Assembly (NCBI GenBank): GCA_009746045.1
Contig: RPFO01000213.1
Location: forward strand, 12,100,563 to 12,164,562
Source: Mesostigma viride
Lineage: Eukaryota; Streptophyta; Mesostigmatophyceae; Mesostigmatales; Mesostigmataceae
Reading direction: 5' to 3'
DNA: 64,000 bases
Part shown: positions 1 to 64,000 of the stretch, one piece after another
Layout: the number at the start of each line of letters is the position of its first letter
How positions within the stretch are numbered: the stretch's first letter is position 1
Notes under the pieces: generated by a model
What the model was told of the DNA's origin: nothing
Database searches by the model: none
What the model saw: the letters and a program-made list of their open reading frames with translations, nothing else
Translations under genes and position numbers: made by a program

Positions 1-97
1 GGGGGCATCATCATGCCAACAAGAGCCCAGCATTCCAAGTGGTTGCGTTCCTACCACCAGGGCTGGAAACGGCCTGGGTGTACAGAGATGGTGATGT

Positions 98-291
98 GGG
101 ACAAGATTGGACCAAGGGGGCATGTGCTGGGCCCCAGCATGGTGAACTGGCCTAACTTGACAATGCATGACTTGTACTATGATTTTGAGGGTGTGGCTAG
201 GGTCAACTGTTAGAGCCTGCACACACTTATTGTAATAAACTTGTTTCTCTGGTAGGAAGGCACTCCAATTTACCTTAGCTTCTGCACCTAT
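98..291. repeat. Direct repeat, copy 1 (~190 bp), with TGTAATAAA
   Basis: This segment recurs nearly identically at 609-799; the second copy lacks five bases (catga). Both copies contain GGGCCCCAGCATGGTGAACT and end with TTATTGTAATAAAC, which combines the algal TGTAA signal with an AATAAA-like signal. A short open frame precedes the signal in copy 1 and ends in DFEGVARVNC, but I do not recognise it. The pattern fits a duplicated 3' end of a gene or transposon. Function is unknown. Confidence 0.75.
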
Positions 292-608
292 TTTTTGAGT
301 TGTCTGCTCATTTTATAGTTATGTTGCAACGGGCTCAAAGGGGGCCGATCTGCCGCCTGTAGCGTAGCTCTACCGCACGTCACCTACACCATGTAAGGTG
401 CTTGTTGTTACTTCGGACTAGAGAGAAGGGGACCGGCGGTGCGCCGGTACTAGTGCCTACTGGCAACCGTGCCCGCCCTTGATTGAGGAGGGCGCGGCGC
501 CTTGAGACATGTGCTTTGTTTTCCATTTTCACACTGTACTTAGAGTGGTGTGGTGAACGTAGGGAGGCCTTTTTGCAGCTCCCACCCACCTACCCTCGCT
601 GCTGTTGA

Positions 609-799
609 GGGACAAGATTGGACCAAGGGGGCATGTGCTGGGCCCCAGCATGGTGAACTGGCCTAACTTGACAATGACTTGTACTATGATTTTGAGGGTG
701 TGGCTAGGCTCAACGGTTAGAGCCTGCACACACTTATTGTAATAAACCTGTTTCTCTGGTAGGAAGGCACTCCAATGGACCTTAGCTTCAGCACCTATA
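609..799. repeat. Direct repeat, copy 2 (~190 bp)
   Basis: Second copy of the 98-291 segment, with a 5 bp deletion and a few substitutions, again ending with TTGTAATAAAC and GGTAGGAAGGCACTCCAAT. The 317 bp between the copies is not repeated. After this copy the sequence becomes AT-rich and shows no gene. Confidence 0.75.
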
Positions 800-1826
800 G
801 ACACTTTAATAAAGTCCCTTGGCTTTGGATTTGCATGAGAGCAAACAAACCATGTAAATTAATTAATTCAATCTTGCCGGCCCTGCGGGGTTCCTCTGGG
901 GGAAACAGTAAGCTGTTCAAAACAACAGAAAATCAGGGGATCTTACCGTAGTTAATAAGTACCCCACGTATGCCCTGAACGGCTGCACGACGAAAAAACA
1001 AACAAAGAATTTTAAATAAAGAAAGAAAAGCCGGGGGGGGGGGCCTCTTGGCTCCCAACAATCGATCCCTAGGGCAATTCAAAATGCGCACAGGGCAGAC
1101 ATTGGGTATGCATTAAAACTACCAATGCGGGCGGTGTAATTGCTGGCTAAAAACCAAGCTAGGGCCTCAGCAGTATGTACTCATCTAAACAATCCGCCGT
1201 TGCGTGGCGACTTCTTATCAGCGACTGTAGTTCAGATGAAGATTAAGTCTTCATGATTGGCTGGAAGAGCCCTCAAGCTGGCATAGTAGTAGTTTCTTAG
1301 CACGTTGCCTCCAGGATGGTAACTGTCCATACCATGCCCCGGTGTTCACAGTGGCCATGGATAGCATTAGCCTGGTACATAGTATGAGGAGTTCCTGCAG
1401 TCAGGTTACCAGCGCGTCAAGTTAACCCATGGTCGGCCGATGCCATCCAAATGGATGGTACCCGACGTAACGTAACTGTAACGCGTAAATCCGTGACCTC
1501 CGACGTAAGTGACGTAACGTAAATGTTGCCGATGGACGGGGGCAGACCCGACACGAATGAAAATGCCAAGGTTGGCCAGGTAATTGCACCATAGCCCAGT
1601 AAATACCTCGTGCATTTTATTGGTGGTCACGTGACATTTGCTAACATTTCTTACCGTTGAGCGCGCGCATAGCGAGATATGGCTGTCAACGCGCCATTTT
1701 GGTGGAAATTTCGGGTTCCGCTGCTTGAAATGGGTCAGATGATGACCCCTGAACGACGATGCATTATTTTGGTACGTCAAGAATGATCAGATTCAAGGAA
1801 TTGGGAAAATACGCAGTGGTTATTAC
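800..1826. other. No gene recognised
   Basis: The stretch includes A-rich tracts, TTAATTAATT and a run of nine G near 1034. Several short open frames exist on both strands, but none has a recognisable motif or a consistent chain of splice sites. I see nothing further here. Confidence 0.5.
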
Positions 1827-1980
1827 CTGTGTCTTGGTCGTCACCATCAGACGAGACGTCCCCTTTGGTATCGCCGGTTTCTTTTTGGTTTCTTGGTAGC
1901 TTCCGTCTGCCTGGGCCTTCCAATGTTTTGCGAAAGTCAGCGGCACCATTTGCTGGGAATGTGGACGCGTTAGACGCCAT
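1827..1980 (-). CDS. Weak candidate first exon of a leftward gene
   Basis: A minus-strand ATG at 1980 opens a 51-codon frame beginning MASNASTFPANGAADF. It is hydrophilic with an acidic end (SSDGDDQD) and stops at a donor-like CACAG/GTAATAA (exon end 1827, phase 1). I could not find a following exon that joins in frame, and I do not recognise the peptide. It is listed only because start, composition and donor coincide. It may be chance. Confidence 0.2.
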
Positions 1981-2072
1981 CTTTGCATAGATAAACAACA
2001 TGGTAACGATGACGGAAGGATGGATAGAGCAGCTGTGGCCGCCTCTGCCACTAGCATTAGTATCCGTGACGT

Positions 2073-2119
2073 ATGAGCATGTCGGCCAGCGGAACCCGGC
2101 CAGGTCATAATCAAGGCAG
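2073..2119 (+). CDS. Weak candidate first exon of a rightward gene
   Basis: An ATG at 2073 starts MSMSASGTRPGHNQG and meets a good donor (CAAGGCAG/GTACGG). It lies 92 bp from the minus-strand ATG at 1980, so the pair could be a divergent start. It could be the missing 5' exon of the WD40 gene downstream, but I could not join it to that gene in frame. Confidence 0.18.
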
Positions 2120-4350
2120 GTACGGCAATGCGTTTTCGTGTTGTTTGTATGGAAACTCGTACGTTCATGCATGTCTTATGGTGGATGCATTAGTGGTAAT
2201 TGCAACAGCCTTCCATGCCTGCTCAAGGAGGGGTGTCAGCCATTATGTTGTACAATTTGTGGCATTTCTTTGGGGGATACCGTTCAGTGAGTGCAAGGTG
2301 GCGTCATATTTGTATTCCAGCATGTTTGGCAGTCTATTGTGGTCAATTATATTGCTTCATTGTATGGCATGGCATAGTTGGCTGTTTGCGCGCGCGTAAG
2401 CCACACATGTACACGCGTGCATTATACATGTCAAACGGGGTATCCGGGTGGTTTGACCAAAGGAAAGGACCATTGGACTATCCAACTAAATTGTCCAATG
2501 TTGGTATTGAGGTTTCTGACCCCCCCCTGAGAAAAATGGGGGGGTATACTTTTTCTTGCACGGAAACGATCGTCTTTTGGCCAACTTTGGCTGAAGCTAT
2601 CATCCAAATGCCTTGATAAACCAGTGATATTATTGCATATTCTGAAAGCCCTTGAAGTGTAGATGTTCCTAGCACCTGGGTTGAGGGTATTTGGAGTTGT
2701 GGTCTAGGAGTTATGATTTTTTTCATTTTTGGGGGTCAAAAAAGCAAAAAAAGTTGTGGCCGACTATGGGTTAATCTTGTTTTGTATTAACCTTGGAACC
2801 CCCGGGCAACTGGTCTCTGGAAGTCTTTTTTCTTAAACGGTGAGTGGAGCAAGTAAAAAAGGCAGGCCACATGGCGGCTGCCGACATGGCGGCTGCTACT
2901 TGGTGAGCTGTGCTCATTTTATCTATGACAAACCTGCTGAGCTGAGAATGCAATGCCGTATAGCACACACACACACACACACACACAAAGATCCCTTAAG
3001 TTTTGTGCTGGCATCCGTACCCAAGCCACCCAGGCAGTGGTTGGCTGGGCAAGGTGGCTGCCATAAAAGATGGGCTTTATTCTAGCCTGGAAGCAGGTTG
3101 TTTTGCATTGCTGATCAAAATTTTAGTCTTACCATCTTAACAAAAGGCAGGGAGGATGGGCGGGAAAAGAAATGAGGCCGACCTTAGCTTGGTACAAGGG
3201 TTTGCTTTTGTCTCTTTTAGTGGCATGGATGCTGCCAACATGCCCCGGATGGCTTTTCTTCACTTAAGCCGATGACGCAACTTGGCGTTTTACTTGTTGC
3301 CAGTGTCCAACGCAAGAATGCCGAGGCTGTTAGGTCACATAGTGCATGGGAAAGTAATCTCAGATCTGGGGTCTACGCCAACTAGCGAAAACCTAGACAC
3401 TGGCAGGTTAACTTGTAACATAATATATCACAGATATGGCCAGAAACTGGCCACATCTTCGCCGATGCAGAATATCCATTTAAGGCCGCTGCAGTCTCAA
3501 AATATTCGTCATCTCAAACTCAATAACCGATGTAGCAGTAGCGGTAATCTTTTGTTTCACTTTATTAGAAGACTCTGTTCAGAGGATCACACTGCCCTAC
3601 GTTGTTTTCCATTTGTCTGAAAGTGTCAAGATGAGGCCAGTTGAATGATATTACGTCTTTTTCCTTTACCTTTCGGTAATGGATGACGGTGCGTGGGGAT
3701 GGCTTGGAAAACAACTGAAGGGTTAATAAAGTAGTGCAAAGGTACTATCTACTGATGCAATTACGAACCCACGTGCTGTGTGGCGCCCCTGCAGATACTT
3801 TGGGTTTGTTGCTTGGATATAAACCTGCTGCCAGCATTCTGAGCGAATCATCTGTCCCAGGATGATAGTTGAGTCGCAATTTGCATTCCAAAGGCCGTTT
3901 GGTTCTTTGTACCTCATAGCGCCTGTCCCTATGCAGCCTACTGCGTAACAGCCTTGCAGAACGTCCCCTGCGTCTCTCAATGGCCCTGGGCCAGTTTCCA
4001 GGTGATGACAAGAAGACCTGGCTGGGCGGGCTTGATGCTCGATCGCTAATATATCTATATGGTGTGTCCACCTGCATGGTCTGTGCGGGCATGGTGTCCA
4101 GCCAGGCGCCTGTGCTTTGATAATGGCGGAAACAAGAGTTAAATCATTGTACAAAACTTTATTGCAAACTGCGACCAAAACAAAACAAAAAAAACACCTG
4201 CTGGATAGAGGATAGAAGAAAGAAGAAAGATGTGTTCATATGTAAGCCAAGTTCCTAGTGGGGTTGGTGTGGCATTGTTGATTCTAGTTGGTATGCCTGA
4301 ATTTTGCACAAACATCCTCATCATCTCCCACCTTATTTTGTTCATTTCAG
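2120..4350. other. No gene recognised; (CA)n microsatellite at 2963-2986
   Basis: The main structure is a short (CA)n run at about 2963-2986. Open frames on both strands are short, overlap each other and lack recognisable domains. If the WD40 gene has further 5' exons, some may be hidden here. Confidence 0.4.
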
Positions 4351-4465
4351 GTATCGCTTTATGGGGTATTAGTTAGGCACGTTGTCCCAGCTAGATGTAG
4401 CCAGGCTGCTGGCCATTGTGCTCTTGAAATTGCACGATTAGCAAATGCTAATACTTCTGAAGAGT
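4351..4465 (+). CDS. Possible 5' exon of the WD40 gene
   Basis: A good acceptor (TTTTGTTCATTTCAG) is followed by 38 open codons beginning VSLYGVLVRHVVPARC and ending LANANTSEE, then a GAGT/GTGAGT donor (phase 1). The peptide is helix-like with scattered Cys and His but matches no family I can name. It ends in phase 1, whereas the next confident exon (4775) is in phase 0. Either a small exon is missed or this exon is not part of that gene. Confidence 0.35.
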
Positions 4466-4774
4466 GTGAGTGGGGTTTTGAATATTTTTAACTACCTCTT
4501 CCAAGCGTGAAAGGTAAACTTAAGTGGTAGAGCTATTCTGCTTTATCATACTGTAGTATACGCTGAATGCAACCAACGTTATCCACTGCAGACATTTTTT
4601 AGGTTGGAGATGAATCCTGTGGATTCTGGTTGCCGTGCAGTAGTAAGCTGATGCTTGCATATGTAGCCCAAGCATAATATGCTGCCTTGTGCTTGCAATC
4701 ATCAAGCAGTATTATGATTATGCATGTTCATGTTGCTTGTAATTCAAATGTGTTTTCCCGGTTGGATGCATCAG

Positions 4775-7700
4775 GTGTGGAGCCTCAAAGACCAGACATG
4801 CAAGAAAACGCTCGATGTGGGCACACACCCTTATATTTTCAAGCTACATGTGAATCAAGACAACATGCTGTGCGTTGTTTTGAACAGAGCGTCTGGCGGA
4901 GCAGTAAGTACATGTTGCGATCTCTTTGACACAACTTTTGCGCAGAAACCTGCGGGATGGAAGTCAAACAAGGTTTGCCTGGGGATTATTGCACATAATA
5001 ATCCAGGCACCATGTATAAAAGCAGGCCCTTTTTTGACGGTCAAGGAAAGCTCTTGCTGTTAGGGCTGTTAAATGCACCAAGCACTCCAGGTTGCGCGGC
5101 AGGGGAGACAGCTTTCAAGATCGCAAAGTTTTCAGACCAGCATTTGGTACATATGACTTGCGGATCAAACCATTGGCCTGCTGGGCGCTGGCTTTTCTTA
5201 AATCTACAACATGAAAATGCTTGACTTACGTACGTAAATATGCCCTTCAACGCACTGTCATGGCCAGGCCATATCTGGTTTAAGCTCGCCTGTGTTGTTT
5301 CGAGCTTACATTGACAAGTGGTGGGCCTGATACATCACGGTGTTCAGATAGAGAATTGCCTTGTCACACTATGAGCTGTTAAGCTATGTTCAGATTATCT
5401 ATGACTTCCGAGCGTGCTGAAAATGCATTGCCTCTTGATACTAATTATAGTATATACAGTCAATGCTGGCACATGCTGATGTCAGCTAGGCTGAATGGCT
5501 GACTCAGCACTGGCTGACGTCAGCACATGTGATGACATCAGCAAAATAGTGTTTTGATACCATAAAAGGGTGGCTTCCTGACAAGGGAAGCAAGCGTTTT
5601 GAGCGGGGCCAAGAGTCTGAACCTGTTGCATCACATAAGACACGGAGTGCAGTATTGGATGAAGTAGTATTGGGAACGCCGTATTTGTAGAAGCTCCAAA
5701 GTGCGATTTCTTACAACTGGTGATGGGGAAGGTGCCAGCCCAGTGATGCAGCGTGAAACAAACAGCCATTTGCAGTAAAAGCCCTCCTGGGTTGGTTGGG
5801 GCAAGGATTGATTGCTGAGATGAAGAAGAGCCCTATCCGAGGCAGGGGCAGGAGACCTGCTGGAAGCATGATTTGCTGGAGGAGTGGCGAGTAAGATGGA
5901 TGGTGGCGGTGAAATGTGCGAGGCTCTGACCGCAATTATGAAGGCATTGGAGGCCGTCACGGTGGCGATGGCCATGGGGGCGCAGTCTCCCGCGGCGCTG
6001 GGCGGCAGGATAGAGATGATGACAGCAGTGCCACTGACGGGGTTGACAGTGCCGGTCGCCGTGCTGAAAGAGCAGAAGCCGTCTCTCCGGACAATGCTGG
6101 ACTATGCCTGGACTTTAACGGTGGGTTGATCCAGCGGTATCTGACTTTGACCACTGCGAAGAAAGATCCGGCATGGGAACGCCGGAAGCTCATGCTGCAG
6201 ATGCGTACTGGATACGGCGGCGACTGAGTTGGGCTCAATCCCCAGTCCAACCTGACCACGCAGCGGTCATCTCATGAGCAGTTGGTTCGCCTGCCAGGTG
6301 GTGGACCGGCAGGTTGGCACGCGTTGGAAAGGGTGAGTCGAGGCGCTGCTTGCGTTCCAGCAGAGTGCATGGGCCGACAGTGGGGGACCCATCGATCAGG
6401 GATGCGCTTGCGGTGGCCAAGTTGCAGCAACATGTGGGGACCGACTGCCTCGGGGAAGGGGAAGGTCGGGTTAGGACCCAAAAGGAAGAATGTAAGGGAG
6501 AGGTACCTACGTCTGTTACCTTATTCTGGGCCCCAGCGAATGCTGGATTCCAGGGTGCAGTCCGGCCATTGGTGCGGCAGATTTTCGTGGACAGCAGTGA
6601 TTGTGCAGAATTCGGTCTGTCAGGCCCGGTGCGGGCGCTGAATAGGATGGATGGATGGATGGGAGAGGGCGCGACTCAGCGAAAAGGAGAGCCCGGACAC
6701 CAGGGCCCCTTCAGAAAGCACCCCTCAAAGGGATGGAGATGGCGTGCCGGGGTATCGATTGCCAGGTGGGAACATTGAGGCGGCAGGGATGCCTCCAGCT
6801 GTAGACGGGGGTGAATACGGGAACAGCGCCCCCTACAAAAAACTAGAAGCTGCCCGCCTGGCGCTCCATGGTGGGAAAGGTGAGGGGGCCAAGCGGATGT
6901 GCTGGCGCTCTTTCCACCCTCATGGGCGGCTGCACTTTGAATGACGAACGAAAAATGGCACAGATGCAGAGTCCTGTGGAGTGACGACTGCTGGAATCCG
7001 TGCGCATGATGCGTGGCTGCGGCCTCTACACCAAGGTAACTTGCAATTTGCGACTGAAGAGCGGGATCATTAGCGTGTTTTTTAAGAAAAAAACTCCCGC
7101 CGTGAACGGAATTTTCTCTGTGGGCAGCCCAGACAGCCATCAGCGTCTCAATTTTTTATGACCATTCCGGCAATCTTCTGTTGGTGGATCCCCTCTCTTT
7201 CTTCCCCATCGATCTTGGTGTATGTACTTGGCGGTGCGTGCTGGTGAACCGGTGTTCGGAGGGGTCTTGGATCTCGACATGTATGAGTTACACCCGGCTG
7301 ATGCTGCCATAATTTGGCTGTGGCGCTACTACATGTGTGGATGTCCGTCCCCTCCGATCTGGTGGGGCTCAGTGGCCTTGCCACATGGTGTGGCCGTGGA
7401 TGAAGTGGTGGCCAATCGAAACGAGCTTGCTGTGGCTATGTCCCGGTGCATACACTTGGCCGTGCTGTGCGGCTCGCTCCAACCGAGCTGCGGGGTCTGA
7501 ATGTCAACATCTCAGCACTGCTCCTTGTGGCTGAGACTGATCCTCGCGGCTAAAACTACTACTGCCCTTCGGCAGGAGGTGGACCCGGCGGCTCTGTTGG
7601 CCGCGTCCCAGCCTGCCACGGCCCCGGACAAGAGGATGGGATGCATGCTGTCACGCTGGACGATATTCAGTGCACGCACTGTACTACCGGTGATGGCATA

Positions 7701-10700
7701 AATTGCCAGTTGGCGCGCGTGCAGGCTGCGTACGAGGCGGTGGGGCTTTGTCAGAAGGCCAGTACGGGCCACTCCCGAGCAGGAAGGCGTCCAGGCCGTC
7801 GGGCTTGTCCACCGGGTATACGGCATGATTGTTCCAGTGCCCGAATGGCTCTCATAAGTACTCCCCAGAACACAGGGAATCCTGGACCGTGGCTTCATTT
7901 ATTACCATGAAATTCATTCAGTGGTTAGCGAGTGGGTCTGGGTGCAGCTCCTGTGCAGGCCCCTGCTGTCCATCTTGCCTGATACGTATCAGCTGCTCGC
8001 AACCTTGCAGCGGTCATCCTCGCGCCAGCGCTAGCTTCTAGGGCAGGAGGTATGGGCTGTCAGAGCTGGAAATGGCCATGGCCCTGCAGGCCCCTTCTTG
8101 CGGGATGACCTTGCCCGGCCCCTGTAAATGCGCGTAACCGCCTCGGATGCCAGTAGCTCCGGACAGCGCGGGTGTCCAGTACCAGCGCTTGCCCGTGTAC
8201 GTGTGCGGTCGACTGGCGACCCGGCGTCAGGCGCGCGGGTGGAGAACGACCGCCCTCTCTCTTTTGGAGGAGTGGTCTCGAGATCGACTGGGCCATTCCT
8301 GCTTCAACCTTGCCTGGGCTGTTTCTGGCTTACCTTGACAACTGATACGTCGGATGCATCCTGGTGCACAGATAGAGAATTGCCTTGTCACGCTATAACA
8401 TTGCAGGTTGTACCCATGCATGGATCTTGGCTGCTGGGAAAAAATTCGCGATGGTCAGCTTTGTGCTGACGTCATTATGATAGCGCTAGATATATGGGAG
8501 TAGAAGTTTCAGCGTGCTTTGGCATTATTTGCTTTGTAACGTCGACAGGCAGAAATTAAACTGTTATAGTAGTACTAATTAATTTCTCTGTGGGTGTCCT
8601 GGATAGAACTGGTGCATATTGTGGCTTTGAGGTAGTGTTATGCATGGTTTGTAATGTCGTGACTGCGTGCTATGTGACGCCAACTTTGTTTAGGCATGGG
8701 TAGCGTGTACAGCTGTAATTAGGATATTAATGGCGAAAAGTAGGCATTCTCTCTTATTCTAGGTGGCAGTTGTTGGGAAGTGTAAAACTTTTGACTCACC
8801 AGTCCGCTGCATCTCTCCATGCATCAGGGCATTAAACCATTGCCAGGTTCTGATTTCCCAGTTCAAGGTGCGCCGACCTATTGGACCTTGTCTTTGCTTC
8901 CATGACTTGTCTGTGCTTGGTGCAGAAGTTGAAGGCTTGGCGCACTTCGGATTACCAGCCTAGCGAGCTAGATTGCGGATCTTTCGTAGTTCTTCACCTC
9001 GTTGTCAGCCAGGGAGGGAGGGTCTATGCCAGCGTCAAACAACAAGGCGTGGTGAGTGGTGGCTGCCAGGCCTCATATACATATTTAAGTCTTTAGGAGC
9101 ACACTCAGCACAGGCTCAGCTCCGACATGAGACCAAAACCTTTTTTTTTTGTATGTCATAAACTTGCTTACCATCTGCGGTCGATTATCGCACCTTTCAG
9201 AACGCCATAGCTGGGCCCCGCCCCACTCTAAGGGTGGTTCCCATTCTTGCATCGCCCTCCGATAAAGGCTGAGTGGCGGTCAAGAATGGCACCCTCCTTC
9301 GTGCATGCTGATCAGGCCCGCCCCATTTTCATTAATTAACTAATGAACTAATTAAGCACATACCTCCGTGGGGAGGATATGTAACACATGTCCCTGAGAA
9401 GGGGCATATGGTTTTTAATACATTCTAGGCGACAACCTGCAGGTGGTGGGTGTAAACTGGCACCTACTCAGGGTGCACAACTGAGGTGCACCTGCACCAC
9501 CATCTATTCCAGCAGCTGTGCAAATTTGCAGACATGGGGTGGAAGATGATCATGGCTAAGCAGTGGCTCGGGCATGATGCCAGGCGTCTCAGCAGAGAGT
9601 TTCTTTCTGCATGGGCAAAGCATATGGCTGACTCGTAGCGGGTGCAGTAAGGCTGCCCCATAGTCCAGAGCCCACAGATAGGCTTGGAACACATTTAGAG
9701 GCGCCGGTTTGGGAGAATATGAAGGCCTCTCCCGGAGCCTGAGGGTTTTTAGGGGCATATCCAGGGTTAACCCACAACCCCCATGTCACATGGCCCGCCC
9801 CACGTCACATGGCTGATTCATAATTGCAACCGAGGACTGCGACGTGAGATGTTTGGGTGCTGGCATGGTTTGCCATGACATTCCGGCTGCCACCCACTGT
9901 GGTCGGCTAGCAACTTGACGCATGGATGGAAGACCAGTGCTTTTTCTAAGGACCTGGAGCACATGCAGGAGCAGGGCTGAGCAAAGCTGGGTCATGGCAC
10001 TCGGTGCACGGCCATCCCAGACAAGTGGCGGGGCTTGAGGCCAATCATGTTGATGTAAATGAGGCCATTGCTTGCCACCAAGGACCTTAAGAGTATTGTG
10101 CTGTGCCTGCTTCAGTCTGCAGCACTTGGGTTATTTACTTGGTGGGCGCCATTGTCGGTGCCTTCATTACAAGCCGGACATCAGAAGTCAGTGCGGTCCT
10201 GGTAATTTTTACACAACAAACTCTTATCATCTTCAGTACTTACCATCCCCTACCTCGCCCTTGCCTGGCGAGTCTGGGTCAAAAGGATTTGGCTGGTCTT
10301 TGTGGGTTAGCAAGGGTCAGGACCTAAGTACCTCCATCATGGTCATCTGTGTTTCACTGCTTTCCCTACCATTGCATACAACTGCTATATTCTTCCTGCG
10401 ACTGTGAGCCATGGGGCAGGTGTGGGTACAGGGGCATGGCAGAGAAATGCCAGCCCTGCGTGGTAGCATGCTCTCCCTGTTATTCGGGGTGGCCCTGTTT
10501 CTTTCCAGTCCATTAGTAGTCAATGACGTTCCACCAGTTGAAGCTTGCACCACAAATATTATGTGATAAGACAAGTGTCATTTGGTGGTGTGCTACAAAT
10601 TGAAGCATGAATAGTCGTACTAAATGTTACATCTCTACATTCATTGTGGCGGTAGCTTTTTTTTTAATTTAGCTGCCAGGCACTCTTGTAAGTCTCAGTA

Positions 10701-13700
10701 AGCCACGGAACTTGCTCAACCTACTAAGAGTGGCGATCCAGCTCGCGGTGGTACAAGAGGGTCAATTTGTTCTGGTGAGGGCTGGAATATCAACATGTGC
10801 AAGCGTGGCAACACCAAATGTGACCCCTTCCCGGCCTTGCGTAGGCAGTGTGTTGCATGGAGCGGTGAGGTTCCGTTTGAAGCTTCAACTCATACCCAGG
10901 CATGCTTGCTACAGTACTCAATTAAACTTGCTTGGGCATCAGAAACCTAGGCCATAGTGCTCATGCTGAACATAATGTAGCATGAAGTCAAATATTTACA
11001 TGTTATTGTGTAATCTGCATGATGGTTTCTTGGTGATGGCAGTGTAGGACAGCATTTAAAATTATGAGTATCATGACTTGCGTCTAAGTTGCGGAGTGTT
11101 ATCCAATTGTGTCCAACGCATGGAAGGCATTGTCACCTGTGCATGGATGAGCCTGCCGTCACAAGAACCATGCCTGTATCTACTGCCATACGGTTGTCTT
11201 TTCATACGGCAGGGGCTGCTGGTACCAAGAGACAAGGGAACCTCTGCACGCTTTCAACCTTTCGGTGGTGATGTTCTGGAACCAAATTGTTTGGCGATCG
11301 ATGGCACTGTGCTTTACGCCGGCTATGGCTCTGAAAAGGGCATGCAGTCATCTGTCAAGGTAAGAAGTTCACTGGACATTCCACCAAATTCTCGTCGACA
11401 TTCCAGACAAAATCGCCCTGGTGCGTACCGCTCTGATATTGAAGTGTACCCTCAGTCAAAGCTGAAATCGGTAATCCAGAAAGCTTCCTTGACAGATAAT
11501 CGTCTTTTTACCTGAGTTTGGCTGCAATGCAAATTCTTGGTAATGAAACACTTTGTGCTGCCTGCAATGCCCATGGATGGCTCTGGTGGCAGACATCTCG
11601 ATTTTTCACACCTGCATGATCTTCTGTGCAGGCTTTCTGAACGCAACCTTAAGAAGTCAGTGTGTTCGATGTGTTGAATGGTCTTCCGTTCGTTTTCGCT
11701 TGTGATGCACAGCTGCAATTACACAGTCTGCTGTTGTGGTTGGTAGTTTCTTCTCGCTGGTTTTTGCCTTTCATTAGGGAAGACCGAGTGAGCACAAAAT
11801 GTTACGGCAGGGAAATTTTTGTTATGCAGACATCTCAACCATTGCAGCAGCTGCCGCACCATGAATGCTCTGCTTACGTTTTATGACTCACATAGGTGGC
11901 TTTATTACTTTTTTTGTAGGCAGAGCATTCTCGCTACACAATCCTTGCTTGGCTTCCATCAAAGTTAAAGGACAAATCTCAGGCCATTGAAGATTTTTCA
12001 GTTTAAAAATCCCATGCAGTTCATCAAAATTCCGCAGATTGCATGAGTTACATGAACTGCATTCTGCTTGAACTTTGCCAACTGAGGAATATTTTCGTCT
12101 CTGGCGTTCTGCATGGAATTGCGATAAGAATGTTCAATTAAACACAAATGAACATGGTCCAGTTTTTATGCCATTATCAAGTGTTTCTCGTGTTCATTGG
12201 CCAGAAGTGTAATGTTTTCTCTTGTCTCCTCTCTGCTGTTGTGTTTGTCGGCAGGTTTGGGACACAACCACTGAGAAGCTTGTAGGAACTCTGGAGGTGG
12301 GGTCTTGCGGCACGGTGAAAGAGTTGGCACCGGGTAACGGCGCGATCTCTGCATTGGTGGAGGAGTCTCATCTTCTGAGATGTACCATCCATGTACGGTG
12401 CTTCAGGCAATGGTGACTTCTATAATGATGTCTTTGAGCCTGTAAACGCCAGGCAGCATGACAAGATATTGTGCTGAACATACATACACAGCACCAGCAC
12501 CACCCCTTCATCCCATCTTCACATTGCCTAGTATTGCGCCTCCTTTGATTTGCATACATCCTTTTGGTTGCTACACGTCAGCCTAGTGTGTCGGCTCTGT
12601 ATTATGCAATGTCGGCTTTTTCCGAAGGAAAATTGTGGTTGCTGGGAAATACTCCTTATCTCTTCCTGTTTACCAACGATTATGGTATGATAACACAATT
12701 GCCCCTCAGGTGTTTTTTAATACTGACACCCACCCCCTAGTGTCCTGCTCTGAGCGGCAGTGTCTTTGTTGCAGACAGTGCTGCTTTCAGGCCATTTTTT
12801 TGTTTAATTAAGTCCTTAACTGCTCACAAAGTGCCAGCTAGGTAGCTTGCCTCCAATCCAGTTAGAAAAATGCATTTAGCTTCATCCGCCATGCACGCCT
12901 TCCCCCCCCCCATCCCCCTTTCCCTCTTCCAGAGCGCTCTGTGGCCTGCCCATTTGTGGCAGTGAGAGAAGCTAGTGCATGCTGGTGTATGGCGCCCTCC
13001 CTCCCTCGCGTCGCGCACTCTCGTGCTTATTCATGACTTGATTAGCCCCCCTTTCCCGACTCTCCTTTCTTAGACCCTGAGAACGGGCTCTGACTTTGAA
13101 ATTTCCCAAGTGGGAGTAGAATGTGGATCTCAAGGATTCAAATATTGTGTTCAGTTGCAAGGTTGCACCTGCCCTAATTTTGCTCGGATTTCATGCTTTA
13201 CTCAGTCACATTTGAAAGCATTGCTACGACCACTACCTTTGAATATATACACGATTGAGTAATCTCTGCAGGTCATTTTGGAAGGGGGCAAGGTAGGGAA
13301 TTTCTCCCAGAGAGTAAAGTCGTTTTGCCGCTGATTCGTCATGCAGTCCAATACCTGGCAAGAGGCTTCTCCCTCAAGGTTGAACAAATCCTGCTTTAAT
13401 ATGGGAAGGAAACCACGAGTTTGCATGCACTATGTGCAAAACATGCATCCTTACAGGCCTGAGATTGTAATATGGTTATGCCATTTTGTTCTCTAGGCCT
13501 TCTAAAATGCTCACTATTTAGCAGCCAAACGACCTCTGCTTAGCTTTGCATTGTATGATTCGCCACTTTGCCTGCTATCAAAGCCTGGTGATTCATATGT
13601 TGGGAAATCCCAACGTTGTTGGAACCTTTTTGGCCTACGGAGACTGCTCATGCTGCACTTTGCATCAAATTATGCGTGCTGGTTTGTTTGCAACAGGTCT

Positions 13701-16700
13701 GGAGTGCATCCAACTACGCCCGTCTTGCAGTGATAGAAGCACCGCACAAGTACCCTGGAATTGCTGCGGGCAGTGGCTTCCTTTTCTGCGGTGATCACCA
13801 TGGCACTATCATGGTAAAGTGGCCTGCAATTCGCTGCCCACTTCCATCCACGAGCATATAAAAGACTTTCAGTTTGCAAAACCTTTTCCACTTCAATTTT
13901 GTTATTGCCGTATAAACTCGTTGATGTGGGCCCTTTACATGAAGTGCCTGGTCTCACTTGACAAGGTTGGCCGTACAACTACAGGGACGTGTTTGATGTT
14001 TGCCACTGACGAGATGGCTTAATAAAACCGCAGATGTAGTAAAGAGGAAAGCATAAGTAATGTTGCATCGTGCATGGTTGCCTGCTGGTTGGTAAGTTAA
14101 CACCTCAACCGTCCTCGTGCCGACTTTCGACTACGAGTTTTTCTCGTGACTCAAAATCTGCATGAGTTTGTGCTCCCTGTAGGGATTTGGCGGGAAGGTT
14201 TTCGCGGGAACCAACTAGACCACCGAAAAGATCTAGATTCACTCTCTCCGTAGGACGCTTGTCTGACCGTATCTTGACCACCTACCAGGGTGGAAACCCT
14301 GGTCAAATTCAACAGGGTACCCTGGTGCATTCAGGTATTGGCGGTAAAACAAGTTGACAAAAACGTACGAAAATGAAAAAAGGGGGGTGCGCGGACCTAG
14401 ACATGGCGGACGAAATGCAGGCAGATATATTGACTTTTAAGCTAAAGAAGGGCATTTTCACTGCAGTGCCTGTGGAAAAGTTCGGGCTAGGCTGGGCGAT
14501 AGAGCAGTGCGGGGAAAAACACAGCCAGGTACGTTTGCCGGGCAAGGTAGTGACAGTGAAGCCGTCCGGAAACGGTGCACGGTGCTATTTTCCGGACGAC
14601 AAGCTGACGTACCCATTCACCCGTGAGCAGATTTTCATATATTCATGCAGCTCAGATGAGTTCGAAGCTCTGGTAAAAGAAAGAATGCGCAGCCAGGAAG
14701 GTCCTTACAGCAGATAGCAGTGCCGATGATAGTGAGCATGGCCAGGATAGCGATGCTGACGCCGGTGAGGGCGACGACGACAAGTCTGATGATATCGAGC
14801 TGCTCACGCCGGTCAAGCGGCGGAAGCCGGTGCAGCGTGCTGACGGCAACTCGAAGTAGAACCCAGCCATCAGCCACGCCCCGAAAAGGCGCCATGAGAC
14901 CCAGGCGACGGCCCGCAAGAGCGTTGCCTCAGATGCTTCCGATGACGATTTTGTTTGCGAGAAGGGCGGGGAGGGTCTGGTGCCGAGCCGTGAGGTTGAG
15001 CTCGAGGATTCAGATTTTCCTGACGACATGCCTGCCACCGCGGAGCCAACCGAGATTGTCTGAAAATTTGGTTTCGGCAAGCCAGGTGCGCTTCCTTTTC
15101 CCGATACCCCGGTGCTGCCGCCCCTGACGGGTACCGCCTGCTATCAAAACCTTTCCTCTGACCAGCTCAAGTTCTCACCACTGGGGCTGTTCTCCCTTTT
15201 CTGGTCCCAACGTGATGTCATGGCCAACATTGTCGAGGAGACCAACGACTACGCTGACCTCAAGGGGGCTGGCAAGCCTGCCGCGCGTGAGTGGCACCCG
15301 GTGACCATGCATGAGCTGGGTCGATTTCTGGGCATCGTCATCAGCATGGCCCTGGGCAGGTCCCCTTCGAGGGAGGACTTCTTTTCCAGTGAGGGAATGG
15401 GTGTGGGAAAGCCCGTCTCCTTCCAAGATGTGATGCCGCACATGCGGTTCGAGCAAGTTGCACGCTTCCTCCACTGCGAGCCGACTGCCCAGCGCCCTGC
15501 CCGCGACACTGACCTGAGGGCGCACTTGCTTTGGCAGACCCTGAGGCTCGAGGAGCTCGTCAACGCTGCATATATCAAGTATGTGAAGCCCGGGGAGCGC
15601 ATCGCCCTGGGCGAGCGCTCCATCCCCACGCAGCACAATATGTGCCCCGTGAAGTGCTTCAACCCCTCGAAGCCTGAGCCCTTCCACATCAAGATGTTCG
15701 CTGTGAACGACAAGACGGGCTACTTGCTCAAGGTGGAGACCTACGACAAGGTCAAGGAGGAGGACCACACCTACAACGCTGTGGACCGCATGGTGGCTGT
15801 GGTGCCCCATCCCTCCGTCATTGCGATGGACCAGTTCTACACGAGCAAGCACGCCATCGACCGGGTCACTGAGATGGGCCACCGTGTGGGGGGCACCATC
15901 TGCGCCAACCGCAAGGGGCTGCCCTTCGATGAGGTGGCAAAGCGCATGCCCAAGAAGGAGGTAAAGCAGGGTGACTACGCGTGGGCGGCAAGCAACGAGG
16001 GGCACCTGCTGTGCATCTGGCAGGACAAGAAGCCGGTGTGGACCCTCTCCAAGGGGCTGGGCCGCCTTGAGGAGGTCAAGGTCACCCGGCATGGCGGCCA
16101 CACCTGGGTGCGGACGGCGGTGACCGCACCCCACTACATCGTGGAGTATTGGCTCACCTACAAGGCCACGGACCTGTGCGACCAGTACTGCGCCGAGTAC
16201 GACATGTGCAGGGCCTTCGTGACAAGGTTGTGGTGGGTGCGCCTGCTAATGGGGCACTTCGCCAACGTCCTCCCCAACGTCCTCACCAACGCGTACTTGC
16301 TCCATTTCATGATCCACATGGAGTCGGGGACCTGCATGACCCACTCATCCTTCCTGAGCAAGCTGGCCAAGGAGCTGGAGAAGCATGCATGGCCGGGCGC
16401 AACCGTGCCCATCTGTGAGCTGCAGGTCACGGACGTCCCCCTCGACCTCAAGGTGGGCCGCATTGGCGCCAAGAAGATCCCAGCAGGTGGAGCAGGTGTT
16501 GTGCCAACTGTGCTGCGCGCAAGGCAGGAAGCACAAGATCTCCTTCATGTGCGAGCACTGTGACATGGCATTCTGCTGCAACAGCGAGCGGAATGGCTTC
16601 TGCCTCTTCCTCTCTGGGTGGGTGGAGGGGCTGGACTTCAATGTGACGAAGCAGCGGGTATGGCAGCGCCTCTCAAAGCGTGGGAAAATTCTAGAATGCG

Positions 16701-19603
16701 CCTAGAATTTCAGGGCACTGACACGAGGGGCCCAGCAGCCACCACCCGGAAGCTCACGTGGGTAGCACGGCGTCTCCATCGCAGGGCGGAGCATGTCCGC
16801 ACGTCGGAAGGAGTCCTCGGGAGGCTGACTAAGAATGCTAGCATTTGTTGCCTACTTGGCATGGCATTGGTCCTTTCCTGTCCGCGCTCACGCGTGCCGT
16901 GTACCACCATGGGCGGGCATGGTTTGAAGTTGGTGTTATTGTTTTTGGGTGCATGTGTTGTTAGGTTTCATGTTGTCAGCCTGTGTTATTGTTTCGTGGG
17001 CATGTTTATTAGCTTTCACGTTTATGCATAACTTGTGCACTTGAAAATCTGCACGGTGATGGTCACAGTGCCACCTATTTCTATTTTGCAGTTTTCAGTG
17101 TGTTACTACATGGTCCCTGGGTCACTTTTTCATCTACGAATGCTGGGATATATGTTATATTTTTGTGCAAACGCACATGCCCTTGCATAGCCTATTGTAT
17201 AATGGTCCACCATGCATGGAAAAACAAGTACCACCTGTACTAGCGGGTCTCCAAGCATTTGGTAGGGGTTTACAATTATTGTCGCACGTAGTTGTGCCAC
17301 ATAGGGTAGAGTAAACATAACTATGCATATCTCAAGCTCATCTATCATTTCCATGTTCAAAACTGCACTAGGATGCTAATTTTAGCCCCCCAAAAACGGG
17401 TGGCTCAAAGTAGTCACCAGTTATTTTTAGCATTATCTTGTGAGTCCCTGGGTGAAACAAGACATGTAAGTGCTTGGATGTAGTGGGTACAGTTGCAGTC
17501 CCCCCTGAAATACTAGGGTGAAATCCAAGGCATTTGAGCTCCATCATGCATGATAAGGTTGTGAAGCCCTTACTCGCGGCCCGCGCGTAGTCATCTCCAA
17601 GCATATCTGGCAGGGCCCTGAAGTGGTTATGGCAAGTTTTGGTGGCAAACCGGTGGGAAGAAGTGTTAGCATGCATGTTTGCCCGTATTCCATGCTTACC
17701 TATCATTTTCATGTTCAAAACTTCACTAGGATGCTTGTTTTAGCCCCCAAAAAACTCGTGACTCAAAATAGTCACGAGTTATTTTTAGCACCAGCTGATG
17801 GGTCCCTGGGGCAGTGATGCAATTTTTAGTGTCGGTATCCCATGATTCCTAACTAGCAAATTTATCTACAAAACCAACCCCAGAGTCAACTCATTGGGGC
17901 CTATCGTCCATCACAAGGGTGTCACCGCGCACACTTAACCGTAGTACTGGGACGTCCACCCACTATTGTACCCCCAGATGGGCCCTTATATGGTTATGCT
18001 CGGTTCCTATTATGGTCTAGAAAAAATAATTAGGCTGAATGGGGGACCTTGTGGCGTACTGTGCAATTTGTGACTCATTCTAGGCACGAGTCAAAGACGG
18101 TTGAGGGGTTAATGGCAATGATTCATAATGTGCAGCCGATCACGCCTTGGTTGCCAGCCGGCCAGCAAAACCTGGCATATGCATTCCTCATTCAAAGTTT
18201 TATCTCGCGCTGCCCCTAGTTGAATATGCACGTTTGCACTGCTAATAAGGTTTCAAATGCCGCGGGTCACTAAGCTGCAGAAAAGGCCGAGCTATCTCTC
18301 TCTTGCTGCGGTTTCTTTTGGTCAGTCAAATCACATATGCTATTTTTCAGTGCCACCTGGTCTCACTAACCGTCCTCATTGAGGTTGTCAACTATGGACC
18401 TAGCATTGTACAGCTGCCTGGCTTTCACCGCTCTTCGTAGGACCCCACACCGGTCAGTGCAGGGCTGGACAGGAAGAGAATTTGCAATGAAGTTCCCCCA
18501 TTATTACTGCCCTTAGCTCGCTCAGTGGGCCACCATTATGTCTGAGTTTTCTCTTTGGACAAGCAGTGTTAGGTAAATCAAATCATTAAGAATTGGTAGG
18601 GTGTGTGCAGGCGTAGACTGTCAACTCTGAGCTAAGCTTATTGTGTTCATTTGTGCAAGGCAGTACTCACCTTGGATTCCCAGCATTGCCTTTTCTTCTT
18701 CTTCTTCTTCTTCTTCTTCTTCTTCTTCTTCTTCTTCTTCTTCTTCTTCTTCTTCTTCTTCTTCTTCTTCTTCTTCTTCTTCTTCTTCTTCTTCTTCTTC
18801 TTCTTCTTCTTCTTCTTCTTCTTCTTCTTCTTCTTCTTCTTCTTCTTCTTCTTCTTCTTCTTCTTCTTCTTCTTCTTCTTCTTCTTCTTCTTCTTCTTCT
18901 TCTTCTTCTTCTTCTTCTTCTTCTTCTTCTTCTTCTTCTTCTTCTTCTTCTTCTTCTTCTTCTATTTTTTTCTCGTTGTTGACGTAGAATGCTGACGTTT
19001 AACTTTATTTGCAACTGGCGCTGCTGGGATGGGCAGGCGTGGAGCGCCAAGGATTACTCAAAGTGGCCGGTGGAGCTCTGCGACCACAAGTCCGCAATCT
19101 CCGCGCTGCTTGTGCACGAGGGGATGCTCTTCAGCGGCTCAGATGATGGGAAGGTCAAGGTGGGTGGGTTCAGCACAGTGGTATCTGGGTTTCTTCCCGT
19201 TAAGAACGTTGGAAATGTCTAAGGCTATTTTGTTCACGACTTTGTTTCGTGCTTTCCAACACGTTGTTTTCATGCCCTTGTCAACCGCTAGCTTGAATAC
19301 CAGGGTGATGGCGCAGCTGCATGCTTTAGACCCTGTGGTGACCAGAAATGCTGGCAGTTTGCCAGATGGCGTTCAATAACCACACGGTCGTCATTGGTAC
19401 TTGAAACTTGCCACGTCTTCACCAAAGGCTTTTGTTGATACCATTATCCTTTGGCATGCCATCTGTGAATGCCGCTTTGAAATTAAGCCTCTTCAAGAAG
19501 TTCAAAGTTGAAGGACGGTCCTTAATTCTGTTTACTCGCTTCACCTGTCTCCCAATGATGCCATGCGCAGATGTGGCGCATCCCAACAGTGGACGTGGTC
19601 TAG
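4775..19603 (+). CDS. WD40-repeat protein, spliced, 5' end not resolved
   Basis: Ten exons join in one frame: 4775-4903, 8763-8867, 8926-9051, 10116-10201, 10699-10864, 11213-11359, 12255-12392, 13697-13813, 19037-19159 and 19571-19603 (TAG stop), about 389 residues. The WD40 pattern recurs at exon borders: VWSLKDQTC, KLKAWRTSDYQ, VWDTTTEKLVG, VWSASNYARL, then LFSGSDDGKVK joining MWRIPTVDVV at the C-terminus. These would form most or all of a beta-propeller, a protein-interaction scaffold. The N-terminus, which could hold an F-box, RING or other domain, is upstream and not found, so the family stays open. The least certain parts are the 58 bp intron at 8868-8925, exon 10116-10201, and the end of exon 10699-10864, where an alternative donor lies at FVL/GTGAGG. 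Introns reach 5.2 kb and host transposons. Confidence 0.8.
5261..5372. repeat. Left direct repeat flanking an intronic block
   Basis: About 110 bp here is similar to 8290-8395, including a shared CAGATAGAGAATTGCCTTGT and a preceding region related to GCTTACATTGACAA. The two copies bracket about 2.9 kb inside the 4904-8762 intron of the WD40 gene. This suggests insertion of a long-repeat element or a large tandem duplication. Confidence 0.65.
5373..8289. other. Unrecognised, decayed block between direct repeats
   Basis: This GC-richer block lies within a WD40-gene intron. Several moderately long open frames occur (5916-6227 and 6314-6778 plus strand; 7222-7500 plus strand), but they are interrupted and shift frame. 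I recognise no reverse transcriptase, integrase or transposase motif. The left edge has a cluster of GCTGACGTCAGC-like palindromic words near 5480-5540. It is most likely a decayed mobile element of unknown type; a real intron-nested gene is not excluded. Confidence 0.35.
8290..8395. repeat. Right direct repeat flanking an intronic block
   Basis: Partner of 5261-5372. It shares CAGATAGAGAATTGCCTTGT and weaker upstream similarity (GGGCCATTCCTG against GGCCATATCTGG). Divergence between the two copies suggests the event is old. Confidence 0.65.
9358..9763. repeat. Dispersed repeat family, copy 1
   Basis: This ~405 bp unit begins ACATACCTCCGTGGGGAGGA and ends near the GAGGGTTTTTAGGGGCATA region. 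It recurs in the same orientation at 25509-25919 and inverted at 24238-24505. A minus-strand frame (MCSKPICGLWTMGQPYC) is partly kept between copies 1 and 2, so the family may once have been coding, but I do not recognise it. It lies in the WD40-gene intron 9052-10115. Confidence 0.8.
14097..14100. other. TTAA target-site duplication, left
   Basis: TTAA immediately outside the left inverted repeat of the piggyBac-type element, matched by TTAA at 18109-18112. TTAA-specific insertion is the hallmark of the piggyBac superfamily. Confidence 0.88.
14373..16705 (+). pseudogene. piggyBac transposase, broken by stops and frameshifts
   Basis: The transposase cuts and joins DNA at TTAA using a DDD active site. 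The longest intact part is 15112-16563 (483 codons, non-ATG start of frame). It contains NDKTGYL (first Asp), AMDQFYTS (second Asp) and TDLCDQYC (third Asp region), all matching piggyBac positions. The N-terminal part starts at the ATG at 14373 or 14403 (MADEMQADILTF). It then appears to shift frame near 14690 into an acidic stretch (DSSADDSEHGQDSDADAGEG) that has in-frame stops near 14857 and 15061. The C-terminal cysteine-rich zinc-binding domain (CQLCCAQG, CEHCDMAFCC, about 16505-16590) is in another frame, so a frameshift lies near 16480-16500. Small introns or assembly errors could explain some breaks, but a pseudogene is the simpler reading. Confidence 0.85.
17345..17810. repeat. Subterminal direct repeats of the piggyBac element
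   Basis: Two ~110 bp copies, at about 17345-17460 and 17700-17810, share ATGTTCAAAACT, CACTAGGATGCT, AGTTATTTTTAGCA and GTCCCTGGG. The second copy contains the 11 bp-arm palindrome AACTCGTGACT / AGTCACGAGTT with a 6 bp loop; in the first copy these arms are degraded. Subterminal repeats often bind the transposase, but that role is inferred here. Confidence 0.75.
18109..18112. other. TTAA target-site duplication, right
   Basis: TTAA directly after the right terminus GACGGTTGAGGGG; the partner of 14097-14100. Confidence 0.88.
18692..18963. repeat. (TTC)n trinucleotide tract, ~272 bp
   Basis: A pure TTC/GAA tract of about 90 units lies in the last part of intron 13814-19036, ending 73 bp before exon 19037 of the WD40 gene. 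It yields spurious poly-Ser, poly-Phe, poly-Leu and poly-Arg frames that are not genes. GAA/TTC runs can form triplex DNA and hinder transcription; whether this one does is inference. Confidence 0.97.
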
Positions 19604-21230
19604 AGTAATGCCTCACGCCTGCTATACACTGAAGCTGCCACCTTCATCCCTGTGAATCGCATGGCTCTAGAGGCTAAGAGGCGGAAAGGGAGGGAAATGA
19701 GCCTGGCTATGGCACCAACGTGAGCAGCACCATCACCTGGGAATGCTTGCTCTGAAGCTTCTGAGCTGGTGCTGTGATCTGATCCAGGGCGCATGCAGCT
19801 CATGCCGAAGTGTGAACTTTGTTCCATAAAGCAGGATGCGTGGCTTCTACTCGACCTACCAGACGGCACGAGGATCCTCCATGTGCGCTCAGAGAGCTCA
19901 ACAAGGCTGGTGGGCAGCTGACAATTTTCCCAGTCACATCACGACTATCAGAATCTGGGTATGCCTCGCCTGGACGATACTCCGCATTCGGCATGAAGTC
20001 CGATCACGGCTTTCCCCCATGGTCCTGGTCCCTTTAAGTGTTCCCACAGCCTTCAGGTTGTTATACCTGTTACGGCATGCTGCCAATGCTGACCTATCGC
20101 GTCAAGCCTGGGCTCTCAACCCCTGCTGGCTTCAAAGCTGGCAAGGAAACAAGAATGCTGTGTCGATATTCAGGATTGTCCAGATACACCACCCATCCAG
20201 AGAATGAGGAAAACTTTGTAAAATTTCATGGCATGCATACAGAACGGGCATTGAGCCACCTGGGCCTGGCCGGCCGTCATTTTGCCAGCAGCGACTAATG
20301 GTTGACACATTAGATTGGTTAGCTGGCATCAAGGCCGCCCCGCCTGACCGTTTCGTCCTCACACGGAAGGCCCCTGGTGGGGGTAGGGAACGTCGCATCG
20401 ATAATCCACAATAGGCTGCGTACTAGCTAGGGACATATGCTCTGAGCCACCCAATGGGAAGTGATTTGTTGGTTATTTGGGAGCAGATTATTTGAGAAAA
20501 AGCGCTAGGGCCAGTTCACTTTTTTCTTAGTGGCGTTTTGCCGCCAATTGTGGCAGTGTAGCACATATTTTGATGATTTGTGGCGGCGCCACACCCTTGG
20601 CAAGGGGGTCCATATGCCACAGTTTGGCGGTGCTGTTCTACTTTGTCCTTTAATGCAGTCGCCACAGATCGAGTGGCCGTCCATAAAGTTGACCTACTAC
20701 AGCTGATGCCACGATTGGCTGTGTCAGAAAACTCTTCGGCCACCCCGCTTCCGCCACACACCGCCTAGTGTGCAGGTGGCGCTGAAGTTGCTGGGGTGGA
20801 CATGCTTGGCTGCTGCAGGCTGGCCGCTGCCAACCCGCAGCTGGTTAGCTAAGCAAGTGCTGGCCAGTGGGCCGTGTCGTGCAGTGCGCAGTGTCGTGAG
20901 CAGTGAGCTGTGGGCACTGAGCAGGGAGCAGGGGCCGCATTACACTCACTCGCTTTATATATTGGCCCAGCAGCGCCCTGCCGCACCTTTCTACTTGTAG
21001 TTTCTGCGCTGGGGCATCAGTTCGCTGCACCAAGGATGAGGGTTGGATCGAAAAGGCCCTTTGGGTATCCCGCCACACATGGCTGCACATGCCGTGCCCA
21101 AATTTTATTGGCTAAAGCCTGGCACGCGGTGGCCGAGTCAACAGTTGTTCCGGAAGTTCAAAATGCCACACGTGGCCGAGTGCAAAAACCCTGGCTAGGG
21201 CATGCAGCAGGTCATGTTAGCCAAACACTT
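19604..21230. other. Downstream of the WD40 gene; no further gene recognised
   Basis: This probably holds the 3' UTR of the WD40 gene. A TGTAA motif occurs at 20217-20221, about 615 bp after the stop, but an earlier non-canonical signal is possible. The stretch 20520-20790 has several GTGGCG/CGCCAC words that look like a decayed inverted-repeat element, without clear ends. Open frames here have no recognisable motif. Confidence 0.4.
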
Positions 21231-21231
21231 G

Positions 21232-21285
21232 CTCCGTGGCATGCCTCTGCGCATTCATGCATGGCACACAAGTACTTAGTCGAAC
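21232..21285 (+). mobile_element. Short LINE 3'-end remnant
   Basis: The sequence TCCGTGGCATGCCTCTGCGC followed by GGCACACAAGTACTTAG is closely similar to the 3' terminus of the LINE at 23310-23366 (TCCGTGGCATGCCTTTGCGC, then GACACGCAAGTACTTAC). It is therefore probably the tail of a second, severely 5'-truncated insertion of the same family. Confidence 0.55.
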
Positions 21286-22407
21286 TACCCCAATAAATTT
21301 ATTTAATGTACACGTGACTGCGTCACGTGATCGAGCATAAGTCCTCAGTGGGAGGGGAGCATGGGATCGAATGGATGATGCTAGCTATATCTATCTCTTA
21401 GTTACCTGGGGTTGTGGGCACCACGGCCCGAATCGCTATGAATGCCAAACTGGGTCACCGGCCGTACGCGGAGCCCCCACTGACTTGGGAGTGGTCTCCT
21501 TCATAACTACTTGCCACCTATCCGTGCGAGGGACATTGCCAACATTGCCAGGGACATTGCCAACGAGCTGCGGGCCACGAGGTAGCCATGGCTGACGGCG
21601 GAGCTCATAACTTTCACGTGTGGGCATAAAATTCGGCCGTACGTGACTATCACAATCGCTTCATCTTTCTAAGACGCACACGCTGATATACTTTGCTAAA
21701 GCTATTACGCAATATTATGATGAGCAAACGCTCGACTACGCAACGCAGCCTGGCGGCTGCGATGAGCCAAGAAAATTCGCCTGCAGCTGCGGCTGTAGTT
21801 CCGCCCGGCCTGCCAGGCAGCGGTGGTCGATCGTGTACTACCCAAGCGTACGTTAGCAGTGCACTCGGCTCCTGCGGCCTCGCCCTCGGCATCGCCTGAT
21901 CCCAAACGCAGTCGCCCAGCAGAATCGCGCCCAACAGAACCGCGCTTTCGGCCCCAACCCTTCAAAGGCGACGACCACGACTGGACCAACATGGCCCCGG
22001 CAAGTGCCATGCACTGCCTCTTCTAAGGGGACTACGCCTCGCTTTATGACCTGTGCCTCCATCTCCACAGCATCAACCGCCTCATCCATCCGGACGGCAC
22101 CTAGATGAGCACCAACTTTCTGTTCGGGTGCCCCTGGCCCCAACTGCAGCACACCATTCTCTGCTCCCTTCGATCTCATGCGCTCTGATGGCGAGATCTG
22201 GGCTCCTTCCATTTCCGTACCCACCTTCCGCTCCCTCCTTAATGAGGCCCTCCAGCAGCACGTGACTACCCTCGCTGCAGACGTGGCGCAGCAATTAATG
22301 GGCAGCACGCTGGCTGCTGAGCTCCCTCACCTTTCCACCACCGTCACCTCCACCTCCACCTTCCTCGCCTCGGCTTCCCTGCTGGGATAGCCCCACCCAC
22401 CCTCCTC

Positions 22408-23366
22408 TTGCTAGACGGCAGCCCCGTCCCCCCGGCGACTCGCTTCAAGCTCCTTGGCAGCTGGCTTCCCTCCACGGCCGACGACATCAACACCCGCATT
22501 GGCCAGGCCTGGGCGGCCCTCCGCCGCCTCGACAGGTTCTGGACCTGTCGCTACCTGAGTGAGCGACGCAAGCGCATTCTGTTCAAGGCCCTTGTCCTCA
22601 GCATCCTCCTTTATGGCTGCGAGGCGTGGACCCTGGACCAGGCGCTGAGCCAGCAGCTTGACGGCACCGTCACTCGAATGCTCCGTCATATCCTCGGCGT
22701 CCGCTACCAAGAACGCCGCACCCGGGCCGAGCTCTACTGCGAGCTCCCTCTTGTCACCCATACCATCCGACACCGCCTCCTCTTTGCCGGCCATCTTGCC
22801 CGCACAGACCAGGTGAATACCGATGTGGGCCCTGCCGGGGGGCTTAAGACGGGCCAACCAGGTAGACACCTCCTCCTATGGCAGGGTCCCCTTGTCCCAT
22901 CGCAACCCACTGGCAAACTTGCGCGCGCCGGGCACCGGCGCGGCGCGACCCGGACCTATGTGACACAACTGCTTGAAGATGCAGGGCTTCTGGGACTATC
23001 CGTACTCCGCGCCCGCATGATTGACAAGGAGAAATGGGCTGCCATCTGCAATAAGCACCTCCCCGAGGGGTATGCTCCTGTTTTCTCCCCACGGGCCCCG
23101 CGGCCCGTTGCTAGCCAGGGTAGAAGTCCGCAGGTGGAGGTTATTGGTCCTGAGGATAGCCGCTACACTACCGCCTCGTCTGCCATTACAGTAGAGGACA
23201 GCTCGGATGAGGATTACATCCCCATCTAGTGCTTAACGGTTGGGGGATGATGCAGACGATATTTGTTTAAACTTTTGTGTAATTATTTTTCTAATGAGAT
23301 TAGCATAGTACTCCGTGGCATGCCTTTGCGCATGACACGCAAGTACTTACTTACTTACTTACTTAC
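22408..23366 (+). mobile_element. LINE retrotransposon, C-terminal part of pol and 3' tail
   Basis: The open frame 22408-23229 encodes the end of a non-LTR retrotransposon polyprotein after the reverse-transcriptase catalytic core. Diagnostic wording includes FKLLGSWLPSTADDI, ILLYGCEAWTL, LDGTVTRMLRHILG, ELPLVTHTIRHRLLFAGH and YVTQLLEDAG, with MIDKEKWAAI near the end. The catalytic YADD box would lie upstream and is not visible, so the copy is 5'-truncated or decayed. A ~110 bp 3' UTR leads to the tail (ACTT)n at 23340-23366, as expected for LINEs ending in a microsatellite. Upstream sequence (21690-22400) is GC-rich and may include more of the same element in broken frames. Confidence 0.85.
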
Positions 23367-23935
23367 TCGCCTCCACCTCCACCGGTCGCCACCACCGCAT
23401 CCACCGACTGCCGCGCATCACCGCCCAGCTCCTCGACATCGACAAGGCGGTGAAGCCTGTACATTCCCGCCTGGCCAGCACCTGCTGGCCCAGCCGACGA
23501 TGCTCCTCCCACCCAGCCCTGGGCGGACATGCTGAAGATGCACCACACCACCTCCACTACCTCCGGCCACCGTCGCGGCACAGCTTAAGCAACAAATGCT
23601 CGACCTCCGCGAGGAGGCCGACCTCACCAAGCTAGCGCAGCCATAACGTCATCGTCAAGCACTTCGACCAGCCGACAGGTGAGGACTCCGAGTCTCTTGC
23701 AATACGCGACATTCTTACCCCCATGGCACTCACTGGTACGTGAGCTGCGGATGTCGGCTGTCCGCCTTCCCCGCGCGCGGGATAGGGCTGGACCGGCTCC
23801 CCTGCTCCTCGCCTTTGATTACATGGCGGATAAGCTGTTGTTTCTTAAATGCCGCAAGAAGCTCGCGGGGACTTCCTACACGCTGGACGACGACTTGACC
23901 CTGGCACAGCAACAGTGGCGACTGGAGCTATGACC
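23367..23935 (+). pseudogene. LINE ORF1-like remnant
   Basis: Broken frames read FDQPTGEDSESLA, then VRLPRARDRAGPAPLLLAF and finally LDDDLTLAQQQWRLEL before a stop. The last motif parallels LDDDLTPAQQQRRDLWPEY at about 27200-27260. Such DLT..Q..R endings are typical of LINE ORF1 RNA-binding proteins. Frameshifts make this copy non-functional. It begins directly after the LINE tail at 23366, so it belongs to a separate insertion. Confidence 0.6.
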
Positions 23936-24237
23936 GATCGACCTACCTCCAGCTCCGGCAGACTGCAGGGGGGAAACCGGAAACCGGTATACTGGAGGGG
24001 GGCGGTCATCCACGTTGACCGCAAGCCCTGGGGGGGTGCCCCGTGCCATGCACCGGCCCTGCAGCAACCCCAGTCTAGGGGGTACATAGCAGTAGTGTAG
24101 ATTAGTCAGGCTTAGCTTAAAGCACGTGGCCCACGCCTATATGCGCATGTGCGCCTATATGATGCTGGTACTCCCCACCGGGCCGGATGATGCATTAAGA
24201 ATTTAGCCAAGCTTTGCCTACGTACAGCCCATGCAGA
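23936..24237. other. No gene recognised
   Basis: Short intergenic sequence containing two GTGCGCCTATAT-like words (about 24136-24165). No coding signal seen. Confidence 0.4.
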
Positions 24238-24505
24238 GAGCTACTCTCTGCTGAGAAGCCATGCCCTAGCCATGTATTCGTTTTAGCCATGATGATCTTC
24301 CACCTTACGTCTGCCCCTTATAGCTGCTGGAACACATAGTGTGCAGGTGCTGCCACTTTGTGCACCCAGAGCAGGTGTAGTTTACACCCTACCCTTGGAG
24401 GAAGTAGCCCAGAATGGAGGAAGTAGCCCTACCCTTGGAGGAAGTAAGCCATAGGCCCCTTCCCAGGGATATGTGCTACATGTACTCCCAACGCGGAGGT
24501 ATGTT
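24238..24505. repeat. Dispersed repeat family, copy 3, inverted
   Basis: The reverse complement matches copy 1 (9358-9763). Shared words include CTCTCTGCTGAGA, AGCCATGATGATCTTCCACC, GCTGCTGGAA, GTTTACACCC and GGAGGTATGT. It is shortened and has a small internal duplication of CTACCCTTGGAGGAAGTA. Together with copy 2 at 25509 it forms an imperfect inverted pair about 1 kb apart. Confidence 0.65.
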
Positions 24506-25508
24506 CGAATTTAATTTAATTTTTTTATCCTTGCGAGCCATCTGCCTCGATACTACTGACAATTGACAAACCAGGAGGCTGCGCCCGGGTGTGAACCCAT
24601 CTCGTCTAGGGTAGCACATGTTCATGCCTAGTGTTACGGCCCTAACCCGTGTTTGGGCGTAACAATTCCTAAACTAAATTAGTTTGGTCTGTCGAAAGTC
24701 ATTTTAATATTGTTTGAGACTTTCGATAGTTATTATGTTAGATTCGGGGACTTGGCCGAGTTATTCCATCAGTCGGCCCAGGTACCCGTGGCTTTACCTT
24801 TGGTTTGGTGTGTTTACTGGTCTGCACCTGGGACTACCAGGTACCGGCCGGGTGCCAGACTGGCGGATACCATGCGTAAATCTACGGCTAATATTGCGTT
24901 GGGGTTGCAACGCTAGAGGTCCGGCCCACAGCTGGCCCGCTGCATGGTGTCGTACAGCCTAGGACAAATGTTGTTGTAGGTGGCAATGGCTTCCGCATCT
25001 TTGGTTTGGAATGAAATCGACTTGAGTAAAACTCGTCTGCCAAACCAGGGGTCACATCTGGGCTGCACTAATGCCCTTTGTGCAGCCAATGTATAAATGC
25101 ATAATTTATGTAGTTGTGCATTCAGGGCCTAGCTAGTAATTCCGCGTACTAGCTAGAATTAGGCTACATTTCCGTAGTCCTGGCGGATAGCAGATTCCGG
25201 GTCCAATCTGACAGGCGTAACCCACGCTAGACTAGGATCTTTCGGAGTCGCTGGTGCGGCTCGTAACACCTAGCGTATCACGGAAAGTCCATGGATGGCG
25301 GCCCAGCCGTGCACGGCCTGGGGCACGCCATGTGAGGACAAAACGCCCGCCCTGTGCAGGCTCAGTTGGTGCCAGCTACTAGTCTGTCTGATGTGTCTAC
25401 GTGATCAGACTGTGCGGGCCAGCCGGCCAGGTGCCCGGCTAGGCGGCCCAGGTGCCTGTGCCTAAGAATGTGGGGAACATATGGCAAATCAGCGTACAAA
25501 TTAATGGA
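24506..25508. other. No gene recognised
   Basis: AT-rich then mixed sequence with short frames only. ACTTTCGA-type words near 24696-24725 form a weak inverted pair. I see no RNA gene or domain. Confidence 0.4.
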
Positions 25509-25919
25509 ACATACCTCCGTGGGGAGGATATGTAACACATAGGCCTGAAAAGGGGCATATCCAGTTTTAATTTCATTCTAGGCGACAACCTGCAGGTGGT
25601 GGGTGTAAACTGCCACCTACTCGGGCCGGTGCACAACGTTGAGGTGCACCTGCACCACCATGTATTCCAGCAGCTCTGCAAAGTTGCGGACATGGAAGAG
25701 GATCATGGCTAAGCAATGGCTCGGGCATGATGGCGTCTCAGCAGAGAGCAGCTCTCTGCATGGGCAAAGCATGCATGGCTGACTCGTGGCGCCGGGGTAC
25801 GTGCAGTAAGGCTGCCCCATGGTCCAGAGCCCACAGATAGGCTTGGAACACATTTAGAGGCGCTGGTTTGAGATAATATGAAGGCCTCTCCCGGAGCCTG
25901 GAGGGTTTTAGTAGGGGCA
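25509..25919. repeat. Dispersed repeat family, copy 2
   Basis: Same orientation as copy 1 and about 85-90% similar by eye, from ACATACCTCCGTGGGGAGGA through GGCTTGGAACACATTTAGAG to TAGGGGCAT. The repeat is interrupted at its right edge by the (TTAA)n tract and then resumes with TAGGGGCATACCCAG at about 26010, so the tract lies within the family end. Confidence 0.8.
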
Positions 25920-26009
25920 TTAATTAATTAATTAATTAATTAATTAATTAATTAATTAATTAATTAATTAATTAATTAATTAATTAATTAAACGTAACAG
26001 CGTTACGTT
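25919..26009. repeat. (TTAA)n tract and AACGTAAC/GTTACGTT palindrome
   Basis: About 18 TTAA units run to about 25991, followed by AACGTAACAGCGTTACGTT, an 8 bp-arm perfect palindrome around AGC. The whole is bracketed by TAGGGGCAT on both sides, as if a short element inserted into the dispersed repeat with duplication of that word. Confidence 0.85.
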
Positions 26010-26189
26010 TAGGGGCATACCCAGATTGGTTGTCTTCTTGACCCGTGTACAAATCCTCATTGCTAATGGCGGCAAATTAAATTAAGGGGATATTAAGTGC
26101 ATGCCTTGCGCAGCATCTTGGTGACGTTGCCGTCGAGTCGTTTCTCAATTAAGCTCAGTCCTGCGTCAGCGTCCATGTCTTGGCGCCGT

Positions 26190-27300
26190 AGGTCTGGATG
26201 ACCGAGGATTGTCAGAATGACGACCTCTTAGCACAGGAACGCAAGCTTCTTGGGCCCTTAGGGCCCATCCCCGCCGACGGCCTGTCCAGAGGCGTTCTTC
26301 GCCAGGCCAGACCTCAACCACCGCCTCGCTATCATGTGCAGCTTCTTCCAGCTACTCTATTATGGACAACAGCCCAGCCTGCGCAGCCGACAGCCACATC
26401 GGCCCCCTCCCTCTGCAAGGATGACATCCGAGCAGTGATGGAGGAGCACGTGACCTGGCCGTACGTTGGCCGAGAAGCTGACCTCGCTGAACACGACGCT
26501 CAACACGGTGGAGGCCCGGGTCTCCAATGTGGAAACCAAGGTCGTCCACAAGCTCCAACCCCAGACGTTCACAGCGCTGCATGGCACCGCGGCGCAGGCA
26601 TCTGAGACGCACGCTGCACTTGTCTCTCGCCTAAACCAGGTGGAGGGCAAGTGCGGCGTGCTCATGAAGAAGCTTGAAGCCATCACCCGGCCCACACCGA
26701 GGCCCTCAGTGGCCTCACCGGCAGGTCCCAGAGATAGCGGAGCAGACGTCCACCATCGCATCCCAGCCACCCCGGCAGGATGCTGGCGACCACCTGCCCC
26801 TCTCCTATATGCGGACCTACTGCGGACAGCGACCGCCTCAACCACCGACGCCATCGCTACGAAACTCCACCGGGAGCTTGAAGACCTTCGCCAGGCACAA
26901 CAACGGGAGCCAGTACCGACCGCGCCCGCCGCGACTGCCGGGTGGTGCTGCGTCGCTTCCCCCAGAAGCCAGATGAGACGTCGACCACCCTTGCCGACGA
27001 GCTTAAGGACCAGCTCCTTACCCTCATGGGCCTGGTAGGTGAGGTAGAGCTGTGTGGGTGCCAGTGACCGCCTTCCCCGGCCACTCACGGGACAAGGCGG
27101 CTCCCCTACCAGTCGATCCTGCCCACCTTCCCCTCCCGTGAGGACAAGCAGCGGTTCCTTTCTCGTCGCAAGAGGTTCCACGACCTCACCTGGACGCTGG
27201 ACGACGACCTGACCCCCGCCCAGCAGCAGCGACGCGACCTGTGGCCGGAATACCTCCGCGCCACAAGCAGAACCCCCAGAGGCCCAAGGTGAACAGTCTG
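26190..27300 (+). pseudogene. LINE ORF1-like remnant with coiled coil
   Basis: The frame at 26466-27038 begins MAEKLTSLNTTLNTVEARVS, a coiled-coil-type heptad region. A shifted frame then gives VVLRRFPQKPDETSTTLADE and LLTLMGLVGEVELCG. A third frame gives SREDKQRFLSRRKRFHDLTW and DDDLTPAQQQRRDLWPEY. The order (coiled coil, RRM-like core, basic C-terminus) resembles LINE ORF1p, a nucleic-acid chaperone of the retrotransposon RNP. At least two frameshifts disable it. A longer minus-strand frame over the same bases is a shadow. Confidence 0.6.
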
Positions 27301-27753
27301 GAGGTGCGGGGCCCTGATGATCAACCGGCCACAAGATGTGGACGCCCCCTGCGGGCTAGAATAGCTTGCATAATAGCCCTAGCTTGTATTCATTGGTAGC
27401 CACTGCCGCCATGGCAGCCATGCCTAGTAGAATGTTTGCCTATAGCTGTGCCATACCCAGCCATGTGCGCACCGCCAACACACGGTACACCACTGACCAG
27501 CCATAGCCTTTATAGCTTACTCCTTGTACAGCCATGCTACGTCCTGGCTATGCTCAGATTACTTGCCCACGCTCCTTGTTATAGGATATGCTCACATGGC
27601 CTCTGGGTCTGCCATGGGTCTTATTGCACCCACAGATCTTGCAGGATCGTTTACCGGGTCCGATTGCAGCTGTGGCATGTCTCTGGCATGAAGGAGAAAG
27701 GGGGTCTCTGCCCTTTCTTCCTGTTGTGCACACACAGGGATTAATTTAGGTGC
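27301..27753. other. No gene recognised
   Basis: Intergenic sequence rich in AGCCAT/ATAGC words (about 27380-27620) that look like decayed short repeats. No coding signal. Confidence 0.4.
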
Positions 27754-28001
27754 ACTAGGAACTCGGGGGTGGTAAAAAAGTGGTAAAAGTGGTAAAAGTG
27801 GGTGGCAAAAGTGGTAAAAACAACTTTTAACCACTTTTAACCACTTTTAACCACTTTTAACCACTTTTTACCACTTTTTACCACTTTTTACCACTTTTTA
27901 CCACTTTTTACCACTTTTTACCACTTTTTACCACTTTTTACCACTTTTACCACCCACTTTTATCACTTTTACCACTTTTTCATCACCCCCGAGTTCCTAG
28001 T
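27754..28001. mobile_element. 248 bp non-autonomous inverted-repeat element (MITE-like)
   Basis: The ends are inverted repeats: ACTAGGAACTCGGGGGTG at the left, and the right end reads the same on the other strand with near identity over about 30 bp. Both ends are flanked by GTGC (27750-27753 and 28002-28005), a likely 4 bp target-site duplication. The middle is a tandem array of 10 bp units CCACTTTTTA/CCACTTTTAA, so the whole could fold into a long hairpin. No open frame. The superfamily is not assigned. Confidence 0.75.
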
Positions 28002-28186
28002 GTGCTCCGTGACTCCCCAACGGGAGCACGAAAAATTAATTACGACCTGGAAGAGGTCGCGCTTGACGATCCGGGGTAGGGCGGGGTTGCTCCATGCACC
28101 AGCGGCGGTGGTCATGGAGTTGAGCCCACTGACGCAATGCCTATCCGGGTCATCAAGTCGTCCTCGCAGTCGGAAAGCCAACTGCC

Positions 28187-28210
28187 TACTAATTAATTAA
28201 TTAATTAATA
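28187..28210. repeat. Short (TTAA)n tract
   Basis: A TTAATTAATTAA run between the inverted-repeat element and the LINE remnant, similar in composition to the longer tract at 25919. Confidence 0.8.
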
Positions 28211-28433
28211 AGCACGTGACTGCGTCACGTGGGTGCCAATACAGAGTAAAGGAACCTTCAACCCTAGATACACAGCGAGAAGGGGGGAGGGCGCCCTAGC
28301 TTCTCTCACTGCCGCAGGTGGGCAGGCCACAGAGCGCTCTCTCCACGGCATGGTGCCGAGGCGCAACACTGTGGGTGCAATACAACCAGTGCAATACCAT
28401 AGGTAGGCTGACGCATAGCTTATAGCCAACTGC

Positions 28434-29700
28434 CTATAGCAACTTGCAGCGGCCAGAAGTAGGGTAATTGACCTCGGTGTTGTCCAAGAGGCGGAGTGGG
28501 GGCGGGGCCCCTGCCAGACCGAGGGCCAGGGCCTCCGTTTTGGGGCTGATTTCTAGACCAACAGCCCGAGCCTTGAGCGCCAGGAAGTCCAGCCAAAGTT
28601 GTGCAGACTCTGGCTTCGCAATGCCGATATTATTATAGTGAGCGTGATATTGTCGGCATAAATGAGGCCAGCTAGCATAAATTCTGCTTGTTGGTCCGGC
28701 CCCCTTCCCCAAGCTTGTTCGTGATCAATAGGCCAGCTGTGCGAGGCCAGCAAGCAGAGCAAAGCGCAATGGGCATGCACGTGCCTGGCGCATAACATAA
28801 TCCACTACAGTATTAATAAACATGCAGGTACAGCGATAGGACGCAACCCTGCCAGACGCTGGTCTGCAGTGGACATGACGGGGTAAAGCCGTGTTGAGTG
28901 CGCACCGAGGTGGTAGACCCCTCATACAGTGTGCGGATGACAGTAATCAGGGGAGTGGGGACGCAAGCGCGAGCAAGGGCAGCCCATAGAGCGTCCCAGA
29001 GGACAGAATCAAAAGCCTCGATGAAGTCGACGAAGATCTGGATGGCGGGAAACTCACCAGGTTGCAGGAGCGTGACTTCCTCTCGAAGAGACGGCGCGCG
29101 ACAAATATGGCCATGACGGTGTTGCGCTCAGGGCGAAAGCCCATTTTACTCTCCCAAAGGTGACGGTCGAGAGCAGAACGAAGGTGGTTGAGGATCATGC
29201 GCACGAACTTAACGTGAGTGCGGCTCTCTGGATGCGCACTCCTCGGTAGTTGCATGGTGGGGTCCTCAGGGGAACCTTTGTTTTTGTATACAGCATAATA
29301 CACGTAGCTGTGCTGCCACCGACTCAGGAATCGGTGGCGCGTCAGCCGCAAGCAGGATCCGGCTGCAGACGCCCAAGCAGGAACCCCGTGAGCGCTGTCC
29401 GTTTAAAATCACCGGGGCGGGGAGCTGATCAGGTCCTACGGCGGCGTAGAAGCGGAGTTGCTTGGCGGCGGTGCGCATCTCGGTCTTGGTGAACGGTGGT
29501 ACTTCATCGGGGTCGGCCAGGGGTTCCGTCAGGGGCGGGTAGATGTAGTCCTGCTCAGCGGCGGGCGGCGTGGGCGGCGCAGGTACGCCCGCCGCATCTG
29601 GGCGCCAGGCGGACCTACCCCAAAGTCCGTGTGAACCATGCAAGTTACCCACTACTAGTGTGTTGTCTGCTACATAGACTGACTTCATCCATTCCATCAT
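28434..29700 (-). pseudogene. LINE reverse-transcriptase remnant
   Basis: Read leftward, consecutive broken frames show RT landmarks in the right order. PFTKTEMRTAAKQLRFYAAV leads to GPDQLPAPVI (finger). Then come SRTHVKFVRMILNHLRSALD and ESKMGFRPERNTV, FVDFIEAFDSVLWDALW (motif A, 29003-29035), QGCVLSLYL and LIYADNITLT (motif C, about 28646-28670). The catalytic YADD is YADN here, and frameshifts separate the blocks, so the copy is dead. It is on the opposite strand from the LINE at 22408, and the two overlap little in protein region. Confidence 0.8.
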
Positions 29701-30019
29701 GTTGTCTTACTTAATGTCTTCCGCTGGATAGACCGTTCGCCACTCCCACCATCCACCCTATCCCCCACGCAATGAAGATTCATGCCCATATGTGGTACGC
29801 AGTACATTGCTTCCAACTTGAGGTTGAAATAACAATTCGTAACCATGCAGTCACGAGCTTGAATGCAATGGATTTGCACACAATTATGCCATTCCTAATG
29901 AAATGCATGGGTCCTGCATGCATTATGCAGGCCAGCTCGAATTCAATGGGACAAAACAAACTGCTCTAATCTCCATGTATCAAACGCTGGCCTATTTTCC
30001 AAGGCGGCATCTGTGTTTT

Positions 30020-30024
30020 TTACA
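30020..30024 (-). terminator. Poly(A) signal TGTAA of NOL10
   Basis: On the minus strand TGTAA lies 35 nt beyond the NOL10 stop codon (30059-30061). TGTAA is the established nuclear poly(A) signal of green algae. Placement is close, so the 3' UTR would be short. Confidence 0.5.
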
Positions 30025-30058
30025 AAGCAATACAGTCTTTCAAATGAATGTAACATAA

Positions 30059-33000
30059 TTATTTTCCTCTTGCCCTGCCACCAGGGCCACCCCTTCCTCT
30101 CCCTCGTCCCCCACCCCCACCCCCACGCCCCCCACCTCCTCGCCCTCCCCCTCCTCGTCCTCCCCGGCCACCCCCACCCCTTCCCCTCCCTCGTCCCCCA
30201 AACCCACCACGCCCTTCCCTCTCCCCAGGGAGGTTGAGTGGCCCCGTGCTCCGCCTCATCCTCTTATCCCCCCCACGCCGCCTGTCCCCGCCCTCATCGC
30301 CACTGTCATCGTCATATCCGCCCCGCCCTGGCTTGCTCGAAGATGAGGGGACGAAAGAAAACTCGCGTGCACCACCCACGCGGCGAGATGCCCCCCCCGC
30401 GGCCCCATCCTCTTGTTCTGCCAGCATCCGCTCCTCCAGGGACAGCGCGTTGCGGGCGGCCAGGGACTTGTCCTCTCGGAAAGCGGCCGCGTGCTCCTCG
30501 CCGCGCACCTCGTACAGCCTGGCGGTGGGGGGTAGGTGGGGTGACGGGGATGGGGGGCAACCAGGCAAGCACTTGCACAAGGGGGAACTTAGGAATCGCA
30601 AGCATGCAGCGTGGGATAATCCTAGAAGGCATGCAGACCCTTCATTAGGCAGATGTGTAATCAATACATGCCGCACGAGTGGTGTAGAGACAAGCACAAG
30701 TTGTTACATAAATTAGCTCAGGCACGTGGGATGAAAGCAGGCACGCAAGACCCCCTTGAACCTGCCCAACGGAACATTGCGTAGCTTCTAACCCGATAAA
30801 CGTTGTCAGCAACTACTGGATATTGATGAGACACAGGGCACACTAGCCTGGGGATGCCTTGCGATTAGTACCTGCTGAGCAGCACGGACGCCAAGCACAG
30901 CAATGAGGACCAATAGCAACCAGACACACCACACCCGCACATTAACAGCAACCCAGCCACCCACCTGGGCCCGCTAGACCGTTTCTTCGTCTTCTCCTTG
31001 GCCACCTTTGGCCGACGCCGATCGCCCCTCTCGCTCTCATCACTGTCATCAGCATCCTCATAGGGGCTGTCATCGCCACCCCCCTCTTCGTCCTCATCAC
31101 CATCCTCCTCGTCACTCGCGGCCTCAAAGTGCTCCGCGATGAGGCTCGCCTTGAGCTTCTTCTGTTGCTCCGAGACGCCGCTCGAGTGGAGCAGCTTGAA
31201 CTCGTCCGACTCAGGGTCGATCTCAAAGTCCTGCAGTGGGTACGAGGGTGATAGGTTGGGGAGGGTACACGATGCAGGGTTTAGGGTATGCAATGTAGGG
31301 GTTGATCTCAAAGTCCTGCAGCGGGTAAGAGGGTGAGGTTGGGGAGGGTACACGATGCAGGGTTTAGGGTATGCAATGTAGGGGCTGATCTCAAAGTCCT
31401 GGAGTGTGTGGACAGGTTCCGGGTTCAGTAGGGCCTCGTAGGGTTCATCATTAAGGGGTGCTGATCTGCAAGTCCTGGTATGTGTAGACGGGATTAACGG
31501 TTCAGCAGGGTTAGGTGAAGGGGTCGATCAAAGTCCTGCGTTTTGGGTGGAGAGTGACGGGTTTGGATTGGTGGGGGCCAACGGTGTATGGTGTAGGGTT
31601 TAGGGTTTGCAAGGTATGGATCAATCCCAAAGTCCTGAATGTAGGGTGTAGGGTGTAAAAAATAGGGTGAAATAGGAAGGGATCAATCGCAAAGTCCTGC
31701 GGCGGGTGAAGGAATTATCGGTGTAGATGACGGGTATAAGGTGTAGGGTTTAGTATTAGTGATGAAGGGGTGGATCTCAATGACTTGGAGTAGATTTTGC
31801 CTTATCACTTGACAATGGCAGCACTCCACACCTTGTTGGTGAACAGGAAGCGATACCTCGTCAGGCAAAACAAACGCTAGCACCAGGCATACCCTGAATG
31901 ATGCAAGGCCATGCCAGCTTCCCCCACCTCGTTGGTGAGCACGCAGCCGAAGCAGTATCCTACCTTGGCAATGCTGCAAGTCAGGCAACGGTTCGCGTTC
32001 CTCACCTTGTTCATGAACCTGGAACCTGACTCCATGACGTGCAATCAAACATCTGTGCTAGCGATGACATCATGATGCTGTAAGTCAAATCATGCACCCG
32101 CCGCCCACCTTGTTGGTGAACATGGAGCCAAAGCGCGGGTCGTGCAGCATGCGCTGCGCCACGTCCTTCGCCTTCTCCGTCTTCTTGTCGCCGCCTTGCT
32201 TCGTCTCCAGGTCAAGGAACTTGGCGGCCACCTCCTTGTTGACCTTGGGCAGGCGCTTCTTGACCTGCCAGGGGGGGGGAGGCAGGGAAGATGAGTCAGC
32301 AAGGTGATGCGGTGATGAGTCAGCAGCCCACAGTGGATTCGCTCATTAACAGATCAGCCTTAAAAAAGTCAAGTCGCGGTCCGAATCGGACGCCTGCTCG
32401 CACTGCAGGCGTGGTATGATCAATCCAAGCTTTTGATATCTCGACGAATCAATCCTATTAAAACAGCCTCAACAGAAAGGAAAATGAATATGCGGAATAG
32501 GCCAGCTAGGCCTGGCTGCGAGAGGGATCAAACAAGTTAGCCATCGCTGCCTACTCCCAGAAAAGCGGAGTCTGCACAATCAGTGGCAAAGTGGCTTTCC
32601 ATAAACACAAGATCCCTTCTAAAATGGTGAGAAGATCCTCTTGCTGCGGTGCAGAGGGAGCCCTTTCCCTCCCTTCTAAAATGGTGAGAAGATCCTCTTG
32701 CTGCGGTGCAGAGGGAGCCCTTTCCCTCCCTTCTAAAATGGTGAGAAGATCCTCTTGCTGCGGTGCAGAGACAACCCTTTCCCTCCCTTCTAAAATGGTG
32801 AGAAGATCCTCTTGCTGCGGTGCAGAGACAACCCTTTCCCTCCCTTCTAAAATGGTGAGAAGATCCTCTTGCTGCGGTGCAGAGACAACCCTTTCCCTCC
32901 CTTCTAAAATGGTGAGAACATCCTCTTGCTGCGGTGCAGAGACAACCCTTTCCCTCCCTTCTAAAATGGTGAGAAGATCCTCTTGCTGCGGTGCAGAGGG

Positions 33001-36000
33001 AGCCCTTTCCCTCCCTTCTAAAATGGTGAGAACATCCTCTTGCTGCGGTGCAGAGACAACCCTTTCCCTCCCTTCTAAAATGGTGAGAAGATCCTCTTGC
33101 TGCGGTGCAGAGACAACCCTTTCCCTCCCTTCTAAAATGGTGAGAACATCCTCTTGCTGCGGTGCAGAGACAACCCTTTCCCTCCCTTCTAAAATGGTGA
33201 GAACATCCTCTTGCTGCGGTGCAGAGAGCCCTTTCCCTCCCTTCTAAAATGGTGAGAACATCCTCTTGCTGCGGTGCAGAGACAACCCTTTCCCTCCCTT
33301 CTAAAATGGTGAGAACATCCTCTTGCTGCGGTGCAGAGACAACCCTTTCCCTCCCTTCTAAAATGGTGAGAACATCCTCTTGCTGCGGTGCAGAGACAGC
33401 CCTTTCCCTCCCTTCTAAAATGGTGAGAACATCCTCTTGCTGCGGTGCAGAGACAACCCTTTCCCTCCCTTCTAAAATGGTGAGAACATCCTCTTGCTGC
33501 GGTGCAGAGACAACCCTTTCCCTCCCTTCTAAAATGGTGAGAACATCCTCTTGCTGCGGTGCAGAGACAACCCTTTCCCTCCCTTCTAAAATGGTGAGAA
33601 CATCCTCTTGCTGCGGTGCAGAGACAGCCCTTTCCCTCCCTTCTAAAATGGTGAGAACATCCTCTTGCTGCGGTGCAGAGACAGCCCTTTCCCTCCCTTC
33701 TAAAATGGTGAGAACATCCTCTTGCTGCGGTGCAGAGACAGCCCTTTCCCTCCCTTCTAAAATGGTGAGAACATCCTCTTGCTGCGGTGCAGAGACAGCC
33801 CTTTCCCTCCCTTCTAAAATGGTGAGAACATCCTCTTGCTGCGGTGCAGAGACAGCCCTTTCCCTCCCTTCTAAAATGGTGAGAACATCCTCTTGCTGCG
33901 GTGCAGAGAGCCCTTTCCCTCCCTTCTAAAATGGTGAGAACATCCTCTTGCTGCGGTGCAGAGACAACCCTTTCCCTCCCTTCTAAAATGGTGAGAACAT
34001 CCTCTTGCTGCGGTGCAGAGACAACCCTTTCCCTCCCTTCTAAAATGGTGAGAACATCCTCTTGCTGCGGTGCAGAGACAACCCTTTCCCTCCCTTCTAA
34101 AATGGTGAGAACATCCTCTTGCTGCGGTGCAGAGACAGCCCTTTCCCTCCCTTCTAAAATGGTGAGAACATCCTCTTGCTGCGGTGCAGAGACAGCCCTT
34201 TCCCTCCCTTCTAAAATGGTGAGAACATCCTCTTGCTGCGGTGCAGAGAGCCCTTTCCCTCCCTTCTAAAATGGTGAGAACATCCTCTTGCTGCGGTGCA
34301 GAGACAACCCTTTCCCTCCCTTCTAAAATGGTGAGAACATCCTCTTGCTGCGGTGCAGAGACAGCCCTTTCCCTCCCTTCTAAAATGGTGAGAACATCCT
34401 CTTGCTGCGGTGCAGAGACAGCCCTTTCCCTCCCTTCTAAAATGGTGAGAACATCCTCTTGCTGCGGTGCAGAGACAACCCTTTCCCTCCCTTCTAAAAT
34501 GGTGAGAACATCCTCTTGCTGCGGTGCAGAGACAGCCCTTTCCCTCCCTTCTAAAATGGTGAGAACATCCTCTTGCTGCGGTGCAGAGACAACCCTTTCC
34601 CTCCCTTCTAAAATGGTGAGAACATCCTCTTGCTGCGGTGCAGAGACAACCCTTTCCCTCCCTTCTAAAATGGTGAGAACATCCTCTTGCTGCGGTGCAG
34701 AGACAGCCCTTTCCCTCCCTTCTAAAATGGTGAGAACATCCTCTTGCTGCGGTGCAGAGAGCCCTTTCCCTCCCTTCTAAAATGGTGAGAACATCCTCTT
34801 GCTGCGGTGCAGAGACAACCCTTTCCCTCCCTTCTAAAATGGTGAGAACATCCTCTTGCTGCGGTGCAGAGACAGCCCTTTCCCTCCCTTCTAAAATGGT
34901 GAGAACATCCTCTTGCTGCGGTGCAGAGACAGCCCTTTCCCTCCCTTCTAAAATGGTGAGAACATCCTCTTGCTGCGGTGCAGAGACAGCCCTTTCCCTC
35001 CCTTCTAAAATGGTGAGAACATCCTCTTGCTGCGGTGCAGAGACAGCCCTTTCCCTCCCTTCTAAAATGGTGAGAACATCCTCTTGCTGCGGTGCAGAGA
35101 CAGCCCTTTCCCTCCCTTCTAAAATGGTGAGAACATCCTCTTGCTGCGGTGCAGAGACAGCCCTTTCCCTCCCTTCTAAAATGGTGAGAACATCCTCTTG
35201 CTGCGGTGCAGAGACAACCCTTTCCCTCCCTTCTAAAATGGTGAGAACATCCTCTTGCTGCGGTGCAGAGACAGCCCTTTCCCTCCCTTCTAAAATGGTG
35301 AGAACATCCTCTTGCTGCGGTGCAGAGACAGCCCTTTCCCTCCCTTCTAAAATGGTGAGAACATCCTCTTGCTGCGGTGCAGAGAGCCCTTTCCCTCCCT
35401 TCTAAAATGGTGAGAACATCCTCTTGCTGCGGTGCAGAGACAGCCCTTTCCCTCCCTTCTAAAATGGTGAGAACATCCTCTTGCTGCGGTGCAGAGACAG
35501 CCCTTTCCCTCCCTTCTAAAATGGTGAGAACATCCTCTTGCTGCGGTGCAGAGACAGCCCTTTCCCTCCCTTCTAAAATGGTGAGAACATCCTCTTGCTG
35601 CGGTGCAGAGACAGCCCTTTCCCTCCCTTCTAAAATGGTGAGAACATCCTCTTGCTGCGGTGCAGAGACAGCCCTTTCCCTCCCTTCTAAAATGGTGAGA
35701 ACATCCTCTTGCTGCGGTGCAGAGACACCCTTTCCCTCCCTTCTAAAATGGTGAGAACATCCTCTTGCTGCGGTGCAGAGACAGCCCTTTCCCTCCCTTC
35801 TAAAATGGTGAGAACATCCTCTTGCTGCGGTGCAGAGACAACCCTTTCCCTCCCTTCTAAAATGGTGAGAACATCCTCTTGCTGCGGTGCAGAGAGCCCT
35901 TTCCCTCCCTTCTAAAATGGTGAGAACATCCTCTTGCTGCGGTGCAGAGACAACCCTTTCCCTCCCTTCTAAAATGGTGAGAACATCCTCTTGCTGCGGT

Positions 36001-39000
36001 GCAGAGACAGCCCTTTCCCTCCCTTCTAAAATGGTGAGAACATCCTCTTGCTGCGGTGCAGAGACAGCCCTTTCCCTCCCTTCTAAAATGGTGAGAACAT
36101 CCTCTTGCTGCGGTGCAGAGACAGCCCTTTCCCTCCCTTCTAAAATGGTGAGAACATCCTCTTGCTGCGGTGCAGAGACAGCCCTTTCCCTCCCTTCTAA
36201 AATGGTGAGAACATCCTCTTGCTGCGGTGCAGAGACAGCCCTTTCCCTCCCTTCTAAAATGGTGAGAACATCCTCTTGCTGCGGTGCAGAGACAGCCCTT
36301 TCCCTCCCTTCTAAAATGGTGAGAACATCCTCTTGCTGCGGTGCAGAGACAGCCCTTTCCCTCCCTTCTAAAATGGTGAGAACATCCTCTTGCTGCGGTG
36401 CAGAGACAGCCCTTTCCCTCCCTTCTAAAATGGTGAGAACATCCTCTTGCTGCGGTGCAGAGACAGCCCTTTCCCTCCCTTCTAAAATGGTGAGAACATC
36501 CTCTTGCTGCGGTGCAGAGACAGCCCTTTCCCTCCCTTCTAAAATGGTGAGAACATCCTCTTGCTGCGGTGCAGAGACAGCCCTTTCCCTCCCTTCTAAA
36601 ATGGTGAGAACATCCTCTTGCTGCGGTGCAGAGACAGCCCTTTCCCTCCCTTCTAAAATGGTGAGAACATCCTCTTGCTGCGGTGCAGAGACAGCCCTTT
36701 CCCTCCCTTCTAAAATGGTGAGAACATCCTCTTGCTGCGGTGCAGAGACAGCCCTTTCCCTCCCTTCTAAAATGGTGAGAACATCCTCTTGCTGCGGTGC
36801 AGAGACAGCCCTTTCCCTCCCTTCTAAAATGGTGAGAACATCCTCTTGCTGCGGTGCAGAGACAGCCCTTTCCCTCCCTTCTAAAATGGTGAGAACATCC
36901 TCTTGCTGCGGTGCAGAGACAGCCCTTTCCCTCCCTTCTAAAATGGTGAGAACATCCTCTTGCTGCGGTGCAGAGACAGCCCTTTCCCTCCCTTCTAAAA
37001 TGGTGAGAACATCCTCTTGCTGCGGTGCAGAGACAGCCCTTTCCCTCCCTTCTAAAATGGTGAGAACATCCTCTTGCTGCGGTGCAGAGACAGCCCTTTC
37101 CCTCCCTTCTAAAATGGTGAGAACATCCTCTTGCTGCGGTGCAGAGACAGCCCTTTCCCTCCCTTCTAAAATGGTGAGAACATCCTCTTGCTGCGGTGCA
37201 GAGACAGCCCTTTCCCTCCCTTCTAAAATGGTGAGAACATCCTCTTGCTGCGGTGCAGAGACAGCCCTTTCCCTCCCTTCTAAAATGGTGAGAACATCCT
37301 CTTGCTGCGGTGCAGAGACAGCCCTTTCCCTCCCTTCTAAAATGGTGAGAACATCCTCTTGCTGCGGTGCAGAGACAGCCCTTTCCCTCCCTTCTAAAAT
37401 GGTGAGAACATCCTCTTGCTGCGGTGCAGAGACAGCCCTTTCCCTCCCTTCTAAAATGGTGAGAACATCCTCTTGCTGCGGTGCAGAGACAGCCCTTTCC
37501 CTCCCTTCTAAAATGGTGAGAACATCCTCTTGCTGCGGTGCAGAGACAGCCCTTTCCCTCCCTTCTAAAATGGTGAGAACATCCTCTTGCTGCGGTGCAG
37601 AGACAACCCTTTCCCTCCCTTCTAAAATGGTGAGAACATCCTCTTGCTGCGGTGCAGAGACAGCCCTTTCCCTCCCTTCTAAAATGGTGAGAACATCCTC
37701 TTGCTGCGGTGCAGAGACAGCCCTTTCCCTCCCTTCTAAAATGGTGAGAACATCCTCTTGCTGCGGTGCAGAGACAGCCCTTTCCCTCCCTTCTAAAATG
37801 GTGAGAACATCCTCTTGCTGCGGTGCAGAGACAGCCCTTTCCCTCCCTTCTAAAATGGTGAGAACATCCTCTTGCTGCGGTGCAGAGACAGCCCTTTCCC
37901 TCCCTTCTAAAATGGTGAGAACATCCTCTTGCTGCGGTGCAGAGACAGCCCTTTCCCTCCCTTCTAAAATGGTGAGAACATCCTCTTGCTGCGGTGCAGA
38001 GACAGCCCTTTCCCTCCCTTCTAAAATGGTGAGAACATCCTCTTGCTGCGGTGCAGAGACAGCCCTTTCCCTCCCTTCTAAAATGGTGAGAACATCCTCT
38101 TGCTGCGGTGCAGAGACAGCCCTTTCCCTCCCTTCTAAAATGGTGAGAACATCCTCTTGCTGCGGTGCAGAGACAGCCCTTTCCCTCCCTTCTAAAATGG
38201 TGAGAACATCCTCTTGCTGCGGTGCAGAGACAGCCCTTTCCCTCCCTTCTAAAATGGTGAGAACATCCTCTTGCTGCGGTGCAGAGACAGCCCTTTCCCT
38301 CCCTTCTAAAATGGTGAGAACATCCTCTTGCTGCGGTGCAGAGACAGCCCTTTCCCTCCCTTCTAAAATGGTGAGAACATCCTCTTGCTGCGGTGCAGAG
38401 ACAGCCCTTTCCCTCCCTTCTAAAATGGTGAGAACATCCTCTTGCTGCGGTGCAGAGACAGCCCTTTCCCTCCCTTCTAAAATGGTGAGAACATCCTCTT
38501 GCTGCGGTGCAGAGACAGCCCTTTCCCTCCCTTCTAAAATGGTGAGAACATCCTCTTGCTGCGGTGCAGAGACAGCCCTTTCCCTCCCTTCTAAAATGGT
38601 GAGAACATCCTCTTGCTGCGGTGCAGAGACAGCCCTTTCCCTCCCTTCTAAAATGGTGAGAACATCCTCTTGCTGCGGTGCAGAGACAGCCCTTTCCCTC
38701 CCTTCTAAAATGGTGAGAACATCCTCTTGCTGCGGTGCAGAGACAGCCCTTTCCCTCCCTTCTAAAATGGTGAGAACATCCTCTTGCTGCGGTGCAGAGA
38801 CAGCCCTTTCCCTCCCTTCTAAAATGGTGAGAACATCCTCTTGCTGCGGTGCAGAGACAGCCCTTTCCCTCCCTTCTAAAATGGTGAGAACATCCTCTTG
38901 CTGCGGTGCAGAGACAGCCCTTTCCCTCCCTTCTAAAATGGTGAGAACATCCTCTTGCTGCGGTGCAGAGACAGCCCTTTCCCTCCCTTCTAAAATGGTG

Positions 39001-42000
39001 AGAACATCCTCTTGCTGCGGTGCAGAGACAGCCCTTTCCCTCCCTTCTAAAATGGTGAGAACATCCTCTTGCTGCGGTGCAGAGACAGCCCTTTCCCTCC
39101 CTTCTAAAATGGTGAGAACATCCTCTTGCTGCGGTGCAGAGACAGCCCTTTCCCTCCCTTCTAAAATGGTGAGAACATCCTCTTGCTGCGGTGCAGAGAC
39201 AGCCCTTTCCCTCCCTTCTAAAATGGTGAGAACATCCTCTTGCTGCGGTGCAGAGACAGCCCTTTCCCTCCCTTCTAAAATGGTGAGAACATCCTCTTGC
39301 TGCGGTGCAGAGACAGCCCTTTCCCTCCCTTCTAAAATGGTGAGAACATCCTCTTGCTGCGGTGCAGAGACAGCCCTTTCCCTCCCTTCTAAAATGGTGA
39401 GAACATCCTCTTGCTGCGGTGCAGAGACAGCCCTTTCCCTCCCTTCTAAAATGGTGAGAACATCCTCTTGCTGCGGTGCAGAGACAGCCCTTTCCCTCCC
39501 TTCTAAAATGGTGAGAACATCCTCTTGCTGCGGTGCAGAGACAGCCCTTTCCCTCCCTTCTAAAATGGTGAGAACATCCTCTTGCTGCGGTGCAGAGACA
39601 GCCCTTTCCCTCCCTTCTAAAATGGTGAGAACATCCTCTTGCTGCGGTGCAGAGACAGCCCTTTCCCTCCCTTCTAAAATGGTGAGAACATCCTCTTGCT
39701 GCGGTGCAGAGACAGCCCTTTCCCTCCCTTCTAAAATGGTGAGAACATCCTCTTGCTGCGGTGCAGAGACAGCCCTTTCCCTCCCTTCTAAAATGGTGAG
39801 AACATCCTCTTGCTGCGGTGCAGAGACAGCCCTTTCCCTCCCTTCTAAAATGGTGAGAACATCCTCTTGCTGCGGTGCAGAGACAGCCCTTTCCCTCCCT
39901 TCTAAAATGGTGAGAACATCCTCTTGCTGCGGTGCAGAGACAGCCCTTTCCCTCCCTTCTAAAATGGTGAGAACATCCTCTTGCTGCGGTGCAGAGACAG
40001 CCCTTTCCCTCCCTTCTAAAATGGTGAGAACATCCTCTTGCTGCGGTGCAGAGACAGCCCTTTCCCTCCCTTCTAAAATGGTGAGAACATCCTCTTGCTG
40101 CGGTGCAGAGACAGCCCTTTCCCTCCCTTCTAAAATGGTGAGAACATCCTCTTGCTGCGGTGCAGAGACAGCCCTTTCCCTCCCTTCTAAAATGGTGAGA
40201 ACATCCTCTTGCTGCGGTGCAGAGACAGCCCTTTCCCTCCCTTCTAAAATGGTGAGAACATCCTCTTGCTGCGGTGCAGAGACAGCCCTTTCCCTCCCTT
40301 CTAAAATGGTGAGAACATCCTCTTGCTGCGGTGCAGAGACAGCCCTTTCCCTCCCTTCTAAAATGGTGAGAACATCCTCTTGCTGCGGTGCAGAGACAGC
40401 CCTTTCCCTCCCTTCTAAAATGGTGAGAACATCCTCTTGCTGCGGTGCAGAGACAGCCCTTTCCCTCCCTTCTAAAATGGTGAGAACATCCTCTTGCTGC
40501 GGTGCAGAGACAGCCCTTTCCCTCCCTTCTAAAATGGTGAGAACATCCTCTTGCTGCGGTGCAGAGACAGCCCTTTCCCTCCCTTCTAAAATGGTGAGAA
40601 CATCCTCTTGCTGCGGTGCAGAGACAGCCCTTTCCCTCCCTTCTAAAATGGTGAGAACATCCTCTTGCTGCGGTGCAGAGACAGCCCTTTCCCTCCCTTC
40701 TAAAATGGTGAGAACATCCTCTTGCTGCGGTGCAGAGACAGCCCTTTCCCTCCCTTCTAAAATGGTGAGAACATCCTCTTGCTGCGGTGCAGAGACAGCC
40801 CTTTCCCTCCCTTCTAAAATGGTGAGAACATCCTCTTGCTGCGGTGCAGAGACAGCCCTTTCCCTCCCTTCTAAAATGGTGAGAACATCCTCTTGCTGCG
40901 GTGCAGAGACAGCCCTTTCCCTCCCTTCTAAAATGGTGAGAACATCCTCTTGCTGCGGTGCAGAGACAGCCCTTTCCCTCCCTTCTAAAATGGTGAGAAC
41001 ATCCTCTTGCTGCGGTGCAGAGACAGCCCTTTCCCTCCCTTCTAAAATGGTGAGAACATCCTCTTGCTGCGGTGCAGAGACAGCCCTTTCCCTCCCTTCT
41101 AAAATGGTGAGAACATCCTCTTGCTGCGGTGCAGAGACAGCCCTTTCCCTCCCTTCTAAAATGGTGAGAACATCCTCTTGCTGCGGTGCAGAGACAGCCC
41201 TTTCCCTCCCTTCTAAAATGGTGAGAACATCCTCTTGCTGCGGTGCAGAGACAGCCCTTTCCCTCCCTTCTAAAATGGTGAGAACATCCTCTTGCTGCGG
41301 TGCAGAGACAGCCCTTTCCCTCCCTTCTAAAATGGTGAGAACATCCTCTTGCTGCGGTGCAGAGACAGCCCTTTCCCTCCCTTCTAAAATGGTGAGAACA
41401 TCCTCTTGCTGCGGTGCAGAGACAGCCCTTTCCCTCCCTTCTAAAATGGTGAGAACATCCTCTTGCTGCGGTGCAGAGACAGCCCTTTCCCTCCCTTCTA
41501 AAATGGTGAGAACATCCTCTTGCTGCGGTGCAGAGACAGCCCTTTCCCTCCCTTCTAAAATGGTGAGAACATCCTCTTGCTGCGGTGCAGAGACAGCCCT
41601 TTCCCTCCCTTCTAAAATGGTGAGAACATCCTCTTGCTGCGGTGCAGAGACAGCCCTTTCCCTCCCTTCTAAAATGGTGAGAACATCCTCTTGCTGCGGT
41701 GCAGAGACAGCCCTTTCCCTCCCTTCTAAAATGGTGAGAACATCCTCTTGCTGCGGTGCAGAGACAGCCCTTTCCCTCCCTTCTAAAATGGTGAGAACAT
41801 CCTCTTGCTGCGGTGCAGAGACAGCCCTTTCCCTCCCTTCTAAAATGGTGAGAACATCCTCTTGCTGCGGTGCAGAGACAGCCCTTTCCCTCCCTTCTAA
41901 AATGGTGAGAACATCCTCTTGCTGCGGTGCAGAGACAGCCCTTTCCCTCCCTTCTAAAATGGTGAGAACATCCTCTTGCTGCGGTGCAGAGACAGCCCTT

Positions 42001-45000
42001 TCCCTCCCTTCTAAAATGGTGAGAACATCCTCTTGCTGCGGTGCAGAGACAGCCCTTTCCCTCCCTTCTAAAATGGTGAGAACATCCTCTTGCTGCGGTG
42101 CAGAGACAGCCCTTTCCCTCCCTTCTAAAATGGTGAGAACATCCTCTTGCTGCGGTGCAGAGACAGCCCTTTCCCTCCCTTCTAAAATGGTGAGAACATC
42201 CTCTTGCTGCGGTGCAGAGACAGCCCTTTCCCTCCCTTCTAAAATGGTGAGAACATCCTCTTGCTGCGGTGCAGAGACAGCCCTTTCCCTCCCTTCTAAA
42301 ATGGTGAGAACATCCTCTTGCTGCGGTGCAGAGACAGCCCTTTCCCTCCCTTCTAAAATGGTGAGAACATCCTCTTGCTGCGGTGCAGAGACAGCCCTTT
42401 CCCTCCCTTCTAAAATGGTGAGAACATCCTCTTGCTGCGGTGCAGAGACAGCCCTTTCCCTCCCTTCTAAAATGGTGAGAACATCCTCTTGCTGCGGTGC
42501 AGAGACAGCCCTTTCCCTCCCTTCTAAAATGGTGAGAACATCCTCTTGCTGCGGTGCAGAGACAGCCCTTTCCCTCCCTTCTAAAATGGTGAGAACATCC
42601 TCTTGCTGCGGTGCAGAGACAGCCCTTTCCCTCCCTTCTAAAATGGTGAGAACATCCTCTTGCTGCGGTGCAGAGACAGCCCTTTCCCTCCCTTCTAAAA
42701 TGGTGAGAACATCCTCTTGCTGCGGTGCAGAGACAGCCCTTTCCCTCCCTTCTAAAATGGTGAGAACATCCTCTTGCTGCGGTGCAGAGACAGCCCTTTC
42801 CCTCCCTTCTAAAATGGTGAGAACATCCTCTTGCTGCGGTGCAGAGACAGCCCTTTCCCTCCCTTCTAAAATGGTGAGAACATCCTCTTGCTGCGGTGCA
42901 GAGACAGCCCTTTCCCTCCCTTCTAAAATGGTGAGAACATCCTCTTGCTGCGGTGCAGAGACAGCCCTTTCCCTCCCTTCTAAAATGGTGAGAACATCCT
43001 CTTGCTGCGGTGCAGAGACAGCCCTTTCCCTCCCTTCTAAAATGGTGAGAACATCCTCTTGCTGCGGTGCAGAGACAGCCCTTTCCCTCCCTTCTAAAAT
43101 GGTGAGAACATCCTCTTGCTGCGGTGCAGAGACAGCCCTTTCCCTCCCTTCTAAAATGGTGAGAACATCCTCTTGCTGCGGTGCAGAGACAGCCCTTTCC
43201 CTCCCTTCTAAAATGGTGAGAACATCCTCTTGCTGCGGTGCAGAGACAGCCCTTTCCCTCCCTTCTAAAATGGTGAGAACATCCTCTTGCTGCGGTGCAG
43301 AGACAGCCCTTTCCCTCCCTTCTAAAATGGTGAGAACATCCTCTTGCTGCGGTGCAGAGACAGCCCTTTCCCTCCCTTCTAAAATGGTGAGAACATCCTC
43401 TTGCTGCGGTGCAGAGACAGCCCTTTCCCTCCCTTCTAAAATGGTGAGAACATCCTCTTGCTGCGGTGCAGAGACAGCCCTTTCCCTCCCTTCTAAAATG
43501 GTGAGAACATCCTCTTGCTGCGGTGCAGAGACAGCCCTTTCCCTCCCTTCTAAAATGGTGAGAACATCCTCTTGCTGCGGTGCAGAGACAGCCCTTTCCC
43601 TCCCTTCTAAAATGGTGAGAACATCCTCTTGCTGCGGTGCAGAGACAGCCCTTTCCCTCCCTTCTAAAATGGTGAGAACATCCTCTTGCTGCGGTGCAGA
43701 GACAGCCCTTTCCCTCCCTTCTAAAATGGTGAGAACATCCTCTTGCTGCGGTGCAGAGACAGCCCTTTCCCTCCCTTCTAAAATGGTGAGAACATCCTCT
43801 TGCTGCGGTGCAGAGACAGCCCTTTCCCTCCCTTCTAAAATGGTGAGAACATCCTCTTGCTGCGGTGCAGAGACAGCCCTTTCCCTCCCTTCTAAAATGG
43901 TGAGAACATCCTCTTGCTGCGGTGCAGAGACAGCCCTTTCCCTCCCTTCTAAAATGGTGAGAACATCCTCTTGCTGCGGTGCAGAGACAGCCCTTTCCCT
44001 CCCTTCTAAAATGGTGAGAACATCCTCTTGCTGCGGTGCAGAGACAGCCCTTTCCCTCCCTTCTAAAATGGTGAGAACATCCTCTTGCTGCGGTGCAGAG
44101 ACAGCCCTTTCCCTCCCTTCTAAAATGGTGAGAACATCCTCTTGCTGCGGTGCAGAGACAGCCCTTTCCCTCCCTTCTAAAATGGTGAGAACATCCTCTT
44201 GCTGCGGTGCAGAGACAGCCCTTTCCCTCCCTTCTAAAATGGTGAGAACATCCTCTTGCTGCGGTGCAGAGACAGCCCTTTCCCTCCCTTCTAAAATGGT
44301 GAGAACATCCTCTTGCTGCGGTGCAGAGACAGCCCTTTCCCTCCCTTCTAAAATGGTGAGAACATCCTCTTGCTGCGGTGCAGAGACAGCCCTTTCCCTC
44401 CCTTCTAAAATGGTGAGAACATCCTCTTGCTGCGGTGCAGAGACAGCCCTTTCCCTCCCTTCTAAAATGGTGAGAACATCCTCTTGCTGCGGTGCAGAGA
44501 CAGCCCTTTCCCTCCCTTCTAAAATGGTGAGAACATCCTCTTGCTGCGGTGCAGAGACAGCCCTTTCCCTCCCTTCTAAAATGGTGAGAACATCCTCTTG
44601 CTGCGGTGCAGAGACAGCCCTTTCCCTCCCTTCTAAAATGGTGAGAACATCCTCTTGCTGCGGTGCAGAGACAGCCCTTTCCCTCCCTTCTAAAATGGTG
44701 AGAACATCCTCTTGCTGCGGTGCAGAGACAGCCCTTTCCCTCCCTTCTAAAATGGTGAGAACATCCTCTTGCTGCGGTGCAGAGACAGCCCTTTCCCTCC
44801 CTTCTAAAATGGTGAGAACATCCTCTTGCTGCGGTGCAGAGACAGCCCTTTCCCTCCCTTCTAAAATGGTGAGAACATCCTCTTGCTGCGGTGCAGAGAC
44901 AGCCCTTTCCCTCCCTTCTAAAATGGTGAGAACATCCTCTTGCTGCGGTGCAGAGACAGCCCTTTCCCTCCCTTCTAAAATGGTGAGAACATCCTCTTGC

Positions 45001-48000
45001 TGCGGTGCAGAGACAGCCCTTTCCCTCCCTTCTAAAATGGTGAGAACATCCTCTTGCTGCGGTGCAGAGACAGCCCTTTCCCTCCCTTCTAAAATGGTGA
45101 GAACATCCTCTTGCTGCGGTGCAGAGACAGCCCTTTCCCTCCCTTCTAAAATGGTGAGAACATCCTCTTGCTGCGGTGCAGAGACAGCCCTTTCCCTCCC
45201 TTCTAAAATGGTGAGAACATCCTCTTGCTGCGGTGCAGAGACAGCCCTTTCCCTCCCTTCTAAAATGGTGAGAACATCCTCTTGCTGCGGTGCAGAGACA
45301 GCCCTTTCCCTCCCTTCTAAAATGGTGAGAACATCCTCTTGCTGCGGTGCAGAGACAGCCCTTTCCCTCCCTTCTAAAATGGTGAGAACATCCTCTTGCT
45401 GCGGTGCAGAGACAGCCCTTTCCCTCCCTTCTAAAATGGTGAGAACATCCTCTTGCTGCGGTGCAGAGACAGCCCTTTCCCTCCCTTCTAAAATGGTGAG
45501 AACATCCTCTTGCTGCGGTGCAGAGACAGCCCTTTCCCTCCCTTCTAAAATGGTGAGAACATCCTCTTGCTGCGGTGCAGAGACAGCCCTTTCCCTCCCT
45601 TCTAAAATGGTGAGAACATCCTCTTGCTGCGGTGCAGAGACAGCCCTTTCCCTCCCTTCTAAAATGGTGAGAACATCCTCTTGCTGCGGTGCAGAGACAG
45701 CCCTTTCCCTCCCTTCTAAAATGGTGAGAACATCCTCTTGCTGCGGTGCAGAGACAGCCCTTTCCCTCCCTTCTAAAATGGTGAGAACATCCTCTTGCTG
45801 CGGTGCAGAGACAGCCCTTTCCCTCCCTTCTAAAATGGTGAGAACATCCTCTTGCTGCGGTGCAGAGACAGCCCTTTCCCTCCCTTCTAAAATGGTGAGA
45901 ACATCCTCTTGCTGCGGTGCAGAGACAGCCCTTTCCCTCCCTTCTAAAATGGTGAGAACATCCTCTTGCTGCGGTGCAGAGACAGCCCTTTCCCTCCCTT
46001 CTAAAATGGTGAGAACATCCTCTTGCTGCGGTGCAGAGACAGCCCTTTCCCTCCCTTCTAAAATGGTGAGAACATCCTCTTGCTGCGGTGCAGAGACAGC
46101 CCTTTCCCTCCCTTCTAAAATGGTGAGAACATCCTCTTGCTGCGGTGCAGAGACAGCCCTTTCCCTCCCTTCTAAAATGGTGAGAACATCCTCTTGCTGC
46201 GGTGCAGAGACAGCCCTTTCCCTCCCTTCTAAAATGGTGAGAACATCCTCTTGCTGCGGTGCAGAGACAGCCCTTTCCCTCCCTTCTAAAATGGTGAGAA
46301 CATCCTCTTGCTGCGGTGCAGAGACAGCCCTTTCCCTCCCTTCTAAAATGGTGAGAACATCCTCTTGCTGCGGTGCAGAGACAGCCCTTTCCCTCCCTTC
46401 TAAAATGGTGAGAACATCCTCTTGCTGCGGTGCAGAGACAGCCCTTTCCCTCCCTTCTAAAATGGTGAGAACATCCTCTTGCTGCGGTGCAGAGACAGCC
46501 CTTTCCCTCCCTTCTAAAATGGTGAGAACATCCTCTTGCTGCGGTGCAGAGACAGCCCTTTCCCTCCCTTCTAAAATGGTGAGAACATCCTCTTGCTGCG
46601 GTGCAGAGACAGCCCTTTCCCTCCCTTCTAAAATGGTGAGAACATCCTCTTGCTGCGGTGCAGAGACAGCCCTTTCCCTCCCTTCTAAAATGGTGAGAAC
46701 ATCCTCTTGCTGCGGTGCAGAGACAGCCCTTTCCCTCCCTTCTAAAATGGTGAGAACATCCTCTTGCTGCGGTGCAGAGACAGCCCTTTCCCTCCCTTCT
46801 AAAATGGTGAGAACATCCTCTTGCTGCGGTGCAGAGACAGCCCTTTCCCTCCCTTCTAAAATGGTGAGAACATCCTCTTGCTGCGGTGCAGAGACAGCCC
46901 TTTCCCTCCCTTCTAAAATGGTGAGAACATCCTCTTGCTGCGGTGCAGAGACAGCCCTTTCCCTCCCTTCTAAAATGGTGAGAACATCCTCTTGCTGCGG
47001 TGCAGAGACAGCCCTTTCCCTCCCTTCTAAAATGGTGAGAACATCCTCTTGCTGCGGTGCAGAGACAGCCCTTTCCCTCCCTTCTAAAATGGTGAGAACA
47101 TCCTCTTGCTGCGGTGCAGAGACAGCCCTTTCCCTCCCTTCTAAAATGGTGAGAACATCCTCTTGCTGCGGTGCAGAGACAGCCCTTTCCCTCCCTTCTA
47201 AAATGGTGAGAACATCCTCTTGCTGCGGTGCAGAGACAGCCCTTTCCCTCCCTTCTAAAATGGTGAGAACATCCTCTTGCTGCGGTGCAGAGACAGCCCT
47301 TTCCCTCCCTTCTAAAATGGTGAGAACATCCTCTTGCTGCGGTGCAGAGACAGCCCTTTCCCTCCCTTCTAAAATGGTGAGAACATCCTCTTGCTGCGGT
47401 GCAGAGAGCCCTTTCCCTCCCTTCTAAAATGGTGAGAACATCCTCTTGCTGCGGTGCAGAGACAGCCCTTTCCCTCCCTTCTAAAATGGTGAGAACATCC
47501 TCTTGCTGCGGTGCAGAGACAGCCCTTTCCCTCCCTTCTAAAATGGTGAGAACATCCTCTTGCTGCGGTGCAGAGACAGCCCTTTCCCTCCCTTCTAAAA
47601 TGGTGAGAACATCCTCTTGCTGCGGTGCAGAGACAGCCCTTTCCCTCCCTTCTAAAATGGTGAGAACATCCTCTTGCTGCGGTGCAGAGACAGCCCTTTC
47701 CCTCCCTTCTAAAATGGTGAGAACATCCTCTTGCTGCGGTGCAGAGACAGCCCTTTCCCTCCCTTCTAAAATGGTGAGAACATCCTCTTGCTGCGGTGCA
47801 GAGACAGCCCTTTCCCTCCCTTCTAAAATGGTGAGAACATCCTCTTGCTGCGGTGCAGAGACAGCCCTTTCCCTCCCTTCTAAAATGGTGAGAACATCCT
47901 CTTGCTGCGGTGCAGAGACAGCCCTTTCCCTCCCTTCTAAAATGGTGAGAACATCCTCTTGCTGCGGTGCAGAGACAGCCCTTTCCCTCCCTTCTAAAAT

Positions 48001-51000
48001 GGTGAGAACATCCTCTTGCTGCGGTGCAGAGACAGCCCTTTCCCTCCCTTCTAAAATGGTGAGAACATCCTCTTGCTGCGGTGCAGAGACAGCCCTTTCC
48101 CTCCCTTCTAAAATGGTGAGAACATCCTCTTGCTGCGGTGCAGAGACAGCCCTTTCCCTCCCTTCTAAAATGGTGAGAACATCCTCTTGCTGCGGTGCAG
48201 AGACAGCCCTTTCCCTCCCTTCTAAAATGGTGAGAACATCCTCTTGCTGCGGTGCAGAGACAGCCCTTTCCCTCCCTTCTAAAATGGTGAGAACATCCTC
48301 TTGCTGCGGTGCAGAGACAGCCCTTTCCCTCCCTTCTAAAATGGTGAGAACATCCTCTTGCTGCGGTGCAGAGACAGCCCTTTCCCTCCCTTCTAAAATG
48401 GTGAGAACATCCTCTTGCTGCGGTGCAGAGACAGCCCTTTCCCTCCCTTCTAAAATGGTGAGAACATCCTCTTGCTGCGGTGCAGAGACAGCCCTTTCCC
48501 TCCCTTCTAAAATGGTGAGAACATCCTCTTGCTGCGGTGCAGAGACAGCCCTTTCCCTCCCTTCTAAAATGGTGAGAACATCCTCTTGCTGCGGTGCAGA
48601 GACAGCCCTTTCCCTCCCTTCTAAAATGGTGAGAACATCCTCTTGCTGCGGTGCAGAGACAGCCCTTTCCCTCCCTTCTAAAATGGTGAGAACATCCTCT
48701 TGCTGCGGTGCAGAGACAGCCCTTTCCCTCCCTTCTAAAATGGTGAGAACATCCTCTTGCTGCGGTGCAGAGACAGCCCTTTCCCTCCCTTCTAAAATGG
48801 TGAGAACATCCTCTTGCTGCGGTGCAGAGACAGCCCTTTCCCTCCCTTCTAAAATGGTGAGAACATCCTCTTGCTGCGGTGCAGAGACAGCCCTTTCCCT
48901 CCCTTCTAAAATGGTGAGAACATCCTCTTGCTGCGGTGCAGAGACAGCCCTTTCCCTCCCTTCTAAAATGGTGAGAACATCCTCTTGCTGCGGTGCAGAG
49001 ACAGCCCTTTCCCTCCCTTCTAAAATGGTGAGAACATCCTCTTGCTGCGGTGCAGAGACAACCCTTTCCCTCCCTTCTAAAATGGTGAGAACATCCTCTT
49101 GCTGCGGTGCAGAGACAGCCCTTTCCCTCCCTTCTAAAATGGTGAGAACATCCTCTTGCTGCGGTGCAGAGACAGCCCTTTCCCTCCCTTCTAAAATGGT
49201 GAGAACATCCTCTTGCTGCGGTGCAGAGACAGCCCTTTCCCTCCCTTCTAAAATGGTGAGAACATCCTCTTGCTGCGGTGCAGAGACAACCCTTTCCCTC
49301 CCTTCTAAAATGGTGAGAACATCCTCTTGCTGCGGTGCAGAGACAGCCCTTTCCCTCCCTTCTAAAATGGTGAGAACATCCTCTTGCTGCGGTGCAGAGA
49401 CAGCCCTTTCCCTCCCTTCTAAAATGGTGAGAACATCCTCTTGCTGCGGTGCAGAGACAGCCCTTTCCCTCCCTTCTAAAATGGTGAGAACATCCTCTTG
49501 CTGCGGTGCAGAGACAGCCCTTTCCCTCCCTTCTAAAATGGTGAGAACATCCTCTTGCTGCGGTGCAGAGACAGCCCTTTCCCTCCCTTCTAAAATGGTG
49601 AGAACATCCTCTTGCTGCGGTGCAGAGACAGCCCTTTCCCTCCCTTCTAAAATGGTGAGAACATCCTCTTGCTGCGGTGCAGAGACAGCCCTTTCCCTCC
49701 CTTCTAAAATGGTGAGAACATCCTCTTGCTGCGGTGCAGAGACAGCCCTTTCCCTCCCTTCTAAAATGGTGAGAACATCCTCTTGCTGCGGTGCAGAGAC
49801 AGCCCTTTCCCTCCCTTCTAAAATGGTGAGAACATCCTCTTGCTGCGGTGCAGAGACAACCCTTTCCCTCCCTTCTAAAATGGTGAGAACATCCTCTTGC
49901 TGCGGTGCAGAGAGCCCTTTCCCTCCCTTCTAAAATGGTGAGAACATCCTCTTGCTGCGGTGCAGAGACAGCCCTTTCCCTCCCTTCTAAAATGGTGAGA
50001 ACATCCTCTTGCTGCGGTGCAGAGGGAGCCCTTTCCCTCCCTTCTAAAATGGTGAGAACATCCTCTTGCTGCGGTGCAGAGACAGCCCTTTCCCTCCCTT
50101 CTAAAATGGTGAGAAGATCCTCTTGCTGCGGTGCAGAGACAGCCCTTTCCCTCGGTAAATGAACCCGGCACAAACATACCACGATGCGTACTGCGTGCTC
50201 GATCCGATCATATCCAAGCAACAAAATCCTTTCACCCACCCTCCTCCAAAGTAAATAACACGGCTCCTAGATAACGTATGGTGTTGGGCTATGCCCTCCC
50301 TTACTCGAGCCGCTTAGACCAACATCAGTAAGCCATGCAACATTCTGCTCATTCAACTTAAACACTGTGTTCATAATCAACGTACCGCGATACGTGTGGC
50401 CCTACCCTTCTCAAGCCTCTCACACCCAAGCTTCAAAACTATCTAACCCTCCTCTGCCGGCTCTGCGATAGTAACCTGGCTCATGAGTGGCGTACCGTGA
50501 TGCGGGTCGCCCGCTCCTTCTCGAGCCTCTCCTGCACCTTGGCGTCGCGGTACCGCTCGTACGCGAACGGGTCCACCAGCCCGACCGCCTTCTTGTACAA
50601 CCGCGCGTCCAGGAAGAAGCCGTGCATGTACGCGCGCAGCAGGTCGGTCCCGATCAGGTGCGACAGGGCCAGCCGGTCCAGCTCGTCGCGCGTGACAAAC
50701 TTGAAGTCCTCGTAGACCGCGCTCGCCTTCTCCTCCTCCAGCTCCTCCTGTATAGGAAAAGTGGTGATGCAGAAGGTGGCGATGCATCCACATCCAGTTT
50801 TAGTTGAGACGTACAGTTGTCGCTCGCCTTTTCATCTTCAAGCTCCTTCTGGGATACGGAAAATGAGAAAAGTTTGGCAGGAAATGTGTGATAGAAAGGT
50901 TTGACAGGACAAGTGTGATAGAAAGCTCTTGATAGGGAAGCCACAAACGTCCAGGTACACGCGTCAGACGTTCTGTTCCTGGTGCTCGGCTTTTCTCCCT

Positions 51001-54000
51001 AAATCTCTTCCAATAACCAGGTATGAGGGTGGGAGCATGCCACATAACCAATGGCGCCGGCTGTGGTGTTCTCCAGCCATGAGCACCCACGCAGCGCTAG
51101 TATCAAATGATAGTCTTAAACGATAGTACTAAATGATAGTACCAATCGATAGTATCATTTCCCGCCCTTTTCTTTTCCCGCACACCCTCCCTGCGTGTTT
51201 TGGGGTTAAGGCTAGCCTTTGACAAGCAATAAGTGTTCCCATGAGCATCGGCGGCCTGCGTTTTGTATGTACTCAACTAATTGTTTTAATAAAGAGTCTG
51301 CTTACCCTGGAGTTCCACGGTGAATAGAATGATAGCATCAAACGATAGCATCAAATGATAGCATCCACCGATAGTACCAACAAGGACAACACAAAGGGCT
51401 ATCAACCCTATCACCAGCACCCACCGTGAGCGCTAGTATCCACCGATAGTACCAACAATGACAACACCAAGGGCTATTACCCTTATCACCAGCACCCACC
51501 GATAGTACCAACAATGACAACACCAAGGGCTATTACCCTTATCACCAGCACCCACCGATAGTACCAACAATGACAACACCAAGGGCTATTACCCTTATCA
51601 CCAGCACCCACCGATAGTACCAACCATGACAACACCAAGTGCTATTATATTAACCCTATCACCAGCACCCACCGTGAGGTTCTCCAGGAACGAGCACCAG
51701 CGGGGCGCGGGCCCCAGTGACGGGATGAAGTAGCTCTGCAGGCGCGGCGCCTCCATCGCCAGCAGGATCAGCCCCGACCGCTTCTCCACGTGCATCGAGC
51801 AGATGAAGCCCTCCTCTGGCTCCACGCTCGCAAAGTTGCTCCCCTGGTGGGTGGGGAGGAGGAAGGGGCAGGGAAAACGCAAGGGTATGGGTGTGGAGCG
51901 GGTAAGGAAAGACAGTGGTGATTATGGTGGCGGTGGTGGAAGTAGTAAATCCACCCACTCAGTCCAGCTCCAATACAGCTTTCAGCACGCATGGAGATGC
52001 TACAGGCTATCTGGAGATGCTACAGGCTATATGGAGATGCTACAGGCTATAAGACGCATGGCACAGTCGGCGCTGAACTAGACTAAAACCCATGGTGTCC
52101 GGGTTCCACATCGGCATGCAACACTGTACAGGCTACAGCCACAGCCGGCGCCGAACTAGCGCTCAATATGTCCGGCTTTGACATGGGAGATGCGAAGGAA
52201 TGCACAACTGAACTAACACATGGCCGACAGGCGTTTGCTGTTACGGAACACGTTCAGGTTCCCAAAGCGGCATGCAACACTGTTACTGCAGATAGCAAGA
52301 CGCATGTCACCAAATAACACCCACCGTGTCCGGGCTCCAAATCTTGACGATCTTCGAGTCGGCCGAGATGACCTTGCACGACCCGGCAGTCCCGTGCGCG
52401 TCGTGGAACGCAATGCGCTTGATGGGGTAGCCGTACATGTGGTCCTTCACCATCACCGGTTCGGACGAGCGCAGGTCGTACAGGAGCACCTGGGGGGCCC
52501 AGGATAAAAGAGGGGGGGGAGGGGGGAGTTGCAATTGACCGGGCCGTATAGAGTTCAAAGCAGGACTTTGCTCGATTGCGAACAACCCGAACGAAAAGAC
52601 GTTTGAAAAGATGGATACAAGGGGGTGGGGGAGGTGGGTTTTGCAACCGACCGGGACGTGTAGAGTAAAAGCAGAACATTGCTAGGTCGCAAACAGCTCT
52701 GCACAAGAGCACTTTCAACACGATGGCGCACCAGTAAAGGAGCATATCCCCTTTTATCTTTAACGTGACGTAGTTAGCAGTTAGGTTAGCGTTAGGACAC
52801 TAGGTCTTTGGCATCTGATTCCCTCTGCTGGCGAGGCCTAGCAGTAGGCTGTACTCCTCTCCCATATGCAGCCATGCCTGTAAGCATAGGCGTACCAATA
52901 GAAACACCTCCCGCCAGGATTCCCTTCGATATTTCCCTCACCTTCCCCCCCTTGGTCCCCACGGCCATGCGGAAGCCGTCCATGTCGTCAAAGGTGATCG
53001 CGGTGACCTCCTGCGGGCCGTGAGTATGGAAGGGCAGGGGGACAGCATCGCAGATACAACAGCTTCCATAGACATGAGGGATGTGAGGAGGGAGGGACGA
53101 AGCAGGGGTATCCCCTCAAGGGACCAAGAAGAAATCAGCATAAAACACCAGCTCCCCCCGCCACACATACATCGCGATGCAAGTAAAATAGAATCTTGGT
53201 CTTCCTTTCCATATCTACAGCTAGGCCGTTGTTCTTTGTCTGCCATCTTGGGTGCGCAAAGCTATCCTTGCATACATGAAGCAGCGCACCCAAGGGATGT
53301 ACTACCCACCACATGCTGCATAACGAGAGACGCGAGAGGTACGAGTGACAAGCACCATGGTCAACATACGCGATACTAGAATGACAAGTTGCTGGTCAAG
53401 GTCATATTGCAGTACTCAGTGCGACAGGCAGCATGTAACACAGATGGCGCACCTCGTTAAGCTTGCTGCACAGTCCAACACACACGCACACATACACACA
53501 CATACACACAAACGCACACACACACACACATACACACACATACACACAAACGCACACACACACATACACACACGCACACACACGCAAACATACACACATA
53601 CACAAACGCACACGCACACAAACACACACATCGCAGTCCATGATGCGCCAAGCAGCTCGCTGAAAAGTCACTAAACACACACCTCGCTCGGGGTGCCGTC
53701 GCCCACAAACCCTCCTTCCTCCGCGGCCGCCACCGCTCCAGCGGAGATGCGGCCGACCGACTTTCTTTGTCGCGGGTCAAAACACTCGACGGCGCCATCC
53801 TCACCACCGGCTGCGACCAGGCCATGCACGGGGCTGGTGGGGTGCAAATTGAAGCCCGGGCACCGGGTAGCATTGCCATGTATGGTCAGTAAGGGGCTTT
53901 GGGGACGCAAGCCAAAGATGGGGAATTATGCAGCATGGTATGATAAGCTGTCGCGTTGTGGGCAGCTTGCACATTGGCTTTGAATGCGCAATGCTCATGA

Positions 54001-57000
54001 TGTAGCAGGCTATGATAAGTATCAGGCTCTTAGGTTGCAGGCATTAACGTAGGGAAACCATGTTGCATGAGAAGGGAAAGGGCTATTACGGTTGTGGGCA
54101 CCATGCACGTTGTGTTCGCATGGATGGTGAGTAGACGATCCCAGGACAGTGATTGCGCCCACAAGGTGACATCACCACTGGCTGCTACGACGCCATCTGG
54201 GCACCCGCCTAGATGCAGGGGGCTGTTGGGGGCGAAATCCAGGCAGAAACACGTGGCAGCCATTGCCAGAACTATCCATGGGCTATGGGGATTAGAAAGA
54301 TAAAAAACACCCACAGCACGATGGATCGGGGGTTATAAATAGAAAGTTAACATCCACAGAACCTAGATCGGGGGTTATAAATAGAAAGTAAACACCCACA
54401 GCACGATGGATCGGGGGTTATAAATAGAAAGTAAACACCCACAGCACGATGGATCGGGGGTTATAAATAGAAAGTAAACACCCACAGCAGTCCAAGGGGG
54501 GGGAGAGGGAATTGGAAAGGGGCACGCCACCAGGAAAAAAAAGAAGAAGTGAAAAGGGGTGAGGAAGTGAAGCACCAGGAAAAAAGACACCAGGACGAAA
54601 AGCCGCGAAGTTGCAAGGCACCCCCTACTAACCGCCAGCACAAGGGCTTGCTCCCGCGTAGCCTGGCATGATGGTCATGGTCACTGTCATTGTCACCATC
54701 CGACAAGGGCTTGCTCCCGCGTAGCCTGGTATGATGGTCATGGTCACTGTCATGGTCACTGTAATGTGTGGCACTCGCATAGCCCAGTATTGCGCGCAGT
54801 CTCAAGCTGTACATGCCTTGCAAGGTACCCCCTATCTTGAGAGGTGGTTGGACCCCTCTTTTCTCGAAAACGATGGGGTCATGGGGCCAGGAGGAAAAAA
54901 GGGTGGGATAGGGGATCCTGGGGGGAAGAGGTGGCCGATCATGCCGCATGCTTGTACCCCGCAACCTACGCCTACCAACTTGCCTTCTTGCTCCCTCGTG
55001 GCCAGTATGATAGACACCAGCATCGCCAAGGAATTGCCGATCCTGCTGCACTATATGCTGGCACCCGCACCCGCAACTTGCCTTCTCGTGCACACGTTCA
55101 CGATGAGGTATGTACTGTTATGCCCAACTAGTAAGCATCACCCATGCTACAACCTTGCACTTGCAGCTACGACTTGCCTTCTCGTGCACACGTTAACGGC
55201 GGGCGACCGCGTCTCCCAGGGGGCCAGGAAACGTCCCTGGACGCAAAAGCAGCACGGAAGTTTGCACACATGCAGCGGGCAATGGTGTGAGAGAGGGAAC
55301 AGACGACCGAGATGTTGACCAGTGAACGAAATAATGTCCGACGCTTCATAACATAGCAGGCACCAGAGAGCCTAAGCAAACATGCCATTAAAAATACATA
55401 AACAACATCTTCGTCGATGCACATGAGCAGATGATGCCTTTTACAACAGCACACGCCACAGAGCATGAACCGCAGGCCATCAATGTGGCAGGCACCCTGC
55501 AATTCCGCAGGACAGGACCGTTCCAGTGCCAGACCGTGTGTGACAGGGCACAGCAGCGAGAACGACCGTAGAGGCAAGCTGAAGTTCCAAGCACACCATG
55601 ATGACAGTTAAATAAAAAAAACAGACAGCACGGCGTCCTGCTATGGCCAAACAAGTGTTTGCACTACTCCAGGTACAAGCAGGGACCCCTGTGGCGTTGC
55701 GCCAGGTCCTGTCTGCCTCTAGATGGATGCGGCGCACGAACTCCAGGTAGTCCCACTCTCTTCATCGCGCTGGCAGCCGTACACGTGCGCAAACACCCAC
55801 TAACTGCCCAAGGTCTATGCACACCTGTGTCCAGGCATACCTGTGCCTGCGCACACCTTTGCCCGCGCATTCCCTACGTCCACCCATGCCTGTGATGCCT
55901 GGAGCAGCGCCCACCTGTGCATGTCCGTGCGCCATTCCGTCTTGCAGGACCCCCACCTGCTCCAGGTCGATGCATTACGACAATTCTGGCCAATGCCATC
56001 CCACCCATCACCTTACAAGAGCATGTACTTGGGTAGACCCTATCATTATCACCTGCTCCAGGTTGATGCGGTAAATATCCGGCGAGGACGCGCCCATGAG
56101 CAGGTCGCACGTGGACGGGTCGTAGCACATGGACCGGCCCTGCCTGCAGAATGGCCATATGAGACAGTGGGAAGGCAGACAGCGGCCGCCAGGCAGCGTA
56201 TGCATGGCAAGACATGCGGTAACGATATGTGGTGGCATCAGCACATCGACCGGCCCTGCCTGCACGAGTTAGCGTCATGGGTCATGGGCCATACAAGAAG
56301 GCGGACAGCAACGAGGAGAGGAGACATGGCACGACATGCGCCCATCTCCTGGCATCAGCACATCAGACCGGACCTGTCTGTGCATTTGTCGATACAAGAG
56401 GGCCTACGCGGAGGGAGGTGGGAAGGCCAAAGGCAATCACAAGGGAACGCGCGCTCAAGGCCAAAGGCACTCACATAGGGGAGCATATGCTGAACCTTAG
56501 CCAGATTTCAGGCCTGCGCTGGTTATCTATTTGATATGCGTAGCCAACCGCAGGTTTAAGCTAAATTAAGGCATCCCTTTGAACATCAATTGAGGCATCC
56601 ACATGAGGAGTCGCCCTGCCTGCGTGGGATGAATTAAGGGGGCATGGACAGCCACTTAGAACAATAACAAGGGGGCATGGACAGCCACTTAGAACAATAA
56701 CAAGGGGGCATGGACAGCCACTTAGAACAATAACAAGGGGGCATGGACAGCCACTTAATGATAACAAAGGGGGCATGGACAGCCACTTGTCCAAGGCATC
56801 ATGCGGCATGCTGGACAAGAGCAGCAGAAAATACAGGATGCATTACGGACAGTCTTTCAGCGCTTCATGGACATAACAGATTTTTAGCTCCCCAAAAATA
56901 CCGCCAGCACCACTGAAACACTGAATCTTACACATTGTAACCCCCCCCCGGCCCCCGCAGCCACCTACTTTGGCAGCCGCGTCTTGAAGTAGGAGCCGAA

Positions 57001-58751
57001 CCGCGCGTGGAAGCAGACATAGCGGTCCATGCATAGGAAGGCCAGCTTGGAGTAGTCCTCGCCCAGCACCTGAGGGGGGAATGTGTGCAATTGCAAGTGT
57101 ATGCACGGGGGGGGCGGGGCAGCATGTGTGCATGTGTGAGGCGTGCGCGTGCAGTACGAGCATTTTTCCTCAGACGTGACTATCTGGTAGTCCAGGTGTA
57201 CTTGTGTTGCCACCAATATCATCACACCGCTGACCGCTACCACACGCCTAGTATCATAAACCGCCATCGTAGCGTAGTACAACACAGTTGTATTAGTACA
57301 AAAAAATATCATTGTCAATGCCTCCCCCCCCCCCCCCCCCCTCAATCATTACAATATCGTCATCTAGATGTGCTCGTATCGCCACAACAGCAGCCACCCA
57401 TCAACTATTAATAGCGCACCCCCCTCCCTCAATCAATACAATATCGTCGTCTAGATGTGCTCGTATCGCCACAACAGCAGCCACCCATCAACTATTAACA
57501 GCGCGCGCCCGATTCCCTGCTTACCTCAAACGTGACGATCTCGTGGTCCAGGCGGCTTAGTACTGTCATGCTACTAAAAGACAACGGCGCCATATGAACA
57601 ATAAGGGTGTCCTATTACCTCAAATGTGACGATCTCGTGGTCCAGGTGGCGTTCAAACTTTAGCGCCAGCTGGCTGAGCTCGTACACCTTGACCTGCGGG
57701 GGGTACGTGCCTGCACGCACAGCCAGAGGAGTCGGGTGTGTGGACGTCATATTATCAATCCCTAGCTTGCAGTATTGCAGTCAATTTTCCAACAACCATT
57801 ATGCAGGCGATCTCCCTGAAGTGTGGGAGGACAGACGGCATACATGAATGGATGGCAGACGCAACGATACACACTTCAATTAGGGAGAAACAGGCATCAG
57901 TCAGATCACCGCTATGATAAAAATAAACCATATTATTCCCACAGGGCACACAGACCTGATGCCACCAGGTACTGCCCATCGGGTGTGGACGTAATGTGGG
58001 ACGCCGAGGTGTTGAAGTGGAAGTCCTGCACCAGCTCTATGCGGCGAAGGTAGCCTGCGTGCGTGCCACGATGACGATACCAGCACATCGATATCATCAG
58101 GTCAGGTTCAGGAGACATCCAATTCATTGGAGGCGACAGAGAAAGGGCGCTCCACAGCCGAAGCGCGCGCCCCGGTTAACTGCCGCTATTAGCTGTCTGC
58201 ATGTTAACTGCCGCGCGCCCTGGCTAACTGCCTTTATTAACTGTCTGCATGTTAACTGGGAGAGAAACGGCACCCACTCCTAGCAAACGCAACACCGCTG
58301 TCGTACGACACCTGTTAACAGCACGCTAGGTCAATGAGGAACCATTTGCTGGACTTGCAGTTGATAGAAGCATGACGGTGGCGAAATGCCGATCTCTACC
58401 ATACCATGGCTTGAGGGCTAGCATGTCACAGACATGATGCTTCAAAAACTGCGCCAATTAACGAACTGAAAAATCACTATGCCGGCACGCCGTGACCTGG
58501 GGATTGCTGTCTTTCCGGTTTCAGGTTCTGCAAAAAGTAATCCAAGGGGGTGACGTGGCCCGAGTCCACCCTGCATTGAAGAGCTAGCCATCCTATTAAA
58601 TGATCAAAATGCATAATGCCAACCAACCTTCGTCTTTGCGTAGGGAGCGCTTCTTCTTCTCGTCCAGCCAGCCAGGAATGCTTTTCCCGCTGCTAACATT
58701 ATACACCTTCACCCCGTTCACAGCGGTGACCTTGAGCGAGCCGTAACTCAT
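30059..58751 (-). CDS. NOL10: NOL10/Enp2-family nucleolar WD40 protein, complete, 14 exons
   Basis: NOL10 (yeast Enp2) is an essential nucleolar factor for 18S rRNA processing in the small-subunit processome. Exons in transcription order: 58751-58628, 58054-57956, 57710-57619, 57069-56969, 56143-56053, 55236-55178, 53833-53683, 53010-52942, 52489-52325, 51843-51673, 50747-50496, 32264-32109, 31230-30965, 30518-30059. All phases agree and the sum is 752 codons (751 residues; human 688). Landmarks: [16 protein letters not shown] at the N-terminus, [38 protein letters not shown] joining [80 protein letters not shown], an acidic stretch ([13 protein letters not shown]), [20 protein letters not shown] and a long RG/GGR tail. 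Intron 6 has a GC donor. Intron 11 is 18.2 kb, nearly all minisatellite. The family call is very secure. Confidence 0.97.
31219..31790. repeat. Tandem echoes of the NOL10 exon 13 start (intron 12)
   Basis: The exon 13 acceptor edge (plus-strand GATCTCAAAGTCCTGCAG, 31219-31236) recurs at about 31304, 31387, 31463, 31525, 31619, 31681 and 31771 with increasing divergence. The first two repeats also share the following ~65 bp (GGTTGGGGAGGGTACACGAT, GGGTTTAGGGTATGCAATG). The copy at 31304 keeps the acceptor and first exon bases intact and could act as an alternative 3' splice site. Confidence 0.88.
31828..32025. repeat. Echoes of the NOL10 exon 12 end (intron 12)
   Basis: The exon 12 donor edge (plus-strand CACCTTGTTGGTGAACATGG, about 32105) recurs at about 31830 (CACCTTGTTGGTGAACAGG), 31925 (CACCTCGTTGGTGAGCACG) and 32003 (CACCTTGTTCATGAACCTGG), spaced about 80-100 bp. 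Each carries the last codons of the exon plus the GTG donor in decayed form. Confidence 0.82.
32614..50152. repeat. 57 bp minisatellite, 308 tandem units, inside NOL10 intron 11
   Basis: The unit begins CCCTTCTAAAATGGTGAGAA, continues CATCCTCTTGCTGCGG and TGCAGAGACAGCCCTTTCCC, and is 57 bp. Span is 17,539 bp. Eight units are 2 bp short (GAGAGCCC in place of GAGACAGCCC, at about 33226, 33908, 34248, 34759, 35384, 35894, 47406, 49912) and one is 1 bp short (about 35725); adding those 17 bp gives exactly 308 x 57. Units at both edges differ (AAGATCC, GAGGGAGCCC, ACAACCC), while the centre is almost uniform, as expected from unequal exchange or gene conversion. With a 19-codon period and no stop, it gives giant artefactual frames on both strands. 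No spacers are present, so it is not a CRISPR-like array. Confidence 0.99.
50180..50430. repeat. Echoes of the NOL10 exon 11 end, ~108 bp spacing
   Basis: The exon 11 donor edge (plus-strand CGTACCGTGATGCGGGTCGC, about 50491, continuing CTCGAGCCTCTCCTGCACC) is repeated in decayed form at about 50383 (CGTACCGCGATACGTGTGGC, CTCAAGCCTCTCACACC), 50275 (CGTATGGTGTTGGGCTATGC, CTCGAGCCGC) and about 50180. These lie between exon 11 and the minisatellite. Confidence 0.82.
50815..50860 (-). repeat. Echo of the NOL10 exon 11 start
   Basis: Minus-strand translation gives [10 protein letters not shown] after a CCCAG acceptor, against [10 protein letters not shown] at the true exon 11 start (50747). The copy lies about 110 bp upstream in the transcript and loses similarity after about 10 codons. 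It could act as an alternative acceptor but would disrupt the protein. Confidence 0.75.
51060..51096. repeat. Echo of the NOL10 exon 10 end
   Basis: Plus-strand TGTGGTGTTCTCCAGCCATG followed by AGCACCCACG resembles the exon 10 donor edge at 51673-51705 (CGTGAGGTTCTCCAGGAACG followed by AGCACCAGCG). Confidence 0.6.
51340..51670. repeat. ~61 bp tandem repeats adjoining exon 10 (intron 10)
   Basis: Units of CACCCACCGATAGTACCAAC, AATGACAACACCAAGGGC and TATTACCCTTATCACCAG recur about five times up to the exon 10 donor at 51672. The CACCCACCG portion is the donor side of exon 10, so the array includes the splice-site edge. Confidence 0.88.
51991..52052. repeat. 20 bp tandem repeat (intron 9)
   Basis: GGAGATGCTACAGGCTATNT occurs three times in succession. 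Confidence 0.85.
52086..52290. repeat. Echoes of the NOL10 exon 9 end (intron 9)
   Basis: The exon 9 donor edge GTGTCCGGGCTCCAAATC (about 52326) recurs as GTGTCCGGGTTCCACATC (about 52095), ATGTCCGGCTTTGACATG (about 52169) and GTTCAGGTTCCCAAAGC (about 52252). Two of them are followed by GGCATGCAACACTG. Spacing is about 75-85 bp. Confidence 0.75.
52505..52735. repeat. ~112 bp tandem duplication (intron 8)
   Basis: G-rich run, then TTGCAATTGACCGGGCCGTA, TAGAG, AAAGCAGGACTTTGCT, repeated as TTGCAACCGACCGGGACGTG, TAGAG, AAAGCAGAACATTGCT. The G-run side adjoins the exon 9 acceptor. Confidence 0.75.
53479..53632. repeat. (CA)-rich variant microsatellite (intron 7)
   Basis: A CACACA tract interspersed with CATACA, ACGCAC and AAACGC words, about 150 bp, close to the exon 7 donor. 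It gives spurious Thr-His and Cys-Val frames. Confidence 0.92.
54164..54250 (-). repeat. Echo of the NOL10 exon 7 start (intron 6)
   Basis: The minus strand reads [19 protein letters not shown], against [15 protein letters not shown] at the true exon 7 start (53833). Preceding intron bases also align (GGCAATGGCTGCC against GGCAATGCTACCC). This is a decayed duplicate of the acceptor plus about 15 codons. Confidence 0.7.
54306..54492. repeat. ~42 bp tandem repeat (intron 6)
   Basis: About four to five units of ACACCCACAGCACGATGGAT, CGGGGGTTATAAATAGAAAG. No similarity to neighbouring exons noticed. Confidence 0.9.
54641..54775. repeat. ~70 bp tandem duplication (intron 6)
   Basis: CAAGGGCTTGCTCCCGCGTA, GCCTGG, ATGATGGTCATGGTCACT occurs twice, followed by extra GTCACTGT words. 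Confidence 0.9.
55076..55106 (-). repeat. Echo of the NOL10 exon 6 end, including the GC donor
   Basis: Plus-strand AACTTGCCTTCTCGTGCACA, CGTT matches the exon 6 donor edge at 55173-55194 (GACTTGCCTTCTCGTGCACA, CGTT). Read as transcript, both keep GAGAAG/GCAAGT, so the unusual GC donor was duplicated too. Confidence 0.85.
55948..55976 (-). repeat. Echo of the NOL10 exon 5 end (intron 5)
   Basis: CACCTGCTCCAGGTCGATGC matches CACCTGCTCCAGGTTGATGC at the exon 5 donor (about 56050). The echo keeps the GTG donor. Confidence 0.75.
56221..56390 (-). repeat. Two echoes of the NOL10 exon 5 start, ~115-120 bp spacing
   Basis: The acceptor edge of exon 5 (plus-strand ACATGGACCGGCCCTGCCTG, about 56128) recurs as ACATCGACCGGCCCTGCCTG at 56240 and ACATCAGACCGGACCTGTCT at 56360. 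The intervening ~115 bp (GGCAGACAGCGGCC, GGCATCAGCACAT and similar) also repeat. Confidence 0.85.
56637..56790. repeat. 33 bp tandem repeat, five units (intron 4)
   Basis: GGGGGCATGGACAGCCACTT, AGAACAATAACAA repeated; the last two units are variant. Confidence 0.95.
57165..57562. repeat. Echoes of the NOL10 exon 3 end plus ~86 bp tandem duplication (intron 3)
   Basis: The exon 3 donor edge (TTACCTCAAATGTGACGATC, TCGTGGTCCAGG, 57615-57645) recurs at 57529-57560 (TTACCTCAAACGTGACGATC, TCGTGGTCCAGG). A degraded copy occurs at about 57168-57195 (CCTCAGACGTGACTATCTGG). Between them a unit with CAATATCGTCGTCTAGATGT, GCTCGTATCGCCACAACAGC and CACCCATCAACTATTAA is duplicated (57350 and 57436). The 57535 copy keeps an intact donor and LDHEIVTFE coding sense. 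Confidence 0.87.
58175..58262. repeat. ~46 bp tandem duplication (intron 1)
   Basis: GTTAACTGCCGCTATTAGCT, GTCTGCATGTTAACTG is followed by GCTAACTGCCTTTATTAACT, GTCTGCATGTTAACTG. Confidence 0.85.
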
Positions 58752-59531
58752 TTTATCAACCCTTAATGCTAACTTAATTTAATTTAATGGGAGCGCATAT
58801 TTACTGCCCAGCTAAACGCCGCCATTGCTGGCTGAAAAATTGTTAGGTCGAAGACGCCACTGTCCTTTTATTTCGTTGCATTCTCGACGTAATCTTAATG
58901 CTGCCACCGGGGGGTGGAAGTCGGCTGGCCGCCGGCCGGCCAAGCCTTACAGGTAAGCTACGGCGTATAATATCTATACGTATACAGTATATCTAAATAT
59001 AGTATATAGCCTGGCCTGGATCCGGCTGGCTCCGTACTCCCAGGCAGGGCCGCCTACGGTTAACCCTGGCACGGTGTGGGAGCCCAGTAACAAATGGTGC
59101 GCGAGCTTTGACGTGGCGACGTGATGTCATGCAGCCGAGCTGGCATGCCAGGCCCTGGAGTTTGGATCCGTTCCGTTCATGTCCGTCCATGCTAGGAGCC
59201 CGCACCAGGCTCGCGCGAGAATGCCCGCAGTAGTTAATTGGTGGTTATTACCTGTCGGCCATGGCTGTGTCGCCCAGTCGGTCTCGCCTGCTTGCACGCT
59301 CGTTTTTCCACAGCCATCGCCTGTTCTATCGTGACCGCCATTGATGTAGACATTGCCATAGAAACAGATGAAAACCTGCGATTAGCCGCTCTAAAATTGG
59401 TGCAAGTGTGATTGTTGAGATAGAAGTGAATGGTGCGCTTTATTCACAAACCACTCGACAGAATGCATCGGGCCCAGGAAATGAGATTATTAGACGGATG
59501 TTAAAAGCCTGGACTTGGATAGTAGGGCTGG
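58752..59531. promoter_or_regulatory. Divergent intergenic region between NOL10 and NUS1-like genes
   Basis: 780 bp separates the two start codons, which point away from each other. It holds an AT-rich stretch (TATAATATCTATACGTATAC, about 58965-58990), a strong GC palindrome (GGCCGCCGGCCGGCC, about 58930) and TTAATTTAATTTAATGG next to NOL10. No definite core promoter can be assigned. Shared or overlapping regulation is plausible. Confidence 0.45.
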
Positions 59532-62500
59532 ATGCAGTCCTCTCGTCCGCTGCTGTACGTGGCGAAACTCATCCTCGTGCTCGTGCACTGGATCGTCTTC
59601 GCGGAAGAGAATTGTGTGCAGCTATGGAGGCGGCTCAAGCGGAGTATAGGATGGAGGGAAGAAGTTCTCCCTATTCCCTGGGATGAGAAAACCCTTTTTG
59701 GGAGCTCCGACTGCCAGAAAGAACTCAAACCGTCGCTTGGCGCGTCAGCATCCGTAGCTGAGAAATCCTCGAAGGGAACTGTCAATGCTCGGCCAGGCCC
59801 GCCACGAAACCTGGGCATTGTTCTTTCGGAATGGGACCGCTCCGATTGCCGGCAGCAGCTGGCCTCGTTGTCGGCTTTATTGGTGTGGTGTTCGGAGGTC
59901 GCGGTTCGCCACGTGTCCGTCTACGAACCCTCAGGTCAGTACCTAATGTCAGCTTCCTTTGATCTAGCATTTTCTCTCGTGCTGCTCGCTCTGCAGCCGC
60001 ACGCGACTAATCTGAAAGGGATGCCCGTTGATTCTAAACCATGTAGCCTAATGGAGCCATCACCTGTAGTACAGTGCGTCGCCTCCTCCATGACAGAGTG
60101 CTGCTTATTCCTGCACCAGGTGCTGGCACGCTATGGTGTCCTCATCTTGCGCGCTGCAGTGTCCTGCCTTGCTCAGTGTTGTTGGCGCGGTCTTGCATGA
60201 GTAGCATCGACCACGCCAATAGCAGCACTGTGTGGTACTATTAAGCGCCCACAGCAGCACGCTACCCTCTCTATGCCAATATCCAGCACTGTACAGTGCA
60301 GCACCGTTCAGCACACATGCGGACGGAACAGTACACATGCTGACTGAGCATGCGGACACTCGGCACACATTGCTGACGCAGACAGGCCCGACTCTCTGAT
60401 ACAGTTGCGCATACACCACTCTCCATACATGCGTGGCTGCACATGCTCCATGTTCCGCACACGGTCGGGTGCACATGCTCGCTCCGCACACGCTCGGTTG
60501 CACATGCTCCACACACCAAAGGATATGCCCCAATGAACATGCCCAACACGGCACTATATGCATTCATTGATAATGATAAAATGCGGAGGTGAGATCGGCA
60601 TGCAACATAAGGAAACTATAAATAGTATAGTGAACCTGACATGCCTGTGACTTTGCACATGGGACATGCGCCACTTGGCACAGCCATCACGACATGCTTC
60701 ATCCATCCATAGGATGCGAGTGCTCTCCCGTTCATGATTGCTGGCAACACAGACGTGCCGCCACAGGCAGGCCGCCCACCCAGTGTGGGGGTGAACATAT
60801 AGGGGTTGATGCAGGGATAGCACATGGCGCAGAATGTCGCCTTTGCTCATGCTTTCGAGCCTAGGATGCAAGCATCATGAGACGTGGCTCGATGGTATGT
60901 TAGTTATTCCTACCAGTATGCAAGTATGTAGGTCATTCCTACTGGTACGCAAGTATGTAAGTCATTCCTACTAGTAAGCAAGTATGTAGGTTTTTCCTAC
61001 TAGTAAGCAAGTATGGAAGTTACTCCTACTAGTATGCAAGTATGTAGGTTTTTCCTACTGGTAAGCAAGTAATTCCAGGACAAGTGCCTGTGAGCAAACA
61101 AGCCCAGGAGGAGATGGCCGTTTACCGCCATCCCTCCCACCCAACGCCGCCCACTCACTTCTTTCCCATGGCGACTGGCTGGCTGGGGCAGGGGCGCACA
61201 AGACTTGGGCTTATGACATCAACTGTCACGCCGGTCGTAGGAGTACAACTAGAAACCCCGGACGACCGAAACCCCCTGCCGTGTCTCTTGTCCTTCAAGG
61301 CATCGAGTGGCCCTCTGGTGCAGTAGTAAGGACCCTCCTCTACTATCTATTTTTGGAACCCGACCCCTCTGGGGGGTTTGCCTTGTGAGGCGCTGGTTCT
61401 AGCCAGCCTGTGCGAGCTCAGGCGGACCACATGGACTTTTTCTGTGGCTGGCTGCCTGAATGGAACTGCAAGGGAAAGCCGATGCTACTAGTACCAACTG
61501 CCTAGCACACAACTTGTCTCATGGTTGTCTCATGCATACTGCTAGTACCTGTCACGGCTGAGCTGTGGGGGATTGCCCCCTCTGCACCCGTTCATGCGCT
61601 CACGTGTCTCACCCACCCAACGCCCCGCCTTGCTGTCGTTTCTCTTTTGGTCTGTTCTGCTCTCTTTGTCGCTTTCTGCCCTTTTCCTCGCAACGAATGC
61701 AGGCGAGCTCAAGAGGGACTGGCAGCGGCTGCAAGTGGAGGTCTCCGCACGCTGCGCGGCCCACAACGCCAGCCGAGGGGTGACAAATACCAGCAGTAAA
61801 AACACAAGAAGCTGGCGTGCTTCTTGCCAGCAACAGGACAGCACAAAAAATGAGCAGGCGCTCTCTGGAGCAGTCGGCAGCTTGCAAGGAAGACGTCTGG
61901 TCATTCTTGTAGAGGACCCCTCCGGCTCTCCGTCGTGCCACCCATTGGGTAACCCATTGGGCAGGCCGGTAGACACCCAGCCAGGCAATGGCTATGGGAG
62001 GGAGGCAAGTGCCTGGCCCGGCGGCGACTCATCGTCGCCATCCAGCCTGCCAAGGCCATGTGTGGCTGCCAGCAACCGTCACGGGTGCGATTGCATGGGT
62101 CACACACGGTTGGCCCCAGTCAGGGATCTCACAGCCATCAATAGTGCAGCCCTTAACAGCCCCAGTGCTGGCTGTCCCGCCATCCGTGGTGACATCAGCA
62201 GTAGCATCCGAAGTGACAGTGACATGGACAGGGCCGCCAAGCACGGCCACCGCAGCGGGTTGGCCGACAACGGCGATGCAAAGGGGGCTGCCGTCTCGGG
62301 CCCGGATGGTTCCCCCGTGGCCGTGTCAGGTGTCAGAACGAATGGGAGCATGACCGGTCGGGGAGGCGCGCCCCTGGGGCACGCCAATGGGCGTGGGAGC
62401 GAGGCGGACCAAGGGGAGGAGGGGCGCCATGGGGAGGAGGGGGTTCAAGGGGATGAGGGCGGTCAAGGGGAGGAGGGGACGAAGGGTCTGCGCCGGCGGC

Positions 62501-63586
62501 GCGGGACCAAGAAAGAGCCTGTGGTCGCCCTCGAAGACGGGCCGGTTTCAGGGGGAAGGGGCAGCAGTGGTAACTGTACGGATGCCAGCAGTAGGAAGGG
62601 CGCGAGTATGATGGAGGAGCTCTCCTCGTGCCGCGATGGCGGTGGGCATGAGCGGTGGTTGCCTTCGCGAGGCATCGACCACTGCCAGGGCGCGGACGCG
62701 AGGGCGGAGGGGCATGCCAGGGACCCTGGCCACGGGGACGCATGCCATTGCCATGGTGACCGAGGTAGCAACGGAGCAGCCTGCAACGGAGACGTGGACG
62801 ACATGGGGGCGGGCACCATTCAAGGGTGTTTGAGAGCTGCCCTAGGGGACGCGGTGCACGGCAGCGCGGGGCGGTCGGGGGGCGCGCATGGATGCGGCTG
62901 CGACGGGAGGAAGCTGGGGCATGGTTGTCACGATGGCGGGGGCTTTCATGCGGTCACGGGGGGACCTGGGATGGCAGTTCTAGGTCATGTCTCCTCAGGT
63001 TCTCGCGAGCGAACAGACGGAGCTGCGCCAGCTGGCAGGGGCGAACACGAGGACTTGGACGTAAAAGACTTGCATGTTGTACCCGGCGGCCCACCAGCAA
63101 CGGACGCGCCTCCCGCATCATTAGGCCAAGAGTGGGTCATACGCGTCCGGGTCCTGAGCGAGGCGGACGGCCACGAGGCGATCGCGGCGACGGTGCGAGA
63201 CATATGCGCGCACATGGCAGGACGCGGTGGTGGAAGCCAGCCGGAGGGGCAGGACCAGGGGGAGGTGAAATACCACACGCAGGGGCAAGGCCAGGGCAAA
63301 GGGAAGGGGCAGGACAAGGGCCAGGGCAAGGGGCAGGGCGGCGGAGACGCTACCAATAATCTATCCTGCGGCCGGGAAGGCTTAGACCCCGCAGCATCGA
63401 CCGGGCAGCATAGTACGGAACCAGTGGAGGGCTTGTCAGGGCTTGCCTTGGAGCTTGGTGGGGCTGCCGTCTGCCACCCAGGGGAAGGCTGCGCCAACCC
63501 TAGGGAGTACCCTGGCGCTGGCCCCAGCACGTCGACCACCCACTGGATGGAGGTCCCTGAGATCGAGACGTGGCTGGACGAGAGAG
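59532..63586 (+). CDS. NUS1: NUS1/Nogo-B-receptor-like cis-prenyltransferase subunit, 3' end outside window
   Basis: NUS1 is the non-catalytic partner of dehydrodolichyl diphosphate synthase at the ER membrane, needed for dolichol. Exon 1 (59532-59934, phase 1) starts at an ATG. It has a hydrophobic helix (LLYVAKLILVLVHWIVFA), then the conserved PRNLGIVLSEWD and ALLVWCSEVAVRHVSVYEPS, as in the family (LGLV, WC, SVYD). Exon 2 starts at 61703 and restores the frame as SGELKRDWQRLQVEVSARC. After about 450 residues of low-complexity sequence it resumes with EWVIRVRVLSEADGHEAI, AATVRDICAHMAG, matching the LAVKVLSPEDGK.DIV.AA block. A strong donor (GAGAG/GTGAGT) ends it at 63586. The PDL..FG and C-terminal RxG-equivalent regions are not seen and should lie beyond the window. 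The insertion is Gly/Asp/His/Cys-rich and might be partly spliced out. Confidence 0.82.
60290..60515. repeat. Degenerate repeats of CACATGCTC/GCACAC words (NUS1 intron)
   Basis: The intron 59935-61702 carries many imperfect copies of GCACACATGC, GCACATGCTC and CGCACACGCTCGG. No coding sense. Confidence 0.6.
60896..61078. repeat. ~32 bp tandem repeat, six units (NUS1 intron)
   Basis: Units such as ATTCCTACTAGTAAGCAAGT, ATGTAGGTTTT recur about six times with variation (CCTACCAGT, CCTACTGGT, CCTACTAGT). Confidence 0.92.
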
Positions 63587-64000
63587 GTGAGTTTGAGGGA
63601 CAAGCCAGGCCACCCGAGGAAGCGTTCTTCTGCCTGCGCTTATGAGCGCTCTACTTCCGTACCCAATTAAGCATTCCACTTAGGCTTGCAACTAGGCAGT
63701 GAGTTCAGAAGACGCATGTTGGTCGGAGTTGTCTGCCACACGTGCGGTTACTGTACCTAGGGACGGTTACCAACCTGGTTGCTACCAGCCTGCCCACTGA
63801 TGGATGCCCGTATGTACTTCTATGCTTGTAGTACGGGGGTCTCTGGCTGCTAGCACACGCCAGCAATCGACCTCTCTGTTACGTTGGTAGAACCAGGAGG
63901 CCCATGCGCAAACATGCCTGTTTCGTCTAGCCCGGTGCCCCCGGTTCCCTTGCATGCTTGTCTCCTAATAAACGTGCGCAAGCATGCTTGTCTCCTAGTA
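63587..64000. other. Probable intron of the NUS1-like gene; no exon recognised
   Basis: Follows the GTGAGT donor. The exon 2 frame stays open only to a stop at 63643. A GCATGCTTGTCTCCTA word occurs twice at the window end (about 63954 and 63984). The expected C-terminal NUS1 motifs are not found here. Confidence 0.45.

Follow-up and report, generated by a model that had tools for sequence, protein, structure and literature searches.

In the human CACNA1C gene, an intronic 30-bp VNTR ('TRACT') spans 3 to 30+ kb, and its growth is explained by expansion of perfect tracts (PMC13131567). In Drosophila, the introns of the Y genes kl-3 and kl-5 reach megabase size and contain simple satellites, of which one is shared by two Y loops; these tandem repeats are transcribed within the intron (PMC6508621). 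Small tandem duplications from DNA break repair are hinted at for humans and plants (PMC8355091).

Here, we describe a tandem array in the NOL10 gene of Mesostigma viride, an alga from among the earliest lineages of the land-plant side. This array resembles the repeats of kl-3 and kl-5 in that it, too, is presumably transcribed within an intron, and differs from them in scale and composition: the intron measures 18 kb, and the array is confined to one locus and built from a 57-bp unit (compared with PMC6508621). We analyzed a window (the whole stretch of 64,000 nucleotides, contig positions 12100563-12164562, containing zero N) that includes the gene, and searched the whole assembly for related sequences.

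Results

NOL10 and the exon 11/12 junction

The minus strand of the window encodes a NOL10 propeller, a NOL10 second domain and NUC153. The gene model and the array within it comprise the following features:

30059 to 58751, minus strand: whole NOL10 gene, 14 exons, 751 codons plus stop
50496 to 50747, minus strand: NOL10 exon 11, from the gene model, deposited protein and homologs
32109 to 32264, minus strand: NOL10 exon 12, in whose 3' part the NUC153 match starts
32265 to 50495, minus strand: NOL10 intron 11, 18,231 bp, donor ACG followed by GTACGC, acceptor GGCAG followed by GTC
32613 to 50153, no strand assigned: 57-bp minisatellite, 308 copies, commonest sense-strand unit GGGAAAGGGCTGTCTCTGCACCGCAGCAAGAGGATGTTCTCACCATTTTAGAAGGGA, found at one place in the assembly

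A preliminary description of this DNA had exon 11 ending at 50496 and exon 12 starting at 32264 in matching phase. We find a GT donor and an AG acceptor at these positions with phase kept, and the gene model, the deposited protein and homologs agree on the join. The best protein match to our NOL10 translation is P0001, a deposited protein with source code Mesvir1, presumably for Mesostigma viride; the 14-exon translation is identical to it over the first 599 of its 631 residues, exon 11/12 join included, after which P0001 continues into intron 13 and our model splices to exon 14 instead. The join is gap-free in 10 of 11 aligned homologs, the exception being P0067, with a one-residue gap just past it. 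When the assembly was searched with P0001, 15 candidates were scored and 13 matches obtained, all 13 within the NOL10 locus, so no second or processed NOL10 copy was found; the same search located exons 11 and 12 on one contig. With the parts of NOL10 found at one locus alone, P0001 covering the join and the join conserved among homologs, it is highly improbable that the two exons are not joined in cis, whether through transcripts that stop before the array or through an assembly artefact. Because the protein is conserved and its gene was found at a single place, we infer that the array would be transcribed in the NOL10 pre-mRNA and then spliced out with intron 11.

The length of intron 11 exceeds the mean published for the species, 1,142 bp, about 16-fold (PMC6947507). 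The remaining 12 NOL10 introns measure 245-1,344 bp; across 36 introns of NOL10, UPF1 and P4-ATPase, the median length is 817 bp. In splice-site scoring of these 36 introns, the donor of intron 11 is weak (fifth lowest) and its acceptor strong (rank 33 from the bottom).

Structure of the 57-bp array

A period search of 32613-50153 returned a period of 57 bp with 308.0 copies and 99% matches. The array thus measured covers 17,541 bp of the 18,231-bp intron (96.2%), which together with the gene model bears out the initial account of a 308-copy, 57 bp minisatellite filling 96% of an 18.2 kb NOL10 intron. As a chance control, a 40-base stretch of the unit gave 308 matches, against 0 in 100 shuffles. 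The array had also been called nearly uniform, and for the assembly this holds: 267 of 307 delimited units are identical, and the whole set falls into eight unit types. Unit length is 57 bp in 298 cases, 55 bp in eight and 56 bp in one. Read along the gene, the first 49 units include 7 variants and the last 87 include 33; the 171 units between them form a variant-free block (9.7 kb). GATCTT-containing unit types D and E adjoin exon 12, and a single GATCTT unit (F) sits at the opposite end.

The units run head to tail and fall within the roughly 10-100 bp of a minisatellite or VNTR, and the gene model, deposited protein and homologs place the array in what is predicted to be an intron. A coding array, as in a tandem-repeat protein gene, was rejected, 9 of the 307 units having a length that is not a multiple of three.

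The unit occurs at one locus

A genome-wide search for the unit, suggested in the preliminary description, matched the 40-base part of the unit (up to 3 mismatches) at 308 places in the 439.9-Mb, 2,243-contig assembly. The window alone accounts for 308 matches, which identifies a one-locus array and not a dispersed satellite. Across the whole assembly, this 40-base part gave 0 matches on the other strand and a reversed control gave 0, and the 57-bp unit had 0 exact matches in viral contigs. In heterochromatic satellite DNA, a unit would recur at numerous loci or fill megabase arrays; the earlier framing of the array in those terms fits poorly with a unit found at this place alone, as in a one-locus minisatellite. 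Nor does the array behave as an introner element, similar copies of which would occupy many introns of the genome, the unit having been found at one locus only. In 20 other 10-kb samples of the same contig, the longest arrays were 2.2, 1.6 and 1.4 kb, so arrays of the 17.5-kb class look uncommon in this small sample.

Reliability of array length and uniformity

The assembly that we analyzed is likely the published one of strain NIES-296 (441.8 Mb, 2,363 scaffolds), which was built with Canu from reads of N50 11.2 kb and polished with short reads using Pilon (PMC6947507). Given this read length and polishing, the length and uniformity of the array are provisional. There is an appreciable chance, short of an even one, that the array is real while its copy number is off by more than one fifth and its 171 identical units were homogenized by polishing with multi-mapped short reads. 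The read N50 is shorter than the 17.5-kb array (PMC6947507), and short-read polishing can make repeats alike. Against this, an Nt.BspQI optical map was used to detect conflicts in the published assembly (PMC6947507). The window has no Nt.BspQI site from 19126 to 58578, so a gross error in array size would show in one 39.5-kb label interval.

The array is most probably passive

We looked for signs that the array has a function of its own. The fold of the array RNA is ordinary (z 0.37), the array has no four-tract G-quadruplex motif, and Rfam gave no match for it. The proposal that the unit is specially poor in splice sites was rejected: one splice model agreed and a second did not uphold it, ranking the unit, among intronic sequence, at the 68th percentile for donors and the 92nd for acceptors. 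The preliminary description had raised effects on splicing, expression or chromatin, and the fold, G-quadruplex and Rfam results lend these no support. We consider it unlikely that the array acts in cis, with G-rich transcribed repeats slowing transcription or splicing, or recruiting chromatin, and so tuning NOL10 expression. The sense strand does carry an excess of G over C (31% G, 21% C), long CACNA1C alleles are associated with lower expression in fibroblasts and testis (PMC13131567), and Drosophila genes with satellite-filled introns require dedicated RNA-binding proteins (PMC6508621); the three negative results above speak against such action, and the disagreement of the two splice-site models makes that scoring uninformative.

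Our preferred reading is that this feature is most probably a single-locus intronic minisatellite that is passive, has grown by expansion of a perfect tract and is removed with the intron. A 57-bp stretch in intron 11 would have been tandemly duplicated, and the array would then have expanded chiefly through added copies of one unit type, with variant units surviving towards its ends, much as has been put forward for the CACNA1C array (PMC13131567). It would be transcribed in the pre-mRNA and excised with intron 11, having no role of its own. Both the expansion of a perfect tract and the absence of function are inferred. The variant-free block could stem from consensus polishing, and with the G/C strand asymmetry R-loop effects are conceivable.

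Copies of exon edges lie inside neighboring introns

In NOL10 introns we noticed decayed copies of exon ends, together with their splice dinucleotides, and a further repeat beside a donor site:

50386 to 50409, minus strand: exon 11 end in a decayed copy, 110 bp into intron 11, with GTACGT after it (scored)
31832 to 32029, minus strand: exon 12 end in three decayed copies within intron 12, each followed by GTG, last bases at 32006, 31928 and 31832 (scored)
31300 to 31702, minus strand: ladder of exon 13 start copies in intron 12, each preceded by AG (by eye; three copies scored)
51440 to 51647, minus strand: 56-bp repeat, 3.7 copies, by the exon 10 donor, its units containing the donor-like GGTGGGTGCTGG (repeat search and by eye)

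NOL10 thereby combines an edge copy in intron 11, a 56-bp donor-bearing repeat next door and the 17.5-kb array.

We measured the pattern in 36 introns: 13 of NOL10 (array omitted), 12 of UPF1 and 11 of the P4-ATPase gene, the last being those within a 16 kb stretch. UPF1 and P4-ATPase lie on the same contig as NOL10 and match the Mesvir1 models P0121 and P0241, exactly over the UPF1 model and at 11 of 11 P4-ATPase junctions examined. For each edge, we aligned the 36 exon bases at the border to the intron next to it and judged the score against 1,000 random coding 36-mers from the three genes; the far edges of the same exons served as controls. At p<0.01, 19 of 72 edges scored, against 0 of 72 controls (Fisher p about 1e-6), divided into 13 of 36 donor and 6 of 36 acceptor edges and affecting 15 of the 36 introns. 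NOL10, where the pattern was first noticed, contributed 11 of 26 edges; UPF1 and P4-ATPase, picked from sampled stretches of the same scaffold of this one species and so not random genes, alone gave 8 of 46, with none of their 46 controls scoring (Fisher p 0.006). When the edges were reverse-complemented, none of 72 passed p<0.01 and 5 passed p<0.05. Scores of at least 14 were reached by 12 of 36 donor edges in their own intron versus 4 of 1,260 in other introns, and by 6 of 36 versus 4 of 1,260 acceptor edges; this own-intron excess shows that the splice consensus is not the explanation. The affected introns show no significant excess in length (p 0.08).

Nature of the edge copies

At 17 edges we collected 21 copies retaining at least 17 of 24 exon bases. 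The splice dinucleotide (GT/GC or AG) is kept in 18 of the 21, a possible excess with p 0.014 or 0.07 depending on the decay assumed, and at 11 of the 17 edges the distance between the true site and the nearest copy is 85-118 bp. Mean identity is 0.78 over the 24 exon bases by which copies were selected and 0.49 over the next six exon bases; on the intron side it is 0.90 at the dinucleotide, 0.62 at +3 to +6, 0.36 at +7 to +12, 0.39 at +13 to +20 and 0.25 beyond, against a background of 0.27. Intron-side likeness reaches p<0.05 in 6 of 21 copies and p<0.01 in 2 of 21. This is less than one would expect of a plain tandem duplication of ~100 bp with equal decay on both sides, which is only partly supported as a full account of the edge copies. 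The low likeness may reflect faster intron decay, conversion from exon to copy, inserted DNA or selection on the copy. Splice dinucleotides may be kept better than the surrounding intron, in which case selection could be preserving some copies for use as alternative or decoy sites.

In 272 kb, short repeats picked regardless of exon edges show an excess of spacings at 15-45 and 85-105 bp over neighboring values, the latter mode identified post hoc, pointing to a general duplication process. For repeats spaced 80-125 bp in this sample, homology extends over a median 0.34 of the spacing. To look for a mobile or introner element between exon and edge copy, we compared 11 such spacers (55 pairs, two orientations); pairwise similarity was slightly above expectation, with 5 of 110 tests at p<=0.01 where about 1 is expected, these being short matches under a lenient single-base shuffle. 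We tentatively propose, as something possible rather than probable, that Mesostigma introns are repeatedly rebuilt from their edges: small duplications would carry an exon edge and its splice site into the intron, often to a position ~100 bp away, so that the spliceosome would have to pass over a series of decoy donors and acceptors, and the NOL10 intron would be an extreme of the same duplication-prone genome. Small duplications from break repair are a plausible source of both the first duplicate of the array and the edge copies.

Could the 57-bp unit itself derive from a duplicated edge of exon 11 or exon 12? One edge copy is present in intron 11, and the 56-bp repeat of intron 10 includes that intron's donor. 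Compared with exon 11, exon 12 and the flanks of the intron, however, the unit scores no higher than its shuffled versions (p 0.13 to 0.94); of seven comparisons in total, a single one, against the entire part of the gene 3' of the array, reached p 0.04. Such an origin is very unlikely in our judgment; an exon-edge ancestry may have decayed past recognition. As the unit lacks similarity to its own exon edges, the array and the edge copies share just a duplication-prone genome.

Discussion

The NOL10 array offers a natural test of how splicing copes with 18 kb of nearly perfect repeat inside a gene for ribosome assembly. The exon-edge copies are of broader importance: if general, they would mean that introns grow by duplications across exon borders, and would provide many matched true and decoy splice sites for reading splice-site choice. 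Literature on duplicated splice sites, exon-border tandem duplication and intron expansion or gain includes related work (intron gain, tandem splice sites); at the level of title listings we did not recognize the edge-copy pattern, which may still be published.

In potato, an intron of an RNA-dependent RNA polymerase gene was reportedly gained by tandem genomic duplication. That case and the Mesostigma edge copies are alike in tying duplication to intron structure; in potato a new intron arises, whereas in Mesostigma the copies sit inside introns. The break-repair study concerns single small duplications (PMC8355091), whereas NOL10 carries an array.

A close counterpart of the array is the CACNA1C VNTR, which is likewise intronic, confined to one locus and made of kilobases of near-identical short units (PMC13131567). 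That array has been population-typed with expression data, whereas the NOL10 array is known from one assembly (PMC13131567). The preliminary description called the NOL10 array unusual, and this stands for the 171-unit identical block and for an intron far above the species mean; large intronic arrays are already known, as in CACNA1C. The units differ in length, 30 bp in CACNA1C versus 57 bp in NOL10, and the longest perfect tract is 26 units in the shortest long CACNA1C alleles versus 171 in the NOL10 assembly (PMC13131567). The NOL10 array thus represents an already known type of repeat at very large size.

Decayed copies of exon edges within introns

In NOL10 and two further genes on the same contig, UPF1 (contig stretches L022, L018 and L021) and P4-ATPase (stretches L023, L017 and L024), we found that 15 of 36 introns harbour copies, now decayed, of the edge of the neighbouring exon, including its splice site. 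The distance from such a copy to the true splice site is often ~100 bp. NOL10 intron 6 possesses a GC donor (window position 55177), and GC is also kept in the nearest exon-edge copy (GCAAGT). Within intron 10, units of a 56-bp repeat contain the donor-like sequence GGTGGGTGCTGG. This repeat and two other features of the window are as follows:

51440-51647: 56-bp repeat, 3.7 copies, in NOL10 intron 10
15160-16479, plus strand: match to the transposase family DDE_Tnp_1_7 in an open frame of 440 codons
18693-18963: uninterrupted (TTC)90 tract, 100% match

The NOL10 3′ end and other regions of the contig

Residues 600-631 of the deposited NOL10 protein (P0001) represent read-through into intron 13, and the protein lacks the last exon of the 14-exon gene model (30518-30059), which carries a glycine/arginine-rich tail.

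Elsewhere on the contig, long intronless open frames, one of them a class-V aminotransferase, are crowded in three stretches (L003, L010 and L015, at 1.5, 5.0 and 7.5 Mb). Judging only by eye, we take these stretches to have the appearance of inserted large-virus DNA.
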